This document shows, piece after piece, positions 1-64,000 of a stretch of 64,000 bases of DNA. Below the pieces are notes generated by a model. That model was not told the DNA's origin, made no database searches, and saw only the letters and a program-made list of their open reading frames with translations. The position numbers were made by a program, and so were the translations under genes. Origin of the DNA: Halobaculum sp. MBLA0143 (GTDB taxonomy: Archaea > Halobacteriota > Halobacteria > Halobacteriales > Haloferacaceae). The stretch covers positions 868,001-932,000 of the forward strand of contig NZ_JBGKAC010000001.1 in assembly GCF_041361465.1 (NCBI RefSeq), given 5' to 3'. Every line of letters begins with the position of its first letter. Position 1 is the stretch's first letter.

Positions 1-747
1 CGTCTCCACCTGCTGGGCGGCGCTGTGGCGATCACAGAGCCAAGTTGGCGGATCGAACGCGACCGTCCGGGTGAGACTGACGGACAGCCCCCCGCGGCGC
101 GCCGTGACGGCGACGAGCGCGTACGACCCCAACTGCTCGGTCGTCGGCGTCGGGTGTCGGTACGCCGGCGCGCGCTCGCTGCCGCCGACGAGGACGACCG
201 GCGTGTCGATCCCGCGGCCGGACAACCCCACCTGGAGCGCGCTTGCGACCTCGCGTTCCGTGTCCTCCGGCTGGAGCTGTCGACACACCCGTTCGACTCC
301 GGCCGCGACCTCGCCGCCGAGCCGGCGGTAGCGCTCGCGGTCCGCCGCCGACAGGCGGAGTCGGAGCCGCGTCGGGTCGATCTCCGTCGTGCCGGCGACC
401 GGGAAGTCCGCGAGCGCGTCGTCGGTCGCCCGGGCGGCGACGGCGCCCGCCAGATCCGTCTCGTACCACGGGTCCGCGACGACGGACATCGACAGCGCCG
501 CCGGCAGTTGCTCGACCGCCAGTCGTTCGCTCTCGATCTCGTTCGTCAGGACGGTCCAGTCCCCGTCCCCGTGGTAGCCGACCGCCGCCTCGCCGACCCC
601 TGCCGCGCGGGAGACGCGGCTGTCGGCCCCGCCGGTTGCCCACGCGAAGCTGTCCGGCCGACCCAGCCAGACCTCGTCTGCGTCCTCGGCCGCGAGCAAC
701 GCCTCCAGTCGCCGCTCGCGTTCGTCCGTGTCGAACTCGACTGTCAC
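1..747 (-). CDS. M24-family (Xaa-Pro dipeptidase-like) peptidase, 3' end missing
   Basis: This gene runs off the left edge. From a GTG start 249 codons are visible. The N-terminal ~110 residues resemble the creatinase-type N-domain (WLGRPDSFAWATGG, then NEIESERL). The following part, RYRRLGGEVAAGVERVCRQL and later EQLGSYALVAVTARRGGL, matches the first half of the M24 pita-bread fold. The metal ligands expected further downstream lie outside the window, so it cannot be told whether this is an active dipeptidase or an inactive homologue. It is divergent from the heme A synthase gene with a 144-bp shared gap. The family call rests on pattern memory only. Confidence 0.6.
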   Translation of the reverse strand, partial: MTVEFDTDERERRLEALLAAEDADEVWLGRPDSFAWATGGADSRVSRAAGVGEAAVGYHGDGDWTVLTNEIESERLAVEQLPAALSMSVVADPWYETDLAGAVAARATDDALADFPVAGTTEIDPTRLRLRLSAADRERYRRLGGEVAAGVERVCRQLQPEDTEREVASALQVGLSGRGIDTPVVLVGGSERAPAYRHPTPTTEQLGSYALVAVTARRGGLSVSLTRTVAFDPPTWLCDRHSAAQQVET

Positions 748-858
748 ACCGGAGCGTGCGTGCCGACGGATTTCAGCCGTGCGGTCCCGGCGGGACCGAC
801 TCGCTCGTCTCCGGTGTGTCGACCCACCCGTTCCCGGTCGTCGGGGGAGTCAGACAGG

Positions 859-866
859 TATAAATT
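859..866 (+). promoter_or_regulatory. TATA box for the COX15 gene
   Basis: TATAAATT sits about 30 bases before the ATG at 892, the spacing expected for a short-leader haloarchaeal transcript. Confidence 0.6.
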
Positions 867-891
867 CACGAGACACTGGGTTCGACCCGAG

Positions 892-1755
892 ATGGACTGG
901 CCAGAGTGGCTCACCTTCAGGCGGTACGTCGCGGCGGCGACCGGGATGGCTGGACTCCTGATCGCGCTCGGGATCTACACCGCCGCCTCCGGCTCCGGGC
1001 TGGCGTGCGCCCAGCAGTGGCCGTTGTGTGACGGCGGCGTCCTCCCGCAGACGATCCCCTCCTTCGTGGAGTGGTTCCACAGACTCTGGGCGATGATCAC
1101 CGGGTTCGTGATCTTCGGCGCCGCGGTCTGGGCGTGGCGGGCGGATCTCCCCCGGGTGACGACGGCGGCGACGCTGACGGCAGCCGTCCTCACCCCGTTG
1201 CAGGCGGTGTTCGGCGCGGTGACGGTGACGCTGGAGGGGGCGGTCCCCGGCGGCTACTCCGCGCCCGTCCACGCGGCGCACTTCCTCACCGGGACGACGA
1301 TCTTCCTCGGACTGACGTACGCGGCGCTGACGAGCGCCGAGACGCGAGTGCCCGACCGACGCGCCCGCGTCCGGCTGGCCACTCGGACGGCCGTCGTCGG
1401 CGTCGGCGTGTCGCTGCTGTTGTCGCGCGCGCTCCCGTTCGTCCAGTTCGGGCCGTGGGCACAGGCGGGCTTCTACCTCGCCGCGCTGACGACGCTGGGG
1501 GCGCTCGTCGCCGCCGTGCGGTGGCTGGGGGCGCTGGGGCGCGGTCGGCTCCGCGCCGCGGCGGGGCTCGCGGCCGTCGCCCACGCCGGCGCGATGCTGC
1601 TGGGGCGTGATCTCGTCTACTACGCCGAGACGGTGGAACTGCTCAACCTCGTGTTCGCGCTCGTGGCGGCCGCGCTCGTCGCCGGCACCGCCTGGAGCGT
1701 GGAGACGGAAGACGGCGGTCGCGCCGACCGGGCGCGGGCGCCGACGGACGACTAA
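892..1755 (+). CDS. ctaA: Heme A synthase, COX15/CtaA family
   Basis: A 287-aa integral membrane protein with about eight hydrophobic spans. COX15/CtaA proteins oxidise the C8 methyl of heme O to give heme A for aa3-type terminal oxidases. The family's heme-ligand histidines are visible: His63 in the EWFHRLWAM segment, and His127 and His130 in HAAHFLTG. A CxxxxxPLC-like pair (Cys39 region, WPLCDGG) lies in the first extracellular loop, as in CtaA. The ATG at 892 was chosen because it follows a TATA box by 30 bases and begins directly before the first conserved helix. The open frame continues upstream but that part reads as the antisense of the neighbouring peptidase. No heme O synthase or oxidase subunit is next to it. 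Confidence 0.85.
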   Translation: MDWPEWLTFRRYVAAATGMAGLLIALGIYTAASGSGLACAQQWPLCDGGVLPQTIPSFVEWFHRLWAMITGFVIFGAAVWAWRADLPRVTTAATLTAAVLTPLQAVFGAVTVTLEGAVPGGYSAPVHAAHFLTGTTIFLGLTYAALTSAETRVPDRRARVRLATRTAVVGVGVSLLLSRALPFVQFGPWAQAGFYLAALTTLGALVAAVRWLGALGRGRLRAAAGLAAVAHAGAMLLGRDLVYYAETVELLNLVFALVAAALVAGTAWSVETEDGGRADRARAPTDD

Positions 1756-1834
1756 CGACGGTAGAAGCAGTCTCGTTCGCGCCGTTGTCCCCCCGGAACC
1801 GACTGTCGTGTGTACGTGTCACGTGAAACGATAC

Positions 1835-1844
1835 ACTTATGAAT
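1835..1844 (+). promoter_or_regulatory. TATA-like box before the interrupted GAF gene
   Basis: ACTTATGAAT is centred about 27 bases before the ATG at 1867. It supports that ATG, rather than a codon after the stop at 1975, as the original start of the gene. Confidence 0.45.
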
Positions 1845-1866
1845 TCGTGATCTCAATTATTGTCAG

Positions 1867-2625
1867 ATGTCGCGTGGATGGAACATCAGCCCGCGAGCAC
1901 AGTTCGTGGCGGAAGTTCTGCTCGTTCTGATCCCATCCGGGATCGCACTCTTCCTGTCAGACCTCGCAACTTTATAGAAGCTCTTGGGATTCGTCGGGGC
2001 GACAGTAGTCGCCACTCTGGCTAAGTACCTGACCGTCTACCGACAACGAGAGAACGTCAAAGAACTCCAGCACGATGAGTTTCTGACTCGTCATCTCGAA
2101 CTGATGATTGGCGATTACAAACAGAAGTACGACCCAACACACGACATCCGCGTCAACGTGATGCTCCCGCAGAGTAAACGGGAGTTGTCGTACGAGGGCG
2201 GTGGGTTTGATTACACGCACGAACAATATCTCCAGATTGCGCACTGTGCAGGAGGCGGTATCGACAGTGACATTCGTGAACACGACTGCGGGGAACAAGA
2301 TGAAACAACGACCCCGTGGGGGGTCGACCAACCGGCAGAGGGCAACTGTGGTCGTGCGTTCGTAGCTGGGGAGGTCCGTGTCGCTGGACGAGTCCCGGCT
2401 GAGGATCGATGGCCTGGCCAAGAGACGACACACGGGCAGGACCGGGACACTCGGGCGGTGAACAGCGTCCTCAGTGTGCCGATACGGAACTCCGAAGCAG
2501 GGGAGCCGATTGCAGTACTGAACGTCGATGCACCAGCACCGCTTCGAGAGACGAGCTTCGAGAGTGACGAGGTTCAACGGACCGTCGCTGAGCGATACGC
2601 CAGCCGGCTTGCTACTGTAGTGTGA
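1867..2625 (+). pseudogene. Membrane-anchored GAF-like domain protein interrupted by an in-frame TAG
   Basis: Reading from the ATG at 1867 gives a hydrophobic helix (AEVLLVLIPSGIALFLSDL), then a TAG at 1975-1977. The same frame then continues for 216 codons: a second hydrophobic helix (GFVGATVVATLAKYL), a short linker, and a domain resembling a GAF fold (GNCGRAFVAGEVRVAG, then VNSVLSVPIRN and PIAVLNVDAP). The two hydrophobic halves look like one helical hairpin anchor, so one substitution appears to have split a ~252-aa protein. If translation restarts, the product could begin at the TTG at 1984 or later. GAF domains bind small ligands, but the ligand here is unknown. Sequence error, recent loss or TAG read-through cannot be separated by reading alone. 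Confidence 0.55.
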
Positions 2626-2720
2626 TCGCTCACCGATGCCGTGCGAATCCTCTAATTCCTCTGTTTGTCCTCCAGTAGAAGATATTCCGACAGTTTCAGT
2701 ATGTATTCTGCTTCGCCAGC

Positions 2721-2729
2721 TTTTTAAAA
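2721..2729 (+). promoter_or_regulatory. TATA box for the 66-aa protein gene
   Basis: TTTTTAAAA is centred about 26 bases before the ATG at 2751, which implies a leaderless transcript. Confidence 0.55.
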
Positions 2730-2750
2730 CGCCGGGAGCGATAACAGGGT

Positions 2751-2951
2751 ATGAGTCAGACCCACGATGACAGCAAGACCGGTGACGGCGAGTGGGTGTA
2801 CCGCAAGTCCGACGGAGAGGAGACTGAAAGAGTATCCGATGAGCCGTCGGCGGTGGAAGAAGTAAAACAGCAGGTAGTATCGTCGAAGTACATCCCAGTC
2901 GTCAACTACGACGCGGAGAACAAGACGATCAGTATCACGACTCGGCTGTAG
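2751..2951 (+). CDS. Small acidic protein of unknown function
   Basis: A 66-aa protein with a charged, probably disordered N-terminal half (SQTHDDSKTGDGEW) and a C-terminal half of alternating hydrophobic residues that could form a beta hairpin (SKYIPVVNYDAENKTISITT). There are no cysteines and no membrane segment. The gene is believable because it has a good TATA box at leaderless spacing and its own ATG. It lies in a more AT-rich pocket together with the interrupted GAF gene upstream, but no functional link is visible. The family was not recognised. Confidence 0.55.
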   Translation: MSQTHDDSKTGDGEWVYRKSDGEETERVSDEPSAVEEVKQQVVSSKYIPVVNYDAENKTISITTRL

Positions 2952-3014
2952 TTCGCCGCGACGGCTGTCTCCCGAAAACAGCGTCCGCGCGTTCTTCGAC
3001 TGACGCCCGGGAAG

Positions 3015-3287
3015 TCACACGTACAACGAAACTTGCCCGAGGACGGCGACGACGCCGACGGCCAACAACAGCCAGATCCCGAGCGCACGCCACCCCTCCG
3101 AGGGGCCGTCGTCGCTCGTGATCTCCACCCAGCCGGCTGCGACCGTGAAGCTCCCGAGTCCGGCCACCACCGCCGGCAGCGTGAACAACGCCGTCCCCAG
3201 CGCCTGTAGCCCGAGCGAGACGGCAACGAGCCCCAGCGAGACGGTGAGCGTCACGCGCGGACGCGCCGGCGGGACGGACGGACTCAC
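3015..3287 (-). CDS. Small integral membrane protein downstream of the HIT gene
   Basis: A 90-aa protein with about three hydrophobic spans (VTLTVSLGLVAVSLGLQAL, LPAVVAGLGSFTVAAGW, ALGIWLLLAVGVVAVLGQV). The GTG start overlaps the stop of the HIT gene in a GTGA arrangement, so the two are probably translationally coupled. The frame is open further upstream but that part is the shadow of the HIT gene. The function is unknown. Co-transcription with HIT is inferred from the overlap only. Confidence 0.65.
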   Translation of the reverse strand: MSPSVPPARPRVTLTVSLGLVAVSLGLQALGTALFTLPAVVAGLGSFTVAAGWVEITSDDGPSEGWRALGIWLLLAVGVVAVLGQVSLYV

Positions 3288-3835
3288 TCGAACGACACCT
3301 CGACGGCCGCGTCCTCGTCGTCCGGCCGCTGGCCACACGGCAACTCCGCGAACGCCTCCCGGAGGAGGTCGTACGTCTCGTCGATCGCCTCCACGATCAC
3401 CGTCGTGTCCGAGATCACCGGCATGAAGTTGGTGTCGCCGGTGTACCGCGGGACGACGTGGGTGTGGACGTGGTCGTCGATAGAGCCGCCGGCGGCGTCG
3501 CCGCCGTGGTTGAGTCCGGCGTTGAGCCCGTTCGGGTCCAACGCCGCGCGGACGGCGTCGAACGTCGCCTGCTTCAGCCGGGCGTGGTCCGCGACGACCG
3601 CCGGCGAGAGCGCGGCGTAGTCTCCTTCGTGGGCGTCCGGGATCACCATGACGTGGCCAGGGTTGTACGGGGCGTTGTTGCAGATCACGAACGAGTGGGG
3701 TGACCGGGCCACGATCCGACTCGCCCGGTCGTCGTCGCGGGCCGGCAGGACGCAGAACGGACAGCCGTCCACCGCGTCCTCGTGGTCCTCCCGCCGAATC
3801 CACTCGATCCGCCAGGGCGCGAACACCTGTTCCAT
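3284..3835 (-). CDS. HIT-family nucleotide hydrolase/transferase
   Basis: A 183-aa protein carrying the histidine triad DDHVHTHVVPR near residues 125-135. In this superfamily the middle histidine attacks the alpha-phosphate of dinucleoside polyphosphates or AMP derivatives. A CPFC pair (around residues 25-28) precedes the core and could hold a zinc or structural site, as in several archaeal and actinobacterial HIT proteins. The NAPYNPGHVMVIP segment is the typical first conserved HIT block. The substrate cannot be read from sequence; Ap4A hydrolase/phosphorylase-like activity is the usual guess. The stop overlaps the start of a small membrane protein gene. Confidence 0.85.
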   Translation of the reverse strand: MEQVFAPWRIEWIRREDHEDAVDGCPFCVLPARDDDRASRIVARSPHSFVICNNAPYNPGHVMVIPDAHEGDYAALSPAVVADHARLKQATFDAVRAALDPNGLNAGLNHGGDAAGGSIDDHVHTHVVPRYTGDTNFMPVISDTTVIVEAIDETYDLLREAFAELPCGQRPDDEDAAVEVSFE

Positions 3836-3948
3836 GTGTCTCCGTCCACCTCGGGCGTCTTCCCCCTTCCGCTCGTGCCCGCCGACTCGCTGCGTTCCCG
3901 GCCGTTCCGGCGGTCGAACGTACCAGTGCAGTTATACTCGGGGTACGG

Positions 3949-3957
3949 TTTTAAATA
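3949..3957 (+). promoter_or_regulatory. TATA box for the zinc-ribbon protein gene
   Basis: TTTTAAATA is centred about 27 bases before the ATG at 3980. This is a leaderless arrangement and the reason for choosing that ATG over a GTG nine bases upstream. Confidence 0.6.
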
Positions 3958-3979
3958 GGACAACGACGACGTGTTACGC

Positions 3980-4180
3980 ATGGCCACACAGCCCGCTGGG
4001 ACGGACAGCGTGCGCGAGCGGTGTCGGGAGTGCGGCCGCGAGACTTCCCACCGCGTCCGGGTGGAGATCCGGACGGAGAGCGAGGCAGCCGAGAACGCCC
4101 AGTTCTCCCGTGAACCGTATCGCGTGTCGACGTGTACAGAGTGTGGCACGGAGTCCGTCACCCGCATGAACAACGCCTGA
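3980..4180 (+). CDS. Small zinc beta-ribbon protein, DUF7835-like
   Basis: A 66-aa protein with two CxxC knuckles, CRECGRET and CTECGTES, 35 residues apart, consistent with one structural zinc ribbon. The segment between them, VEIRTESEAAENAQFSREPY, and the tail RMNNA are features I recall from a conserved haloarchaeal small zinc-ribbon family (DUF7835). Such proteins are abundant in haloarchaea and their roles are mostly unknown. The gene is monocistronic with its own TATA box and is convergent with map. Confidence 0.7.
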   Translation: MATQPAGTDSVRERCRECGRETSHRVRVEIRTESEAAENAQFSREPYRVSTCTECGTESVTRMNNA

Positions 4181-4237
4181 GTCGCCTCCGCGCCGCCCGC
4201 CCTCCACGGCCCGCCGCCGAACCAGCCGACGGCCCAC

Positions 4238-5131
4238 TCACTCGAATAGCCCGCGGGTCGTCACCTCGATCCCGTCCTCCCGGACGAGGATGGTGTGTTC
4301 CGCCTGGCTGACGAGCCGCCCCGGCTCCTCCGTCAACACCGGGTACCCCTTCACGATCCCCTGTTGGGTCAGTCGGCGCAGCGCCATCTCCGCCCGCGAG
4401 GTGTCGAGCGCCCGCGCCGCGAACGGCAGTCCGTCGAACTCTCGGATCTGTTCTAACGCCTGGCGGGCCGACCGGTTCCGGACGGACCGATCCTCCACGA
4501 GTTCGAAAATCTCCTCTTTCGACCCCTCACCCACCTTGCCGCGGCCGTCTGTGGCGAACGGCTCGATGGCGACCGCCTGGCCGGGCTCTAGCTCGACGGA
4601 GCGGTCGACCCCGCGGTTCGGCACGTTCGGCCCCGTGTGGGCGTCGAACCGTTGGACGCCGTGGCCCGAGAGATTGTACACCGGGGTGTAGTCGTACGCC
4701 TCGATCACGTCCTCGATCTCGGCCCCGATCTCGCCGACTGGCACCCCCGGGCCGGCGGCCTCGACTGCGGCGGCCAGCGCCTCCTCGGCGGCCTCGACCA
4801 GCTCCGGCGTCTCCGAGAGATCCACCGTCACCGCCGCGTCCGCGATGTAGCCGTCGACGTGGACGCCGATGTCCAGACACACCATCTCGTCGTCGAACTC
4901 CGTCTCGTCTTCGCGTGCCGGTGTCGCGTGGCTCGCTTCCGCGTCGACGCTCACGTTCACCGGGAACGCCAGCCCGTCGCCCAGCTCTCGCACCCGGTCT
5001 TCCGCGTACTCCGCGACCTCCAGGTGGGTGACGCCCGGCTCGATCATCTCCCGCGTCTCCCCCATCACCGTGGTGAGCACTTCGCCGGCCTCGCGGTGGC
5101 TCTCCAACGCCGCTTCGTCGAACTCGGTCAT
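4238..5131 (-). CDS. map: Methionine aminopeptidase, type II
   Basis: A 297-aa cytosolic peptidase that removes the initiator methionine from nascent proteins. The two-metal site ligands of the M24 fold are visible: Asp in VCLDIGVHVDG, Asp in YIADAAVTVD, His in YNLSGHGVQR, Glu in AVAIEPFAT and Glu in SQAEHTILV. The insert between the His and the first Glu ligand is of type II (archaeal/eukaryotic) character. The ATG at 5131 gives MTEFDEAALESH, the usual archaeal start; nine more in-frame residues exist upstream but add nothing conserved. It lies 92 bases downstream of the large membrane-protein gene on the same strand and may be read through from it. Confidence 0.93.
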   Translation of the reverse strand: MTEFDEAALESHREAGEVLTTVMGETREMIEPGVTHLEVAEYAEDRVRELGDGLAFPVNVSVDAEASHATPAREDETEFDDEMVCLDIGVHVDGYIADAAVTVDLSETPELVEAAEEALAAAVEAAGPGVPVGEIGAEIEDVIEAYDYTPVYNLSGHGVQRFDAHTGPNVPNRGVDRSVELEPGQAVAIEPFATDGRGKVGEGSKEEIFELVEDRSVRNRSARQALEQIREFDGLPFAARALDTSRAEMALRRLTQQGIVKGYPVLTEEPGRLVSQAEHTILVREDGIEVTTRGLFE

Positions 5132-5223
5132 GGCCGCAGCTTCGACTGTCGCGTCCAAGTACGTTGTGGGACGGGCCGCCGTCCGGGTCTCCTGCGGTTC
5201 GTCCCCTCGGCCGTTCCAGGCAG

Positions 5224-8067
5224 TCAGGGCAGGTCGCCCAGCCCGTACCCCTGGCGTCGGGCGACGGCGAACGCGACGGCGACGGCAGCGGCCAGGACGG
5301 CGATCCAGGCGGTCAGCCCGGCGGCGGCGCCGGGCGTGGCGCCGGCGGCGCCGACGGCGGCGACGACCGCACCCCCGAGGACGACCCCGCCGACCCCGCC
5401 GACGACGGCGCTACCGCCGACGGCCACGAGCCGACGGCGGCGGGTCTCGCCCAAGTCCGCGACGGAGAACGGCTCCAACGCCGGCGCGTCCAGCAGCTCG
5501 GCGTCGACGAAGGCGGCGTACGACGACCCGGGGGCGTCCGACGACGCCTCGTACGACCGGCGGACGGCGGCGAGTCGGTCCGGAACCGTGCCGCCACTGC
5601 CGGGCGTGTCCAACAGCGTCCCGCCAGAGCCCGGGAACACCGCCGCCTCGGAGACGGGTGGGTAGCGCCACCACGCCCGGAACGCCGCCAGCCAGCCGAC
5701 GAGCGCCGGGTGTCGCCCGGCGGGTCGGGCGGCCGCGACGGCGACTGCCGCGAGACAGACCACGGCCTGGAGTCCGACCGGGACGGCCGGCAGCCCGCCG
5801 ACGCCGAGCAACGGCGCACCGGCGCCGAGCCCGTCCAGCGCGCCCGACAGCGCCGCGAGCGTCAGCGTCGCCGCCGCGGCGACCGCGCCGGCGACGGTGG
5901 CCCAGCCGACGGCCGCGGCGCGTCGACGTGCGGTCGTCGCCGGCGCAGTGATCGTGAACCGGTGGTCCTCCGGCAGCCGCTGGGTCAACAGCTCCGCCAG
6001 GAACGCCTCCAGGTGGGTGTCGTCCGCGCCGGTCTCGCGCACCTCCTCGGCCACCGCCTCCACGACGGTGACGAACGCGTCCGTCGCCTGCCGAGTCCGG
6101 TCACCCAGTGCCTGGCGGTCGACACGCTCTGCGGCCTCGCCGACCAGTTCCACCCCGTCTGCGGTGTCGTCAGGCTGGATCACCACGTCCGCCCACTCCG
6201 TCTCCCGAGTGCGGCCGGCGTCGGCGACGACCACCCCGGCCCGCGGCACCGTCTCGCGCACCCACCGGAACAGCTCCACCGCCTTCGAGTGTGTCGGGAC
6301 CCCGAAGTCCGCCGTACCGGACTCCAGCAGGGCCGCGAACTCGCCGGGCACGTCCGGCTCGAACGGCGTCGCGTCCGTCGCGTGCTCGAACACGAGCGAC
6401 GGGCCGGTCGTCCCCTCCGCCGGCCGCCAGCCCAGTTCGTCGACGGTCGCCCGCACCGTCTCCACGAACGTCTCCACGAGTTCGTCGGGCGCGGCCCCCG
6501 ACGCCTCGAAGTCGGCGAGAAACGTCTCCGGTCCGTTCCGGACGGCCGTCACCGTCCCCCGAGCGCGACCACGCGCCGGGTCGACGGCCAACGCGACCCC
6601 GTGGTCTGCCGCCCGGACGGCCCGTTCGTCGACGCCCGGCTCGTCTCGCTCTGTCGACAGCGCCAGCTCTCCGGTCGCCGTCTCGTACAGCCGGAGCTCG
6701 TAGCTCGCGGCCGGCGCGAGCCCGAGCTTCGGCCCGCCGCGCCCGGTCGACTCCGTCGAGACCGCCCGGCGCGCCGGCCCGTCAGCGTCTGCACTGTCAC
6801 CCCCGAGGTCGCCGTCCGGCGGACCACGACCGGCGCTCGTGGGGTCCGGGCCACTACCGATCGGTCCCGGGTCGGTGTCCGCGGAACCACGGCCGCCCCC
6901 AGCCGGTTCTGGGTCGGTGTCCGCAGGACCACGGCCGCCCCCAGCCGGCTCCGGGTCGGCGTCCACTCCCCCCGTGTCACCGGACCCCGTGTGGGCGTCC
7001 GTCGGCGCCGTCGACCCCGAACGCTCTTCCGGCGTGGCGTCGGCCGAACGGCGCTCGTCGCCCGGCTCCGACCCCTCGCGGGGGGTGTGGTCGGGCCCGC
7101 CTCCGAGCACGTCGCTCGCCGGGTCCGGCTCGTCGCGGCGGGTGCGGTCGGGGGCTCCACGCGGCACGTCGTCGGGCGCGTGTGGGCTCCGGGGAGAGCC
7201 CGGGTCCGGCGACCCGGCGTCCGCGTCGCCGCGGGCGGGGTCGGTCGACCCCCCGCGTTCCGTGTCGTCTGTCAGCCCGTCGAACGGGTCCCCCCCCGAC
7301 AGCGCCTCCAGGTCGAACTCGTCGTCCCCCGTCGCCGGCTCGCCGGTCGGAGCCGTCGAGGCGTCGTCCCGACTCCGGCCGACGCCACCGGGTGCGCCGC
7401 GGGTCGGGTCCGTCGCCGACGGGTCGGTGCCGTCGGACGGAGTCCCGGACGTTCCGGCGCCCGGCAGCGGCTCCACGACCGGCTCCGAGGCGTCGGGGTC
7501 GCTCGTCACCACCACGTCCACGCCCGACGGCGGGTCGAAAGCACCCGCGTCCGACTCCGTCACGACGACGGACGACGGCCGACCGTCGGCCGTCCGGACG
7601 AGGTGGTTGAACACTGCCACCGCGTCGGGGGTCGACGGGGTCGTCACGAGCGCCGGCCGGTCGCCGACAGCCCCTCCGAGCGACGACTGCCCGGCCGCGA
7701 CCGGGTCCAGCGCCCGGTTGTCCAGCTTCCGGAACACGGTCCGGGTGAGACTGTCGTCGGCGACCCGCCAGCCGTTGGTCTCCAGCCCGGAGTCGACGAA
7801 CCGCTCGAAGTTGCTCCAGGGCGGCTCCGGTACGCCGGCGTAGCCGTCGCCACTCCAGCGCCCCTGCGCGACGACCGGTCGACGCTCCCCGTCGACCGTC
7901 GCCGCGAGGAGACACCGGATCTCCCCCCCGTCGGCGTCCGCCCGGTAGGCGGCGAGTACCCCCGTCTCGAAGTCACGACGGGCTCTCGCGGCGTCGTTCC
8001 GGCGGACGTCGTCACCGTCGATCGGGCGGCCGGCCGCGGCGTCGAACAGGTTGACGCGGAGGCTCAC
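5224..8067 (-). CDS. Large membrane protein with disordered centre, function unknown
   Basis: A 947-aa protein from a GTG start. Residues ~1-190 form a globular region with no motif I recognise (RVNLFDAAAGRPIDGDDVRR, later WSNFERFVDSGLETNGW). Residues ~190-430 are a low-complexity Asp/Pro/Gly/Thr stretch containing an almost exact internal duplication (ADTDPEPAGGGRG twice). A second globular block (~435-690) has ELRLYETATGELAL and VPTHSKAVELFRWV segments. The C-terminus has two hydrophobic pairs (~700-775 and ~875-940) flanking a ~100-residue soluble loop. The protein is much longer than its neighbours and was not recognised. Because the disordered linker joins two possibly related folded halves, a scaffold or signalling role is conceivable, but this is only inference. 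Confidence 0.75.
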   Translation of the reverse strand: MSLRVNLFDAAAGRPIDGDDVRRNDAARARRDFETGVLAAYRADADGGEIRCLLAATVDGERRPVVAQGRWSGDGYAGVPEPPWSNFERFVDSGLETNGWRVADDSLTRTVFRKLDNRALDPVAAGQSSLGGAVGDRPALVTTPSTPDAVAVFNHLVRTADGRPSSVVVTESDAGAFDPPSGVDVVVTSDPDASEPVVEPLPGAGTSGTPSDGTDPSATDPTRGAPGGVGRSRDDASTAPTGEPATGDDEFDLEALSGGDPFDGLTDDTERGGSTDPARGDADAGSPDPGSPRSPHAPDDVPRGAPDRTRRDEPDPASDVLGGGPDHTPREGSEPGDERRSADATPEERSGSTAPTDAHTGSGDTGGVDADPEPAGGGRGPADTDPEPAGGGRGSADTDPGPIGSGPDPTSAGRGPPDGDLGGDSADADGPARRAVSTESTGRGGPKLGLAPAASYELRLYETATGELALSTERDEPGVDERAVRAADHGVALAVDPARGRARGTVTAVRNGPETFLADFEASGAAPDELVETFVETVRATVDELGWRPAEGTTGPSLVFEHATDATPFEPDVPGEFAALLESGTADFGVPTHSKAVELFRWVRETVPRAGVVVADAGRTRETEWADVVIQPDDTADGVELVGEAAERVDRQALGDRTRQATDAFVTVVEAVAEEVRETGADDTHLEAFLAELLTQRLPEDHRFTITAPATTARRRAAAVGWATVAGAVAAAATLTLAALSGALDGLGAGAPLLGVGGLPAVPVGLQAVVCLAAVAVAAARPAGRHPALVGWLAAFRAWWRYPPVSEAAVFPGSGGTLLDTPGSGGTVPDRLAAVRRSYEASSDAPGSSYAAFVDAELLDAPALEPFSVADLGETRRRRLVAVGGSAVVGGVGGVVLGGAVVAAVGAAGATPGAAAGLTAWIAVLAAAVAVAFAVARRQGYGLGDLP

Positions 8068-8252
8068 GCCGGCTCACCCGGCAGACGGCACGACTCACTC
8101 TGAGAGGACATCTGACTCGGCGGACGTTCACGACCGGGGCGCAAAAATCCTCTCCCACGACGGCCCGGCGACTCTCGCCGGGGGCGCCGAGGGGTGTGGA
8201 GGCCGCGAGCGTCCCCGTGTAGAGCAGCGTAGGGTGGAGGTCGACAGCCGCG

Positions 8253-8558
8253 TCAGTTCTCCAGTTCCGGTGCGTCTTCGATCCGCATGCCGCCGATCTT
8301 CTCCGTGATCTCGTCGAGCTTGCCGTCCAGGTCGTCGACGAACTCGGCGGTCCGCTCCGTCGTGATCGCCCCCTGGCTCGACGGCTCGATCAGGTTCTCC
8401 TCCTCCAACACCCGCAGCGAGTACCGGACCTTGTGGTGAGGGTAGCCCGTCTCGTTCGACATCTTCACGATCCCGATCGGCTCGTTCTCGATCACCATCC
8501 GCAACACCTTCAGGTGCCGTTCCAGCATGTCGACCTCCTTCTCCAGTCGATCTATCAT
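8253..8558 (-). CDS. Small winged-helix transcriptional regulator
   Basis: A 101-aa protein. The N-terminal ~25 residues form an amphipathic, probably coiled-coil helix (RLEKEVDMLERHLKVLRMV). Then comes a winged-helix DNA-binding core (IGIVKMSNETGYPHHKVRYS as helix-turn-helix, LRVLEEENLIEPSSQGAITT as wing). It ends in an acidic dimerisation-type tail (DDLDGKLDEITEKIGG). The layout resembles haloarchaeal ArsR/TrmB-like one-domain regulators that act as dimers. There is no ligand domain. It is divergent from purA with a 267-bp gap, so it might control itself, purA or both; nothing in the sequence proves this. Confidence 0.8.
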   Translation of the reverse strand: MIDRLEKEVDMLERHLKVLRMVIENEPIGIVKMSNETGYPHHKVRYSLRVLEEENLIEPSSQGAITTERTAEFVDDLDGKLDEITEKIGGMRIEDAPELEN

Positions 8559-8583
8559 GGCACTTGTTAACTTGTCCCTACCA

Positions 8584-8591
8584 GATTTAAA
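8584..8591 (-). promoter_or_regulatory. TATA box for the winged-helix regulator
   Basis: Read on the minus strand, CTTTAAAT lies about 30 bases before the ATG at 8558. A directly repeated ACTTGT (two copies in ACTTGTTAACTTGT, about 8562-8575) sits between the box and the start codon, where an autoregulatory operator would fall. Confidence 0.5.
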
Positions 8592-8825
8592 GGTTCTCCC
8601 TCGGGCCGACCGCCGAGATCGGACGGTGGTGCGAGAGTGACGACACCCGGACGCGGTCGGGTGACGTGTCTCGGCGGCTCCCGACGAGGCTGATTCGCAT
8701 CGGGCTTGTTCATCTCGGGATTTGAATGTTCGGGGAAGACGGACCCGTTGCCGCGACCCCTCGTCTCGGCGCCCGGCCGGCGGACCGAAATCGCTTTGCC
8801 CCGGCCTTCGGAAGTTGCGTGCGGT

Positions 8826-10160
8826 ATGACTGTCACCATCGTCGGCACCCAACTGGGCGACGAGGGCAAGGGAGCCCTCGTCGACCGCTACGGCGGGGCC
8901 GCCGACGTCGTCGTCCGGTACCAAGGAGGAGACAACGCCGGCCACACCGTCGTCGAGGACGGTGAGGAGTACGCGCTGTCGTTGGTCCCCTCCGGTGCCG
9001 TCCGCGGGACGACTGGCGTGCTCGGCAACGGCTGTGTCGTCAACCCGCAGACACTGTTCTCCGAGCTCGACGACCTCCGCGAGCGCGGGCTGGAGCCGGA
9101 CGTGCGCGTCGCCCGCCGTGCACACGTCATCTTCCCGTACCACCGTCGGCTCGACGGCATCGAGGAAGAGGCCAAGGCCGACTCCGGCGAGGAGATCGGC
9201 ACCACCGGTCGCGGGATCGGCCCCTCGTACGAGGACAAGGCCGCCCGCCGGGGGGTCCGGGTCGGTGACCTCCTGGCGCCGGACGTGCTCCGCGAGAAGC
9301 TGGAACACGTCGTCCCACAGAAGCGCGCGCTGATCGAGGACGTGTACGACGCCGACGCCGGCGAGGAGTGCGACCTGGAGGCGCTCCACGAGGAGTACGC
9401 CGACTACGGCCGTCGGCTCGGCGAGGAGGGGATGACCGTGAACTGCGGCGACTACCTCGCCGACCGACTGGCCGACGGCGACAACGTCGTGTTCGAGGGT
9501 GCACAGGGCACCTGTATCGACGTCGACCACGGCAACTACCCGTTCGTCACCTCTTCGAACCCGACGGCCGGCGGCGCCACCGTCGGCACCGGGCTCGGTC
9601 CGACCGTCGTCGGCGACGGCGAGGTGATCGGCGTCGTGAAGGCGTACCTCTCGCGTGTCGGCTCCGGCCCGATGCCGACGGAGCTCGACGGTGACGACGA
9701 GGCGGAGGCCCTCGCGACGGAGATTCGCGAGCGTGGCGGGGAGTTCGGCACCGTCACCGGTCGCCCGCGCCGGGTCGGTTGGCTGGACCTGCCGGTGCTC
9801 CGGCACGCCGCCCGCGCCAACGGCCTCACCGGAATCGCGGTCAACCACCTGGACGTGCTCGCCGACCTGGACGAGCTCGCCGTCGGCCACGCCTACGAGC
9901 TCGACGGAGAGACGATCCACACCCCACCGACCCGCACGGAGGCCTGGGAGGAGTGCTCCCCCGTCACCCGGTCGTTCGAGCCGTGGCCGGACGTGGACTG
10001 GGACGCCGTCGCCGACGAGGGGTACGACGCGCTCCCCGCCGCCGCTCGGACGTACCTGGAGTACCTGGAGTCGGAGTTGGACACGGAGGTGTACGCCGTC
10101 GGCGTCGGCCCGGACCGCGACCAGACGATCGAACTCGTCGACCCCTGGGACCGGGTCTGA
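8826..10160 (+). CDS. purA: Adenylosuccinate synthetase
   Basis: A 444-aa cytosolic enzyme that joins IMP and aspartate using GTP to give adenylosuccinate, the first committed step to AMP. The family signature GDEGKG is at residues 10-15 (the Asp is the catalytic base). GNGCVVNP, the GRGIGPSYEDKAAR loop and FEGAQGTCIDVDHGNYPFVTSS blocks follow in the expected order. The C-terminal GTP/aspartate loop is also present (TGRPRRVGWLDL). The length is normal. The ATG at 8826 was chosen because VTIVGTQLGDEGKG must be at the N-terminus; the longer open frame is unrelated upstream sequence. It is divergent from the winged-helix regulator. Confidence 0.95.
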   Translation: MTVTIVGTQLGDEGKGALVDRYGGAADVVVRYQGGDNAGHTVVEDGEEYALSLVPSGAVRGTTGVLGNGCVVNPQTLFSELDDLRERGLEPDVRVARRAHVIFPYHRRLDGIEEEAKADSGEEIGTTGRGIGPSYEDKAARRGVRVGDLLAPDVLREKLEHVVPQKRALIEDVYDADAGEECDLEALHEEYADYGRRLGEEGMTVNCGDYLADRLADGDNVVFEGAQGTCIDVDHGNYPFVTSSNPTAGGATVGTGLGPTVVGDGEVIGVVKAYLSRVGSGPMPTELDGDDEAEALATEIRERGGEFGTVTGRPRRVGWLDLPVLRHAARANGLTGIAVNHLDVLADLDELAVGHAYELDGETIHTPPTRTEAWEECSPVTRSFEPWPDVDWDAVADEGYDALPAAARTYLEYLESELDTEVYAVGVGPDRDQTIELVDPWDRV

Positions 10161-10176
10161 GCCTCGCGTCCGTTCC

Positions 10177-10248
10177 CGACTCGGACTCTCTCGTCTGTTC
10201 TCGGACTCCCCCGTCTGCTTTCGACTCGGACTCTCTCGTCTGTTCTCG
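10177..10248. repeat. 27-bp direct repeat downstream of purA
   Basis: CGACTCGGACTCTCTCGTCTGTTCTCG-type sequence occurs at 10177-10203 and again at 10222-10248 (period 45), with a degenerate partial copy between. It fills the convergent gap between purA and the membrane-protein gene, and reads as Ser/Asp-rich codons in some frames but belongs to no gene. Confidence 0.6.
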
Positions 10249-10250
10249 AC

Positions 10251-10700
10251 TCAGACTGCGTCGGCGGTGACCCGGCCGACAGCGACGGAGCCGACGAGGT
10301 AGACGCCGACGGCGACGAGCAGCCCGCTCGCGGTGCCGACGAGCAGGTCCGGCGTGTCGGTGACGAACCCGACCGCGAACATCACCACCCCACCCAGGTC
10401 CAGTCCGAGTCCGAACAGCCTCGGTCCCGGTGACTCCTCGGAGGCGTCGACCAACTCCCCGAACGACGCCCCCTCGTCGTCTGCCTCGCCGGCCAGCCCG
10501 ACGAACCACGGCACGAACAGGTACGAGCCGACTCCCGAGAGGACGCCCGCGATCGACCCGTACGGGAGGCTCTCCAACGCAGTCAGTCCGACGGCCCCGA
10601 ACGCGACCGGGAAGCCGACGAGCGACGAGAGCCCGATCAGACGGGACACCAGTTCGTTCGACACGGATTCGTCAGTCGACGCGGATTCGTCAGTCGACAC
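10251..10700 (-). CDS. Four-span membrane protein of unknown function
   Basis: A 149-aa protein. A GTG at 10700 was chosen; a later GTG gives a version ~12 residues shorter. The first dozen residues are a duplicated hexapeptide (STDESA, STDESV) encoded by an exact 17-bp repeat (10664-10680 and 10682-10698), which is unusual and suggests recent local duplication. About four hydrophobic helices follow (SSLVGFPVAFGAVGLTALE, SIAGVLSGVGSYLFVPWFVG, LGLDLGGVVMFAVGFV, GLLVAVGVYLVGSVAVG), with an acidic loop between helices 2 and 3. The family was not recognised. It is convergent with purA and on the same strand as, and 127 bases upstream of, argF's 3' end. Confidence 0.6.
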   Translation of the reverse strand: MSTDESASTDESVSNELVSRLIGLSSLVGFPVAFGAVGLTALESLPYGSIAGVLSGVGSYLFVPWFVGLAGEADDEGASFGELVDASEESPGPRLFGLGLDLGGVVMFAVGFVTDTPDLLVGTASGLLVAVGVYLVGSVAVGRVTADAV

Positions 10701-10827
10701 GAGAGAACGACAGGAGGCTCTCGAACAAGAGTCCCGTGGCACTGTCTCCGCTCGGACACAGCGTGTAGGAGATCCGTCACGAGCCGCTCGGCGCGGTTGC
10801 TCGGACGATACCCGAGAGACCGACGGG

Positions 10828-11751
10828 CTACCCCACCGTCAGTTCCAGCAACGCCTCCTGGGCGTACAGTCTGTTCTCCGCCTGCTGCCAGACGACCGAC
10901 TGACCGCTCTCCAACACCGCCTCCGTCACCTCCTCACCCCGGTGGGCCGGCAGACAGTGCATGAACACGGCGTCGTCCGCGGCCAGCCCGAGGAGGTCGC
11001 TGTCGACACCGAACCCCCCGTCGACGAACGCCGCGCGCTTGTCCCCGTCCGGGTCTTCGCCCATGCTCACCCACACGTCAGTGTAGACGGCGTCCGCGTC
11101 CGCGACGGCCGCCGCCGGGTCCGTCGTCGTCTCCGGTGGCCCCCCGAGCGCCACCGCTCGCTCCAACAACCCGTCGTCCAGGCCGTACCCCGCCGGCGTC
11201 GCCACGGTGAGGTCCACACCCAGCGCCGCACAGCCGACGACCAACGACCGACAGACGTTGTTCGTGTCGCCGACCCAGGTCAGGCTCGCGTCCAGTCCGA
11301 CCGTCTGCCGGAGCGTCAACAGGTCCGCCAGCGTCTGACACGGGTGGGCGGCGTCCGTCAGCCCGTTGACCACCGGGACGCTCGCGTACTCCGCGAGCGT
11401 CAGTAGGTCCTCGTGGTCGAACAGCCGGGCGACGATCCCGTCGACGTAGCCGGACAGCGCCCGGGCGGTGTCCCGCAGCGGCTCGCCGGCGCCCAGTTGG
11501 AGGTCGTCCGGCCCGAGGAACTGGGCGTGACCCCCCAGCCGCGTCAGCCCGGTCTCGAAGGAGACGCGCGTCCGGGTGGAGGGTTTCTCGAACAACAGGG
11601 CGACCGTCTGGCCGGCCAGCGGCGACCCGGAGGGGTCGTCCGCGCGGGCCGTAGCGTCGGCCAACAGCCCGCGCAGCGCCGCCGGCGAGCGGTCGTCGAC
11701 GGTCGTGAAGTCGTCTGCTTCCGTGGTGTCGTGTGGGGGTTGCATCTGCAT
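10828..11751 (-). CDS. argF: Ornithine carbamoyltransferase
   Basis: A 307-aa enzyme that transfers the carbamoyl group to ornithine to give citrulline. Diagnostic motifs are all present: the carbamoyl-phosphate loop EKPSTRTRVSF (residues ~55-65), the HPCQTLADL block, and the HCLPAHRGEE active-site segment near the C-terminus, which distinguishes ornithine from aspartate carbamoyltransferases. It is the last gene of the arginine block, 78 bases after argE, the only large gap in the lysW-to-argF run. A second ATG two codons in is an alternative start. No carbamoyl-phosphate synthase gene is in the window. Confidence 0.95.
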   Translation of the reverse strand: MQMQPPHDTTEADDFTTVDDRSPAALRGLLADATARADDPSGSPLAGQTVALLFEKPSTRTRVSFETGLTRLGGHAQFLGPDDLQLGAGEPLRDTARALSGYVDGIVARLFDHEDLLTLAEYASVPVVNGLTDAAHPCQTLADLLTLRQTVGLDASLTWVGDTNNVCRSLVVGCAALGVDLTVATPAGYGLDDGLLERAVALGGPPETTTDPAAAVADADAVYTDVWVSMGEDPDGDKRAAFVDGGFGVDSDLLGLAADDAVFMHCLPAHRGEEVTEAVLESGQSVVWQQAENRLYAQEALLELTVG

Positions 11752-11829
11752 GGTGTGTCGTGACAGCGTATGGTGTGGTGGCGGTGCGTCCGTGCCGGAA
11801 GAGGAGAAGGTGGGTGGGGTGGGAGGCCC

Positions 11830-13047
11830 CTATCGCAGTCGCTCGACGGCGTCGACGAGGACGGCCGTCGCGTGGTCGACCGCCGGCAACGGGACGCGTT
11901 CGTCGCTCGTGTGGTCCAGCGTGGAGTCGCCCGGGCCGTACGTCACCGTCGGGACGCCCCAGGCGTCGGCGTACAAGTTGGCGTCGGCGGTGCCGGTCTT
12001 CCGGAGCAGCCGCGTGTCGCCGCCGGCCGTCCTGATCGCCGCCCGGAACGCCCGCGCGAGCTCCGTCCGCGGGCTGGCGGTCGTCGGCGGAATCGCCGTC
12101 CCCCACGACAGCGTCCCGTGTGGGGTCGCGTCGACGACCCGCTCGCGGAGCGTGGCCGCGGTCGTGTCCGGCGGAATCCGGAACTGCGCCTCGACGGTCG
12201 CCCGGACGGCGCCGTCCTCGGTCGACCCGCCGTCGAACTGGGTCGGCGTCGCGGTGACGGCCGTCGACACCCCCTCGGCGTCGCCGGCGGGCTCGTCCGG
12301 CGGCCGAGCGGTGTCGTCGTCCCCGACGAGCGTGCCGCCGTCGTCGACGACCCGGTCGGCGATCCGGCGCCACCACGCCGTCGCGTACTGGACGGCGTTG
12401 GGCTCCGGTCGAGAAGCGTGGCCCGCGGCCGTCTCCACCGTGTACGTGACCGGGAGGAACCCACGGTAGCCCAGCGTGAGCGCGTCCCAGCCGGACGGCT
12501 CCCCGTTGACGACCGCAGCCGGCGCCGGGCGGTCACCGACGAGGTGGCGCGCGCCGCGCGAGCCGCGTTCCTCGCCCACGACCGCCGCGAACGACGCCCC
12601 GGTCTCGACGGCCGCGACCGCCATCGTCGCCAACGGCCCGGTGGCGTCCACGCTGCCGCGACCCCACAGTTCGGCCACCTCGTCGTCGCCGCCGACGTCC
12701 GGCACCGGACTGTGGCCCCAGCGCGCCTCGGCCGCCGAGACGGTCTCGACCCGCACTGGCACCTCGCCCGGCACGGTGTCGACGTGTGAGGTGAGCAACA
12801 CGTCGTCGCCTTCTTCGGTCCCCGGCGCCGGCGCACGGACGTTGCCGACGGCGTCCGTGTGGACCTCGCGGCCACACCCGCGGAGGAACGCCGCGAGCAG
12901 CCGCCCGGCGTCCGCCTCCTCGCCCGACGGCGACGGCGTCGCCACCAGGTCACACAGTAGCTGCCGGACGGGCGTGTCGAGCGCCGCCGACTCGGCGGGC
13001 GAGTCGACGGCGTCCGTCCCGGCGGCCGCGCGGCCGTCGACGGTCAC
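11830..13047 (-). CDS. argE: [LysW]-ornithine hydrolase (M20 deacylase)
   Basis: A 405-aa M20-family metallohydrolase. In this context it would cleave the isopeptide bond between the LysW carrier glutamate and ornithine, releasing free ornithine (LysK/ArgE function). Metal-site motifs are LLTSHVDTVPGE (His-x-Asp), the GRGSVDATGPLATM bridging Asp block, and AVVGEERGSRGARH (Glu-Glu, catalytic base). A C-terminal RKTGTADANLYA block and STLDHTSDERVPL supply the final ligands. A ~40-residue Asp/Glu/Gly-rich insert around residue 250 is typical halophilic padding. The GTG start overlaps the argD stop (GTGA), so coupling to argD is likely. Confidence 0.9.
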   Translation of the reverse strand: MTVDGRAAAGTDAVDSPAESAALDTPVRQLLCDLVATPSPSGEEADAGRLLAAFLRGCGREVHTDAVGNVRAPAPGTEEGDDVLLTSHVDTVPGEVPVRVETVSAAEARWGHSPVPDVGGDDEVAELWGRGSVDATGPLATMAVAAVETGASFAAVVGEERGSRGARHLVGDRPAPAAVVNGEPSGWDALTLGYRGFLPVTYTVETAAGHASRPEPNAVQYATAWWRRIADRVVDDGGTLVGDDDTARPPDEPAGDAEGVSTAVTATPTQFDGGSTEDGAVRATVEAQFRIPPDTTAATLRERVVDATPHGTLSWGTAIPPTTASPRTELARAFRAAIRTAGGDTRLLRKTGTADANLYADAWGVPTVTYGPGDSTLDHTSDERVPLPAVDHATAVLVDAVERLR

Positions 13048-14246
13048 GACAACACCTCCACGAGCGCGTCCACGAGCCGGTCGGCGTCCGACTCCGTCAC
13101 CGTCAGCGGCGGGAGCAGACGGAGCACCGTCCGACCAGCCGGCAGCGCCAGCACGTTCTCCGACAGCGCCAGCTCCCGGAGCACCCGGTTCGCGCCACGA
13201 CGGAGCTGGACACCGAGCATCAGCCCGGCGCCCCGCACCTCGCGGATCGGGAGGTCGTGTGTCTCCGTGGCCGCCTCGATCTCGGACCGGAGGTACGAGC
13301 CGACGGCGGCGGCGTGTTCCGGCAGCCGTTCGTCCACGATGGTGTCGAGGGTGGCGACCGCGGCGGCACACGGAATCGGGTTGCCGGAGAAGGTGGAGCC
13401 GTGGTTGCCGGCGCCGTCGGCGAGCCAGTCGGCACACAGTGTCGCCCCCAGCGGCAGCCCGGAGGCGACCCCCTTGGCCGTCGTGACGGCGTCCGGGACG
13501 ATCCCGGCGCGCTCGCAGGCCCACAGCTGTCCCGTCCGACCGAGCCCGGTCTGGATCTCGTCACAGACGAGTGCCGCGCCCGCCTCCGCGGTCGCCTCGC
13601 GGGCGGTCTGGAGGTAGTCGACGCTCGCGGGGTGGATACCGCCTTCACCCTGGATCGGCTCCAGGAACACCGCCGCAGTGTCCTCGGTGACGGCCTCCGC
13701 CAACGCCTCGCCGTCCCCGTACGGGACGAACCGGACGCCCCGGGGGATCGGGTCGAAGCCGGCGCGGTACTTCGGCTTCCAGGTGAGCGACAGCGCCCCC
13801 ATCGTCCGGCCGTGGAAGGCACGCTTCGCCGCGATCACCTCCGTCCGACCGGTGGCAGATCTGGCGAACTTCAAGGCCGCCTCGACCGCCTCGGTCCCGG
13901 AGTTACACAGCCAGACGTTGTCGAGACTGCCCGGCGCGATCGCGCCCAGCTTCTCGTAGGTCGCCGTCCGGGTCGCCGTCGGGTACGACGCCTGGACGTA
14001 CAACAGGTCGCCCGCCTGCTCGCGGACCGCGCTCACCACGTCCGGGTGGCAGTGGCCGACCGGGACACAGGCGTACGACGCCCCGAAGTCGAGGTACTCC
14101 CGACCGTCCGTGTCCACGAGGTGGACGCCGTCGCCGCCGGCCAGCTCCAACGGCTTCTCCGAGAAGACGAACCCCTCTCCTTCTCCTTCGCTCTCACCTT
14201 CGCCTCCGCCGGCGCCGTCCGCCGGCGACTGGTCGACGTCGCTCAC
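13044..14246 (-). CDS. argD: [LysW]-glutamate-semialdehyde/acetylornithine aminotransferase
   Basis: A 400-aa class III PLP aminotransferase that converts the carrier-bound glutamate semialdehyde to carrier-bound ornithine. Fold-defining motifs are NSGTEAVEAALKFARSAT, AFHGRTMGALS, the cofactor-binding CDEIQTGLGRTG, and TTAKGVASGLPLGA with the Schiff-base lysine. The N-terminal ~25 residues are a Glu/Gly/Ser repeat (GEGESEGEGEGF) that is not part of the family and looks like halophilic low-complexity padding. The start overlaps the argB stop, and its stop overlaps the argE start. Confidence 0.93.
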   Translation of the reverse strand: MSDVDQSPADGAGGGEGESEGEGEGFVFSEKPLELAGGDGVHLVDTDGREYLDFGASYACVPVGHCHPDVVSAVREQAGDLLYVQASYPTATRTATYEKLGAIAPGSLDNVWLCNSGTEAVEAALKFARSATGRTEVIAAKRAFHGRTMGALSLTWKPKYRAGFDPIPRGVRFVPYGDGEALAEAVTEDTAAVFLEPIQGEGGIHPASVDYLQTAREATAEAGAALVCDEIQTGLGRTGQLWACERAGIVPDAVTTAKGVASGLPLGATLCADWLADGAGNHGSTFSGNPIPCAAAVATLDTIVDERLPEHAAAVGSYLRSEIEAATETHDLPIREVRGAGLMLGVQLRRGANRVLRELALSENVLALPAGRTVLRLLPPLTVTESDADRLVDALVEVLS

Positions 14247-15175
14247 TGTTCCACCTCCTCGGCGACGGCCGCGCGGTCGATCCGAGTGCCGGCACCGCCC
14301 AGCGCCGCCACGACGGGGTCGCGCACGCCGGCGTCACCCACGACGACCGCAGGCGCGCCCGCCGACAACGCCTCCTCGGCGGCCATCACCTTCCGGGTCA
14401 TGAACCCCTCCGCGGCCGTCTCCAACTCGGCGAACCCCGCGGGCGTCGACACCCGTTCGATCAGCGTCTCCGGGTCGTCCGGATCGGCGTACACCCCGGC
14501 CACGTCCGTCAGCGCCACGAGCGGCGCCGACAGCGCCCCCGCGACGGCCGCCGCCGCGCGGTCGGCGTCCGCGTTGGCCGGGAGCGACTCGTCGCCGTCC
14601 GCGGCGAACATCGGGACAGTGACGACCGGGACGTGACCCGCGTCCAAGAGGAGTTCCAGCAGTTCCGTCCGGACGGACTCGATCCGGCCGGAGTGGTCCC
14701 CGCGGCGCACCTTCCGACGGCCGTCCTCCTTCACCCGGACGGTGCCGGTGCGCGGCCCCGTGAGGAGCCCGCCGTCGACGCCCGAGAGGCCGACGGCGTC
14801 GACGGTCTCGTTGCGGAGTTGGGCGACGAACTCTGTGTTCAGCCCGCCCGCCATCGTCATCGTGAACAGCTCCATCGTCTCGGCGTCGGTGAACCGGCCG
14901 GTGACGCCGTCGGGCGTCTCGACGTACTCCGGCTCGCGGCCGACCCGTTCCAGCGTCTCGTCGACGGCGGTCGACCCACCGTGGACGACCACCACCCGGA
15001 CGCCGTTGGCGACGAGGTGGGCCACGTCGCCGACGGCGCCCGCGGGATCCACGGCGGCTGCACCGCCCACCTTCACCACGACCGTCTCCGGGTCGAGCGC
15101 GTCCGGGTCCGGCTCTCTGCCGCCGTCGGCCGCGAACGTCACGTCCGCCGGCGGGGCCGCGTCGAACCCCGTCAC
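14243..15175 (-). CDS. argB: [LysW]-glutamate kinase (amino-acid kinase family)
   Basis: A 310-aa enzyme that phosphorylates the gamma-carboxyl of the glutamate attached to the LysW carrier (LysZ/ArgB type). The amino-acid kinase fold is visible in VVVKVGGAAAVD (phosphate-binding Lys), RVVVVHGGSTAVDETL (nucleophilic glycine turn), VDAVGLSGVDGG, and the ADADRAAAAVAGAL and ALTDVAGVYADP nucleotide-binding blocks. It has ~25 extra acidic residues before the first strand. Both ends overlap the neighbouring arg genes by four bases, consistent with a tightly coupled operon. Confidence 0.92.
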   Translation of the reverse strand: MTGFDAAPPADVTFAADGGREPDPDALDPETVVVKVGGAAAVDPAGAVGDVAHLVANGVRVVVVHGGSTAVDETLERVGREPEYVETPDGVTGRFTDAETMELFTMTMAGGLNTEFVAQLRNETVDAVGLSGVDGGLLTGPRTGTVRVKEDGRRKVRRGDHSGRIESVRTELLELLLDAGHVPVVTVPMFAADGDESLPANADADRAAAAVAGALSAPLVALTDVAGVYADPDDPETLIERVSTPAGFAELETAAEGFMTRKVMAAEEALSAGAPAVVVGDAGVRDPVVAALGGAGTRIDRAAVAEEVEQ

Positions 15176-16209
15176 GGCGCACCCACCGGGTGGAGTCCCC
15201 GACTGTCCAGACCGGCCGTCTCAGACAGCCCCAACGCCACGTTCGCGGCGTGGACCGCCTGGCCGGCCGACCCCTTCTGGAGGTTGTCGATCGCCGAGAA
15301 CACGACGACACGGCCGGCGTCGGCGTCCACCTCGAACCCCACCTCCGCACGATTCGTCCCGGCGACACACTTCGGCTCCGGGTAACGGTAGACGCCGCTC
15401 CCGCCGGCGACCAAGTCAACGAACGGCTCCGTCTCGTAGGCGTCCCGGTAGGCGTCCCACAGGTCGCGTTTCGACACCGGGTCGACGAAGGCGTGACAGG
15501 TCGCACTCGCGCCCCGGGTCGTGTCGACCGCGTGGGCGGTGAACGCCGTCTCGATCCCGAGGGACGCCTCGATCTCCGCCTGGTGGCGGTGGCCCGTCGG
15601 CGCGTACGGCCGGACGACGCCGGAGCGCTCCGGGTGGCTTCCCGCGGTGCCGTTGCCGGCACCCCCCTCGCTGGAGCCCACCTTCACGTCGACGACTACC
15701 GTGTCGTCGACCGCGAGGTGGCCGGCGTCGACCAACGGCGCGAGTCCCAGGATCGTGGCCGTGGCGTTGCAGCCGCCGGCCGCGATCAGGTCCGCGCCGG
15801 GTAGGCCCTCGCGGTCCAACTCCGGCAGGCCGTAGACTGCCTCCGACAGCAGCTCCGGCGCGTCGTGGCCGTCGTACCACTCGTCGTAGGCCGCCTCGTC
15901 GGGCAGCCGGAAGTCCGCCGACAGGTCCACCACCGTGTCGGCGGCCTCGCGGAAGGCGTCGATCCGTTCCATGCTCACGCCGTGTGGCGTCGCCGCGAAC
16001 AGGAGGTCAGTCGACGGCAGCTCCGCCGGGTCGGTGAACCGAAGGTCCAGGTCGCGCAGGTTCGGGTGGACCGTCCCCAGCGAACGGTTCTCGTACTGTC
16101 TGGAGGTGACGGCCGTCAGGTCGACCGCCGGGTGGTCCGCCAGGATCGCACACAGCTCTCCGCCGGCGAACCCGGAGCCGCCAACGACCGTCGCGGTGTA
16201 GTTCGTCAT
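15172..16209 (-). CDS. argC: [LysW]-glutamyl-phosphate reductase
   Basis: A 345-aa NADP-dependent reductase that converts the carrier-linked glutamyl phosphate to the semialdehyde (LysY/ArgC type). The N-terminal Rossmann motif VVGGSGFAGGELC is at residues ~8-20. The catalytic cysteine is in AAGGCNATATILGL, where the family reads GCyPTa or GCnaTa; the NAT form is typical of the LysY branch. The catalytic histidine block is GHRHQAEIEASLG. The ATG overlaps the argX stop in an ATGA arrangement. The length is normal. Confidence 0.93.
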   Translation of the reverse strand: MTNYTATVVGGSGFAGGELCAILADHPAVDLTAVTSRQYENRSLGTVHPNLRDLDLRFTDPAELPSTDLLFAATPHGVSMERIDAFREAADTVVDLSADFRLPDEAAYDEWYDGHDAPELLSEAVYGLPELDREGLPGADLIAAGGCNATATILGLAPLVDAGHLAVDDTVVVDVKVGSSEGGAGNGTAGSHPERSGVVRPYAPTGHRHQAEIEASLGIETAFTAHAVDTTRGASATCHAFVDPVSKRDLWDAYRDAYETEPFVDLVAGGSGVYRYPEPKCVAGTNRAEVGFEVDADAGRVVVFSAIDNLQKGSAGQAVHAANVALGLSETAGLDSRGLHPVGAP

Positions 16210-17162
16210 GGCGTCGCCTGGAGTGTCGTCGCTGCGGTCTGTTCGAGCCAGTCGACGACCGTCGCGGGCACGTCCGCCTCGACGGCGTCGTTCAACGCCT
16301 GGAACTCGACGGTGTGGTTCACCTCGTGGACGGTGTAGCCGTCGTCGCCGGTCTCCATCAGGTCGACGCCGAGGAGTCCGCCGCCGACCGCCTCCGCCGC
16401 GGCCGTCGCGAGCTCGGTCGCTTCCTCGTCCAACTCGAACGCCGCCGTCTCCGCGCCCCGCTTGGCGTTCGTGAGCCAGTGGTCGCCCGCGCGGGTCATC
16501 GCCGCGACCGGCTCCGTCCCACAGACGAGGACCCGCACGTCCCGGCCGGGCTTGGCGACGAAGTCCTGGACGTAGAACACCTTGTGCTCGTAGTGGCCCA
16601 GCGTCGCCTTGTGCTCGAGGACGGCCTCCGCGGCCGCACGTCCCTCCAGCTTGGCCATCAGCCGGCCCCACGAGCCGACGACCGGCTTCAAGACACAGGG
16701 GTAGCCGAACGACTCGACGGCCGAGAGCGCCGACTCCGTGTCGAACGCCACCGTCGTCGCCGGCGTCGGCACGCCGGCCTCCGAGAGCGCCAGGCTCGTC
16801 TCGACTTTGTCCGCACACAGCCTGGCCGTCGCCGGATCGTTGACGACCGGCACGTCGTAGGCGTCCGCGAACCGAGTCGTGTACAGCGACCGCGAAGTGG
16901 CCAGACACCGGTCTAAGACCACGTCACAGCCCGACAGGACGGCCGCGCCGTCCGTCACGTCGCCGTCCGTAGCGTCTGTGTCGTCCGCGTCGCTCTCGGC
17001 ACCACCGGCCGCCTCGTCCGCGTCGCCCGCGGCTCCCACCGCGAACGTCGTGTCGCGCACGTCCACCTTCCGCACGTCGTGGCCGCGGTCGCGCAGCTCG
17101 GACAACAGTAGCTTCTCGTCCCGTCTGATTCGGGAGTACAGCAGGCCGATCTCCACGCTCAC
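16206..17162 (-). CDS. argX: Glutamate-LysW ligase, ATP-grasp
   Basis: A 318-aa ATP-grasp ligase of the LysX/ArgX/RimK group. It forms the bond between the C-terminal glutamate of the LysW carrier and the amino group of free glutamate, thereby protecting it. Visible features are the pre-ATP-grasp domain (VEIGLLYSRIRRDEKLLL), the ADKVETSLALSEAGVPTP block, YPCVLKPVVGSWGRLMAKL (ATP lysines), VQDFVAKPGRDVRVLV, and the metal ligands in GVDLMETGDDGYTVHEVNHT. An Asp/Glu/Ala-rich insertion (~residues 45-70) is a halophile-type loop. Whether the substrate is glutamate (arginine) or aminoadipate (lysine) is inferred from the neighbouring argF-argG-argH. The GTG start overlaps the lysW tail. Confidence 0.92.
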   Translation of the reverse strand: MSVEIGLLYSRIRRDEKLLLSELRDRGHDVRKVDVRDTTFAVGAAGDADEAAGGAESDADDTDATDGDVTDGAAVLSGCDVVLDRCLATSRSLYTTRFADAYDVPVVNDPATARLCADKVETSLALSEAGVPTPATTVAFDTESALSAVESFGYPCVLKPVVGSWGRLMAKLEGRAAAEAVLEHKATLGHYEHKVFYVQDFVAKPGRDVRVLVCGTEPVAAMTRAGDHWLTNAKRGAETAAFELDEEATELATAAAEAVGGGLLGVDLMETGDDGYTVHEVNHTVEFQALNDAVEADVPATVVDWLEQTAATTLQATP

Positions 17163-17329
17163 TCACCCCAGTCCTCTTCGAGCTCCGGTGCTCGATCGAG
17201 GACCGGCGGCGCCGCCTCCAACACTTCGAGTTCCACTCCACACGTCTCACAGTCGAGTATCTCCCCGGCCTCGTAGTCGTCGTGCAGGGTCACCGTCCCC
17301 CCGCACTCGACGCAGTCTGCCTCGGTCAT
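17159..17329 (-). CDS. lysW: Amino-group carrier protein LysW/ArgW
   Basis: A 56-aa carrier on which glutamate is modified during arginine synthesis. Two zinc knuckles are visible, Cys6-x-x-Cys9 and Cys27-x-x-Cys30, and the protein ends in EEDWGE. The last Glu is the residue whose gamma-carboxyl is joined to the substrate, and the EDWGE tail is the family hallmark. It has a strong Shine-Dalgarno (GGGGAGGT, 17335-17342) six bases before the ATG and is the first gene of the lysW-to-argF unit. It is 4 bases overlapped with argX. Confidence 0.95.
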   Translation of the reverse strand: MTEADCVECGGTVTLHDDYEAGEILDCETCGVELEVLEAAPPVLDRAPELEEDWGE

Positions 17330-17334
17330 GGCGT

Positions 17335-17396
17335 ACCTCCCCGTCCGTACCGGATCTACTTCAATTCATCGATAACTGTTGTGCAATAATAAAGTA
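17335..17396 (-). promoter_or_regulatory. Promoter and Shine-Dalgarno of the lysW-argXCBDEF operon
   Basis: On the minus strand a TATA-like stretch CTTTATTATTG (17385-17396) lies about 60 bases before the ATG. It predicts a leader of roughly 30 bases, in keeping with the clear GGGGAGGT at 17335-17342. This is one of the few strong ribosome-binding sites in the window. Between them AACAGTTATCGAT is the only palindrome-like element seen. Confidence 0.55.
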
Positions 17397-17593
17397 GAGC
17401 GGCCGCTAGCGGGGTTCCACACGGTCGCACCACGCCCCGGGAACCGGTCCCCAGACGTGGGTCGCTCCCCCGAGCGTGGGTCGGCAGGCCGTTCGGCGGT
17501 GGTGGTGTGGTGTGTGCCCCTCTCGGGGCGGCGGCAGCGGCGCCGTCGCCGGACGGGGTCGTCGCGTTCGGCGGGTGCTCGGTCGTCGCGTTT

Positions 17594-17695
17594 GTCGCGT
17601 TCGGCGCGTCCGGCGTGTCTGTCGCGTTCGGCGCGTCTGTCGCGTGCGTCGCGTTCGGCGCGTCTGTCGCGTGCGTCGCGTTCGCGCCGCTCGTC
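17594..17695. repeat. 27-bp tandem repeat between argH and lysW
   Basis: The gene-free gap 17330-17697 (368 bp) holds the lysW promoter at one end and, next to argH, a tandem array. Units begin GTCGCGTTCGGCGCGTC at 17594, 17621 and 17648, with a decayed fourth at 17675, so the period is exactly 27. Units 2 and 3 are identical. A looser GTCGCGTTCGGCG copy at 17561 is off-period. There are no spacers, so it is not a CRISPR. It starts right after the argH stop codon. Confidence 0.75.
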
Positions 17696-17697
17696 GA

Positions 17698-19227
17698 TCA
17701 GACACGGTCGTCCACCTCCTCGGTCAGTCGGGCGGCGGCGGCCGCGAGCGCGTCTCGGCGGTCGGCGACGGCCGTCTCGTCGGCCTCGACCTCCGCGCGG
17801 GCCGTCGTCACTTCCTCCGTGGTCGCCGTCGGCGCCGGGCCGCCGGCGGAGTCGCGCTCGGCCACGCTCGTCGCCGGCGCCAACACGGCCGCCAACCGGT
17901 CGCGGGCGACGTACGCCTCCACCGCTTCGCCGGTCGACGCCCGGACGGCGGCGTCGACGGCGTCGACGGCCGCCTCTGGGTCGTCGTCGTCCAACGCGGC
18001 CTCGGCGTCTTCGGCCGCGGCCGCGACCGCCTCGTGGGCCGTCCGGAAGGGGAGCCCGGCCCGTGCGAGCGCGTCCGCGACGCCGGTCGCCGCGGAGAAC
18101 CCCTCGCCGGCCGCGGCCGTCAGCGCCGACTCGTTCCAGTCGGCCGTGGCGACGGCGCCGGCGGCCACCTCCGTCGCCTCCGTCACCGCGTCGACCGTCT
18201 CCCAGGCGTGGGGGGTCGCGCGCTGTAGGTCGCGGTTGTACGCCCGCGGCAGCCCCTTCAGCGTGGTCAGGAGTCCGTTCAGCCCCGCGGCGGCGTCCCC
18301 GGCGGTCGCCCGCACCAGCTCCAACGTGTCCGGGTTCACCTTCTGGGGCATGATCGAGGAGGTGGAAGCGTAGTCGTCGGCGGGCGTCAGGAACCCACGG
18401 TTGGCGAACAGGAGCGTGTCCTCCGCGAGTCCGGACAGGGTCGTCGCGTGGGTCGCCAGCGCCGTCGTCGCCTCCACGAGGAAGTCACGTCCGGCCGCGG
18501 CGTCGGCAGCGTTGCGGACGACGCCGTCGAACCCGAGCAGCCCGGCCGTCCGCTCGCGGTCGATCTCGAACGGCGTGCCCGCGAACGCCGCCGCCCCCAG
18601 CGGCGACCGGTTCGTCCGGTCGAACGCCGCCAACAGCCGCGCAGTGTCGCGCCCCACGGCCGCCTCGTACGACAGCGCCCAGTGGGCCACCGTCGTCGGC
18701 TGTGCGGGCTGGAGGTGGGTGTAGCCGGGCATCACCGTCTCCGTGTTGTCGGCGGCGACCGCCGTCAGCGCCGTCCGCAGGCCGACGGTCGCCGCCGCAG
18801 CCGCGAGCAGATCCTCGCGCAGCCGGTGCCGGATACACGCCGCCACCTCGTCGTTGCGTGAACGGGCGGTGTGCATGCGGCCGCCGTCCGGGCCGACACG
18901 GTCGACGACCGCCGACTCGATCGCCTCGTGGACGTCCTCGCCGTCCGGCAGCGCGTCGTGGCCGGCCGCCTCCACGTCGTCCAGCGCCGCCAGGATCTCG
19001 CTCGCGACGCCGTCGTCGACGATCCTCTGTTCGGCCAGCATCACGACGTGGGCGCGGTCGACGGCCAAGTCCGCCGCGAAGATGCGTTCGTCGGCCGCGA
19101 GACTGGAGAGGAACGACCGCGCCGGACCGCCGCGGAACCGCTCCCCGCGGACGACCGTCCCGGACTCCGTTCCGTCGTCGGTGTCGCCCGCCTGGCCGCC
19201 GTGGCCGTCGGTCTCGCGGTCAGTCAC
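17698..19227 (-). CDS. argH: Argininosuccinate lyase
   Basis: A 509-aa enzyme of the fumarase/aspartase superfamily that splits argininosuccinate to arginine and fumarate, the last step of the pathway. The superfamily signature is SSIMPQKVNPDTLE, and the substrate blocks HTARSRNDEVA, GYTHLQPAQPTTVAHW and PLGAAAFAGTPFEIDR are intact. The C-terminal ~60 residues are Ala/Glu/Thr-rich and less conserved. The GTG start is three bases after the argG stop. The fumarate produced would feed the fumarase encoded at 28.5 kb. Confidence 0.94.
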   Translation of the reverse strand: MTDRETDGHGGQAGDTDDGTESGTVVRGERFRGGPARSFLSSLAADERIFAADLAVDRAHVVMLAEQRIVDDGVASEILAALDDVEAAGHDALPDGEDVHEAIESAVVDRVGPDGGRMHTARSRNDEVAACIRHRLREDLLAAAAATVGLRTALTAVAADNTETVMPGYTHLQPAQPTTVAHWALSYEAAVGRDTARLLAAFDRTNRSPLGAAAFAGTPFEIDRERTAGLLGFDGVVRNAADAAAGRDFLVEATTALATHATTLSGLAEDTLLFANRGFLTPADDYASTSSIMPQKVNPDTLELVRATAGDAAAGLNGLLTTLKGLPRAYNRDLQRATPHAWETVDAVTEATEVAAGAVATADWNESALTAAAGEGFSAATGVADALARAGLPFRTAHEAVAAAAEDAEAALDDDDPEAAVDAVDAAVRASTGEAVEAYVARDRLAAVLAPATSVAERDSAGGPAPTATTEEVTTARAEVEADETAVADRRDALAAAAARLTEEVDDRV

Positions 19228-19230
19228 GGC

Positions 19231-20415
19231 TCACTCCCCGTCGTCGGCACCGCCCGACAGGCGGCTCTGGAAGCCGTGGTACTTCGCGACGCCTGTCGCG
19301 TCCGCCTGTTCGATGTCGCCGACGGCGGCCGTGTCGAACGACGCCGCCTCCGCGGAGTAGGTGGCGTGTGGCGACTCCCGGCCGACGACCCGCGCCTGGC
19401 CGCCCTCGAACCGGACGGTGACGGCTCCCGTGACACGCTCGTTCGTCTCCGCGAGGAAGCCGTCCAGCGCGCTCACGAGCGGCGCGTCGATCAGCCCCTC
19501 GTAGGCCTTCTGTGCCCACTGTTGGCTGACGTGCTGGGTGAACTGACGCTCCGCCTGGGTGTGGACGAGCCCGGCGAGCCCCTCGTGGGCCGCGAGCAGG
19601 GTCGTCGCAGCCGGGTGTTCGTAGTTCTCGCGCACCTTCAGCCCGAGCATCCGGTCTTCCATCAGGTCCGTGCGGCCGACGCCGTAGCGACCGGCGAGTT
19701 CGTTCAACGCCTCGATCAGTGCGACCGGTTCCATCTCCTCCCCGTTCAGCGCGACGGGGTAGCCGGACTCGAACGCGATCTCCACCTCGGCGGTCTCGGC
19801 CGTCGGGTCGTCCGTCCACTCGTAGATCTCCGTCGTCGGGACGTGATCCGGTTGTTCTAGGTCGCCCCCCTCGACGGACCGCGACCAGAGGTTGGTGTCG
19901 ATGGACCAGGTGCCGCCGTCACCCCCCTCTACCGGGAGGTCGCGCTCGGCGGCGTACTCCATCTCCCACTCGCGGGTGAGCCCCAGTTCGCGGACGGGGG
20001 CGATCACGTCCAGGTCACCGGCGCGCCACACCGTCTCGAACCGGAGCTGGTCGTTCCCCTTCCCGGTGCAGCCGTGTGCGAGCGCGTCACAGTCGTGGTC
20101 CTGCGCGACCCCGAGGATCTCCTCGGCGATCACCGGGCGCGCGAGCGCCGTCCCGAGGGGGTACCCCTGGTACGTCGCCTCCGCGCGCACGGCGTCCAGA
20201 CACAGCTCGGCGAACTCGGCTCGCGCGTCCACGACGTAGTGCTCCAGGTCCAACGCCTCGGCGGTCGCCTCCGCCTCGGCGAACTCCGCCTCGGGCTGAC
20301 CGACGTCCACCGTGACGCCGACCACCTCGTCGTAGCCGTACTCCTCTTTCAGCAGCGGAACACAGACGGTCGTGTCCAGTCCGCCACTGAACGCGAGCGC
20401 GACGCGAGCTGTCAT
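19231..20415 (-). CDS. argG: Argininosuccinate synthase
   Basis: A 394-aa enzyme that condenses citrulline and aspartate using ATP. The P-loop-like PP motif ALAFSGGLDTTVCV (residues ~5-18) identifies an adenylate-forming N-type ATP pyrophosphatase. AHGCTGKGNDQLRFE and WSIDTNLWSRSVEGGDLE are ArgG-specific. The ATG at 20415 puts MTARVALAFSGG at the N-terminus; the longer frame adds a Cys-rich leader that is not conserved in the family. It is first in the argG-argH unit and has its own promoter. Confidence 0.95.
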   Translation of the reverse strand: MTARVALAFSGGLDTTVCVPLLKEEYGYDEVVGVTVDVGQPEAEFAEAEATAEALDLEHYVVDARAEFAELCLDAVRAEATYQGYPLGTALARPVIAEEILGVAQDHDCDALAHGCTGKGNDQLRFETVWRAGDLDVIAPVRELGLTREWEMEYAAERDLPVEGGDGGTWSIDTNLWSRSVEGGDLEQPDHVPTTEIYEWTDDPTAETAEVEIAFESGYPVALNGEEMEPVALIEALNELAGRYGVGRTDLMEDRMLGLKVRENYEHPAATTLLAAHEGLAGLVHTQAERQFTQHVSQQWAQKAYEGLIDAPLVSALDGFLAETNERVTGAVTVRFEGGQARVVGRESPHATYSAEAASFDTAAVGDIEQADATGVAKYHGFQSRLSGGADDGE

Positions 20416-20440
20416 CGTACACAGACAACGACGACACGGG

Positions 20441-20459
20441 CATAAATTTGACGTTGTCA
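20441..20459 (-). promoter_or_regulatory. argG TATA box with adjoining TGAC-GTT-GTCA palindrome
   Basis: On the minus strand CAAATTTATG (20441-20450) is centred about 30 bases before the argG ATG. Immediately upstream, in the position of the BRE, is the inverted repeat TGACAACGTCA (20449-20459). A protein bound there would compete with TFB, so it is a plausible arginine-responsive operator. This is inferred from position only. Confidence 0.5.
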
Positions 20460-20671
20460 CTTCAGCAAAATAATCGGAGAGCGGACGCTACGCGGCCGAA
20501 GGGTGGGGCGACGACGGGGAGAGAGGGTAGTGTCGGGCCTAACGGCCCGGTCGCGGTCGCACGGCTCGCGGGAGCGGCGAGAACGGAGTGGCGGAGCGAG
20601 CCGTCATCTCGAACAGACGTAGCAGGCGGGGGTACATAAATCGTTTCGCCGTGGCGAAGTTCGCCGGGCGA

Positions 20672-21280
20672 CTACCACCGGTCGAGCCGCTCCAGCACCG
20701 TCTCTAGCTCCGCGGTCCACTGGGCGTCCGACGGGAACGACCGGAACCAGTCTGCGGTCTCGACGGTCTCGTCGGCGACGCCCAGTTCCGCATCCGGGGG
20801 AATCTCCGTCCGTTCTGGGCGCGCCGTCCAAGTGACGACAGTGAACGACAGCGTCTCGTCGTCACAGCGGTGGACGGACTCGGTCAGGAGGTGCGGGCGC
20901 TCCGGCACCACCGGCACCCCCGTCTCCTCGCACACCTCGCGGACGAGCGCGTCGGCCAAGTCCTCGCCCGGCTGGACTGTCCCGCCGGGAGCGTGCCAGG
21001 CGTCGTGGTCCGCCTCGCGGACGAGCAACACCCGGCCGTCGTCGTCCACGACCGCGCCGACGGCGACCCAGCCGCTCTCGAACGCCTCCGCACCCCGAAG
21101 CCGCTCGAACGTCTCCGGGTCGTACGTCGTCTCGTCGCGTCGGACGAGCAGGTCGTCGTACTGCTCGCGGGGATCGGTGACGGTCACGGTGAGGAGATCG
21201 GCGTCGGTTCTCCCGCCCTCGAACGGCTCTCTGCGGTCCTGGTCTTCGTCGTCTTCCGGTGGTTCGTTCTGGTCGCTCAC
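20672..21280 (-). CDS. NUDIX hydrolase
   Basis: A 202-aa protein with a complete Nudix box: [24 protein letters not shown], matching Gx5Ex7REuxEExGu (residues ~118-141). Enzymes of this family hydrolyse nucleoside diphosphates linked to another group; the substrate is not readable. The N-terminal ~30 residues are strongly acidic and disordered ([17 protein letters not shown]). The GTG start overlaps the stop of the frameshifted membrane gene upstream (GTGA), which suggests they were co-translated. Confidence 0.85.
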
Positions 21281-21899
21281 TGTACGACGCGAGTGACACG
21301 TAACGCGTCACGACACAAGAAATTCCGGGCCGGTCGGGTCTGTGACCACTCCTCGGAGTAGCCCAGTTCGAACCCCAGAACCGCCACCAGTAGGACGAAC
21401 GTCGAGCCCGTCGTGACGAGGACGAACCGACGGATCGTCACACTGCCGAGTCCAGAGGCGACGGGCGCGACAGAGGTGGTGGAGGGCTCTATTTCGAGCA
21501 AGAGTAGCGCGGCACCCCCGTGCAACAGAGTCGAGTCGATCGGCTGTGCTCGCCCGTTCCGCTCGATCCAGCTCTCGTGGCTGCGCAGTAGGAGAACGCG
21601 GAACTCACTGTCGTCGACTCCGTCCTCGACGACCCCCTGGGCTCGCTCCGAGTCCGAGACGCCGAATTCGCAGTGATCGGCGTCACGACGCACGCGAACA
21701 GGCCACCGAACGACGAGAGAATCGCAGTCGCCACCGCAGCGGAGGAGACGAAGTTGGGTAGTTCGGTCGCTACAGGGTCCACGACCGTGGATTCGCCAGC
21801 GTCGGTCGACCCGACACTGACCACGCTCGGGAAGATTCCGACGATAGCCACGTCGAGTCGTACGTTCCGGAGCGCCCGCCGCAACTGTTCGTCCGACAC
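21277..21899 (-). pseudogene. Membrane protein gene with a one-base frameshift
   Basis: Neither single frame gives a full protein, but joined they do. From a GTG at 21899 the first frame reads RRALRNVRLDVAIVGIF, then a hydrophobic span (SSAAVATAILSSFGGLFACVV). At about 21655-21690 sensible coding passes to the second frame (DSERAQGVVEDGVDDSEF), which continues with two more hydrophobic spans (LHGGAALLLLEI; FVLVTTGSTFVLLVAVLGF) and ends at 21277, overlapping the NUDIX start. The 623-nt span is one base short of 208 codons. The coupled stop and start show the 3' frame was a true gene end. The family is unknown. It is either a pseudogene or a base-calling error. Confidence 0.6.
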
Positions 21900-22041
21900 G
21901 CGACCCTGCTCTCCTTCGGTTCGACTCCCGACTGCGGTCGCGTCGCTGTTGTTCTCCGGACGACTCCCGCTCACGCCCGCACCGACGCCCCACCACCCAC
22001 GGACCACAGTCGCTTTCACGCTCGCACCCCTCCCACCGACG

Positions 22042-22977
22042 ATGAGTACGACCGAGGAGGTGTCCCGGTCGCGGGCGTGGCTGATGGCCGCCCGGCCGCA
22101 GACGCTGCCGGCGGCGGCGGCGCCGGTCGTGGTGGGCGTCGGGCTCGCGGTCGGCAGGGGTGTGTTCCGGCCACTGCCGGCGCTGGCGGCGCTCGTCGGC
22201 GCGGCGCTGATCCAGGTGGGCACCAACTTCGCCAACGACTACTACGACGCGGTGAAGGGGGCAGACACGGACGAGCGGGAGGGGTTCACCCGTGTGACCG
22301 CCGACGGGCTGATCGAGCCCCCCAGCGTGAAACGGGCGATGTGGCTGACGTTCGCGGCCGCAGTCGGTGTCGGGACGTACCTCGTCGCCGTCGGCGGGCT
22401 GCCGATCCTGGTGATCGGCCTGTTGTCAGTCGCCTCTGGAATCGCCTACACCGGCGGTCCCTACCCGTTGGGCTACCACGGGCTGGGTGACCTGTTCGTG
22501 TTCGTCTTCTTCGGGCTCGTCGCCGTCGCCGGCACCTACTACGTCCAGGCGGCGGCGGCGTTGGCGCCCGCCTTCTGGCGGCTCGTGCCGTCGCCGGAGC
22601 TCGTGCCGCTCGCGGCCGTCGTCGCCGGGATTCCGGTCGCGGCCGTCTCGACGAACATCCTCGTCGTCAACAACGTCCGCGACCGGGAGGAGGACGCCAC
22701 CACGGGCAAACGGACGCTGGCGGTACGGTACGGCTACGGCTTCGCCCGCGGGGAGTTCCTGACGCTCCTGGGGGCGGCGTACACCGTTCCGGCCGTGTTC
22801 GCGCTCGCGGGCCAGCCGACCGCGCTGCTCCCGTTCGTGACGCTGCCGTACGCCGCGCTGATCGCCCGGACGGTGGTGACGGAGACGGCGGGCGAGGCGC
22901 TCAACCCCGCGCTGGAGTCGACCGGGAAGCTGTTGGCCGCCTACGCCGCCCTGTTCGCCGTGGGGCTGGCGGTGTGA
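22042..22977 (+). CDS. menA: 1,4-dihydroxy-2-naphthoate polyprenyltransferase
   Basis: A 311-aa UbiA-superfamily integral membrane enzyme with about eight to nine helices. It attaches the polyprenyl chain to dihydroxynaphthoate in menaquinone synthesis. Two Asp-rich metal/pyrophosphate sites are visible: [18 protein letters not shown] (residues ~62-80) and [16 protein letters not shown] (~212-227). The [12 protein letters not shown] and [11 protein letters not shown] contexts are typical of MenA rather than UbiA or heme O synthases. The ATG at 22042 is chosen because the preceding open frame is antisense to the frameshifted gene. The TGA overlaps the menC GTG by four bases. Confidence 0.9.
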
Positions 22978-24104
22978 CCGTGACGCCGACCTGGCGCACG
23001 CGGTCGTTCTCGCTGCCGTTGGCGTCGCCGCTGGGGACCGCGAACGGGGAGATCAGGCGCCGCGAGGGGCTGCTCGTCGGCGTCGACGGCGACTGCGCCG
23101 ACGGCGGCGATTCGGTCGGCGTCGGCGAGGCGACGCCACTCCCCGGGTGGACGGAGTCGCTCGCGGACTGCCGGGCGGCGTTGCAGGCCGCGACGGGGGG
23201 CGACGGCGCTCCCGTCTCGCCGCGTCGGGGCCGACTGCCCGGCCCGGAGACCCCGGCCGCGCGCTTCGCCGTGACGCTCGCGCACCGGGACCGACTGGCC
23301 CGCCGCCGGGGAGTGTCCGTCGCGGCGACGCTGGCGACCGACCCACCGGCGACGGTGCCGGCGAACGCGACCGTCGGTGACGGCGACCGGGAGACGACGG
23401 TCGCGGCCGCCCGCGGGGCGGTCGCGGCGGGGTTCGAGACGCTGAAGCTGAAGATCGGCGCCCGCGACCCGGCGACGGACCGCGAGCGCGTCCGAGCGGT
23501 CGCGGACGCCGTCGGCGAGGCGTCGGGTGCGACCGCCGACCCGGACTCCCCCGGGCCGACGCTGCGGGCGGACGCCAACGGCGCCTGGAACCGCGCGACG
23601 GCCCGCGAGACGCTCTCGGCGTTGGAGGGGGTCGTCGCCTACGTCGAACAGCCGGTGCCGGCGACGGACCTGACGGGGCTGGCGGCGCTGCGGGGGGTCG
23701 GCGCCCCGGTCGCGGCCGACGAGGCGTTGGCGGAACACGGACCGACGGCGGTGCTGACGGCAGACGCGGCCGACGTACTCGTCTGCAAGCCACAGGCGCT
23801 CGGCGGGCTCGAACGGACGCTCGGGGTCGCGCGGACGGCCGCCGTCCGGGGCGTCGACACGGTCGTCACGACGACCGTCGACGGCGCGGTCGCACGGACC
23901 GCGGCGACACACCTCGCGGCCGCGGTCACGGCGACGACCGGGCGGACTCGCGCCCACGGACTGGCCACCGGTGACCTGCTCGCGCGGGACGTACAGACGC
24001 CGGACGGAGAGCCGATTCCGGACCCGGTTCCGGTCTCGGACGGTCGCGTCCCGGTGCCGACGGGACCGGGGCTGGCGGGCGACACGTTCGCGTCGGTGGT
24101 GTGA
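22974..24104 (+). CDS. menC: o-Succinylbenzoate synthase-like enolase-superfamily enzyme
   Basis: A 376-aa enolase-superfamily protein. The KxK catalytic pair is in FETLKLKIGARDP, and the three carboxylate metal ligands are in RADANGAWNRAT (Asp), AYVEQPVPATD (Glu) and PVAADEALAEHG (Asp). The C-terminal lysine is in VLVCKPQALGGLERT. This order is that of MenC/dipeptide epimerase. The coupled position directly after menA (4-base overlap) argues for o-succinylbenzoate synthase of the menaquinone pathway. An N-terminal capping domain of ~115 residues has a halophilic insert. Confidence 0.88.
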   Translation: MTVTPTWRTRSFSLPLASPLGTANGEIRRREGLLVGVDGDCADGGDSVGVGEATPLPGWTESLADCRAALQAATGGDGAPVSPRRGRLPGPETPAARFAVTLAHRDRLARRRGVSVAATLATDPPATVPANATVGDGDRETTVAAARGAVAAGFETLKLKIGARDPATDRERVRAVADAVGEASGATADPDSPGPTLRADANGAWNRATARETLSALEGVVAYVEQPVPATDLTGLAALRGVGAPVAADEALAEHGPTAVLTADAADVLVCKPQALGGLERTLGVARTAAVRGVDTVVTTTVDGAVARTAATHLAAAVTATTGRTRAHGLATGDLLARDVQTPDGEPIPDPVPVSDGRVPVPTGPGLAGDTFASVV

Positions 24105-24107
24105 GGC

Positions 24108-24338
24108 TCACGCCGTCTCGGCGGCCGGGGCCACGGGAGCGACCACGCTCGCGACGACGGCCGCGACCGTGACGGCTACGAGGAGTGACAGGACGACGGG
24201 GGTGGCGGGGACCACGACGGCGCCGACGAACACGGAGAAGGCGACCCGCGAGGCCGGCAGTTCGGTCACCGGGAGCCCGACGACCGGGACCGCGAGGACG
24301 CCGGCACCGGCCGCGGCGAGGAGTCGTTTGGGCTGCAC
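24108..24338 (-). CDS. Small hydrophobic protein
   Basis: A 76-aa protein, almost wholly hydrophobic, with probably two to three transmembrane helices (LLAAAGAGVLAVPVVGLPV, VAFSVFVGAVVVPATPVVLSL, LLVAVTVAAVVASVVAP). A basic residue pair at the start (QPKR) fits an inside N-terminus. It uses a GTG start, lies three bases from the menC stop in convergent orientation, and no motif is recognisable. GC-rich frames easily look hydrophobic, so confidence is moderate. Confidence 0.5.
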   Translation of the reverse strand: MQPKRLLAAAGAGVLAVPVVGLPVTELPASRVAFSVFVGAVVVPATPVVLSLLVAVTVAAVVASVVAPVAPAAETA

Positions 24339-24420
24339 TGTCGACTGCTGTGTGCAGAGACGCGCGCTGCAGATGTCGACGAGACGGGTCGTTCCCGGCG
24401 GGAGAGAAACGGGTGAGGAG

Positions 24421-24609
24421 TCAGTCCTCGTCTTCTTCGTCTTTCATGTCCTGGAGCTTCGAGACGAGGTCGGACGTGGACTCGTCCGTCTCGAAGTTCA
24501 CGTCGCCGTCGTGGTCGTTCTGGTGGACGTCGACGGTCGCCTCGTCGCCCGGACCGTCCTCGGACTGCTGGCGTTCCTGCTCGGACTCGTCGTAGCTTCC
24601 GAAGCCCAT
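24421..24609 (-). CDS. Small acidic DUF5786-like haloarchaeal protein
   Basis: A 62-aa highly acidic cytosolic protein starting MGFGSYDESEQE, followed by a VDVHQNDHDGDVNFETDEST segment and an amphipathic C-terminal helix (DLVSKLQDMKDEEDED). This start and the H-x-N-D-H-x-G pattern are what I remember of the DUF5786 family, conserved and highly expressed in haloarchaea but without a known function. It has its own TATA box, and an ATG at 24609 fits it. Confidence 0.75.
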   Translation of the reverse strand: MGFGSYDESEQERQQSEDGPGDEATVDVHQNDHDGDVNFETDESTSDLVSKLQDMKDEEDED

Positions 24610-24632
24610 GTTCCACGCTGAACGGTCCACGG

Positions 24633-24640
24633 CAATAAAC
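24633..24640 (-). promoter_or_regulatory. TATA box for the DUF5786-like gene
   Basis: GTTTATTG on the minus strand lies about 28 bases before the ATG at 24609, predicting a leaderless transcript. Confidence 0.5.
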
Positions 24641-24694
24641 CCCGGCTCTCGTGGTCGCCAGAGCGTGCGGGCGCCTCACACGGTCGGTCCGGCG

Positions 24695-25633
24695 TCACTC
24701 CAGCAGCCGTTCGACGGCCGCACGGTCGGGGAGCGCCGCCATCGCGCCGCGGGCCGTGGTGGACTCGGCGGCGACGGCGTCGGCGAACCGGAGCGCGTCC
24801 GACAGCGGTCGTCCGTTCCCGAGCGCGTGGACGACGCCCGCGGTGAAGGCGTCGCCCGCGCCGGTGGTGTCGACGACGTCCGCCGGGAACCCCTCGTGGG
24901 CCGTCTCGGCGGGGCCCCACGGTGCCGCCGGGGTCGCGTGGGCGACGGCGCCGTCCGCGCCGCGGGTGACGAGCGCCGTGTGCGGGCCGGCGTCGGCGAC
25001 GCGCGCGGCGACGCCGACGGGGTCGCCGTCGTAGCCGGCCGGCCGGAGGTCCTCGACGGAGGCGACGAGTACGTCTACGTCCGGGAGGACGCGGGAGAGC
25101 GTGTCGGCGTAGTCGAAGGAGGTCCACAGCTGTGGGCGGGCGTTCGGGTCGAGCGACACGGTCGTGTCCGGAGGCGCCCGCTCCAGGAGGTCGAACACGG
25201 CGCTCCGGGCGGGCTCGTGGGCCAGCTCCACGCCGCCGAGGTGGAGCCACTCCGTGGCCGCGAGTCGGTCGTCGCCGACGCGGCCGGGCTGGAGCCGGGT
25301 GGTGGCGGTGCCGTCGAGGTAGAGCACGAATCCACGGTCGCCGTCGTCGTCGGCCGAGACGACGGCCAGTCCCGTTGGGGCGTCCTCGTCCCGTTGTACG
25401 AGGTCGTCGGGAACCCCTTCGTCGGCGAGCGTGCCCGCGAGGAACTCCCCGAGTCCGTCTTCGCCCAGTCGTGTCCAGAACGCCGGCGGGGCCCCGAGCC
25501 TGGCGAGTCCGACCGCCACGTTCGCCGGGGCGCCGCCCGGGCGGCGGTGGAACGTCTCCCGTGCCGCGAGCGACCCCGGTCCGTCCGGGTGCATGTCGAC
25601 GATGGTCTCGCCGACGACGAGTGTCTCCTGCAC
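24695..25633 (-). CDS. PfkB-family carbohydrate kinase
   Basis: A 312-aa ribokinase-family sugar kinase. The N-terminal PfkB signature is PGGAPANVAVGLARLG (residues ~30-45), with substrate-binding glycines. The C-terminal signature DVVDTTGAGDAFTAGVVHALG (~245-265) contains the catalytic Asp and anion hole. The substrate is not certain. The divergent gap gene and family resemblance suggest fructose or 2-keto-3-deoxygluconate phosphorylation feeding glycolysis/semi-phosphorylated Entner-Doudoroff. The GTG at 25633 (reading QETLVVGETIVDMHPD) was chosen; the frame extends upstream but the added residues are unlike the family. Confidence 0.85.
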   Translation of the reverse strand: MQETLVVGETIVDMHPDGPGSLAARETFHRRPGGAPANVAVGLARLGAPPAFWTRLGEDGLGEFLAGTLADEGVPDDLVQRDEDAPTGLAVVSADDDGDRGFVLYLDGTATTRLQPGRVGDDRLAATEWLHLGGVELAHEPARSAVFDLLERAPPDTTVSLDPNARPQLWTSFDYADTLSRVLPDVDVLVASVEDLRPAGYDGDPVGVAARVADAGPHTALVTRGADGAVAHATPAAPWGPAETAHEGFPADVVDTTGAGDAFTAGVVHALGNGRPLSDALRFADAVAAESTTARGAMAALPDRAAVERLLE

Positions 25634-25750
25634 GCTCGGCCGTCCGCGGGCGACCCACTCGAACCCGTCGCTCCGACCGGGAGAGCATTGAAGTTCTCCC
25701 GCCGACGACTGTGGAGACGGTGCAGTCCCCCGTGGCGACGCCGTGGGGAG

Positions 25751-25759
25751 AGATTTAAG
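25751..25759 (+). promoter_or_regulatory. TATA box for gap
   Basis: AGATTTAAG is centred about 30 bases upstream of the gap ATG in the 151-bp region shared with the divergent PfkB kinase gene. Confidence 0.55.
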
Positions 25760-25784
25760 TACACCCGAAGACGACAACTCGAAC

Positions 25785-26825
25785 ATGAGTAAATCAGGCC
25801 TGGCAGCGGCGACAGACGTGGACGATCCGGTACGAGTGGGACTCAACGGGTTCGGCCGGATCGGTCGCAACGTGTTGCGGGCGGTTGCGACGGAGCCGCG
25901 GATCGAACTGGTCGGCATCAACGACGTGATGGACCCCGAGGACATGCAGTACCTCGGGAAGTACGACACGGTGATGGGGCGACTGGATCTGGAACTGTCG
26001 GACGGCGCGCTCGTGATGGGCGACACGTCCGTGCCGATCCACGACGAGCAGGACCCCGCCGCGCTGCCGTGGGGTGACGAGGACGTGGACGTGGCCTTGG
26101 AGTGTACGGGCGTGTTCCGGACGCGCGAGGACGCCGCACGGCACCTGGACGCGGGCGCAGAGACGGTCGTCATCTCGGCGCCGCCGAAGGGCGACGAGTA
26201 CGTCAAGCAGATCGTCTACGGCGTCAACCACGACGAGTACGACGGCGAACGGGTGGTGTCGAACGCCTCCTGCACCACCAACTCCGTCACCCCGGTGGCG
26301 AAGGTGTTAGACGAGTCGTTCGGTATCGACTCCGGGACGCTGACGACGGTCCACGCCTACACCGGCAGCCAGAACCTCGTCGACGGGCCGAAGGGGAAGA
26401 CCCGCCGAGGTCGGGCGGCCGCCGAGAACATCGTCCCGACCTCCACGGGCGCCGCACAGGCTGCCACCCAGATCCTCCCGCAGCTGGAGGGGAAGCTGGA
26501 CGGGATGGCGATGCGGGTGCCCGTCCCCAACGGCTCGCTCACGGAGGTGGTCGTGGACTTGGACGCGAACCCCACGACGACGGAGATCAACGACGCGTTC
26601 CGGGCGGCCGCAGACAGCGGCCCGCTAGCGGGCGTACTGGGCTACACCGACGACGAAGTGGTGTCCTCGGACATCGTCGGTCTCCCCTTCTCCTCGATGG
26701 TCGACCTCCAGTCGACGAACGTCGTCGGCGACGACGGGCTGGTGAAGGTGTTGACCTGGTACGACAACGAGTTCGGCTTCTCCAACCGGATGCTGGACGT
26801 GGCGACGCTGCTGACCGACGACTGA
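25785..26825 (+). CDS. gap: Glyceraldehyde-3-phosphate dehydrogenase, type I
   Basis: A 346-aa glycolytic/gluconeogenic enzyme that oxidises and phosphorylates glyceraldehyde 3-phosphate. The Rossmann start is VRVGLNGFGRIGRNVLRA. The catalytic cysteine is Cys163 in VSNASCTTNSVTPVAKVL, with its partner His in LTTVHAYTGSQN. TGAAQAATQILPQLEGKLDG and WYDNEFGFSNRMLDV are family blocks. It is the bacterial-type (class I) enzyme, as in other haloarchaea, not the archaeal class II tetramer. About 15 extra residues precede the first strand. It is divergent from a sugar kinase. Confidence 0.95.
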   Translation: MSKSGLAAATDVDDPVRVGLNGFGRIGRNVLRAVATEPRIELVGINDVMDPEDMQYLGKYDTVMGRLDLELSDGALVMGDTSVPIHDEQDPAALPWGDEDVDVALECTGVFRTREDAARHLDAGAETVVISAPPKGDEYVKQIVYGVNHDEYDGERVVSNASCTTNSVTPVAKVLDESFGIDSGTLTTVHAYTGSQNLVDGPKGKTRRGRAAAENIVPTSTGAAQAATQILPQLEGKLDGMAMRVPVPNGSLTEVVVDLDANPTTTEINDAFRAAADSGPLAGVLGYTDDEVVSSDIVGLPFSSMVDLQSTNVVGDDGLVKVLTWYDNEFGFSNRMLDVATLLTDD

Positions 26826-26863
26826 CCGTCAGTCTCTCGCCGCCGCCGGCCCTCGTCTCCCGC

Positions 26864-27223
26864 GTGTCCGACACACCCACAGACAGCGACAGCGACGACC
26901 CCGGCGAGAGCGACGGCGACGCCACGGAGTACGACAAGCTCGTGCGCGACGAGATTCCGCGGGTGATCCGCGAGGACGGCGCGACGCCCGTCACCGACCG
27001 CGTCGACGGGGAGGCCTACGAGCGCCGGCTCGCCGCGAAGCTGCGCGAGGAGGCCGCGGAGTTCGCGGCCGACCGCGACCCGGAGGAGCTGGCGGACGTA
27101 GTCGAGGTGGTGGAGACGCTCCTCGACGCCGTCGGCCGGGAGCGTGTCGCCGCCGCTCGCCGGCGGAAGGCGACCGAACGGGGCCGGTTCGAGGAGGGGG
27201 TGGTGTTGGAGCGCGTAGAGTGA
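26864..27223 (+). CDS. MazG-like nucleotide pyrophosphohydrolase
   Basis: A 119-aa all-alpha protein with the start TEYDKLVRDEIPRVIRE at residues ~22-38, followed by KLREEAAEFAADRDPEELADVVEVVETLLDAVG. The paired EExxE and ExxD acidic motifs bind magnesium in MazG/phosphoribosyl-ATP pyrophosphohydrolase folds. The KLVRDxIP opening is characteristic of a haloarchaeal/bacterial house-cleaning subfamily thought to hydrolyse non-canonical nucleotides. A Ser/Asp-rich N-terminal tail (~20 residues) precedes the fold. A GTG start 38 bases after the gap stop makes co-transcription with gap possible. Confidence 0.8.
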   Translation: MSDTPTDSDSDDPGESDGDATEYDKLVRDEIPRVIREDGATPVTDRVDGEAYERRLAAKLREEAAEFAADRDPEELADVVEVVETLLDAVGRERVAAARRRKATERGRFEEGVVLERVE

Positions 27224-27296
27224 GCGGAGCGAGTGGTTCCGGTCGGACGGCTCCGAAACTGGTAATCCCGTGGCGGCGTATCGCCCGAGTGGACGA

Positions 27297-28370
27297 ATGG
27301 ACCCACGCATCCGCGAACACGCCCAGACGGTCGTCGACCACTCGTTGGACCTGTCTGCAGGCGACGATCTGGTGATTCGACTGCCGGCCGAGGCGGAGGA
27401 GTTCGCCGTCGCGCTCCACGAGATCGCGGGCGACCGCGGCGCCAACCCGATCTACCTCAACAACTCCTCTCGCGCCCGTCGGGCGTACCTCCGTGCCCGG
27501 GAGGACGACTTCGAGACGCCCGATCACCACCTCGCGCTCAACGAGGCCGCAGACGCGTTCGTCATCTCCCGCGGCGGTCACAACGCCACGGAGCAGAGCG
27601 ACGTGCCGCCCGACACCACGGCCGGGTTCAACCGCGCGAACAAGCCGGTTCAGGAGGCACGGCTGGAGGCGGACTGGTGTCTCACCCAGTTCCCGACGAC
27701 CGACCGCGCGCAGTTGGCCGGGATGTCGACGGAGGCGTACGAGAACTTCGTGTACGACGCCGTCTCGTTGGACTGGGACGAACAACGGGAGTTCCAGTCG
27801 CAGATGGTGGAGATCCTCGACGACGCCCGAGAGGTCCGGATCCGCTCGGGCGACGAGACGGACGTGACGATGTCCGTCGCGGGCAACGAGACGATCAACG
27901 ACTACGGGCGTGCGAACCTCCCGGGCGGCGAGGTGTTCACCGCCCCCGTCCGCGACAGCGTGAACGGGACCGTCCACTTCGACCTCCCCCTCTACCGCCA
28001 GGGCCGCGAGATCGAGCACGCCCGCGTCCGGTTCGAGGACGGGCGTGTGGTCTCCTTCTCCGCCGAGCGCAACGAGGACGTGCTCGCGGGCGTGTTCGAC
28101 ACGGACGAGAACGCCCGGTACCTCGGAGAGCTCGGAATCGGGATGAACCGTGCGATCGACCAGTTCACCTACAACATGTTGTTCGACGAGAAGATGGGCG
28201 ACACCGTCCACATGGCCGTCGGCTCGGCGTACCCGGCCACCGTCGGCGAGGAGAACGTCGTCAACGAGTCGGCCGAACACGTCGACATGATCGTCGACAT
28301 GAGCGACGACTCCGTGATCGAGGTGGACGGCGACGTGGTCCAACGGGACGGCGAGTTCGTCTTCGAGTAG
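27297..28370 (+). CDS. M29-family aminopeptidase
   Basis: A 357-aa metallo-aminopeptidase of the thermophilic AmpS/PepS (M29) group, which trims N-terminal residues from peptides. Expected two-metal ligands are visible in order: Glu in FSAERNEDVLAG, Glu in YLGELGIGMNRAI, His in MGDTVHMAVGSAY and His/Asp in SAEHVDMIVDM. SRGGHNATEQSDVPP and NETINDYGRANLPGGEVFT are further family-like blocks. The ATG at 27297 gives MDPRIREHAQTVVDHSLDL, the usual start. It is a stand-alone gene between a MazG-like gene and fumarase. Confidence 0.9.
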   Translation: MDPRIREHAQTVVDHSLDLSAGDDLVIRLPAEAEEFAVALHEIAGDRGANPIYLNNSSRARRAYLRAREDDFETPDHHLALNEAADAFVISRGGHNATEQSDVPPDTTAGFNRANKPVQEARLEADWCLTQFPTTDRAQLAGMSTEAYENFVYDAVSLDWDEQREFQSQMVEILDDAREVRIRSGDETDVTMSVAGNETINDYGRANLPGGEVFTAPVRDSVNGTVHFDLPLYRQGREIEHARVRFEDGRVVSFSAERNEDVLAGVFDTDENARYLGELGIGMNRAIDQFTYNMLFDEKMGDTVHMAVGSAYPATVGEENVVNESAEHVDMIVDMSDDSVIEVDGDVVQRDGEFVFE

Positions 28371-28483
28371 CCCGCGGGGGTCGTGGTCCGTCGCCCGTGT
28401 CCCCCGCCCGTCGTCTCGCCAGTCCCGGCTCCGGGACGGCAGACTTCGGAGGACTTTACGCGCCGGTCGCCGAACCGCCGCGC

Positions 28484-30034
<1,551 letters not shown>

Positions 30035-30035
30035 C

Positions 30036-30638
30036 TCAGGACTCCCCGTCGGCGGCGGCCGCCTCCAGTCGCGCGTGTCGTTCGCGGAACGCGGCGGCAC
30101 ACGACTCACAACAGAAGTGTTTGAGTTCGTCGCCGACGACGGTGCTCTGTCCCTCGGCGGTGACGGTGTTGCCACACTCCGCGCAGTCGAACGCGAACCC
30201 GGCTGGGTCGACGGACGCCGTCCACTCCGTGTCGGCGACGAGGTCGACGGACACGTCCGCGACGGCGTCCCCGTCGACGACCTCCGTCACCCACTCGTGG
30301 ACGGCGGTGGTGGCCGTGCGGGCGAACGCCACCACGTCGCCGTCGGCCGTGACGAACAGGTGTTCCGTCGCGTCGGCGCTCGACAACGGCTCTCGAACGG
30401 CTTCGGGGTCGTCGGCGGGAGTCACGCGGACGAGCACCGGAGTTCCCTCTCGGAGCGTCGCGTGGTCGACGTCGATCGTGAACCGGTTGATGACACCTGC
30501 GTCCACGAGCCGGCTCACCCGGTCGGACACCGCGGGCGGCGTCAGGTCGACCCGTTCGCCGATCTCGCTGTACGACCGTCGGCTGTCTGCGGCCAGCAGG
30601 CGTAAGATCACCACGTCGGTCTCGTCGAGCTCTCGCAT
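30036..30638 (-). CDS. Lrp/AsnC-type regulator with C-terminal TRASH metal domain
   Basis: A 200-aa protein. It has an N-terminal Lrp-type winged helix (residues ~3-60: DETDVVILRLLAADSRRSYS, then VDLTPPAVSDRVSRLVDAG), a RAM-like alpha/beta domain (~65-145), and a C-terminal TRASH metal-sensing ribbon (~155-190). The ribbon has cysteines in DCAECGNTV and HFCCESCAAAF. This architecture is known in archaea for regulators of copper/heavy-metal P-type ATPases, and a copper ATPase and chaperone are encoded at 49.7-56.6 kb in this window. A regulatory link to those genes is inference. It is convergent with fumC, with stop codons one base apart. Confidence 0.88.
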   Translation of the reverse strand: MRELDETDVVILRLLAADSRRSYSEIGERVDLTPPAVSDRVSRLVDAGVINRFTIDVDHATLREGTPVLVRVTPADDPEAVREPLSSADATEHLFVTADGDVVAFARTATTAVHEWVTEVVDGDAVADVSVDLVADTEWTASVDPAGFAFDCAECGNTVTAEGQSTVVGDELKHFCCESCAAAFRERHARLEAAAADGES

Positions 30639-30808
30639 GTTTTCGCTACAGTGGTCCGACAACAAGTAGTTGACTGGATCCGCTCGCCGGCGCCGGGGTC
30701 CACGGGAGTCGTGAAATTTGCCCGTGGCGGGCCACTCTCTCCACGTTCGTTGGCGAACTGACGCGAAATATCGGTATATTCAAATCCTCCGGGTCCGACC
30801 GTACGGGT

Positions 30809-30976
30809 ATGCCTCAACTGGCGACACGCGAGATGGGTCGGGATCTGCTTCGGTGCCGAAAGTGCGGCGCGGAGTTCCCGGAGGGTCGAGCGACGGAAGA
30901 CGGCTGGCACTACGGCTGCCCGGAGGACGGCTGTGACGCCAGCGGAATCGGGCAGGGACTCAAACGCGTAGACTGA
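30809..30976 (+). CDS. Small zinc-ribbon protein
   Basis: A 55-aa protein with two cysteine pairs, CRKCGAEFPEG and CPEDGC, around a single WHYG aromatic segment, consistent with a one-zinc ribbon. It is too short for routine gene callers. A TATATTCAAAT stretch (about 30772-30782) lies 27-35 bases before the ATG. Haloarchaeal genomes hold many such stand-alone zinc-finger microproteins. I do not recognise the subfamily. It is divergent from the TRASH-Lrp regulator, with a 170-bp shared gap. Confidence 0.65.
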   Translation: MPQLATREMGRDLLRCRKCGAEFPEGRATEDGWHYGCPEDGCDASGIGQGLKRVD

Positions 30977-31110
30977 TCGACCGGCCTCTCGACTGAACTG
31001 ACCCAACCCCCACCCGACTGCTCTCTCTCGGTCTCGCGGTCGTCACTCGTTGTCACGCCACACTCCGACGCCGCCGGGTTTTACGTCGTCGCGCCGCCGA
31101 CGCCAGGAGT

Positions 31111-31881
31111 GTGCCCCCCGCAATCACCGCCGACGGGCTGTCGAAGCGCTACGGCGACACGGTCGCCGTCGAGTCCGTCGATCTCGAGATCGACTCCGGC
31201 ACCGTCTACGGCTTTCTCGGGCCGAACGGCGCGGGCAAGACGACGACGATGCGGATGCTGGCGACACTGACGACCCCCACTTCCGGCACCGCGACCGTCG
31301 CCGGCCACCCGGTGTCCGACCGGGAGGCCGTCGTCGAGCGGATCGGCTACCTCCCGGACCAGCCGCCGTTGTTCGACGAGCTGACCGCCCGCGAGCAGCT
31401 GGAGTACACCGCCGGACTCCGTCGACTGCCGGCGTCGACCGCCGACCGGATCGACCGGCTGCTGGAACGGTTCGGGCTCGCGGACGACGCCGACCGCCGG
31501 ATCGACGACTACTCCAAGGGGATGAAACAGAAGACCGGAATAATCCAGGCGATGCTCCACGAGCCGGCGGTGTTGTTCTTAGACGAGCCGACGAGCGGGC
31601 TGGACCCGCGCGCCTCTCGCACCGTCCGCGACACCATCGCCGAGCTGGCGACCGGTGAGACGACCGTGTTCCTGTCCACACACGTTCTCCCGGTGGTCGA
31701 CGAACTCGCGGACGAGGTCGGGGTGTTGTCGAACGGCCGCGTGGTCGCCCAGGGAGCGCCCGCGGAGCTCAAGCGTCGGGCCGCCGCCGGCGACCAGCGC
31801 AGCCTGGAGGACGTGTTCTTGGACGTGACCGGCGAGGTGGACGTAGCCGAGGCAACGCCGGTCGGGGAGGAGTCGTCGTGA
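31111..31881 (+). CDS. ABC-2 type exporter ATP-binding subunit
   Basis: A 256-aa ABC ATPase. The Walker A motif is GPNGAGKTTTMR (residues ~37-48). The Q-loop region is GYLPDQPPLFDELTARE, the signature DDYSKGMKQK replaces the common LSGGQ, as is usual for this exporter class, Walker B is AVLFLDEPTSGLDP, and the switch His is in LSTHVLPVVDEL. It energises the membrane protein encoded next, whose start overlaps its stop by four bases. The GTG start is preceded by AGGAG. The cargo is unknown. Confidence 0.92.
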   Translation: MPPAITADGLSKRYGDTVAVESVDLEIDSGTVYGFLGPNGAGKTTTMRMLATLTTPTSGTATVAGHPVSDREAVVERIGYLPDQPPLFDELTAREQLEYTAGLRRLPASTADRIDRLLERFGLADDADRRIDDYSKGMKQKTGIIQAMLHEPAVLFLDEPTSGLDPRASRTVRDTIAELATGETTVFLSTHVLPVVDELADEVGVLSNGRVVAQGAPAELKRRAAAGDQRSLEDVFLDVTGEVDVAEATPVGEESS

Positions 31882-33491
31882 GCGCCGGAAGCCGTCTCCC
31901 CCGGCCCCGGGTCGCGTGGCTGATTGCCGTCACGGAGAGCCGCCGTCGACTGCGCGCGCTCCGGGGACGGACCACACAGCTGTTCGCGCTGCTGATCTCC
32001 GCGGTGTTCGTCGGACTGGCGCTGGTCGGGCTCGCGGTCGTGTCCTTCCTCGCTGGCCAGTCGCCCGCGTCTGCTCCCGTCGACTTCGTCGCCCGGGCCG
32101 CGCCTGCGGGACTGTGGCTGCTGGCGACCGTCCTGTTGGCGTTCCGGGTGTTGTCGAACGCGGCCGACCCGGACAACCGCGACGGCTACCTCACGACGGT
32201 CCCCGCCCGGGAGCTGTTCGTCGGGGTCGCGGCCGTCGAGGCCGGCGCCGGGCTGGCGTACGTCGTCGCCCCGGTCGTGGTCGCCGGCGCGGGGTTCGCG
32301 GCCGGCAGCGGCCGTCCGCTGGCGGCCGTCGCCGTCTGGGTCGCCGGGGTCGTCCCGGCGGTCCTGGGGGTCGCGACCGGACTGACCGCGGGGTTCGCCG
32401 TCCGTAACCTCTCCGTCCGCTCGCGGCTCGTCGCCCGGCTCCGCGTCCCGCTGTGGATCGGGGCGTTCGTCGCATACGCCGCCGTCTTCCTCACCGGGCA
32501 GGTGGAGTCCGCAATCGCCCCGGTCGTCACGGCCGTCACTCGACCGCCGTTCACCTGGCTGGGCGACCTCGTGGCCTGGGGGCTCGGCACCGCCGGCCCG
32601 GGACGCGGCCCGGCTGCCGTCGCCCTGCTGGCTGCGGCCGCCGTCCCGACGTTCGCCGTCGCCGGCCGGCTGGCCACGCTGCTGTGGTACGCGGACGGCG
32701 TCGAGACCGCCGCGGAGTACGGCGACGGCGAGACGACGCTCGACCCCGGGGTGTACGGCCGCTTCGCCCGCCCGGAGACGGCGTGGGTGGCGCGCGTCGC
32801 CACGACACGCGCCCGACGGGCCCCGGTGAAGCTGCTGTACCTCGCGTACCCCGTGTTCCTCCTCGCGCCTGGAGTGACGCGGGCCGTCGAGACGGGCGTC
32901 GTCCCCGGATCACTCCCGCCGACCGTCGCGGTGTTCGCGGCGTGGGCCGGCGGCGCCGGCTTCGCCCTCAACCCGTTGGGCGACCAGGGGGCGACGCTCC
33001 CGGTCGCGGTCACGAGCGGCGTCTCCGGCCGGGCGTTCGTCCGCGGCGTCGCGCTCCCGGGGGCCGTCTCCGGCGGCGGTGTCGCCTGCGTCGCCGCCGC
33101 CGGTCTCGGCGCGGCCGCCGGCTACGCCCCGCCGCGGGTCGCGCTCGTCGCCGCCGTCGGCGCCGGAGTCGGGGTCGGGGCGGCCGCGCTGGCGACCGGC
33201 GTCGGCGTCGTCTTCCCCAACTACGAGACGACAGAAGTCGTCCGGAGCCGCGAGGCGGTCGTGCCGAGTCTGTTCGCGTTCGCCGCCTACTCGATCACCC
33301 TCCTGCTCGTCGCCGGGCCGGCAGCCGCACTCGCCGTCCCCTGGGCGGCCGAGGTGGTCGCCGGCGTCGCCGGCGTGTCTGGGCTGGCCGTCTCCGCCGC
33401 CGGCGTCGCCGGCTCCGGGCTCGTCCTCGCGGCGCTCGCGTGGGGGGCGCTCGCGTACGCCGGCTCGAAGTTCGACCGCTACACGGTGTAG
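31878..33491 (+). CDS. ABC exporter membrane subunit
   Basis: A 537-aa polytopic membrane protein with roughly 12 hydrophobic helices, beginning with a basic N-terminus and SRRRLRALRGRTTQLFALLI. It is coupled to the ABC ATPase by a GTGA overlap, so the two form an ABC-2-like exporter. An EYGDGETTLDPGVYGR soluble loop near the middle (~residues 275-300) and a VFPNYETTEVVRSREAV loop near residue 450 are the main hydrophilic segments. There is no recognisable substrate motif. Confidence 0.85.
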   Translation: MSAGSRLPRPRVAWLIAVTESRRRLRALRGRTTQLFALLISAVFVGLALVGLAVVSFLAGQSPASAPVDFVARAAPAGLWLLATVLLAFRVLSNAADPDNRDGYLTTVPARELFVGVAAVEAGAGLAYVVAPVVVAGAGFAAGSGRPLAAVAVWVAGVVPAVLGVATGLTAGFAVRNLSVRSRLVARLRVPLWIGAFVAYAAVFLTGQVESAIAPVVTAVTRPPFTWLGDLVAWGLGTAGPGRGPAAVALLAAAAVPTFAVAGRLATLLWYADGVETAAEYGDGETTLDPGVYGRFARPETAWVARVATTRARRAPVKLLYLAYPVFLLAPGVTRAVETGVVPGSLPPTVAVFAAWAGGAGFALNPLGDQGATLPVAVTSGVSGRAFVRGVALPGAVSGGGVACVAAAGLGAAAGYAPPRVALVAAVGAGVGVGAAALATGVGVVFPNYETTEVVRSREAVVPSLFAFAAYSITLLLVAGPAAALAVPWAAEVVAGVAGVSGLAVSAAGVAGSGLVLAALAWGALAYAGSKFDRYTV

Positions 33492-33562
33492 CCGTCGCCG
33501 AGGGGCCCGTCGTCTCGTCGGGTGGCCCGTCGCGCGACGGCGAGAAGAACTGTTCTGAGGCG

Positions 33563-35884
33563 TCAGTCGGCCGTCTCGGCGACCGCCGACAACACCGCGT
33601 CTCGCACGGCCTCCCGCCGGCCGCGGAGGTACTCGATACGACCCTCGCGGACGCCCGCGGCCGTCACGCCGCCGTCGGGCACCTGGTCTGCGGCCGTCGC
33701 GGCGACGGCGCGCACGTCCACGTCGCCGTTCGCCCGGACGTACAGGTCGTCGTCACCCAACACGACGACCGGGTCGTCGTGGCGCCGCCGGAGTTCGTCG
33801 GCCAACAGCTCCGTCGGCGGGAAGTCGTACTGGTGTGCGAACGCGTGTGCGTCCAACACACGGAGCGTCCGGTCGCCGCCGTCCCGGGTCTCGATGTTGG
33901 CGTTGGCGGTCTCCAGCTCGCGGTCCAGCCGCTCGCGGAACTGGTCTGCAACGTGGCCGGCGAGGTCGCCGTCGTCCCCGAACAACAGGTCTGCGACGAG
34001 CTCGCGCTTGTCCTCGTAGCGCTGGTAGAACGCCTCCAACGCCATCGCCGCCCGGAGGTCCGCGACGTGGTCCGTGTCGTAGCCGGCCTCGCTCGCCAGG
34101 TCGGCGAACGCCGTCGGCGGCTCCTCCCAGTAGGTGATCGCCGGGAGGTGGCTCAGCTCCGACTCCACGTCCGGGTTCACCGTCGCCGACAGCGTCGCCG
34201 CCAGCGCGCCGGTCGTCAGCTGCGGCGCCTCCGGCGTCGCCGGCGGGTTCACCATCGTCTCGACGGAGTCGGCCACCTCGGCGTCGCCGGCCCGCGGGTC
34301 GACGACGACCCGCTCGGCGCCGTACACGCCCAACAGCCCCAGGCCGTCTGCCGACTCCTCCGTGGAGCCGGTGCCCAGCAGGACCACCAACGGCAGCTTC
34401 TCGCCGTGACGCTCCCGGTCGGACAGCATCCGCGTGGTGTCGTTCGTCGCCGCGTCCATGTCGTACACGGAGCCGTCGAGGGGCCGCCGGTCGAAGTAGT
34501 GGTACTCCGCGTCCGACTCCGGGTGTTCCGCCCGCACCAGGGGCAGCGTCGCACGCTCGATAGCCGCGCCGGCGACGTAGCCGTCCGTCGTCGCCGCGTG
34601 CCGGACGACCACCGGCCGGTCCGACAGGACTGCGCGGTGGATCGCCTCCGCGGCGTCCAGCAGCCCCTCGGTCACGGCGTCGAGAGCGGGGTGAGCGGCC
34701 AACGCCCGCACCTCGTCGGGTCGGCTCTTCGCTCGCATCGCGTCCGCGAGCCGTTCGCGGACGGCGTCGGCGTCCTCGTCTTCCAACGCCGCCAGCGCCT
34801 CCGTCTCCACCTGGATCTCCTCTTGACGGCGCTCGACTTCCCCGTCCAGCCGGACGGTCTCGCCGACGTCGATGCCGGGGTACGCCCGCACGCCCGCCTC
34901 GACGAACGCCGCACAGTCGACCGTCCCCGTCTCGTCGCGGAGCTCGAACACCGTCGGCCCGCTCGTCTGGCGGGCGTCCGTGATCTCACCCTCCAGTCGC
35001 ACCGTCTCGCCGACGCGGTCCGTGAGACTCTCGACCGTCACGCGGTCGGTCTCGTCGGTCTCGTCGGTCTCGTCGGTCTCGTCGGTCGTCTCTGTCTCGA
35101 CTTCGTCGTCGTCGACGGACTCGGTGTCGTCGACGGACTCGGCGTCGTCGTCAGACGCATCGGTCTCCTCGACCGTCTCGCCGTTCTCGCCGCCGGCCGG
35201 GGATCCGAACTCGAAGCTCGTGTCGTCGGCCGTCTCTCGGTCCGCCTCCGCCGGCGACGGCTCGCCGCCGACCTGGCCGTCCGGGCTCTCGCCCGCCTCG
35301 GTGTCGACTTCGCCGCCGGTCTCGTCGGCCGTCGGCTCGTCGGTCTCCGTCTGTTCGTGTCGTTCCTCCGCCTCTGCCTCGTCGTCGTCGGCCTCGTCGT
35401 CGTCGGCCTCGTCGGCCGTCGCCTCGTCGGCCTCCGTCTGTTCGTGTCGTTCCTCCGCCTCTGCCTCGTCGTCGTCGGCCTCGTCGTCGCCGGTCTCGTC
35501 GATCGCGGTCGGCTCGCGTTCCCGGTCGCCGTCCTGGACGAGCGAACCGCGGAACTCCCGTTCCGCCTGCCGAATCGACCACGACAGGTCCACGTTCCCG
35601 TTGTCGCGGACGTTCTTGACCTGCACGTAGACGGTGTCACCCGGCTCCCAGTCGAGCGACTCCAGCCGTCGGTCCAACTCCGATCGGTGGAGCAGTCCGG
35701 TCACGTCCGACGAGAGGTCGACGAACACGCCGAAGTCGGCGTAGCCGTCGACCGTACCGCGGTAGAAGCGACCGGCACGGAGCAACGAGGGGTCCGTTCC
35801 CTTGAACTCGAAGACGACGTCTTGATCGTGGGAACCACAGATCCGACCGTCGGTGGACATCCCACAGATGATGCACGTACCCAT
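33563..35884 (-). CDS. OB-fold/DHH-family nucleic-acid phosphoesterase-like protein
   Basis: A 773-aa multi-domain protein. It opens with a zinc knuckle (CIICGMSTDGRICGSH). An S1-type OB fold follows (~residues 38-95: GTVDGYADFGVFVDLSSDVTG, VYVQVKNVRDNGNVDLSW), then a ~190-residue acidic disordered linker, then a second OB fold of the tRNA-anticodon type (~300-365: VRLEGEITDARQTSGPTVFE). The C-terminal DHH/RecJ-like region (~395-770) has RHAATTDGYVAGAAIERA, LVVLLGTGSTEES and VVVDPRAGD. The classic DHH triad is not clearly present, so catalytic activity is uncertain. Such proteins are conserved in haloarchaea; nuclease or nucleotide-binding roles are plausible. The linker contains an 87-bp tandem repeat. 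Confidence 0.8.
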   Translation of the reverse strand: MGTCIICGMSTDGRICGSHDQDVVFEFKGTDPSLLRAGRFYRGTVDGYADFGVFVDLSSDVTGLLHRSELDRRLESLDWEPGDTVYVQVKNVRDNGNVDLSWSIRQAEREFRGSLVQDGDREREPTAIDETGDDEADDDEAEAEERHEQTEADEATADEADDDEADDDEAEAEERHEQTETDEPTADETGGEVDTEAGESPDGQVGGEPSPAEADRETADDTSFEFGSPAGGENGETVEETDASDDDAESVDDTESVDDDEVETETTDETDETDETDETDRVTVESLTDRVGETVRLEGEITDARQTSGPTVFELRDETGTVDCAAFVEAGVRAYPGIDVGETVRLDGEVERRQEEIQVETEALAALEDEDADAVRERLADAMRAKSRPDEVRALAAHPALDAVTEGLLDAAEAIHRAVLSDRPVVVRHAATTDGYVAGAAIERATLPLVRAEHPESDAEYHYFDRRPLDGSVYDMDAATNDTTRMLSDRERHGEKLPLVVLLGTGSTEESADGLGLLGVYGAERVVVDPRAGDAEVADSVETMVNPPATPEAPQLTTGALAATLSATVNPDVESELSHLPAITYWEEPPTAFADLASEAGYDTDHVADLRAAMALEAFYQRYEDKRELVADLLFGDDGDLAGHVADQFRERLDRELETANANIETRDGGDRTLRVLDAHAFAHQYDFPPTELLADELRRRHDDPVVVLGDDDLYVRANGDVDVRAVAATAADQVPDGGVTAAGVREGRIEYLRGRREAVRDAVLSAVAETAD
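35038..35091 (-). repeat. Short-period TDE repeat in the DHH-protein linker
   Basis: Nine-base units (TCGGTCTCG on the plus strand) repeat about five times here and encode TDE repeated, extending the acidic linker just before the second OB fold. Confidence 0.65.
35346..35519 (-). repeat. 87-bp tandem repeat in the DHH-protein linker
   Basis: Two nearly identical 87-bp units start at 35346 and 35433. Each encodes 29 residues with EAEAEERHEQTE followed by an Asp/Glu run. The period is a multiple of three, so the duplication kept the frame and only lengthens the acidic linker. Confidence 0.7.
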
Positions 35885-35907
35885 TCGTTCGATTGGTGTA
35901 TCCCCCG

Positions 35908-35915
35908 CCTAAAAC
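35908..35915 (-). promoter_or_regulatory. TATA-like box for the OB/DHH gene
   Basis: GTTTTAGG on the minus strand lies about 27 bases before the ATG at 35884. Confidence 0.4.
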
Positions 35916-36016
35916 TGTTGTCGAAACCGCTCCGAGCGCGGCCGTCTCCGGCCGACTCCGCCCGCCTCGTGGTCGCTCTCCGGGTCGCCGCCGCCTACCG
36001 TCGCGCCGTCACCGAC

Positions 36017-36703
36017 TCAGATCACGTACCACTGTCCCAACAACGACAGTGTCGCGGCGACCCCGCCGAACCCGTAGCCGAACACGAGCGTCCCGGGGAC
36101 GGCCGCGGCCGCGAGCGTTCGGGAGACCGACAGCCCGTGGATCTCCCGCAGCCCGACGACGAGGAGGTACGCCCCGTACCCCGCCACGAGTACCTGCACC
36201 TCCAACACGGGGACCCCGGCGGCCACACACGGTGCCGCGGCGTACGCGATCACCTGGACGGTCTCGCTCACGCCGCCGCGGTCGGCCGTCCGGAGCCAGC
36301 CGTCGCCGCGGACCAACGCCGCCGCCGTCGCCCGCAGCCGAACGGCCGCCGTGACCAGGAACACCGTCTGGAGCGCGGCCGCGAGGTGGAGTGTCGCCGG
36401 CGCGACCAGCAGTCCAACCGCGGCCAACGCCACGACCACAGAGCCAGCACGACCACCGAACACGCCCGGCACGAGCCCCGGCTCCGCCGCGATTCGCGTG
36501 CCGGCGAACGTCAGCGCCACTACGACGGCGAACACGAGCCCCGGCGCTTGGTCGCCGGGCGCGATTCCGTTCCTGAAGAACCGTCGGGGGTGGACGACCA
36601 CCTCGAACCAGGCGCGCGCCAGCCCGCGGACGCCGCGTGCCCGCCCGCCCTCCGAGTTCTCGACCCACGTCGTCACGCGCAGCCGTTCGTCGCTCGCGGT
36701 CAT
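36017..36703 (-). CDS. YIP1-family membrane protein
   Basis: A 228-aa protein with five or so transmembrane helices after a ~45-residue cytosolic N-terminus containing VVVHPRRFFRNGIAPGDQAPG, a motif typical of archaeal/bacterial YIP1 proteins. The GVSETVQVIAYAAAPCVAAGVPVLE segment (helix with conserved Tyr/Ala/Pro) also fits. The molecular role of prokaryotic YIP1 proteins is unknown. It is a single gene; the next gene downstream on this strand belongs to the DHH protein. Confidence 0.75.
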   Translation of the reverse strand: MTASDERLRVTTWVENSEGGRARGVRGLARAWFEVVVHPRRFFRNGIAPGDQAPGLVFAVVVALTFAGTRIAAEPGLVPGVFGGRAGSVVVALAAVGLLVAPATLHLAAALQTVFLVTAAVRLRATAAALVRGDGWLRTADRGGVSETVQVIAYAAAPCVAAGVPVLEVQVLVAGYGAYLLVVGLREIHGLSVSRTLAAAAVPGTLVFGYGFGGVAATLSLLGQWYVI

Positions 36704-36765
36704 TACCGTTCCGGAGTCGATTCGGCGTGAGTCGACCCGGCACAGAGAGAGTCCCGAGCGCGCCG

Positions 36766-37122
36766 TCAGGCGTACTTCGCGACGACGTTCAACACTTCGT
36801 CGAGCTCGTCGCCGTCCATCGCGTACCGTTCGTTGGCGAACACGGACCGCAGCTCCGTCCGGTCCGCCGGCAACACGTCGGCAATCTTGATCGCCGTCGA
36901 GCCGTCTACCTTCTCTAGCTCCCGCAGTTCGTCGACGAGCTCCCGGGACTCCCCCCCGTCCAACAGGGCGAACCGGTTGACGTGCTCGACGGCCCGCGCG
37001 AGCTCGTACCGGAGTTCCCGGTCGTCGTCGGCCGCTCGCTCCGCCTCGACGGCCTCCAAGATCTCCTTCGCCTCCGAGGTCGTCAGGTACTCCTCGTCGA
37101 GCGTGTTCTTGAAGATCGTCAT
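36766..37122 (-). CDS. rpoF: RNA polymerase subunit F (Rpb4-like)
   Basis: A 118-aa protein of the Rpb4/RpoF family, the partner of RpoE (Rpb7) in the stalk of archaeal RNA polymerase. The N-terminal Rpb4 segment is LTTSEAKEILEAVEAERAAD, followed by ELRYELARAVEHVNRFALLD. The C-terminal HRDC-like helices are ELRELEKVDGSTAIKIADVLP and LDEVLNVVAKYA. It follows rpl21e by only seven bases, a gene pair conserved across many archaea, which supports the call. Confidence 0.93.
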   Translation of the reverse strand: MTIFKNTLDEEYLTTSEAKEILEAVEAERAADDDRELRYELARAVEHVNRFALLDGGESRELVDELRELEKVDGSTAIKIADVLPADRTELRSVFANERYAMDGDELDEVLNVVAKYA

Positions 37123-37129
37123 TCGTCCG

Positions 37130-37423
37130 TCACTCCCCGGTGGGCTTCAGGTGGGCGGGCTTGACGATGATCGTCTTCTCGACGGAGTCGTCCGTGATCT
37201 CCACCTTGTAGGCGGCTCCCTGCATCCCGGCGACGGTGCCGGTCTGGCCGTTGAACCGTGCGTGGAACTGGCCGTCCTCGACGGACGGGTCCAAGGCGAG
37301 GTGGACCGTCTCACCCTCCTCGAACTCCGCGATCGCACGCTGGGGCGGAGAGGTGCCCGCGTCGCGTGGGTCGTTCTTCAGCTTCCCCTTCGTCTTCGAG
37401 AGTGGACCGTTGGAGTTCGGCAT
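37130..37423 (-). CDS. rpl21e: 50S ribosomal protein L21e
   Basis: A 97-aa archaeal/eukaryotic-type large-subunit protein. Family features are the basic N-terminus ([20 protein letters not shown]), [36 protein letters not shown] and the YKVEITD strand. The ATG at 37423 is 33 bases from a TATA box. It is first in the rpl21e-rpoF unit. Confidence 0.95.
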
Positions 37424-37452
37424 AGTCGTAGCCAGAGATTCAGCCGGTCGAC

Positions 37453-37460
37453 GTATAAAT
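37453..37460 (-). promoter_or_regulatory. TATA box of the rpl21e-rpoF operon
   Basis: ATTTATAC on the minus strand lies about 33 bases before the rpl21e ATG. Confidence 0.6.
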
Positions 37461-37560
37461 GGTGCGTTCCCCGACGGGCACGGTGTCGAACGTGAGCCCG
37501 CGACCGTCGGACCAGTCGGTGGCGGTCTGCGGACGGCGAGAGAATGAGACGAGACGGTCG

Positions 37561-38025
37561 CTACTCGTACAGCCAGGTCTCGTCGGCCCGCTCGTAGTCG
37601 ACCAGCTCCGACTCGTCGAAGAACAGGTCGATCTCGCGCTCCCACGAGCCCTCGTCCTCGTGGTCGGAGCCGTGGATCACGTTGCGACCCAAGTCGAGCC
37701 CGAAGTCGCCACGGATGGTGCCCGGGTCCGACTCCGCCGGGTCCGTCTCGCCCATCATCTTCCGGACCTGTCGCACGGCGTCTTGTCCCTCCCAGACCAT
37801 CGCCATCACCGGTCCGGAGGTGATGAAGTCGACGAGGTCGTCGAAGAACGGCTTGCCCTCGTGTTCGCCGTAGTGTTCCTCGGCCAGTTCGCGGTCGAGT
37901 TGGGTGAACTTCGCGGCGACGAGCTTCAGCCCTCGTTCTTCCAGCCGACCGACGATCTCGCCGATCAGGCCGCGCTGGACGCCGTCCGGCTTCACCATCA
38001 CGAACGTGCGCTGTGTGTCGGACAC
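37561..38025 (-). CDS. ndk: Nucleoside diphosphate kinase
   Basis: A 154-aa enzyme that equalises nucleoside di- and triphosphate pools. The N-terminal [19 protein letters not shown] block and the catalytic His in [19 protein letters not shown] are intact. The length is typical. It uses a GTG start four bases after rpl24e and is the last gene of the rpl7ae-rps28e-rpl24e-ndk group, a conserved archaeal arrangement. Confidence 0.95.
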
Positions 38026-38029
38026 GGTG

Positions 38030-38203
38030 TCACTCCTCCTCGCCGGTCCACTCCAGATCCCGCGCCTCGCGGCCGAGATCCGCGTTCTTCTCGCACTTGG
38101 CCGAACAGTAGTGCGTGATCGCTCCGTCCGTCTCCACGAACATCGTCCCGGTGCCGGGCTCGATGTCGCTGTCGCAGTAGTCGCAGGTTCGTTCCTGTGG
38201 CAT
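38030..38203 (-). CDS. rpl24e: 50S ribosomal protein L24e
   Basis: A 57-aa zinc-binding ribosomal protein. Four cysteines form one zinc site: [11 protein letters not shown] near the N-terminus and [10 protein letters not shown] about 26 residues later. The [11 protein letters not shown] strand and the C-terminal REARDLEW segment are typical of L24e. It starts two bases after the rps28e stop and is too small and too close to its neighbours for some gene callers. Confidence 0.92.
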
Positions 38204-38205
38204 CG

Positions 38206-38433
38206 TCACTGACCCCCGATCGAGTCCGCGTCGCGCTGGGTCTCCCGCAGTTGGAGGACATCGCCCTCCTTGACGGGCCCCAGGACGTTTCGCGTGATGA
38301 TCCGACCCTGGTTACCGCCCTCCTGAATGCGGCACTTGACCTGCATGGCCTCACCGTGCATCCCGGTCTTCCCGACGATCTCGATGACCTCGGCAGACTG
38401 CGAGCCGTCGTCTCCTCCGTCTTCGGCGGACAT
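38206..38433 (-). CDS. rps28e: 30S ribosomal protein S28e
   Basis: A 75-aa archaeal/eukaryotic small-subunit protein with an OB-like fold: [40 protein letters not shown], and the tail LRETQRDAD. The extra ~12 acidic residues at the N-terminus ([10 protein letters not shown]) are halophilic. It lies between rpl7ae (six bases upstream) and rpl24e. Confidence 0.95.
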
Positions 38434-38439
38434 CGTTGG

Positions 38440-38802
38440 TTACTGGAGTTCCTCGACCTTGTTGCCAATGTCCTCCACGTCGTCGGACGCCTCACCGGCG
38501 TGGACGACTGCGGCGGCCGCGGAGCCGACCTCCAGCCCGGCGGCGTGACCGACGTCGTCCTGTGTACCGATGAATACGTACGGGATCCCCTTCTCCTCGC
38601 ACAGCTCCGGGAGGTGCATGACGATCTCCTCCGGCTCCACGTCCTCGGCGACGAACACGAGGTCCGCGTTGCCTCGCTCGACCGCCTTGGTCGTCTCGTT
38701 CGTTCCTTTCTTTACTGTACCAGTGTCGCGGGCGACCTCGAGCGCGTCGAGACTCCGGTCCGCGAGATCTGCCGGCGTGTCGTAGTCGACGTAGACTGAC
38801 AT
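38440..38802 (-). CDS. rpl7ae: Ribosomal protein L7Ae
   Basis: A 120-aa K-turn-binding protein that serves in the 50S subunit and, in archaea, in box C/D and H/ACA RNPs and RNase P. The RNA-contact block is [20 protein letters not shown], followed by [21 protein letters not shown]. The ATG at 38802 gives [18 protein letters not shown]. It is first in a four-gene unit with rps28e, rpl24e and ndk. A leader of ~90 bases separates it from its TATA box; archaeal L7Ae is known to autoregulate through a leader K-turn in some species, but I could not recognise a K-turn here. Confidence 0.95.
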
Positions 38803-38914
38803 TGTTGTTGGTGTCCCGCCCGGTGGCTCGACTTCCCCGCCGCTTCCGGTGTCCCTACCGACGGAGAGGGTCACGACCCCGAGCGGGTCGTACTACACGG
38901 GTTGTCCGGAGCAG

Positions 38915-38922
38915 GTTAAAAG
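38915..38922 (-). promoter_or_regulatory. TATA box of the rpl7ae operon
   Basis: CTTTTAAC on the minus strand lies ~115 bases before the rpl7ae ATG and implies an unusually long leader (~90 bases) for this genome. It is the only AT-rich element in that stretch. Confidence 0.45.
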
Positions 38923-39046
38923 CGTGTTCGTTGCGACCCACGGGTGTCAACCGTCGACACACAGTGTGGACCCGTTCACCCCTCGGTCCGGACTCACTTC
39001 TTAGAGGCAAAATAAACGCCAGGTAGTAACAACACGAAACGAAACT

Positions 39047-39055
39047 GAATTATCC
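39047..39055 (+). promoter_or_regulatory. TATA-like box for the CHAT gene
   Basis: GAATTATCC is centred about 31 bases before the ATG at 39083, in an AT-richer pocket (39001-39060). Confidence 0.4.
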
Positions 39056-39082
39056 CCGCGTTGTCGTCTGTACCGTACGGCG

Positions 39083-41188
39083 ATGGAACTGCAACGGGAG
39101 AGTGACGCGTTCCGGGTGATCGACGCTGCGAAGAACACTGTACGAATCGGCACGGACGGGTGGGACGGTGGCGCCGACGCCCCCACGGTCACGGACGCTA
39201 TCTCCGTCGGCGGGGACAACTCCGAGGTGGACCCAGACATCTCCGTCAGCGGGACGACAGGCGGACTCGAATTTCCCCAGACTGCAGTCAACGTTGTCCG
39301 GCTGGACACGGACGAACGATTCCGTGTCAGTACCCACCAGGATCGGGTTCTGTTCGAGCCAGGGAGCTACGTGCTCCGGATCGACTCTGAGCCACGAGTG
39401 TACGTCCGGTTCGACGGCTCGGGAGAGATCAACCGACACGCGCGTGGCCAGATCACCCTGTCGCTGTCGGACCCGACGCCGCTAACTATCCGTTTCAACA
39501 GCGATACAGGGCGACCAGGCGACCAGATCACGGTTGGATCCAGCGTCGAAGACGTGGCGAGAGCGCTCCCGTTGCTCGCTGCCGCGACCGACTGTACGAC
39601 CCCAGACCGGACCTGGCCGGCTGCCAGGAAAGACCCAGTAGGGATCAGGCTCGGCGAGGCGTTCGATCGGCCAGACGGGCTCGAACCGCTCGACACGGGC
39701 GTAGAGCTCGTCGTCCCTCCGGAACTGCGCTACCTCGTCGCGAGTGCGTCGCTGGTCTCCTATCTGGGCGCAGACGTGCGGCTGGAGCAGGACTGTACTC
39801 CGACACTCCGGGTAGGTGGTGAACCCCACCGGCTCGGTCCCCTCCCGGAGTTCCAGTACGAGGTTGCCTCGACGCTCCGACGAACGTTCTACCTCGACTG
39901 TCTCGCCCGCGAGGCCGGGCCACACGCAGAGCGCGTGTCTCTCTCTCACTACCTCCCGGAACTCGGGTTGGACGCGGACTGGCTGTACGAGGCACCGATT
40001 GCGGATCGAGTCCAGGCGTACCTGAACGCCCCGTTCGACTCTGTTACCGAGGAGTTCCCCGAGTGGAATCTCTCGATGTACGTCGAACCGAGTCTCGAGA
40101 ACGTTGAGTGTCTCCCTTACTTCCTAGAGGGGCTGCCGTTCTTCTTCCTCCCGGAGTCGGAGGAGTTGGACAAGGCGGAGTGGATCTCGCTGTCGATGGA
40201 CGACAGCTACCAACACGGCGACCAGACGGCCGACCCTCGTGAGCCGACGGACGAGACGTTCACACGTCTCCAGCGGGAGATCTCGAACGTCGACCTGGTG
40301 AAACCTGTGTTGGGGCCGAGCCGCTACCACGGCTGGCTGGGCGACGACGTGCCAATCGACGTGTTCAAAACGTTTCCGGAGGCGTACGAGAACCGCCAGA
40401 AGTACCTCGACGACAGTCCAATCTCGGTAGTCGCGGTCCTCAACAACGCCGACATGCGGGAGGAACACGACGCTGCAGTTGAGCGGTACGAACAACAGGC
40501 GGACGCACTCAACATCGACATCGAGGTGCGAGAGAACATCACGAGCGCCGAGCTCGCCCGAGTGTTCGAGTCCCGCAACGACCTGGTCCACTTCATCGGT
40601 CACAGCGACGAGGACGGGCTGGAGTGTGCCGACGGCTTCCTCTCCATCTCGTCGGTGTCTGAGTCGAACACACAGACGTTCTTCCTCAACGCCTGTGGCT
40701 CCTACCACGAGGGCGTCGGGCTCGTCCGGAAAGGGAGTGTCGCCGGCGGTGTCACCTTCGAGGCGGTGACGGACAGCCAGGCCGCAAAGGTTGGGACGAC
40801 GTTCGCCCGGCTGATGGTGTCGGGTTACTCGATGGAGCGAGCGCTCGATAAGGCACGACAACAGGTGATGACACCCAAGGACTACGCGGTGGTCGGGGAC
40901 GGGACACACGTCCTGACGCAGTCTGATGCAATCATTCCACCGGGCCACCGCCTCTCCGAGCACGACGACGAGTGTGTTCTCGAAGTCACACAGATGACTC
41001 CAAGAGAGAAAGGCGGTGAAGGACAAGAGAGATTCGAAGGGTTCGACCTGGACTTCCACCTGAACGCACAGCGACGCACGTACCGCTTCGCCAAAGAGGA
41101 TCTATCGGCGGCAACCGAAGTGATCGAGAACCCAGTACTGTTCGACGGACAGCTCTACTGGTCAGACGAACTACGAGAGCTACTCTGA
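39083..41188 (+). CDS. CHAT-domain (caspase-like) protein
   Basis: A 701-aa soluble protein. Residues ~1-150 are mainly short beta strands (FRVSTHQDRVLFEPGSYVLR). Residues ~160-440 form a mixed region unlike any family I know. The C-terminal ~250 residues match the CHAT fold: the ISVVAVLNNADMREEHDAAV strand-helix, then NDLVHFIGHSDEDGL with His507, then NTQTFFLNACGSYHEGVGLV with Cys538, and a closing MSVEATDSQ-like strand with YSMERALDKARQ. The His and Cys, each at the end of a hydrophobic strand and 31 residues apart, are the dyad of CHAT/clan-CD proteases. No signal peptide is visible, so it is cytosolic. The convergent neighbour is a small single-span membrane protein. Activity and substrate are unknown. 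Confidence 0.72.
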   Translation: MELQRESDAFRVIDAAKNTVRIGTDGWDGGADAPTVTDAISVGGDNSEVDPDISVSGTTGGLEFPQTAVNVVRLDTDERFRVSTHQDRVLFEPGSYVLRIDSEPRVYVRFDGSGEINRHARGQITLSLSDPTPLTIRFNSDTGRPGDQITVGSSVEDVARALPLLAAATDCTTPDRTWPAARKDPVGIRLGEAFDRPDGLEPLDTGVELVVPPELRYLVASASLVSYLGADVRLEQDCTPTLRVGGEPHRLGPLPEFQYEVASTLRRTFYLDCLAREAGPHAERVSLSHYLPELGLDADWLYEAPIADRVQAYLNAPFDSVTEEFPEWNLSMYVEPSLENVECLPYFLEGLPFFFLPESEELDKAEWISLSMDDSYQHGDQTADPREPTDETFTRLQREISNVDLVKPVLGPSRYHGWLGDDVPIDVFKTFPEAYENRQKYLDDSPISVVAVLNNADMREEHDAAVERYEQQADALNIDIEVRENITSAELARVFESRNDLVHFIGHSDEDGLECADGFLSISSVSESNTQTFFLNACGSYHEGVGLVRKGSVAGGVTFEAVTDSQAAKVGTTFARLMVSGYSMERALDKARQQVMTPKDYAVVGDGTHVLTQSDAIIPPGHRLSEHDDECVLEVTQMTPREKGGEGQERFEGFDLDFHLNAQRRTYRFAKEDLSAATEVIENPVLFDGQLYWSDELRELL

Positions 41189-41208
41189 CACCGGGGAGGT
41201 CGCTGCAA

Positions 41209-41421
41209 TCACGGTTCTCTCGGGCCGTCGCTGTACGAACTTGCCGCCATCTCCGGAGCACTCTCTACCCCGACGACCAGCTCCCCCGCGACGGTGGAGA
41301 CGCCTGCGAAGGTGACGAGGACCGCGAGCACGATGATCGCCGCGAGGAGCCGCGGGTTCGTCGTCAGGATCTGGGTCACTGCGTTCGATGCGAGCCGTCG
41401 GGTCACGCCTTCTTGCGCCAT
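41209..41421 (-). CDS. Small single-span membrane protein facing the CHAT gene
   Basis: A 70-aa protein with a basic N-terminus (QEGVTRRLASNAVTQILTTN), then NPRLLAAIIVLAVLVTFAGV as one transmembrane helix, then an acidic/polar tail (SAPEMAASSYSDG). The TNPRL-helix plan resembles a family of haloarchaeal small hydrophobic peptides of unknown function (DUF7503-like), though the match is from memory. It is convergent with the CHAT gene, with 20 bases between stop codons. The ATG at 41421 has an AT-rich GTTTATCC about 30 bases upstream on its strand. Confidence 0.6.
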   Translation of the reverse strand: MAQEGVTRRLASNAVTQILTTNPRLLAAIIVLAVLVTFAGVSTVAGELVVGVESAPEMAASSYSDGPREP

Positions 41422-41969
41422 GTGAAATCGAAACGAACGTCGCCATTTAGGATAAACGATTACCACTTAATCATCAACTTGTAATACAAGAGCATCTGAT
41501 TTACGAATTCTAACACAACCTGTGAGACACCAGAATTCCGGCGGTAGAGGCGGGAGAGAGCCGCTCGATTCCGGATTTAATACTAACGGAAGTAGTGGAA
41601 ATTGGTCAGATTTCTGCGTATAGAACGCGCAACAATCTCGCGCGCGGCCTCGGCGAGAGTCTCGACGCGGGGAGATCGGAGCCACCCGAGGCCGTCAGTT
41701 CCGTCCCGCCGACACTCGCGTAGCACCCTATCCTGTGTGTACACGGCCCGTGACACGTGGTCTCGTGCCGCACGCGGGCGCGACCGACAACAGTGAACGG
41801 AGTCGTCGATCGACGGCGTCTTACGGAGTCTCCTGTACGAACGTGTTCGTTCGTCGACGGCTCGAACGCCGATATCGGGGCGTTCGTGGTTGTTTCATTA
41901 CAGTTTCTGCCTGGTACAGTCCTCTTACAGCCGGTGGTATTAACTTGTACGAGCGACATACCTTGTCGT
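41422..41969. other. 548-bp gene-poor intergenic region
   Basis: Between the small membrane protein and the TbsP-like regulator no convincing gene is visible. Open frames here lack halophilic codon character. The stretch 41440-41610 is markedly AT-richer than the surroundings and contains GAATTCT and AGAATTC as an inverted pair (~41503-41538, loop ~22). The right end holds the regulator's promoter (GTATTAAC near 41934-41942). It may be remains of a deleted gene or an unrecognised RNA; neither is supported. Confidence 0.4.
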
Positions 41970-42788
41970 ATGGTGAAGGCAGAGAACTTACGCACCGACA
42001 CGGCGAAAGGGGCACTGGAGGCAGTGTTCGAGCGGTGCGACGGCGAGACGTTCGTCGTCGACCCGTGGGTAGATATGCTGCGGGCCATCGCGGAGGCCGG
42101 CCGGTCGTTCGACGGCGACCTGCCGACGCTTCGCGTGCTCGCAGACGAAGACACCCTCCGGACCGCACGGAAGGACTTCACGCTCGGCTCGAAGCTGGCC
42201 GACATGGTGGACGCCGGCCACGCCGAGCTGCGATCGTACGACGTGACCAACAGCACGGCGTTCACCGACGGCGACGTGCTGTACTCACCGATCGAGGTGG
42301 GTGACAACGTCGCCGCGATCGCCGACACCGACGAGCCGTTCGTCACCGACACGTACGACACGCTGTGTGACCAGTGGGACGACGCAGCGACCTTCGATCT
42401 CCGGACCCCCGGGCGCAACTCCGTTCGAGAGACGATGTCTGCGGAGTTCGGAAAGACTCCCCAGGAGGACTTCGAGACGGTCGTCACCTCCATCGAGGGT
42501 GGCCGTAGCTCCCGTGAGCTGGACGAGGTGATCGTCTCGTTGCTCGTCGCCGCCAAGAACGAGCTGCTGCTGTACGACATCTCGAAGTGGGGGGAGAACG
42601 TCGGGCTCGCCAGCAAGGCGACGTTCTCTCGCCGCAAGAACGACCTCGAGGAGATGGGGATCGTCGAGACGGAGAAGTCGCCGACGGATGTCGGTCGGCC
42701 GCGCCAACGGCTGAAGCTCACCGACGAGCGGCTCCAGGAGGCGGACGGCGACCAACTGGCCGTCGTCGCACAGAACATCCTCCACTGA
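41970..42788 (+). CDS. TbsP/DUF5821-like transcriptional regulator
   Basis: A 272-aa protein. The N-terminal ~150 residues form an alpha/beta domain (ETFVVDPWVDMLRAIAEAG, LRVLADEDTLRTARKDFTLG, DGDVLYSPIEVGDNVAAIAD) like the sensor-type domain of haloarchaeal TbsP/DUF5821 proteins. The C-terminal ~90 residues hold a winged helix (VIVSLLVAAKNELLLYDISK, then GLASKATFSRRKNDLEEMGI, then a basic wing VGRPRQRLKL). TbsP is known in Haloferax as a regulator acting with TrmB on glucose-responsive genes; whether this is its orthologue or a paralogue is not decidable here. It is 93 bases upstream of tmcA on the same strand. Confidence 0.65.
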   Translation: MVKAENLRTDTAKGALEAVFERCDGETFVVDPWVDMLRAIAEAGRSFDGDLPTLRVLADEDTLRTARKDFTLGSKLADMVDAGHAELRSYDVTNSTAFTDGDVLYSPIEVGDNVAAIADTDEPFVTDTYDTLCDQWDDAATFDLRTPGRNSVRETMSAEFGKTPQEDFETVVTSIEGGRSSRELDEVIVSLLVAAKNELLLYDISKWGENVGLASKATFSRRKNDLEEMGIVETEKSPTDVGRPRQRLKLTDERLQEADGDQLAVVAQNILH

Positions 42789-42881
42789 TACCGGACGGCC
42801 ATCCCGGCCGCCGACGGGCGAGGGGCGTCGTGCAGTCGGCGGGAGGGAAAGAGCCAACACCGGCGCCGCGGTAGCGACGGT

Positions 42882-45152
42882 GTGACAGAGATCGCTGCGG
42901 CCGTCGCCGCCCTGCGCCGCGAGGCACGGGCAACCGACGGTCGTCGGCTCCTCGCCGTCGTCGGCGAGAGCCACGAGACCTGTCGGGCGGTCGCCGACAC
43001 CGCGACGGATCTGGCCGTGGTGTCTGGCGACGACTCTCACGACATCCTCGCAGAGTCCGTCGAGACGTACGAGCGACAGCCGGCTCCACACGCCGGCCGG
43101 CTGATGGGGACGACACACGAGACGGTCGTCTACGACGGGGTCGACGAGTTCTCGCCGGACGCCGTCGGCCGAACCGTCGGTGCCGTCGCCGGCGGCGGCC
43201 TGTACGTCCTCCTGCTGCCGACCGACTGGACCGACCGGACGGACGACTTCCGGGCGTCGCTGGCGGTCCCGCCGTTCGACGCCGCGGACCCGACGAACGC
43301 CTTCCGCGAACGGGTCCTGGAGACGTTCGACCACCCGGGTGTCGCGGTCTACGACGCCGACGAGGGCCGTCTCCGCCGTGACGGACTCACCGGTCGGGAA
43401 CGGCCCCCACCCCGAAGCGACGGGACGCTCCCGGCGGACCCAGGGTTCCCGCTCGCGGCCTACGAGGCGTGTCGCACGGCCGACCAGGGGCGGAGTCTGC
43501 GTGCGTTAGAGCGGCTCCGCGAGCCCGAGACGGCAGTCGTCGTGGAGGCGGACCGCGGCCGCGGGAAGTCCACCGTCGCCGGGCTCGCCGCCGGCGCCCT
43601 CGCGGCCGCCGGCAGCGAGGTCGTCGTCACGGCACCCACGCGTTCCAACGCCGCCACCCTGTTACAGCGGGCGACCGAACTGACTGGGACGCTCGGCGCA
43701 CGGTCGGGTACGGAGCCACTCGTCACGGCCGCCGGCGGCCGCGTGGCGTACGTCCCGCCGACGGAGGTGGCCGACCGAGCCGACGACGCCGACGCCGTCT
43801 TCGTCGACGAGGCGGCCGGGCTCCCGGTGGCGACGCTGTCCGCGACGCTGGCGGCCGACCGCGCGGCGTTCGTCACGACCGTCCACGGCTACGAGGGCGC
43901 CGGGCGTGGCTTCTCCGTCCGGTTCCGCGACCGACTCGCGGACGCCCGCCACACGGTCACGGAGACGCGGCCGACGGAGCCGATCCGACACGCTCCGGGC
44001 GACCCACTGGAGTCGTGGTCGTTCCGAGCCCTCGCGCTCGACGCTCGGCCGGCCGTCGACCAACTCCTCGCGGACGCGAGTCTCGCGGACGCGACGTACC
44101 GCAGACTGTCGACCGACCGACTCCGCACGGACGACCACCTCCTCCGGGAGGTGTTCGGACTGCTCGTCGTCGCCCACTACCGGACGGAGCCGACGGATCT
44201 CGCCCGACTCCTGGACGCGCCGAACCTCTCCGTCCACGCCCTGCTCGTCTCCGGCCACGTCGCCGCCGTCGCGCTCGTCGCCCGCGAGGGTGGGCTCTCG
44301 GAGCGTCGCCGCCGCGAGCTGTTCGACGGCGGTCGGATCCACGGCAACATGGTTCCGGATCTCCTGGGGGGACAGCTGCGGGACCCCGACGCCGCACGGC
44401 CGGTCGGCTACCGGGTCGTCCGGGTCGCCACACACGGCGTCCTCCGGCGGTCTGGCTTCGGCTCGCGGCTGTTGTCGGCCGTCGAGACCGACCTCGCAGA
44501 CGGCGCCGACCGCCCGGGGTTCGCGCCCGCCGACTACTTCTCGTCCGGCTTCGGCGCCTCGCCGGGCGTCGTCGACTTCTGGCGTCAGAACGGCTACCGG
44601 ACCGTCCACCTCTCGACGACCCGCAACGACACGAGCGGGGAACACTCCGCCGTCGTCGTCCGCCCGGTGACGGACGCCGGCCGAGCGTTCGCGGCCCGCC
44701 ACGGCCAGGGGTTCCGCGACCGGGTCGCCGGCGTGCTCTCGGACGGACTCTCGGACCTCTCGCCGGATGTCGTCCGCGCGACCCTCCGCGCGTGTGGCGC
44801 CGACCCCGAACCACTACTAGAGTTGACCGACTACGAGTGGCGGGTCGTCGTCGGCGCCGGCACCGGCCCGACCGGCTACGGCGTCGCGCCGGACCCGTTC
44901 CGCCGGCTCGCCGTCGCGTGGTTCCTCGACACGGACGCGCCGGGCGACACTCCCGCCGACGACATCGACGCCCGCCGCGAGCGACTGCTCGTCCGGAAGG
45001 TGCTCCAGGGCCACGCCTGGGACGATGTCACGGAGGAACTCGGCTTCGTCTCCACGGGAGAGTGTATGCGGACGCTCGGGGAGACCGTCACGGCGCTCGT
45101 CGACCGCTTCGGCGGCGACCGCGCCGCCCGCGAGCGGGCCCGCTACGACTGA
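42882..45152 (+). CDS. tmcA: tRNA(Met) cytidine acetyltransferase
   Basis: A 756-aa enzyme that makes N4-acetylcytidine in RNA using acetyl-CoA and ATP. Domains in order: an N-terminal alpha/beta domain (~1-190), a RecA-like helicase domain with Walker A EADRGRGKSTVAGL (~residues 221-234) and Walker B AVFVDEAAGLPVATL, a GNAT acetyltransferase domain (VRVATHGVLRRSGFGSRLL as acetyl-CoA pyrophosphate loop, ~515-535), and a C-terminal tRNA-binding tail. RIHGNMVPDLLG and DYFSSGFGASPGVVDFWRQN are family blocks. The GTG start is supported by alignment of the TEIAAAVAALRREARA opening. The length is normal for archaeal TmcA. Confidence 0.92.
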   Translation: MTEIAAAVAALRREARATDGRRLLAVVGESHETCRAVADTATDLAVVSGDDSHDILAESVETYERQPAPHAGRLMGTTHETVVYDGVDEFSPDAVGRTVGAVAGGGLYVLLLPTDWTDRTDDFRASLAVPPFDAADPTNAFRERVLETFDHPGVAVYDADEGRLRRDGLTGRERPPPRSDGTLPADPGFPLAAYEACRTADQGRSLRALERLREPETAVVVEADRGRGKSTVAGLAAGALAAAGSEVVVTAPTRSNAATLLQRATELTGTLGARSGTEPLVTAAGGRVAYVPPTEVADRADDADAVFVDEAAGLPVATLSATLAADRAAFVTTVHGYEGAGRGFSVRFRDRLADARHTVTETRPTEPIRHAPGDPLESWSFRALALDARPAVDQLLADASLADATYRRLSTDRLRTDDHLLREVFGLLVVAHYRTEPTDLARLLDAPNLSVHALLVSGHVAAVALVAREGGLSERRRRELFDGGRIHGNMVPDLLGGQLRDPDAARPVGYRVVRVATHGVLRRSGFGSRLLSAVETDLADGADRPGFAPADYFSSGFGASPGVVDFWRQNGYRTVHLSTTRNDTSGEHSAVVVRPVTDAGRAFAARHGQGFRDRVAGVLSDGLSDLSPDVVRATLRACGADPEPLLELTDYEWRVVVGAGTGPTGYGVAPDPFRRLAVAWFLDTDAPGDTPADDIDARRERLLVRKVLQGHAWDDVTEELGFVSTGECMRTLGETVTALVDRFGGDRAARERARYD

Positions 45153-45199
45153 CCGACGGTTCCGTGGGCTTAACGGCGCCCGTCGTGTACCGTCCCGAC

Positions 45200-45331
45200 A
45201 TGGGAATTCCGCCGGTCGACGCACTCGTCCGGGTGTTCGGACCGTTCGCACTGCCCGGACTGATCTTCGTGCTCGGACTCGTCGGCTACCTCGTGATCGT
45301 CGGGCTGAACAGGCTCGGGTTGGAGTTCTAA
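45200..45331 (+). CDS. 43-aa membrane microprotein
   Basis: MGIPPVDALVRVFGPFALPG leads into one long hydrophobic helix (LIFVLGLVGYLVIVGLNRLG). It has its own ATG 47 bases after tmcA. The stop TAA overlaps the stop of the convergent Tat-protein gene by four bases. Length and plan are similar to other haloarchaeal one-helix peptides. Function is unknown. Confidence 0.5.
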   Translation: MGIPPVDALVRVFGPFALPGLIFVLGLVGYLVIVGLNRLGLEF

Positions 45332-46017
45332 TCCGGGCGACGGCTCGGGAGGACCGTCAGGTCGCCGAAGTCTCGGACGCGAACCGACAACTCGGCGTCC
45401 ACCTCGACCGTACCGCCGACCGTCTTCAGTGCTCGCTGGCCCGGCGGAATATCGGGGTTGTCGACCGTCTCGTCGAGGGTGCGGCTCGTCTCGACGCTCA
45501 CAGTCCCCACGTCGGCGCCGAACGACGCGCCCTCGCCACGGGCCGCCGTCGCGCGGCCGTTCGGGTGGTCGACGGTGGTCCCCTCGGGACCCACCTCCAC
45601 GCCGAACTCCGGCGGTGAGAAGGGACGGGCCAGCGCGACCGTCTCGGTAGTCCGCCCGCGCGGTGCGGTCCGCGTGACGAGCGAGGTCGTCTCCTCGCCC
45701 CCGAAGGCCCGCTCGGACGCCTGTGCGACACCGGGACTCCCGTCGGGACCGTTCACGCCCGGACTGTCCCCCGTCGGCAGCGACTCCTGTCCGACCGGGC
45801 GCACGGTCCCCCGGTCTTCGTCGACGGTGTACGGCGGCAGCTCGTCCCAGTGGTACTTCTGGTACCGACTCGACTCCGGGAGGTCGTACGTCCGGTACAC
45901 CTCGACGACCCGGACGGAGTCTCCGGAGGCCGCCGCCGCGGGGCCGACGAGCGCGGTGACGCCCGTCGCGCCGATTGTAGTCAGTACGTCTCGTCGTGCT
46001 GGCGTGTCTCGTGTCAT
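45328..46017 (-). CDS. Tat-exported protein of unknown function
   Basis: A 229-aa protein with a twin-arginine signal: TPARRDVLTTIGATGVTALV then an AAAASG-type cleavage region at about residue 30. The mature part is Gly/Pro/Thr-rich with WDELPPYTVDEDRGTVRPVG and a beta-rich C-terminal half (FGVEVGPEGTTVDHPNGRA, TVEVDAELSVRVRDFGDLTV). No lipobox or cysteine is seen, so it is likely secreted freely. Its ATG overlaps the stop of the frameshifted Cys-rich gene upstream (TGATG), so the two were one translational unit. Confidence 0.7.
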   Translation of the reverse strand: MTRDTPARRDVLTTIGATGVTALVGPAAAASGDSVRVVEVYRTYDLPESSRYQKYHWDELPPYTVDEDRGTVRPVGQESLPTGDSPGVNGPDGSPGVAQASERAFGGEETTSLVTRTAPRGRTTETVALARPFSPPEFGVEVGPEGTTVDHPNGRATAARGEGASFGADVGTVSVETSRTLDETVDNPDIPPGQRALKTVGGTVEVDAELSVRVRDFGDLTVLPSRRPD

Positions 46018-46815
46018 CAGTTGTTGTTGTCGTCTTTAGAACAGTCGTCTGGCTTGCTCTGCTGACCGTTGCACTGGTTGTTCGCAACCTGTCTCACCGC
46101 CTCGATGGTGCAGTCGGTCAGCCGTTGGTCGTACCCCTCGAACTGCGTCCCGTCGCCGTCGCACGTCCCCTCGTTGTACTGATCACTCTCGTTGGCGTGG
46201 TACGTGAGCATCGGCGTCACCTCCCGATCCCGCACCTCACCGAGTCGATGCTCGTCGTAGTTGCTCCCCCCTCCGCCAACGAGCGCACTCTCTTCGATCT
46301 GCGAGAACCGGATGAAGCCGTGGAGCACCTCTTGAATTGCGGAGTTGCGCTGGAGTCCGTCGAAGCCACCACAGGCGGCTCCTGTGAAGGCCATGACGCC
46401 GCGCTTGAACGCGGAGGGGTTATTACAGGTGTCTGCGAGTTCACCACCGGCTGTGTTAGCAGCCCTCACTGTGGACCAGCATATGAATTCCGTTCATATC
46501 CTTGAGGTTCTGCCCCGTCCCGTTCTCGGAGCCAGTCTCCAGGTACGACCGGAACTTGCTCCTTAGGTCGTCCGTACCGCTGAAGCTGATGTCTGGGTAC
46601 GAGATAGCCGACGACTGCGCGCGCTGTACATCGTAGTAGGACACGGCGTCGGCGGAGAGGAGCGTGGAGAATGCTCCGTCAATCGCCGACGGGATGTCGT
46701 CGCCCTTCCTCACGTAGTAGGTGTCCTCGTAGGACGTGTTGGGGTACAGACGGATGTACGCTCGCTTCTTCGTACACTCATCACCGCCGTTGTACAGTGG
46801 CTTGTATATGTTCAC
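46017..46815 (-). pseudogene. Cys-rich protein gene with a one-base frameshift
   Basis: Two half genes on the same strand fit together. The 5' half (from a GTG at 46815) reads KPLYNGGDECTKKRAYIRLY to NGIHMLVHSEGC, then hits TAA at ~46456. The 3' half, one base out of frame, continues NTAGGELADTCNNPSAFKRG, VLHGFIRFSQIEES, RDREVTPMLTYHANESDQ and a Cys/Asn-rich tail, ending at the Tat gene start. The 799-nt span equals 266 codons plus one base, so one inserted base near 46455 explains it. No signal peptide precedes the 5' half, and an in-frame TAA lies just upstream. Several His residues suggest a metal site, but no family was recognised. Confidence 0.6.
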
Positions 46816-46903
46816 AATAGGCGGAATAAGGTGGAGACATTATTCGTTTCGAAATTAATCCACTACCACAAGACACATGAACTAGACCAATAATGAGTGG
46901 ACT

Positions 46904-47695
46904 GTGGTAGAAGATAGCTCTCGTCGAAAGGTCCTCCAAATCCTTTCCGGGTCCGGACTAACGGTTTTGACGGGGTGTAACACGCTCGGGGGCGAGACGG
47001 AGAGCCCGTCGAGACGATCGCCGACACAGCGGCCCAGTCGGACGACCACCGCCACAGAAACTACTTCGCCAACAGACAGCCCTACCCCGACAGACACGTC
47101 AACTCCCGCAGACACCGCTTCGCCGACTGACTCCCCAATTCAGACGGATTCCCCCTCCCCAACGGACTCACCGACCCCGACAGACTCCCCCACACCGACT
47201 GCGACCCCAACGCCCACCGGCACACCGACGCCACGCGCGTGCGCTGGTATCGACCTCACGAAGGAGAACGGACTCTGGATTCGAATCGCGTTCGACCACG
47301 GTGTCACGCGCCCGGACGGCCGGGAGGTGTCGATCCGGATCGACTCGATCACGATGAGCGGTGCGACTGACGACTACGGGAAGACGTACGACGTAGGCAG
47401 CGACACAGACAAAATCGAGTTCGTCGACGGTGCGTACGACCCCGAGCGCTCCGGGGGGCGGACGTATCGGTGGTTCGAGCCGACGTTCACACTCCAGTTT
47501 CCGACACACCTGTACTGGGACTTCCACAGTGGGATCACAGCCGAAGCCGACACCTCCGCGTACGACGACGACGTGCTTCTCACCCGTTGTTCGAAGATGT
47601 TCGACCGACAGCGACTCTCACCGCGGTCGTGGCACGAAGTAGACTTTCCGTTCTATCGCTACGGGTCCCCGGAGCCGAGGACGCCGGACAACTGA
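46904..47695 (+). CDS. Tat lipoprotein with Pro/Thr/Ser stalk, paralogue 1
   Basis: A 263-aa protein and the first of three tandem paralogues. A twin-arginine signal ([20 protein letters not shown]) ends in a lipobox LTGC, so Cys at ~residue 25 would be lipidated and anchor the protein outside the membrane. Residues ~40-108 are a low-complexity stalk of [10 protein letters not shown]-type repeats, a likely O-glycosylated spacer. The C-terminal ~155 residues form a globular domain ([57 protein letters not shown]), with two conserved cysteines (RACAG and LTRCS) able to form a disulfide. The fold and role are unknown. A GTG start, which aligns exactly with the ATG of the other two copies, was chosen. 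Confidence 0.75.
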   Translation: MVEDSSRRKVLQILSGSGLTVLTGCNTLGGETESPSRRSPTQRPSRTTTATETTSPTDSPTPTDTSTPADTASPTDSPIQTDSPSPTDSPTPTDSPTPTATPTPTGTPTPRACAGIDLTKENGLWIRIAFDHGVTRPDGREVSIRIDSITMSGATDDYGKTYDVGSDTDKIEFVDGAYDPERSGGRTYRWFEPTFTLQFPTHLYWDFHSGITAEADTSAYDDDVLLTRCSKMFDRQRLSPRSWHEVDFPFYRYGSPEPRTPDN

Positions 47696-47732
47696 CGGTG
47701 ACTCCGGTACGAGCGTCCCCGATCACGGGTCC

Positions 47733-47760
47733 TCGACTTCACTAATGAAGTATTTATGAA
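47733..47760 (+). promoter_or_regulatory. Duplicated promoter before paralogue 2
   Basis: TCGACTTCACTAATGAAG followed by TATTTATGAA. The TATA centre is ~38 bases before the ATG at 47792, exactly as in the copy before paralogue 3. This spacing favours the internal ATG reading [10 protein letters not shown] over the upstream ATG at 47756, which would lie inside the promoter. Confidence 0.65.
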
Positions 47761-47791
47761 TTCACAAGAAGACAATGAGATCCACCACAGC

Positions 47792-48583
47792 ATGCCGGGA
47801 GACAGCTCACGCCGGAAGGTCCTCCAACTCCTCTCCGCCTCCAGCATCACGGTCCTCACTGGGTGTAACGCACTCGGTGGTGAGACGGAAAGTCCGTCGA
47901 GACGACCGCCGACACAGCGGCCCAGTCGGACAGCCACACCTACAGACACACCTTCACCGACGGACAGCCCCACCCCGACAGACACACGCTCTCCCACAGA
48001 CACTGCTTCGCCGACGGACTCTCCGACCCCGACAGACAGTCCCACCCCAACGGACTCTCCGACCCCGACAGACTCCCCCACACCGACAGACAGCCCGACA
48101 CCGACCGGCACACCGACGCCTCGCGTGTGCGCTGGAATCGACCTCACGAAGGAGAACGGACTCTGGATTCGAATCGCGTTCGACCGCGGTGTCACGCTCC
48201 CGGACGGCCGGGAGGTGTCGATCCGGATCGACTCGATCACGATGAGCGGTGCGACTGACAACTACGGGAAGACGTACGACGTAGGCAGCGACACGGACAA
48301 GATCGAGTTCGTCGACGGGGCGTACGAACCCGAGCGCTCCGGGGGGCGGACGTACCGGTGGTTCGAGCCGACGTTCACGCTCCAGTTCCCGACGCACACC
48401 TACTGGGACTTCCACAGTGGGATCACAGCCGAAGCCGACACCTCCGCGTACGACGACGACGTGGTCCTCACCCGTTGCTCGGATGACTTCGACCGACAAC
48501 GAGTTTCGCCGAAGTCGTGGCACGAAGTCTACTTCGGGTTCATTCGCTTCGGTCCTGCAAAACCGAGGACGCCGAACAACTGA
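47792..48583 (+). CDS. Tat lipoprotein with Pro/Thr/Ser stalk, paralogue 2
   Basis: A 263-aa paralogue of the preceding gene: a [20 protein letters not shown] twin-arginine signal, lipobox LTGC, the longest stalk of the three (about nine PTDS/TPTDS units, ~residues 40-110), then the same two-cysteine globular domain ([19 protein letters not shown] to YFGFIRFG). It differs from copy 1 in scattered positions (for example HTYWDF for [18 protein letters not shown] near the end). The start was set at the ATG at 47792 from alignment with the other copies and promoter spacing. Confidence 0.78.
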
Positions 48584-48622
48584 CGTGGTGACGCCGATAC
48601 GAGCGTGTCTGATAGTGGTTCG

Positions 48623-48650
48623 TCGACTTCACTAATGAAATATTTATAAG
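48623..48650 (+). promoter_or_regulatory. Duplicated promoter before paralogue 3
   Basis: TCGACTTCACTAATGAAA followed by TATTTATAAG, differing from the copy at 47733 by a few bases. The TATA centre is ~38 bases before the ATG at 48682. Confidence 0.65.
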
Positions 48651-48681
48651 TACACGACCGAGGATGCAATTCGCCGCAGAC

Positions 48682-49455
48682 ATGCCGGGAGACAGTTCAC
48701 GCCGGAAGGTCCTCCAACTCCTCTCTGCCTCGGGCGTCGCGGCCCTCACTGGGTGTAACGCGCTCGGCGGCGAGACGGAGAGCCCGTCGAGACGCCCGCC
48801 GACACAGCGGCCCAGTCGGACAGCCACCGCCACAGAGACACCGTCTCCCACAGACAGCCCCACCTCGACAGACACGCCGACTCCGACAGACACCGCCTCG
48901 CCGACGGACTCTGCAACTCCGACAGACAGGCCGACACCGACAGACAGCCCGACACCGACAGATAGCCCGACACCGACCGGCACACCGACACCCCGTGTGT
49001 GCGCAGGCATCGGTCTCACGAGTGAGAACGGACTCTGGATTCGAATCGCGTTCGATCGCGGTGTCACACTCCCGGACGGCCGGGAGGTGTCGATCCGGAT
49101 CGACTCGATCAGGATGCGCGGTGGGACTGGCAACCCCGGGAAGACGTACGACGTAGGCAGCGACACAGACAAGATCGAGTTCGTCGACGGCGCGTACGAC
49201 CCCGAGCGGTCCGGTGGGCGAACGTACCGGTGGTTCGAACCGACGTTCACACTCCAGTTCCCGACGCACCTGCACTGGAACTTCCACGCCGGAATCACGG
49301 TTGAGGCCGACACCTCCGCGTACGACGACGACGTGCTTCTCACCCGTTGCTCGAAGGAGTTCGATCGGCAGCGTGTTTCGCCGGACTCGTGGAACGAAGT
49401 CTACTTCGGATTCCGTCGGTTCGGTCCCCCCGAGCCCCAGACACCAGACGGCTGA
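48682..49455 (+). CDS. Tat lipoprotein with Pro/Thr/Ser stalk, paralogue 3
   Basis: A 257-aa paralogue: a [20 protein letters not shown] twin-arginine signal, lipobox LTGC, a slightly shorter stalk ([20 protein letters not shown] onward), and the same globular domain with cysteines in RVCAG and LTRCS. It is the most diverged in the domain (GIGLTSENGLW, RMRGGTGNPGKTYDVG, HLHWNFHAGITVEADT). An upstream in-frame ATG at 48664 exists but is only ~20 bases from the TATA box, so 48682 is preferred. Confidence 0.78.
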   Translation: MPGDSSRRKVLQLLSASGVAALTGCNALGGETESPSRRPPTQRPSRTATATETPSPTDSPTSTDTPTPTDTASPTDSATPTDRPTPTDSPTPTDSPTPTGTPTPRVCAGIGLTSENGLWIRIAFDRGVTLPDGREVSIRIDSIRMRGGTGNPGKTYDVGSDTDKIEFVDGAYDPERSGGRTYRWFEPTFTLQFPTHLHWNFHAGITVEADTSAYDDDVLLTRCSKEFDRQRVSPDSWNEVYFGFRRFGPPEPQTPDG

Positions 49456-49536
49456 CACTGCGACACCCTGCGACGACACCACCCGCCGACCGCTGTCACC
49501 GACACGACTACGACCCACCCCGACCTACCGCCGTCG

Positions 49537-49673
49537 ATGCGTCTCCGTTCGTTCGACGTCGGTCTCCTCCACCTCCTGACGTTCCTCTCGGCGGTCGTGC
49601 TGGGGCTCCTCCTGCTGTACCTCGTCGTCGAACTCGCCGCCGACCTAGAGACGGTGTTGTCGGAGCTGTTCGG

Positions 49674-49677
<4 letters not shown>
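49537..49677 (+). CDS. 46-aa membrane microprotein
   Basis: A short basic start (RLRSFDVG) followed by one strong hydrophobic helix (LLHLLTFLSAVVLGLLLLYL) and an acidic tail (VELAADLETVLSELFG). The TAG overlaps the copA stop by four bases in convergent orientation. It lies 81 bases after the third lipoprotein. Function is unknown. Confidence 0.55.
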
Positions 49678-52292
<2,615 letters not shown>

Positions 52293-52332
52293 CACCCACC
52301 TGTATCTACGGGTTCCTCACTCATTGCGTTTT

Positions 52333-52342
52333 CTATTTAAAA
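52333..52342 (+). promoter_or_regulatory. TATA-like box between copA and the GH3 gene
   Basis: CTATTTAAAA lies 41 bases from the copA start and ~240 bases before the assumed GH3 start. Read on the plus strand it would give the glycosidase a long leader; read on the minus strand TTTTAAATAG is ~45 bases before copA. No coding sequence with native codon character was found in 52345-52577, although the frame is open. Confidence 0.45.
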
Positions 52343-52577
52343 GACACTGGTGGAAGACACTGACGAGTTCAGTTACCAAAGTACCGAGGGAGGTACGCCA
52401 CCGTCGGCGAAAAACAGACACGACCGGGTTCCGGGTCGTCGTGGGGGGACCGGCGAGGAGCCAGGCTCCTCGTGGGACTGTGCGGTGGTTTCAAATCCAA
52501 AGCCGACACAACGAGCAGACAGTGTGGGCGAGGAGCCGGAGCGACAGACAGGGTCGCCCAGCGACCCCGGCCGACAG

Positions 52578-54698
52578 ATGACCGCCGGTGACAGTCTCGA
52601 CGGCGCGACGCTGTCGGAGAAACTGCAGTTACTCCGTGGAGAGGTGGACCCGACGGGTCGAGCGACCGGCTACCTGCCGGGTGTCGAACGGCTCGGCGTC
52701 GAGCCGCTGCGGTTCGTCGACGGGCCGTTGGGGGTCGTCGACGGGGAGTCGACTGCGTTCCCGGCGACAGTCGCGTTGGGCGCGAGCTGGGACCCGGAGC
52801 TGGCGCGGCGGTTCGGTCGTGCGCTCGGTCGCGAGACGCGCGCGAACGGCCACGACGTCGTGCTCGCGCCCGGTGCGAATCTGGTTCGTGTCCCGACGTG
52901 TGGCCGGAACTTCGAGTACCCCGGAGAGGACCCGCACCACGCCGCCCGGCTCACGGCTGCGACCGTCGCCGGCGTCGAGGCGACCGGTGCCGGGGCGACG
53001 CTGAAACACTTCGTCGTCAACAACCAGGAACGGAACCGCGACAAACTGAACGTCGTCGTCGGCGAGCGAGCGCTCCGGGAGCTGTACCTCCCGGCGTTCC
53101 GTGCCGGAGTCGACGCCGGGGCGTCTGTCGTGATGACGGCGTACAACCGTGTGGGTGGCCACTACGCGAGCGAACACCGGCGACTGCTGGAGAGGGTCCT
53201 CCGCCGGCGTTGGGGGTTCGACGGCGTGACAGTCTCGGACTGGTGGGGCACACACGACACGGTGGCGGCCGCGACGGCGGGACTCGACGTCGAGATGCCG
53301 GGCGTCTCGCCGGTCGCTCGACGCGCGCCCGACAGTCGGCTGGCGCGGCTCGTCGAGACGGTCGGCCTGTCGGAGCGACTGGGACTGTCGGTCCCGCTCT
53401 ACTGGCGTGTCGTCGACCGGTTGCTCGCGGAAGACGGCCAGCCGGAACCGTACCCACCGGCAGTGTTCGACGACCGGCTCCGGCGAGCAGTCGACCGCGG
53501 AGCCGTCCCGGAGACCCGGGTCGACAAGGCTGCCCGCCGGGTCGCACGTCTCGCAGCCGACGGGAGAGACTCCCGACGGCCGTCCGTCGACCGCGACGCG
53601 CACCGACGGCTCGCCGAGACGGTCGCGGTTCGTGGGACCGTTCTCCTCCAGAACCGTGGTCTGCTCCCGCTCGACGGGGAACAGTTGGCCGTCCTCGGCC
53701 CGGCGGCAGACGAGGCGAAGGTGAGCGGAGGGGGGAGTGCCGCCGTCACCCCGTCGACGACGGTCGACCCGGTCACTGCGCTCCGTCGAACCGCGCGAGT
53801 GACGTTCGAACGGGGTGTGCCGCGCGCGACGGTGGGGCGGTCGGCGCCCGTCTGGCGGCGTGTCGGGTGGGACCGACACCCAGAGACGGACATCGGTGCG
53901 GCGACGCGAACGGCGGCGGCGGCAGACGCCGCGGTCGTGGTCGTCGAAGACGACGCCGGCGAGAGCGCAGACCGGTCGTCGCTCCGACTCCCCGGTCTGC
54001 AGGACCGACTCGTCCGTGCGGTCGCAGCAGCGAACCCACAGACGGTCGTGGTCTGTCGGACGAGCGGTCCCGTCGCGATGCCGTGGCGAGACGACGTAGC
54101 TGCAATCGTCCAGACCTGGTACCCGGGGCAGGCAGACGGCGACGCGCTCGCGGCCGTGTTGAACGGACGCGACCCCGGTGGACGGCTCCCGGTCACGTTC
54201 GGTGAACGATTCGACAGCTATCCGGTGAGGACCGACAGGCAGTACCCCGGGGTCGACGGTAACGTCCACTACGACGAGGGTGTGTTCGTCGGCTACCGCG
54301 GGTTCGACCGGGACGGCCTCGACCCGACGTTTCCGTTCGGACACGGACTGTCGTACGCCGACTTCGAGTACGACGAAGCGGTCGTCACCACGGGTGAGGA
54401 GGGGCTGTCGGTGGATATCACGGTACGGAACGTCGCGGACCGGCCGGGACGAGAGGTGGTCCAAGCGTACGTCGTTCCGCCGGCGACGGAGGTTCCTCGT
54501 CCGGAGCGCGAACTCGGGTGGTTCCGACCGGTCCGCCTCGACGGCGGGGCGTCCCGCCGTCTCACCGGGAGTATCCCCCGTCGCAGACTCGCACGGTTCG
54601 ACACCGACGACGGGTGGGTCGTCGACAGCGGTCAGTACGAGGTACTGATCGGTCGGTCCAGCCGTGACGCCCGCCTCTCCGACACTGTCCGGCTGTGA
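52578..54698 (+). CDS. Glycoside hydrolase family 3 (beta-glucosidase-like)
   Basis: A 706-aa enzyme for hydrolysis of beta-linked sugars. The TIM-barrel domain (~1-300) shows LRFVDGPLGVV, GRNFEYPGEDPHHAARL, TLKHFVVNNQE (catalytic-site Lys/His) and FDGVTVSDWWGTHDTVAA, whose Asp221 is the expected nucleophile. The C-terminal alpha/beta-sandwich (~330-560) and a fibronectin III-like domain (FPFGHGLSYADFEY, then YVVPPATEVPRPEREL) complete the three-domain plan of bacterial/archaeal beta-glucosidases. No signal peptide is seen from the ATG at 52578, so it is probably cytosolic. It is followed by a membrane glycosyltransferase 187 bases later. Confidence 0.9.
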   Translation: MTAGDSLDGATLSEKLQLLRGEVDPTGRATGYLPGVERLGVEPLRFVDGPLGVVDGESTAFPATVALGASWDPELARRFGRALGRETRANGHDVVLAPGANLVRVPTCGRNFEYPGEDPHHAARLTAATVAGVEATGAGATLKHFVVNNQERNRDKLNVVVGERALRELYLPAFRAGVDAGASVVMTAYNRVGGHYASEHRRLLERVLRRRWGFDGVTVSDWWGTHDTVAAATAGLDVEMPGVSPVARRAPDSRLARLVETVGLSERLGLSVPLYWRVVDRLLAEDGQPEPYPPAVFDDRLRRAVDRGAVPETRVDKAARRVARLAADGRDSRRPSVDRDAHRRLAETVAVRGTVLLQNRGLLPLDGEQLAVLGPAADEAKVSGGGSAAVTPSTTVDPVTALRRTARVTFERGVPRATVGRSAPVWRRVGWDRHPETDIGAATRTAAAADAAVVVVEDDAGESADRSSLRLPGLQDRLVRAVAAANPQTVVVCRTSGPVAMPWRDDVAAIVQTWYPGQADGDALAAVLNGRDPGGRLPVTFGERFDSYPVRTDRQYPGVDGNVHYDEGVFVGYRGFDRDGLDPTFPFGHGLSYADFEYDEAVVTTGEEGLSVDITVRNVADRPGREVVQAYVVPPATEVPRPERELGWFRPVRLDGGASRRLTGSIPRRRLARFDTDDGWVVDSGQYEVLIGRSSRDARLSDTVRL

Positions 54699-54885
54699 GC
54701 AGGCGTGAGTCGCCCCCGGCAGTGAGGGGGCAGAGGGAACCACACCGACCGGAGCTCTGCGCGCGAATCTGTATGAGTAGAATCGGCCGTCCCCGTCGAC
54801 TCTGCGTACCGCGATTCCCCCGACAACACTAGATTGTGACTTCGGGATGGAGAGGGGAAGTGGTGAGGGACCAGTGGGTAGTTCA

Positions 54886-56259
54886 ATGGCAGACAGTAAC
54901 TCCGTGTCGGCCCTCCGCAGACTGTGGTCGCGGGCGACGGCGAGGCTCCCTCGTCTGGGTGGTTTCGGTGAACGTGTAGAGGTCGCCCTGTTCGGGCTCG
55001 TGATCGGTGCCGTCGTCGTGACGGGCTACGTACAGGGACAGCTCGTGTTCGTGCTTCCGATTCCCTCCGTGTTCGGCGGCGACGCCGTCACCGTGTTGCA
55101 GGCGACGGTCGCGTGTCTCACGCTCACTGGACTGTTCGGGCTCTCGATGCTCGTGTTGCTCGGCCAGTTGGGTCGCGACGACCAGACAGAGCTCCCCACG
55201 ACCGGACCGAGTGTCACGGCCGTGGTCCCCGTCCACGGTGACGAGAGTGTGCTCCACCGGAGTGTGGTGTCGTTGCTCCAGAGTCGGTACCGGGATCTGT
55301 CGGTCGTGATCGTCGCGGAACCGGACGACGAGGCGTCGATCCGGCGGGGGAGAGCCCTCGCACGCCACGACCAGGTCGAACTGCTCGTCAACGGCAACCC
55401 CGGGACGAAGGCCGGCGCGATCGACTACGCCGCGGCGGAGACGACGAGTGAACTGCTCGCCGTGTTCGACGCAGACGAGCGAGTCGATCCGCGGTTCGTC
55501 TCCAGTGCGGTCGCGCGTATCGACGACGACCGAGCAGACGTCGTCCAAGGGCGGACGATTCCGGAGCCGGAGGGGCTCACCGGACTCGCCGCTTACTACG
55601 AGTCGGTCGTGCTCGGTGACCTGAGCCAACGACTCCTGACGGCTCTGACGGGGTTCACCGTCGCAGCCAGTCGGACAGTCGTGATGCGCCGGTCGGCGTT
55701 CGACGCCGTCGACGGGTACGACCCGAAGATGCTCACCGAAGACTACGCGTTCGCGTTCGACTGTTACTGCAGTGAGGTCGACGTCGCCGAACAGTTCTCG
55801 TTCGCCTCGACGATCGAGGCGGCACACAACCCGGTCGACTGGTGGGGCCAACGGAAACGGTGGATGACCGGCTACGCACAGGTGTTACACAGGCTCGTCG
55901 GTCGCGGTCTCCGTCGGCTCTGGTCGGGAGAGGGGACACACCGGGACGTGCTCGCGCCGGCCATCTGTGCGTCGTCCGTGTTCGGCAACGTGTTCATGCT
56001 GTCACTCCTCCCGAAGGCGGCGGTCCTCGTCGCCCACGGACAGGGCCGGTGGCTCGCGTTGCCCGGGTTCACGCTGATCGGTGCCGCGCTCGCGCTCCGT
56101 GTGTACGACACGACGAGGGGCCGTCTCGGGTCGATCGGGGTCGGCTACCTGTTGCTCCCGGCAGTGTTACCGTTGTACAGCCTCGCCGGGATCAAGGCCG
56201 TCGTAGAGTACCTGTTCACCTGGAACGGGGAGTGGTACAGCGTCTCGAAGGGGAGCTGA
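54886..56259 (+). CDS. Membrane-embedded family 2 glycosyltransferase
   Basis: A 457-aa processive-type GT2 (cellulose/hyaluronan synthase-like). There are two N-terminal helices (VALFGLVIGAVVVTGYV; TLTGLFGLSMLVLLG), then the GT-A domain: VVPVHGDESVLHRSVVSLL, ELLAVFDADERVDPRF (DxD metal site), MLTEDYAFAFD (TED catalytic base) and DWWGQRKRWMTGY (QxxRW, acceptor site). Three or four helices close the protein. The Q-x-x-R-W motif predicts polymer extrusion or a membrane-linked sugar product. The ATG at 54886 was preferred; an in-frame ATG at 54847 adds 13 non-conserved residues. Polymer identity is unknown. Confidence 0.88.
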   Translation: MADSNSVSALRRLWSRATARLPRLGGFGERVEVALFGLVIGAVVVTGYVQGQLVFVLPIPSVFGGDAVTVLQATVACLTLTGLFGLSMLVLLGQLGRDDQTELPTTGPSVTAVVPVHGDESVLHRSVVSLLQSRYRDLSVVIVAEPDDEASIRRGRALARHDQVELLVNGNPGTKAGAIDYAAAETTSELLAVFDADERVDPRFVSSAVARIDDDRADVVQGRTIPEPEGLTGLAAYYESVVLGDLSQRLLTALTGFTVAASRTVVMRRSAFDAVDGYDPKMLTEDYAFAFDCYCSEVDVAEQFSFASTIEAAHNPVDWWGQRKRWMTGYAQVLHRLVGRGLRRLWSGEGTHRDVLAPAICASSVFGNVFMLSLLPKAAVLVAHGQGRWLALPGFTLIGAALALRVYDTTRGRLGSIGVGYLLLPAVLPLYSLAGIKAVVEYLFTWNGEWYSVSKGS

Positions 56260-56379
56260 GCCGACACAGCTCGCCGTCTCGGAACGCGACGCGCTCGCGA
56301 GCAGAGGCACCGCCGGTCGCCGCCGTCGCGGCCGGACGGAAAGCGAAACCGTCGTCTACCGTTGTCACCGAGTGTGGGT

Positions 56380-56580
56380 GTGGCCACAGAGCTGACTGTC
56401 ACCGGGATGAGCTGTACAGACTGTGAGGCGAGCGTCGTCGAGGCGTTGGAGGCGTTGTCGGGCGCCGAGTCGGCGACGGCGGACCACGAGACGGACACCG
56501 CGACTGTCTCTGGAGAGGTCGACCCGTTGGACGCCATCGTCGCCGTCGAGGACGCTGGATACGAGGCAGACTCCGCCTGA
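56380..56580 (+). CDS. copZ: Copper chaperone, heavy-metal-associated domain
   Basis: A 66-aa single HMA domain with the metal site GMSCTDCEASVVEALEAL (Cys-x-x-Cys at residues ~12-15) and a beta-alpha-beta-beta-alpha-beta plan ending VAVEDAGYEADSA. Such proteins hand Cu(I) to the N-terminal domains of CopA. A GTG start two codons earlier (56374) is equally possible. It lies 4 kb from copA, on the opposite strand, with GH3 and GT2 genes between; these genes are usually adjacent. Confidence 0.85.
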   Translation: MATELTVTGMSCTDCEASVVEALEALSGAESATADHETDTATVSGEVDPLDAIVAVEDAGYEADSA

Positions 56581-56640
56581 GTCGCGGCGGGACGCGGCCG
56601 TCTCCGACGGTCGCACGGCCGGCGGAGCCGGCAACGACGC

Positions 56641-56647
56641 GTTTTTT
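56641..56647 (+). terminator. Oligo-T stretch, possible copZ terminator
   Basis: A run GTTTTTT follows a GC-rich segment about 60 bases after the copZ stop and 25-30 bases before the surE ATG. Archaeal termination often occurs at such T runs. The same element could instead be a poor TATA box for surE. Confidence 0.35.
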
Positions 56648-56671
56648 CCCACGGCCGCGCGACCACTCTAC

Positions 56672-57508
56672 ATGGACGAGACGGACGCCGAGCCGAAGCC
56701 GGACACCGAGACGCCGCGGCTCCTCCTGACGAACGACGACGGGATCGAGAGCCCCGGCTTCCGGGCGTTGTACGACGAGCTGACGGAGTTCGCGGAGGTG
56801 GTCGCCGTCGCGCCGGCCGACGACCGCAGCGCGGTCGGGCGGGCGATGTCGACGGACGTACGCGTGACGGAACACGAGCTCGGCTACGCCATCCACGGCA
56901 CTCCGGCCGACTGCACGGTCGCCGGGCTGGAGGCGCTGTGTCCGGACGTGGACATGGTGGTTTCCGGCTGCAACAAGGGAGCGAACCTGGGGGCGTACGT
57001 CCTGGGGCGCTCCGGGACGGTGTCGGCGGCCGTCGAGGCGGCGTTCTTCGACGTGCCGGCGGTCGCAGTGTCACAGTACGTCCCGGAGCCCGAGGAGGGC
57101 GACTGGCGCGAGCAGGCGACGGCCGTCGCCGACTACGACCTGGCCGCGGACGTAACCGGATTCCTCGTGGACCACGCCACGGACGCCGGCGTGTTCGAGC
57201 AGGCAGACTACCTCAACGTCAACGTCCCGATGGCGACCGACGACCCGTCGATGGTGATCACCCGGCCGTCGACGATGTACGACATGGCCGCCGACCGTGA
57301 CGGCGACACGGTCACGCTCCACGACCGGATTTGGGAACGGATGGGCCGCGGGGACATCCCCGACCCCGTCGGAACGGACCGCCGCGCGGTCGTGGACGGC
57401 GACGTGTCCGTCTCCCCGTTGACGGCACCCCACACCACCCGCCACCACGAGGCGTTGGACGGACTCGCCGAGGTGTACGAGCCGCCGACGCCGGCGCAGG
57501 CGGACTGA
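56672..57508 (+). CDS. surE: 5'/3'-nucleotidase SurE
   Basis: A 278-aa phosphatase acting on nucleoside monophosphates. The metal site is in RLLLTNDDGIESPGFRALYD (paired Asp), with further ligands in APADDRSAVGRAMS (Ser) and MVVSGCNKGANLGAYVLGRSG (Asn). The C-terminal part contains the dimerisation hairpin. About 14 acidic residues precede the fold. The ATG at 56672 is the first start before it. Confidence 0.92.
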   Translation: MDETDAEPKPDTETPRLLLTNDDGIESPGFRALYDELTEFAEVVAVAPADDRSAVGRAMSTDVRVTEHELGYAIHGTPADCTVAGLEALCPDVDMVVSGCNKGANLGAYVLGRSGTVSAAVEAAFFDVPAVAVSQYVPEPEEGDWREQATAVADYDLAADVTGFLVDHATDAGVFEQADYLNVNVPMATDDPSMVITRPSTMYDMAADRDGDTVTLHDRIWERMGRGDIPDPVGTDRRAVVDGDVSVSPLTAPHTTRHHEALDGLAEVYEPPTPAQAD

Positions 57509-57589
57509 CGGGACACGAGCGACCCCGGGGACGACGCGCGGGCACACCGAGTAGAAGCGTTCTTGTGCGCCGGCGGGGAACGCCAGCGT

Positions 57590-57712
57590 ATGTCACCAGT
57601 TCTGCTCGCGTCCGAGGCGACGACGAAGCTCCCGCCGTTGCTCACCGGCGGTGTCGCACTCTTCTTCAGTCTGGCCGTGACGGCCGCGTGGCTCTACCGG
57701 CTGTACAGCTAG
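57590..57712 (+). CDS. 40-aa membrane microprotein
   Basis: SPVLLASEATTKLPPLLTGG then one helix (VALFFSLAVTAAWLYRLY). The TAG overlaps the stop of the convergent CinA gene by four bases. It has its own ATG. Other haloarchaea carry one-helix peptides of this type; the role is unknown. Confidence 0.5.
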   Translation: MSPVLLASEATTKLPPLLTGGVALFFSLAVTAAWLYRLYS

Positions 57713-58392
57713 ACGGTCTCCACCCGGTCGCGGAACCAGTCGGCGGCCGCCTCCACGGACTCCGTGCCGCCCGCGAACTTCACCCGGACGGTGCCGCCGG
57801 GGTAGCTGCCGACGGTCACGTCGAACCGTTCGCGGACCGCTCGGAGCCGGTCTAACAGCTCGGACTCCGGCTCCGGCGTCTCCACGAACACGACGTGGTC
57901 GCGCTCGCCGGCGAACTCGTCGGCGACGGACTCGAACATCGCCTGCATCTCCGCGGGCACGCCCGGCATGACGTACACGCCGGCGACGACACAGCCCGGC
58001 GCGACCCCCTCGGTGTTGTGGAGCACCCGTGCCCCCTCCGGCAGCGCCGTCGTCCCGTCGTCTAACTCGTCGGCCGCGTAGCCGCCGGTCGTCGTCAGCC
58101 ACTCGCGTGCCGTCTCGTTGGTCGTCAGGTCACGCCCCACCGCGGCCGCGACGCCCACCATCGTCACGTCGTCGTGTGTCGGTCCGACGCCGCCGGTCAC
58201 TAAGACCGCGTCGTAGTCGGCACGGTACTCGTTGACGACACGAGCGATGTCCGGCTCCCGGTCCGGCACGGTCGTCACCCGCTCGACCGCGACCCCCCGG
58301 TCCGTCAGCTCCCCCGCGAGCCACGCCGCGTTCGTGTTCGTCGTGTCGCCGGCCAGGAGCTCGTCTCCGACCGTCACGATAGCTGCCTCCAT
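57709..58392 (-). CDS. CinA-type molybdopterin-binding-domain protein
   Basis: A 227-aa protein with the MoCF-biosynthesis fold of the CinA N-terminal domain: EAAIVTVGDELLAGDTTNTN at the start, AVLVTGGVGPTHDDVTM as the anion-binding loop, VYVMPGVPAEMQAMFE as the second. The nicotinamide-nucleotide amidase domain of full CinA is absent, as in most archaeal homologues. The role may be nucleotide pyrophosphatase (ADP-ribose/CoA-like) or unknown. The ATG at 58392 gives the conserved start; a longer open frame upstream is not family-like. Confidence 0.85.
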   Translation of the reverse strand: MEAAIVTVGDELLAGDTTNTNAAWLAGELTDRGVAVERVTTVPDREPDIARVVNEYRADYDAVLVTGGVGPTHDDVTMVGVAAAVGRDLTTNETAREWLTTTGGYAADELDDGTTALPEGARVLHNTEGVAPGCVVAGVYVMPGVPAEMQAMFESVADEFAGERDHVVFVETPEPESELLDRLRAVRERFDVTVGSYPGGTVRVKFAGGTESVEAAADWFRDRVETV

Positions 58393-58535
58393 CGTCGTTC
58401 CCTGGGTTCCCCGAGTGTAAGTACGTCCCGACAGCCGGCCGAATTGTGGAGAATTAACAAGATCAGCGCCGCGGCACGCGGGGTTCACGGACACCGCCTG
58501 GCTCGATCACGGACAGAATTGTACGGATAGCACAA

Positions 58536-58543
58536 GGTATTAG
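58536..58543 (+). promoter_or_regulatory. TATA-like box for the thioredoxin gene
   Basis: GGTATTAG is centred ~30 bases before the ATG at 58570, arguing against earlier in-frame starts. Confidence 0.4.
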
Positions 58544-58569
58544 GCCGCGTGGCCCCACCGTTCGGACAC

Positions 58570-58992
58570 ATGAGCGAGTCCGACCGAATCGACGATATCC
58601 GCGAACAGAAGCGTCGGGAGCTGTTGGAGACGGAGACGGGCGAGGAGACGGACGCGAGCACCGGGGTGGGGGTGCCCGACGAGCCGATCCACGTCGACGG
58701 CGCCTCCGAGTTCGATCGACTCACCGCCGACCACGATGTGGTGTTCGTCGACTTCTACGCGGACTGGTGTGGTCCGTGCAAGCAGTTGGAGCCGACCGTC
58801 GAGCAGTTGGCCGCCGAGACGGACGCGGCCGTCCTGAAGGTGGACATCGACGCCAACCAGCAGATCGCGGCACGCCACGGCGTCCGGAGCGTGCCGACGA
58901 TGGTGTTGTTCGCGGACGGCGAGCCGGCAGAGCAGGTCGTCGGCGTCCGCGGAGCCGACCGGCTCGGCGACCTGATCCGACAGTACACGTAG
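58570..58992 (+). CDS. Thioredoxin
   Basis: A 140-aa thiol-disulfide protein with the WCGPCKQLEPTVEQLA active site (Cys67 and Cys70) and the cis-proline in SVPTMVLFADGEP. An N-terminal ~35-residue extension is acidic and helical (IDDIREQKRRELLETETGEE), a common addition in haloarchaeal thioredoxins. Cytosolic, with no signal peptide. It is convergent with the UspA gene, four bases between stops. Confidence 0.93.
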   Translation: MSESDRIDDIREQKRRELLETETGEETDASTGVGVPDEPIHVDGASEFDRLTADHDVVFVDFYADWCGPCKQLEPTVEQLAAETDAAVLKVDIDANQQIAARHGVRSVPTMVLFADGEPAEQVVGVRGADRLGDLIRQYT

Positions 58993-58996
58993 TCGG

Positions 58997-59443
58997 TCAG
59001 TCGGGTGGCGTCTTCACGACCAGCGTCGGCCGCGCGGTCGTCTGTGCCACCGCGTTCGTCACGCTCCCGAGCAGTCGTCGGTACGGCTCCGGCTGCTGTC
59101 CAGTGCCGAGCACGAGCAGGTCCGCGTCGACCCTGTCGGCGTAGTCCGCGATCGTCTCGGCGGGCTGGCCGTACTCCAGGGCCGTCTCGACGGCCACCTC
59201 GTGGTCACGACACCGGTCCGTCACCGCCGCGAGCGTCTCCCGGCCCACCTCGACGAGCCCGTGTTCCGGCCCCTCCGTGGCCGCGACGAACTCGTCGCCG
59301 GAGTACGCGGCGAACACCTCGTCGTCGACGACGTACAGCGCGTGGACCGTCGCGCCGACGGCCGCCGCCAACTCGACGGCCTGTGTCGTCGCGCGGTCGG
59401 ACGTCCTCGTCCCGTCCGTCGAGAGCAGAATTCTGTCGTACAC
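58997..59443 (-). CDS. Universal stress protein, UspA family
   Basis: A 148-aa UspA-fold protein. The first strand is YDRILLSTDGTRTSDRATTQ. The C-terminal nucleotide-binding block is DLLVLGTGQQPEPYRRLLGSV followed by TTARPTLVVK, close to the G-2x-G-9x-G(S/T) ATP-binding pattern with partial changes (GTGQQ). A GTG start was chosen. Confidence 0.88.
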   Translation of the reverse strand: MYDRILLSTDGTRTSDRATTQAVELAAAVGATVHALYVVDDEVFAAYSGDEFVAATEGPEHGLVEVGRETLAAVTDRCRDHEVAVETALEYGQPAETIADYADRVDADLLVLGTGQQPEPYRRLLGSVTNAVAQTTARPTLVVKTPPD

Positions 59444-59640
59444 GGCTGTCCGTACGCGTGTGGCGAACGTCAAGCCGCCGGCCAGTTCCGACGACGTGGC
59501 GAGAACAGACGAGCGAGAAGCCGACGGAGAACGGACGAGATAGGAGCAACAGAGAACGGACGACAGGCAGACAGACAGACAGTGTGGTTCACCGTTCGGG
59601 GCTGGGCCGTTCGGGGGTCCGTGCGTCGTCGGCCGGCGCC

Positions 59641-59724
59641 TCACAGCGCGATCAGGGTCGCGGCGAGGAACACGGCCATCATCACGACCGTCACCATCGC
59701 GGCGATCGTATCAGACTCGGTCAT
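59641..59724 (-). CDS. 27-aa hydrophobic micropeptide (tentative)
   Basis: MTESDTIAAM followed by one helix (VTVVMMAVFLAATLIAL) ending directly at TGA. A polar start, single helix and own ATG recall short haloarchaeal one-helix peptides, but at 27 codons chance cannot be excluded. It occupies the otherwise empty 59444-59844 gap, where nothing else was seen. Confidence 0.35.
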   Translation of the reverse strand: MTESDTIAAMVTVVMMAVFLAATLIAL

Positions 59725-59844
59725 TCCGTGCCTCGTGAGACGTTACGGGCCGGACGGATAAACGTCTGCTGGCGGCTCTCTCCGCTCTGCTCCGACCGGA
59801 GCCGGACCGCGGGGCCTTACCGTCACGGCCCCCTACCGGCGGCC

Positions 59845-61092
59845 GTGAACCGACGACAGTTCCTCCGTCTCGGCGCCGTCGCCGGGCTCGGAACCGCCGC
59901 GGGCTGTGCGACCGGCGACGGCCGGGGTCGACCGACGGCGACGACCCGAGCGCCGACCGACACCGCGGCCGGGACGGCGACGGGCGACGACCACACACCG
60001 GGCGCGTTCGACCGACGGACGGCCGCGACCGGCTTCGCCGGCCCCTGGGCCATCGAGCCGCTGCCGGACGGGCGGTTCCTCGTCACCGAGAAACCCGGCC
60101 GGCTCCAACTCGTCGACCCGGCCGCCGGGGCCGTCACCGAGGTGCCCGGCACCCCCGAGGTGTTCGCTCGCGGGCAGGGTGGTCTGCTCGACGCACGACT
60201 CGACCCGTCGTACCCGACGGAGCCGTACCTCTATCTCACGTACGCCGCCCGCGGAGACGGGGACCGCTCCAGCACCCACGTCGGTCGCGGCCGACTCGAC
60301 CCGGAGGCCCCACGGCTCCGTGGGTTCGAACTGCTCCACGCCGCCGAGCCGTTCGTCGTCTCCGCCGGCCACTACGGCTCCCGGATCGCCTTCGACCGCG
60401 ACCGTCGGCTGTACGTCTCCGTCGGCGACAGGCAGTTCAAGAACTTCGGCCCCGACCACCACGCCCAACGGCTGGACACGGAACTCGGTGCGGTTCTCCG
60501 CCTGACCGCCGACGGCGACGTGCCGACAGACAACCCGTTCCGCGACGACCCGGACGCCCGTGACACTATCTTCTCGTACGGGCACCGCAACGTCCAGGGG
60601 ATGACGACCCGCCCGGAGACGGGCCGGATCTGGGCCTCGGAGTTCGGCGAACAGGACGGCGACGAGGTGAACGTCCTCCGGCGCGGAGCCAACTACGGCT
60701 GGCCGGTCGCAGACGAAGGGTGTACGTACGGCGCCGGCGACCCCATCGGCGTCTCACACGCCGACCGCGCGGACGTGGTCGGGCCGGTCGTCTCCTGGCC
60801 GTGTGGCTCCGGCGGCTTCCCCCCCAGCGGGACGACGTTCTACGACGGCGACGGCTTCCCGGAGTGGCGCGGCGACCTGTTCGTCTCCGGGCTCGCCTCC
60901 CGGTCGCTCGTCCGGATCGCCGTCGACGACGGCGACGACGGCCCGACCGCCCGAGTCGCCGAGACGCTGCTGGCCGACGAGAACAGACGGATCAGAGACG
61001 TGGCCGTCGCGCCCGACGGCTCGTTGCTCGTCGCGCGCGACGGTGACCCCGCTCCCGTCGTGCGGCTCACCCCGGCTCAGGTCGTGTCGTAG
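59845..61092 (+). CDS. PQQ-dependent sugar dehydrogenase (Gdh/Asd type), Tat lipoprotein
   Basis: A 415-aa exported six-bladed beta-propeller. The signal is twin-arginine (NRRQFLRLGAVAGLGTAAGC), ending in a lipobox with Cys at ~residue 20, so the protein is membrane-tethered outside. An Arg/Thr/Pro linker follows. The soluble glucose/aldose dehydrogenase family blocks are FAGPWAIEPLPDGRFLVTEK, RGQGGLLDARLDPSY, FSYGHRNVQGMTTRPETG and WASEFGEQDGDEVNVL with NYGWPVADEG. The usual catalytic-base His position appears in SAGHYGSRIAFD. Oxidation of aldoses to lactones is the family reaction. The last 16 bases overlap the convergent nitrilase gene. Confidence 0.88.
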   Translation: MNRRQFLRLGAVAGLGTAAGCATGDGRGRPTATTRAPTDTAAGTATGDDHTPGAFDRRTAATGFAGPWAIEPLPDGRFLVTEKPGRLQLVDPAAGAVTEVPGTPEVFARGQGGLLDARLDPSYPTEPYLYLTYAARGDGDRSSTHVGRGRLDPEAPRLRGFELLHAAEPFVVSAGHYGSRIAFDRDRRLYVSVGDRQFKNFGPDHHAQRLDTELGAVLRLTADGDVPTDNPFRDDPDARDTIFSYGHRNVQGMTTRPETGRIWASEFGEQDGDEVNVLRRGANYGWPVADEGCTYGAGDPIGVSHADRADVVGPVVSWPCGSGGFPPSGTTFYDGDGFPEWRGDLFVSGLASRSLVRIAVDDGDDGPTARVAETLLADENRRIRDVAVAPDGSLLVARDGDPAPVVRLTPAQVVS

Positions 61093-61904
61093 ACTCGGCG
61101 GTCCGACAGGGTGTCGAACTCCTCGCGGACGGCCGTCACCCGGTCCGGCTCCAGGTCGGCGGTCAGCACGGTCGGCTCCGTGCTCGCGGCCGCGAGCGTC
61201 GTCCCCCAGGGGTCGTACACGACCGACCGCCCGGCGAGCTCGGCGTCCCCCTGTTCGCCGACGCCGTTCGCGGCCGCCAGGAACGACAGGTTCTCCACCG
61301 CCCGCGCCTCCGTCAGCGTCCGCCAGTGTTCCACCCGCGGGTACGGCCACGCGCTGGGCACACACAACAGGTCCGCGCCGCGGTCCGTCAGCGCCCGGAA
61401 CTGCTCGGGAAATCGGAGATCGTAACAGGTGGCGATCCCGACGGTGAACTCACCGACCGTCGCCGTCTCCAGCCGCTGGCCGGGCTCCAACAACTCCGCT
61501 TCCGCCGACTCGTAGCCGAACAGGTGGTGCTTCCGGTAGATCGCCCGCCGCCGTCCGTCGGCGTCGAACAGGACGGCCGTGTTCGCCAGCCCGGTCGGTT
61601 CCGGCGTGTCGATCCCGTCCGCGGCCGACGCGGCGAGATCCTCCACGACGGTGCCCGCCAGCAGCGCGAGGTCGGCGTCGGCAGCGCGCTCGGCCAGCCC
61701 GGTCAGCCGGTCGCCGGCGACGCTCTCGGCGATCCGGCCGTAGGCGTCGAACGCGAAGTAACCGGCGTCCCACAGCTCCGGGAGCAGCAACAGGTCGGCG
61801 TCGCGGTCGGCCGCGGCCGCGACGGCCTCGCGGGCCGCCGCGAGGTTGCGCGAGACCGCCGCCGGCTCCGGCGACAGCTGTGCGACCGCCAGCCGGAGCG
61901 TCAC
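61077..61904 (-). CDS. Carbon-nitrogen hydrolase (nitrilase superfamily)
   Basis: A 275-aa amidase-fold enzyme with the Glu-Lys-Cys triad: Glu in LLLLPELWDAGY, Lys in RAIYRKHHLFGYES and Cys in VGIATCYDLRFPEQFR. The family includes omega-amidase, beta-ureidopropionase and others; the LFGYESAEAELLEPG and WPYPRVEHWRTLTEARAVEN blocks resemble the omega-amidase/NitR-like branch 10, but this is not conclusive. The GTG start overlaps the stop of the SRPBCC gene (GTGA), so the two are coupled. Confidence 0.9.
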   Translation of the reverse strand: MTLRLAVAQLSPEPAAVSRNLAAAREAVAAAADRDADLLLLPELWDAGYFAFDAYGRIAESVAGDRLTGLAERAADADLALLAGTVVEDLAASAADGIDTPEPTGLANTAVLFDADGRRRAIYRKHHLFGYESAEAELLEPGQRLETATVGEFTVGIATCYDLRFPEQFRALTDRGADLLCVPSAWPYPRVEHWRTLTEARAVENLSFLAAANGVGEQGDAELAGRSVVYDPWGTTLAAASTEPTVLTADLEPDRVTAVREEFDTLSDRRVYDTT

Positions 61905-62332
61905 AGCCGCGCCCCGTCGTCGGCCCGCATCGCGGCCTCCAAGTTGTCCATCTCCCCGTCCAGGTTCCGTTCGAAGAACGACTCCACGCCCGGCAGCCGG
62001 CCGTCGACGACGAACGTGTTGACGAGTCGTGTGCGCCCGTCGTCCGCCTCTTCGACGGTGTGTTCGCCGGTGACGCGGAACGCACGGGACTTACCGACGA
62101 ACTCCACGTACGTCGGCGGCTCGATACGAACGTCTTCCGTCTCCACCTCCATCGTGGAGGAGATCATCGGGATCGGTAGGCCGACGTGCCAGACGGCCGT
62201 GTTCGGCCCAGTCACCTCGAACCCGTCGACGACGCTGATCGCCCCGGCGCGTTTCTCCGGGTCGGAGATGAACTCCCACACGGCCTCCGGCTCGGCGTCG
62301 AACAGGAACTCGCGGGTGGCCCGTACAGTCAT
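61901..62332 (-). CDS. SRPBCC/CoxG-like lipid-binding-fold protein
   Basis: A 143-aa START-like (SRPBCC) protein: EFLFDAEPEAVWEFISDPEK is the opening strand-helix, YVEFVGKSRAFRVTGEHTVE the central strands, and GVESFFERNLDGEMDNLEAAM the long C-terminal helix that caps the cavity. These proteins bind hydrophobic ligands; CoxG-type members assist cofactor insertion or membrane recruitment. It is coupled to the nitrilase gene by a 4-base overlap. The ligand is unknown. Confidence 0.8.
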   Translation of the reverse strand: MTVRATREFLFDAEPEAVWEFISDPEKRAGAISVVDGFEVTGPNTAVWHVGLPIPMISSTMEVETEDVRIEPPTYVEFVGKSRAFRVTGEHTVEEADDGRTRLVNTFVVDGRLPGVESFFERNLDGEMDNLEAAMRADDGARL

Positions 62333-62391
62333 ACGAGCAAGTACGTGCGAACGGTGAAAAAGGCGCTCGGTATCGTCGGACGAGCAGACGG

Positions 62392-62616
62392 CTACGGGAG
62401 CTCCACGCGCCAGGTGGTCGACCGGGCGCGCCCCCACTTCTCGATGTCGACCTCGTCGGCCTTCTCCGCGAGCTGTGGGAGCCGCGAGCCCACCTGTTTT
62501 GCGGACAGTCCGATCGCGTCCGCGATGTTCTTGGCGCGGAAGTACTCCTCGCCTCGCGCGACGCTGTCGCGCAGGTAGGCGACGATCCGTTTCTCCTCGT
62601 CCGTGTACTCCGTCAT
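62392..62616 (-). CDS. Small winged-helix protein, DUF7123-like
   Basis: A 74-aa protein that is essentially one winged helix: EEKRIVAYLRDSVARGEEYF, FRAKNIADAIGLSAKQVGSR as helix-turn-helix, and a wing-like RARSTTWRVELP tail. I recall this as a conserved haloarchaeal family (DUF7123). It probably binds DNA or RNA, but no target is evident. It is a single gene with an ATG start. Confidence 0.75.
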   Translation of the reverse strand: MTEYTDEEKRIVAYLRDSVARGEEYFRAKNIADAIGLSAKQVGSRLPQLAEKADEVDIEKWGRARSTTWRVELP

Positions 62617-62685
62617 CGCTTCGCCCGAACGTAGGGTGCGAAGGTTGTTAACCCTTTTTCGTGTCTCCCGACGTGTACGACCGGC

Positions 62686-62871
62686 TCAGACGTCGAACAC
62701 CTGAACCGCGACGACCGCCAGCGCCGCCGCGACCATCGCGGCCGCGAACCCCCACGCCTTGATCGCCTGTGAGCCGCCGAACAACATCGTGCCGCCGCCG
62801 ACCACGGCGAGCGTGCCGAACGCCAGCGCCAGCCCGATCGCCTTGTCGCTCGTGACTGTCTCCTCGGCCAT
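62686..62871 (-). CDS. Two-helix membrane protein, DUF7525-like
   Basis: A 61-aa protein with two hydrophobic helices (KAIGLALAFGTLAVVGGGTM; WGFAAAMVAAALAVVAVQVF). The TSDKAIGLALAFGTLAVVG start and AWGFAAAMVAAALAVVA end are as I remember from a conserved haloarchaeal family (DUF7525). No function is known. Confidence 0.65.
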   Translation of the reverse strand: MAEETVTSDKAIGLALAFGTLAVVGGGTMLFGGSQAIKAWGFAAAMVAAALAVVAVQVFDV

Positions 62872-62946
62872 ACCTCCGCTTCCGGAGGCACCGTCTTCAC
62901 TCCTCGGATTCGCCGCCGCCGTCCGCCGGCGCCGCGCGACCGTCCG

Positions 62947-63774
62947 TCAGCGGTTCCAGGGGCCGAAGTCCGGGTCCACCCGACGGCTCCGGCGTTCGAT
63001 CTCGTCGATCCGAGCGACCTCCTCGTCGGTCAGCGTCAGCTCCAGGCTCTCGAAGTTGTCGTGGACGTGCGCCGCGCTCGTCGCCTTCGGGATCGTCGTC
63101 ACCCCGTGGTGACGCAGCCACGCCAGACTCACCTGCGCCTCGCTCACGCCGTGGTCGGCCGCGATCTCCGACAGTACGTCCACCTCGAACACGGTCCCGC
63201 GCGCCAACGGGGAGTACGCCACCGGCTCCACGCCGGCGTCGTGACACGCCGCCCGCAGCTCCGGCTGTGGTAACAACGGGTGGAGCTCCACCTGGTTGGC
63301 GAACACCTCGCCGTCGAGAACTTCCAGCGCCGTCTCCAGCTGCGTCGGCTCGAAGTTGGACACCCCGATCCGGTCGATCAGCCCCTCCTCGCGGAGGTCG
63401 GCGAACGCCGACAGCGTCGCCTCCGGCTCGTACGTCCGGGCCGGCCAGTGCACGTACAACAGGTCGACGCTGTCGACGCCCAGGCGATCCAACGACTCTC
63501 GCGTCGTCCGGGCGACGTCCTCGGGCGCCAGGCTGTCGATCCACACCTTCGTCGCCAGGAACACGTCCTCGCGGGGCACGTCCGCGCGGGCGATTCCGTC
63601 GCCGACGGCCGCCTCGTTCTCGTAGATCTGTGCGGTGTCGACGTGGCGGTAGCCCGCCTCCAGCGCCGTCGCCACCGAGGTCGCACACTGTTCGGCGTCC
63701 TCGTTCTCCCAGGTTCCGAGCCCGAGCATCGGCACTCCGTTCGCCCGCGGCCCACCGGTGTCGTCTGCTGTCAC
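62947..63774 (-). CDS. Aldo/keto reductase
   Basis: A 275-aa NADPH-dependent reductase of the AKR superfamily. The catalytic tetrad is visible: Asp and Tyr in RHVDTAQIYENEAAVG, Lys in VFLATKVWIDS, His in DLLYVHWPARTYEP. The C-terminal cofactor motif is VTTIPKATSAAHVHDNFESL. The sequence is of the prokaryotic 2,5-diketo-gluconate reductase/methylglyoxal reductase type, but the substrate is open. The GTG at 63774 was chosen, placing NGVPMLGLGTW near the start; the longer frame is basic and unlike the family. Confidence 0.9.
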   Translation of the reverse strand: MTADDTGGPRANGVPMLGLGTWENEDAEQCATSVATALEAGYRHVDTAQIYENEAAVGDGIARADVPREDVFLATKVWIDSLAPEDVARTTRESLDRLGVDSVDLLYVHWPARTYEPEATLSAFADLREEGLIDRIGVSNFEPTQLETALEVLDGEVFANQVELHPLLPQPELRAACHDAGVEPVAYSPLARGTVFEVDVLSEIAADHGVSEAQVSLAWLRHHGVTTIPKATSAAHVHDNFESLELTLTDEEVARIDEIERRSRRVDPDFGPWNR

Positions 63775-63841
63775 GTCGGATGGGCGGGCCGTCGACCGTT
63801 TCAGCGTTCCGAAGCGTCGTCGCGCCCGTCTCACTACAGTG

Positions 63842-63941
63842 CTACCGTGTGACACTACGGTTTTATATCATCTCGGCGCGTATCAATTAGTGTAGGTTAC
63901 CGTAGCAACGGACCCCGTGGCCCGGGCGCGGTGACTACGGT
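63842..63941. promoter_or_regulatory. Repeated CTACGGT/ACCGTAG motif in an intergenic region
   Basis: In the divergent gap between the aldo/keto reductase and the last gene, CTACCGT (63842), CTACGGT (63855), ACCGTAG (about 63899) and CTACGGT (63935) occur within 100 bases. The first two form an ACCGT-8-ACGGT inverted repeat, next to a TTTTATATC TATA-like stretch at 63861. This may be a regulator-binding cluster. Confidence 0.35.
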
Positions 63942-63947
63942 GAGACA

Positions 63948-64000
63948 ATGTTACGAGATGCAATCGAGTTCCCAGTTCGAGGCGACGACGCGGCGAAGAC
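63948..64000 (+). CDS. DUF4013-like membrane protein, 5' end only
   Basis: Only 17 codons are visible before the right edge: MLRDAIEFPVRGDDAAK. The pattern start-LxDAlxyPxRGDDAxK is the opening I remember for haloarchaeal DUF4013 membrane proteins, where it precedes the first transmembrane helix. The rest is outside the window, so this is tentative. Confidence 0.5.
   Translation, partial: MLRDAIEFPVRGDDAAK

Follow-up and report, generated by a model that had tools for sequence, protein, structure and literature searches.

Small proteins with a conserved Gly-Pro tail are paired with CHAT-like, predicted clan CD proteases in Halobacteria

Two convergent genes in the window (the whole stretch of 64,000 nucleotides of Halobaculum sp. 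MBLA0143 DNA that was analysed) raise the question of whether a predicted protease and the small protein encoded next to it belong together and, if so, which part of the small protein matters. The first open reading frame (39083-41188, plus strand) codes for 701 aa from an ATG start. The second (41209-41421, minus strand) codes for 70 aa from its ATG, although its reading frame stays open further upstream; it is kept in both close orthologues, and its whole-gene pN/pS is 0.7. The stop codons of the two genes face each other tail to tail, exactly 20 nt apart, as described in an earlier note on this DNA, which had read the pair as a CHAT-type protease with a one-helix membrane protein as its target or effector. 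The surroundings are those of an ordinary haloarchaeal chromosome, with genes for L7Ae, S28e, NDK, L21e and Rpb4 on one flank and for the regulator TbsP and TmcA on the other. A Yip1-domain membrane protein gene (36017-36703, minus strand) adjoins the Rpb4/L21e cluster and shows nothing unusual. In agreement with the same note, no gasdermin gene lies beside the protease gene, the neighbours being ribosomal, TbsP and TmcA genes and the 70-aa protein; no CRISPR genes were detected among the neighbouring proteins scanned at the locus, and the family search of the 701-aa protein gave no TPR match.

The 701-aa protein was modelled with AlphaFold2 (pLDDT 84, pTM 0.85), and the model matched the structures of gingipain R (Z 20.6), separase (Z 18.1), SAVED-CHAT (Z 17.0), Craspase (Z 14.7) and caspase-7 (Z 11.7), sequence identity to separase and gingipains being 11-18%. 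A sequence search of the PDB with the protease gave no match. The predicted caspase-like catalytic domain corresponds to residues 441-613 (40403-40921, plus strand), lies inside the region of the structural matches and contains a match to Pfam CHAT (PF12770; residues 457-601, E=0.0015, 18.5 bits); since this score does not reach the gathering cut-off of 24 bits, the protein is termed CHAT-like here. One relative carries the annotation 'CHAT domain-containing protein'. The proposed catalytic pair was found at the residues named in the earlier note, His507 in HFIGHSD (40601-40603) and Cys538 in LNACGS (40694-40696), and is kept in 68 and 67 of 69 homologues, respectively, a conservation that extends to homologues at 24-30% identity; every member of this set also has G512 and C515. 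The dyad lies at the ends of adjacent strands, as in clan CD peptidases. These results indicated that the 701-aa protein is, by its modelled fold, a clan CD cysteine protease (caspase/gingipain/separase/CHAT). The N-terminal region of about 440 residues had been said to resemble no known domain, which proved true of only part of it. Residues 1-145 (39083-39517) form a predicted beta-sandwich without a confident relative, for which no solved structure stood out in the structure comparison (best Z 7.2, not above chance level). Residues 147-440 (39521-40402) constitute a conserved alpha/beta region with invariant R182, D272, R276, W328 and W418, and the clan CD match begins within it, near residue 326; the part from there on corresponds to the first half of gingipain/separase-type proteases.

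Homologues of the protease were found in 46 of 60 related genomes, and also on large haloarchaeal plasmids. The source genome contains about 13 copies of the family and genomes of the same genus gave 12-15 matches each. An evenly drawn sample of the phylum gave matches in 50 of 295 genomes; beyond the order these were restricted to four genomes of one family, whose divergent proteins have no convincing partner. In the core orthologue group the order of a glyA-like gene, the protease gene and the TbsP gene is widely syntenic, indicating that the window member is a long-standing chromosomal gene and not a mobile cassette. No conserved upstream operon partner emerged beyond this synteny. A mobile or viral defence cassette was also rejected: the family had no match in phage records, none in viral contigs and none among the PADLOC anti-phage models at E<=1. 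Several haloarchaeal and related homologues have a broken His-Cys dyad (L040, L195, L196, L198, L211, L215-L217 and L219-L222), and nearly all of these pseudoproteases are partnerless.

Partners were counted with an unbiased rule: the ORF had to be convergent, to code for 20 aa or more with Gly-Pro as its very last residues, and to have its stop between -60 and +500 nt from the protease stop. Such an ORF was present at 104 of 149 non-redundant proteases, with a median gap of about 6 nt, versus 170 of 6778 random anchors in the same loci (2.5%) and 0 of 149 for same-strand ORFs. About a dozen further partners, that of the window included, share this layout except that a short extension comes after Gly-Pro, which is then internal. 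Overlapping or abutting stops are frequent, the two lying within 30 nt of each other in 95 of 124 pairs, and the gap ranges from -23 to 460 nt. Pfam family DUF7503 (PF24335), to which Pfam assigns no function, covers one clade of the partners: 54 of its 55 above-cut-off matches in the 60 genomes adjoin this protease family, and Haloferax volcanii has a match above the cut-off. The small protein of the window scores 11.4 bits, under the 27-bit cut-off, and shares position, orientation, helix and Gly-Pro motif with DUF7503-type partners. Annotation had missed some of these genes, one partner being labelled only 'hypothetical protein' and another being absent from the plasmid table. The pairing that had been proposed from a single locus thus represents a real module of two genes, conserved well above chance.

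What stays constant in the partner is not its membrane helix. Most partners have [N/H/R]-P-[R/K] and a short hydrophobic helix that ends in small residues, and the window's partner follows this scheme: its helix after NPR (residues 25-45; 41287-41349, minus strand) has a signal-peptidase-like small-residue end, and its C-terminal tail SSYSDGPREP (41212-41241, minus strand) carries the family Gly-Pro motif. A hydrophobic helix is found in about 90 of 124 partners, and these fall into two helix classes with opposite charge patterns. Selecting by hydrophobic helix alone failed to recover many partners and was discarded as a criterion, the Gly-Pro tail being the common feature. In at least two lineages the partners are soluble or tiny. 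Those of Natrialbaceae are soluble, with a variable N-terminus and a fixed end, ..RVSTYGGP, encoded with synonymous codon changes, and tiny partners of 20-30 aa end in ..GGSGYTGP or ..SSPYTGP. In Natronorubrum texcoconense (L137), two unrelated small proteins, at 6146 (minus strand) and 6700 (plus strand) of the locus, both end in TYSGP beside one protease. The partner at L066 (4942-5447) lacks a helix and consists of 13 tandem 39-nt units encoding TADGNSGGISGP(Y/F). In these repeats 12 of 13 positions show no amino acid change at a pS of 0.59 (pN/pS 0.04, strong purifying selection), and such conservation at high synonymous divergence indicates selection on each copy of the tail. Degenerate partner ends were seen at L199 and L184 (VGGA, GTTIV), the L199 protease also lacking W693. 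The tail, and not the membrane helix, is therefore the conserved part of the partner, and the N-termini are interchangeable. A small convergent gene is kept beside most homologues, and none of the three refuting outcomes named in the earlier note (a fold other than clan CD, an unconserved dyad, a small gene that is not co-conserved) was observed. The membrane helix of the small protein, which that note saw as a possible target or effector, is absent from the soluble, tiny and repeat forms.

The presence of a partner was then compared with the state of the dyad. A partner (Gly-Pro end, or Gly-Pro plus a short extension) lies beside 122 of 154 intact-dyad proteases (about 79%) versus one of 13 broken-dyad homologues, a link that is suggestive and not proof, since only four independent dyad losses underlie it and the association is not significant after kinship correction. 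About 20% of the intact-dyad proteases, whole clades among them, have no adjacent partner; in the partnerless clade of L034, L048 and L054 a cupin-like protein, judged by eye from its translation, is encoded convergently in its place. The pair may also work unlinked, as suggested by one genome of the same genus (G001). Its protease L044 lacks the adjacent partner that clade mates have (L031 tail, ENGMIGIGP), and the same genome contains the only stray strong DUF7503 match of the survey (L181, 3917-4123; G001:C1:2950092), convergent with TbsP and with no protease nearby, whose tail ENGMVGIGP matches that of the L044 clade. A similar search for unlinked STYxGP partners in Natronorubrum genomes without an adjacent one gave a single match, which is chance level.

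Based on these results, we consider it somewhat probable that the module consists of a CHAT-like protease and a small protein whose Gly-Pro tail is the private ligand setting the activity of that protease. The tail is kept on any carrier, membrane-less ones included, which suggests that it is read by a cytosolic protease. The protease, predicted to be catalytically competent, would meet the tail in the cytosol and bind it, while the N-terminal part of the partner would only fix where the tail is displayed: on a membrane or signal helix in most lineages, on a soluble segment in Natrialbaceae and as tandem tails in one species. As the partner tracks catalytic competence, the tail would most likely inhibit the protease or serve as its antidote, in the manner of securin or an antitoxin, or be a pseudosubstrate consumed when the protease fires; it may instead be an activator, a substrate or a secreted signal. 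Two observations weigh against the ligand reading: the intact-dyad proteases, whole clades among them, that have no partner beside them, and the partners, that of the window among them, in which Gly-Pro is internal. A candidate binding site is the C-terminal beta domain of the protease (residues 615-701; 40925-41185, plus strand), with invariant G644 and W693. When W693 was considered as the binding residue, its co-occurrence with the partner, clear in the raw table, was not significant after kinship correction. A Gly-Pro tail carried in cis by the protease was also considered and rejected, since only two proteases end in GP (L049 and L113), which is about chance frequency.

A different role for the partner would be that of an effector, released when a stress or infection cue leads the protease to cleave the small membrane protein, so that the freed helix or tail acts in the manner of gasdermin or Csx30. 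CHAT proteases elsewhere have dedicated neighbouring targets (PMC10989679; Craspase structures), and both the frequency of the hydrophobic helix and the co-occurrence of partners with intact dyads are compatible with such a switch. However, no cleavage-site residue is conserved ahead of the tail across partner types, and a membrane effector cannot account for the module in general, as membrane segments are absent from the soluble, tiny and tail-repeat partners; we regard this explanation as unlikely.

We find it more doubtful still that the helix serves as a Sec signal peptide and that the short tail ending in Gly-Pro leaves the cell, is taken up again and acts on the cytosolic protease as a signal of population or self, in the way of RRNPP/arbitrium pairs with a caspase-like protein as the receptor. 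DUF7503-type partners do have a signal-peptide-like site, with [VA] at -3 and A at -1 in 35 of 36 each and a Gly helix breaker in 32 of 36, followed by variable tails of about 8-10 aa. This clean [AV]-x-A site also speaks against the tail-ligand reading, as it would lead to export of the tail, out of reach of a cytosolic protease. The basic KR directly ahead of VSTYGGP in the soluble types and the resemblance of the L066 tandem tails to multi-copy pheromone precursors point in the direction of a secreted signal as well. Yet a signal peptide is lacking in the soluble and repeat forms, tails are long (20-45 aa) in the genus of the window, the module contains no exporter or importer gene, and no sensor domain was identified. 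Finally, the idea that the small ORF is incidental, its end arising from an element that is conserved as DNA or RNA at the 3' terminus of the protease gene, would fit the overlapping or abutting stops, but it can practically be dismissed given the variable gaps, the low pN/pS of the L066 repeats, the unlinked (L181) and opposite-strand (L137) copies, and the use of every synonymous codon for Gly (GGC37/GGT27/GGA21/GGG19) and Pro (CCG55/CCC35/CCT9/CCA5) and of all three stops (TAA41/TGA32/TAG31), which shows that the constraint acts on the protein.

Returning to the tail as a private ligand, the broader picture for Halobacteria, tentative and less assured, would be one of many parallel, insulated pairs, in which a short Gly-Pro peptide on interchangeable anchors (in some cases made in 13 tandem copies) controls a caspase-like protease and possibly also serves as a secreted signal; this would amount to an archaeal system of peptide-gated caspases.

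Among known systems, the module resembles Craspase, the TPR-CHAT/Csx29 protease of type III-E CRISPR with Csx30, in combining a dedicated partner with a clan CD protease whose catalytic domain is preceded by an N-terminal part. The halobacterial protease differs in having neither TPR nor a CRISPR effector and in matching Craspase over the protease half only, and its partner is small and Gly-Pro-tailed. Pairs of a gasdermin and a protease in bacteria and fungi, in some of which the protease is of the CHAT type, likewise cluster a protease with a small effector in which a short C-terminal peptide matters; however, no gasdermin is involved here, the partners are of 20-100 aa and some lack a membrane segment, and the genes are convergent and do not form an operon. 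Separase and gingipains, together with SAVED-CHAT, provide the closest folds, and separase has a dedicated inhibitor in securin, although identity is low, as given above, and the partners are unrelated. Caspase-like activity and stress-linked death have been reported in haloarchaea without gene homologues (PMC3615174), and a survey of prokaryotic caspase homologues listed no more than 93 p20 proteins from archaea, with no pseudo-variants among them (PMC6426788). The activity of H. volcanii prefers Asp at P1 (PMC3615174), and the protease described here is only a candidate source of it. Our literature search found no paper naming DUF7503, linking CHAT domains with haloarchaea or describing the pair. 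CHAT-like proteases and proteases with a dedicated partner are known kinds; the literature found contains no description of the Gly-Pro-tail partner or of how widely it occurs.

The partner motif is short and defined and, with a DUF7503 match in the genetically tractable H. volcanii, the pair is directly testable in that organism. The pairing also provides a lead to the function of DUF7503 and reveals that many such partner genes have been overlooked in annotation. With this family, haloarchaea gain a large set of conserved proteases of predicted clan CD fold, most of them with a defined peptide partner, where caspase-like activity had no known gene.

Follow-up and report, generated by a model that had tools for sequence, protein, structure and literature searches.

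Tandem stalked Tat lipoproteins with a GH99-associated, probably glycan-binding module beside a recurrent haloarchaeal gene pair

Introduction

The window, a 64,000-nucleotide stretch of the genome of Halobaculum sp. MBLA0143, contains three consecutive genes for similar predicted lipoproteins, and the locus raises the question of what these proteins hold at the cell surface and how they came to be there. A sequence-only reading of the same DNA had described three tandem paralogous Tat lipoproteins on stalks and had proposed a surface family under diversifying pressure. The reading preferred here, to which we assign a probability of about one half, is that the three proteins are surface-anchored glycan-binding Tat lipoproteins and form part of an acquired segment together with two neighbouring genes, A and B.

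Anatomy of the gene triplet

The genes C1, C2 and C3 follow each other on the plus strand at 46904–47695 (263 aa, GTG start), 47792–48583 (263 aa) and 48682–49455 (257 aa). In C1, the signal occupies 46904–46975, the lipobox cysteine 46976–46978, the stalk 46979–47230 (84 aa) and the distal domain 47231–47692. The corresponding cysteine, stalk and domain positions are 47864–47866, 47867–48118 (84 aa) and 48119–48580 in C2, and 48754–48756, 48757–48990 (78 aa) and 48991–49452 in C3. The starts listed among the open reading frames for C2 (47756) and C3 (48664) were replaced by the later ATGs at 47792 and 48682, because the three copies align at the position of the peptide MPGDSSRRK; in C2, the earlier listed ATG is overlapped by a TATTTAT element. 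The resulting start-to-start distances of 888 and 890 bp agree with the repeat unit of about 890 bp described before.

The same reading had included a promoter in the repeated unit, which does not hold for the first copy. The plus-strand spacers before C2 (47696–47791) and C3 (48584–48681) are homologous, with 71 of 95 aligned bases identical and a local score of 68, where shuffled sequences reached at most 25. The DNA before C1 scores 15 and 13 against these two spacers, below the shuffled 95% levels of 18 and 19. The TATTTAT at 47751–47757 and TATTTATA at 48641–48648, both on the plus strand, may represent TATA boxes.

All three products possess a twin arginine and an LTGC lipobox, with 16 residues from the second arginine to the lipobox cysteine in the stretch SRRKVLQ...LTGC. 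This spacing lies inside the 12–21 residues given for haloarchaeal Tat lipoproteins in PMC2945643, so that the twin arginine, the lipobox and their distance all correspond to the TatLipo class described there. The tandem triplet, the hexapeptide-rich stalk and the particular distal module set the window proteins apart from that class. The stalks consist of proline, threonine, serine and aspartate to 76–81%, and the length variation attributed to them amounts to one hexapeptide. Each distal domain comprises 154 aa with two cysteines.

No further copy of a C gene was found elsewhere in the 3.58 Mb genome. The triplet is unlikely to be an assembly artefact, an outcome which the sequence-only reading had allowed for, since the copies have diverged and the assembly consists of 2 contigs. 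An RNA or tRNA element was also considered and rejected, as Rfam gave no RNA element in 44000–52000 and ARAGORN no tRNA in the whole window.

Selection on the copies

Over the domain, the copies have diverged to 84–90% DNA identity, as had been supposed, and the pattern of divergence is not a diversifying one. The dN/dS values of the three pairs of copies, which come from three paralogues of one genome only, are 0.32, 0.24 and 0.25, and with the domain divided into thirds, dN stays below dS in each of the nine comparisons. Synonymous divergence is uneven along the sequence, dS being 0.055–0.206 in codons 1–51 and 0.42–0.87 in codons 103–154; between copies 1 and 2 it rises from 0.055 in the first third to 0.417 in the last. 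The identical runs common to the copies are longer than under shuffled differences (P 0.01–0.04). Taken together, the low dN/dS, the uneven dS and the long shared runs suggest purifying selection with some gene conversion rather than diversifying selection.

A family of adhesins or virus receptors shaped by diversifying selection is an improbable identity for C1–C3. The surface stalk architecture, the tandem arrangement and a dN of up to 0.17 in the last third of the domain agree with such a family, whereas the overall dN/dS, the deficit of dN in every third and the nearly equal stalk lengths speak against it. Phage records contained no relative, which also speaks against such a family, and neither did viral contigs searched with two related queries; the suggested phage-interaction role is thus unsupported, and a phage origin was rejected on the same searches. 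The C proteins may nevertheless serve as receptors despite the missing phage relatives.

The distal module and its relatives

As the sequence-only reading had noted, the domain is not a recognised one: no curated family of Pfam or NCBIfam covers its 154 aa, and the searches gave no credible Pfam, NCBIfam or PDB sequence match, all PDB rows having E > 0.1. Among 99 relatives, a one-sequence search matched 2 genomes, including the source genome itself. Extended to 392 Halobacteriales genomes, it matched 23 at E ≤ 0.01, with GH99-type proteins among the matches at E values between 3e-5 and 1e-2. Eight of the loci retrieved (L010, L017, L021, L022, L025, L026, L027 and L028) were discarded as chance weak matches, because the motif is missing or the proteins are plainly others.

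A profile of the module built from 18 rows (A4) found it in at least 33 of the 392 genomes at E ≤ 1e-4 and recovered rows outside the profile, with E values from 1e-17 to 1e-37, further GH99-type proteins among them. The significant profile match spans the whole domain in this GH99-associated module family, as we define it here, with a conserved core YDVG...F..G.Y.PE..GG.TyRWF. In a sample of the phylum, at least 7 of 314 genomes gave profile matches, all of the same order; these family counts are lower bounds, only a part of the candidates per genome having been scored.

The phylogenetic tree was based on 37 distinct rows, of which 9 are stand-alone lipoproteins (3 from the window), 2 are right-handed beta-helix proteins and 26 are others. 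One of these 26 is a fragment and was left out of the GH99/WbsX scan; GH99/WbsX was found at E < 0.01 in 22 of the 25 scanned, with 20 matches exceeding the Pfam cut-off, and 3 lacked it. The module is thus related to a domain of haloarchaeal exported GH99/WbsX-like proteins (PF16317/PF14307), where it is homologous by profile and has no name of its own. These proteins are likewise exported, several of them with a twin arginine and a lipobox, and one haloarchaeal GH99 protein is given as Tat/SPII-exported in a table of PMC13260240. In the GH99/WbsX-like proteins, the module follows the enzyme-like part, whereas in the window proteins it stands alone on a stalk. As to membership of a known enzyme family, which the sequence-only reading had named as a point against itself, the relatives are indeed mostly C-terminal accessory modules of GH99/WbsX-like proteins, while the domain itself is no enzyme.

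The window copies group with L008 and L009 (support 97/97), and one common origin for the nine stand-alone lipoproteins together is rejected, though weakly (p-AU 0.04). Module and stalk occur together in the stand-alone lipoproteins L008, L009/L062 and L024; L018/L042 is a tandem pair of stand-alone lipoproteins with the module, and L061 combines the module with another middle part. L008 is encoded on a Haloprofundus halobius plasmid, where its annotation is hypothetical protein; L011 is annotated as a GH99-like protein of Halobaculum rubrum.

Two arrangements of the module in other genomes are worth noting. A different family of the order has a tandem lipoprotein pair with the module (L064, 8045–9967, genome G337). 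At L065 (G168:C6:20000-38000), five module matches fall within 10 kb (4041–13742), accompanied by Tat proteins of the GH99-like and other types; the adjoining genes look by eye like sulfatase and glycosyltransferase genes, and this is perhaps a surface polysaccharide locus.

Predicted structure and glycan binding

An AlphaFold (AF2) model computed from four domain sequences is all-beta, with a mean pLDDT of 67.9 and a pTM of 0.66, and according to this model the domain would be a beta-sandwich of unspecified kind. Foldseek gave no match to it at E ≤ 0.001. The best VIA-align Z score was 5.5, in the middling range, for the N-terminal part of DsbD and Ig-like chains, which are generic sandwiches. 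No carbohydrate-binding module (CBM) appeared among the Foldseek and VIA-align matches of this model of modest confidence, although the domain may still have a CBM fold, and the window domain has no Pfam CBM match; CBM60 matches 1 of 18 module members at E 0.012, below the cut-off. Assignment to a named domain family was rejected, the Pfam, NCBIfam and CBM scans having given no accepted match.

The C module is probably a surface-displayed, glycan-binding one, and glycan binding is the most likely function because the module shares its family with the accessory module found at the C-terminus of GH99/WbsX-like proteins. Bacteria possess surface glycan-binding lipoproteins of the SusE/SusF type, which are lipid-anchored, non-enzymatic and carry sandwich modules held off the membrane. 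The C proteins would function alike; the comparison concerns function and claims no relation in sequence. A search of the PMC literature on lipoproteins with carbohydrate modules gave no description of this family.

Genes A and B

Upstream of C1 and on the opposite strand lie two further genes. Gene B (46017–46815, minus strand) has a broken frame, with two open reading frames at 46456–46815 and 46017–46469; it encodes a zincin-like protein (QEVLH...EHRLG...TPM) that carries no signal. Gene A (45328–46017, minus strand) encodes a protein with a Tat signal but no lipobox. Both have counterparts in L062, a locus from another family and the only relative from the genome-contig scan. There, as in the window, the lipoprotein gene is divergent from the B homologue and the A homologue stands behind B. 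Both pieces of window B match the intact B of L062 (49–53% identity, E 9e-63), and the A proteins are 34% identical. The source genome has a second A–B–lipoprotein cassette on its other contig (L095, G000:C2:81000-97000, 6207–8578), with an intact B and a different lipoprotein domain. No A–B pair was found in the 19 kb around L008, the nearest relative of the module.

A one-sequence search with B matched at least 10 of 392 genomes, one of them falsely; L101, a short-chain dehydrogenase by sequence, was rejected as a false match and is not counted. A profile search found B in at least 28 of 392 genomes, at 35 distinct loci. Flanks were analysed for 27 of the 35, leaving out those of G321:C7, G140, G331, G126, G266, G117, G220 and G125; L100 and L102 are the loci of two of these eight.

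A separate A gene stands beside B in 23 of the 27 loci (weakly in L152), and A has a Tat-like start, by our own rule, in 18 of the 23. B itself has a Tat-like start in 2 of the 27, and these two belong to the 4 loci that have no separate A (L146, 5409–6461, and L148, 5831–6760, where B homologues have their own Tat signal). This complementarity suggests that B may be exported on the signal of A, since B has its own Tat start only where a separate A is lacking. The idea leaves two loci unexplained, L138 and L149, where a separate A is missing and B has no Tat-like start either.

The alignment of 21 B members shows H179, H205, G208 and C235 (L062 numbering) to be invariant and H118, E176, P218 and C253 nearly so. 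The motifs follow in the order [HQ]ExxH, [DE]HxxG and [ST]P[ML], which resembles the HExxH..H..Met pattern of metzincin-type zinc peptidases. Unlike those, most B proteins have glutamine for the first histidine: of the 27 loci, 16 have Q at this position and 8 have H, and the remaining 3 have another residue there or no recognisable motif. Window B, with QEVLH, is one of those lacking the HExxH zinc helix. B has no credible Pfam or PDB match, and no family or structure search supports the metzincin likeness; the structure model of L062 B has a pLDDT of 31. The activity of B is doubtful, as the first histidine is replaced by glutamine in the majority of loci, the window included.

Among the seven closest cassettes, B is frame-broken or stops early in at least 3, namely in the window, L096 (7251–8070) and L097 (6399–7148). 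The breaks lie at different places, and decay, assembly error and recoding are all possible.

Lipoprotein genes beside the A–B pair

Lipoprotein neighbours were defined as lipobox genes within 400 bp of the A–B span, a rule that was loosened once at the -3 position, admitting L095. Of the 27 loci, 12 have such a gene next to A–B, compared with 38 of 835 control spans (4.6%) from the same loci (binomial P 7e-10); when the six loci known before the test are set aside, 6 of 21 have one (P 2.7e-4). The P values are a guide only, given this change of rule and the common ancestry of the loci. By the same rule, 15 of the 27 loci have no adjacent lipoprotein. In the loci examined, the neighbour lipoprotein bears the window-type domain in the window and L062 only; it has another domain in L095–L098 and a short domain in L099, L136 and L139. 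The scanned neighbour lipoproteins of other loci matched no Pfam family. As the neighbours at other A–B loci bear a different domain, the relation to sugar modules may not be central to the cassette.

The same observations bear on a possible, though on balance unlikely, role of C, in which it would serve an exported A–B complex, proteolytic or toxic (halocin-like), as its receptor or anchor at the surface or as its immunity protein. The ancestry of the module would then be of no consequence, and the stalk could carry any sandwich domain. This role is in line with the enrichment of lipoprotein genes beside A–B, the at least two other distal domain types, the zincin-like motif of B and the Tat signal that B itself carries at two of the four loci lacking a separate A. 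It is opposed by the lack of any toxin, protease or immunity family match for A, B or C, by the glutamine that makes the activity of B doubtful, and by the state of the window genes, where B is frame-broken while C1–C3 are intact with dN/dS well below 1.

Origin of the segment and its flanks

In one congener (G001), the conserved stretch behind TmcA is followed up to the P-ATPase gene by 306 bp in place of window positions 45307–49678, i.e. the segment with A, B and C1–C3. In the other two congeners, the flanks sit on different contigs, and none of the three congeners holds the domain. The surroundings of the site are only partly conserved in gene order, as TmcA is located at the far contig end in G001. 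The G+C content is 55–69% through most of 46000–49700 and about 72% around it. It is probable, judging by these comparisons, that the segment was acquired; alternatively, G001 may have lost it.

The next gene (49674–52295) is by its sequence presumably one for a copper-type P-ATPase. Its adjacency, seen in the window only, is what would favour lipoproteins that bind or sense a solute, either a small molecule or a metal. Against this, G001 has the P-ATPase gene without the lipoproteins, and the domain matches no solute-binding family, so that C1–C3 are very unlikely to be of this kind.

Beyond the P-ATPase gene, genes of the GH3 beta-glucosidase and family 2 glycosyltransferase types are located at 52350–56256. 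On the other side, 39083–41185 encodes a protein of 701 aa, whose match to a CHAT domain (E 0.0015) falls short of the Pfam cut-off.

Proposed role of the segment

As surface-anchored glycan-binding proteins, the C products would leave the cell folded by the Tat route, as their signals indicate, and lipid would anchor them at the lipobox cysteine. The Thr/Pro/Ser/Asp-rich stalk of about 80 residues would lift the beta-sandwich module off the membrane and through the envelope. There, the module would bind a glycan, whether from the surface layer of the cell itself, from exopolysaccharide or from a nutrient polysaccharide, or would otherwise hold something at the surface. A would be the Tat-exported partner of B, and the zincin-like B, having no signal, would leave the cell together with A; C would act beside them as a surface anchor or docking protein.

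A wider scheme can be proposed tentatively, and we give it rather little credence: A, B and C would constitute one surface module in which B rides on the Tat signal of A, the pair is held or received by the stalked lipoprotein C, and the distal module of C is swapped between lineages and tripled in the window. No description of such an A–B–C module with B hitch-hiking on A was found in the PMC literature, nor was a relevant paper on hitch-hiking (co-exported) Tat substrates in haloarchaea.

For the haloarchaea, the link to GH99-type proteins gives a testable role, glycan binding, to an unnamed but recurrent surface module. Two families that lack curated names, A and B, come to light, which travel together and often stand beside lipoprotein genes. 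If it is true that B leaves the cell through A, archaea would have in B a Tat substrate that is co-exported by hitch-hiking.
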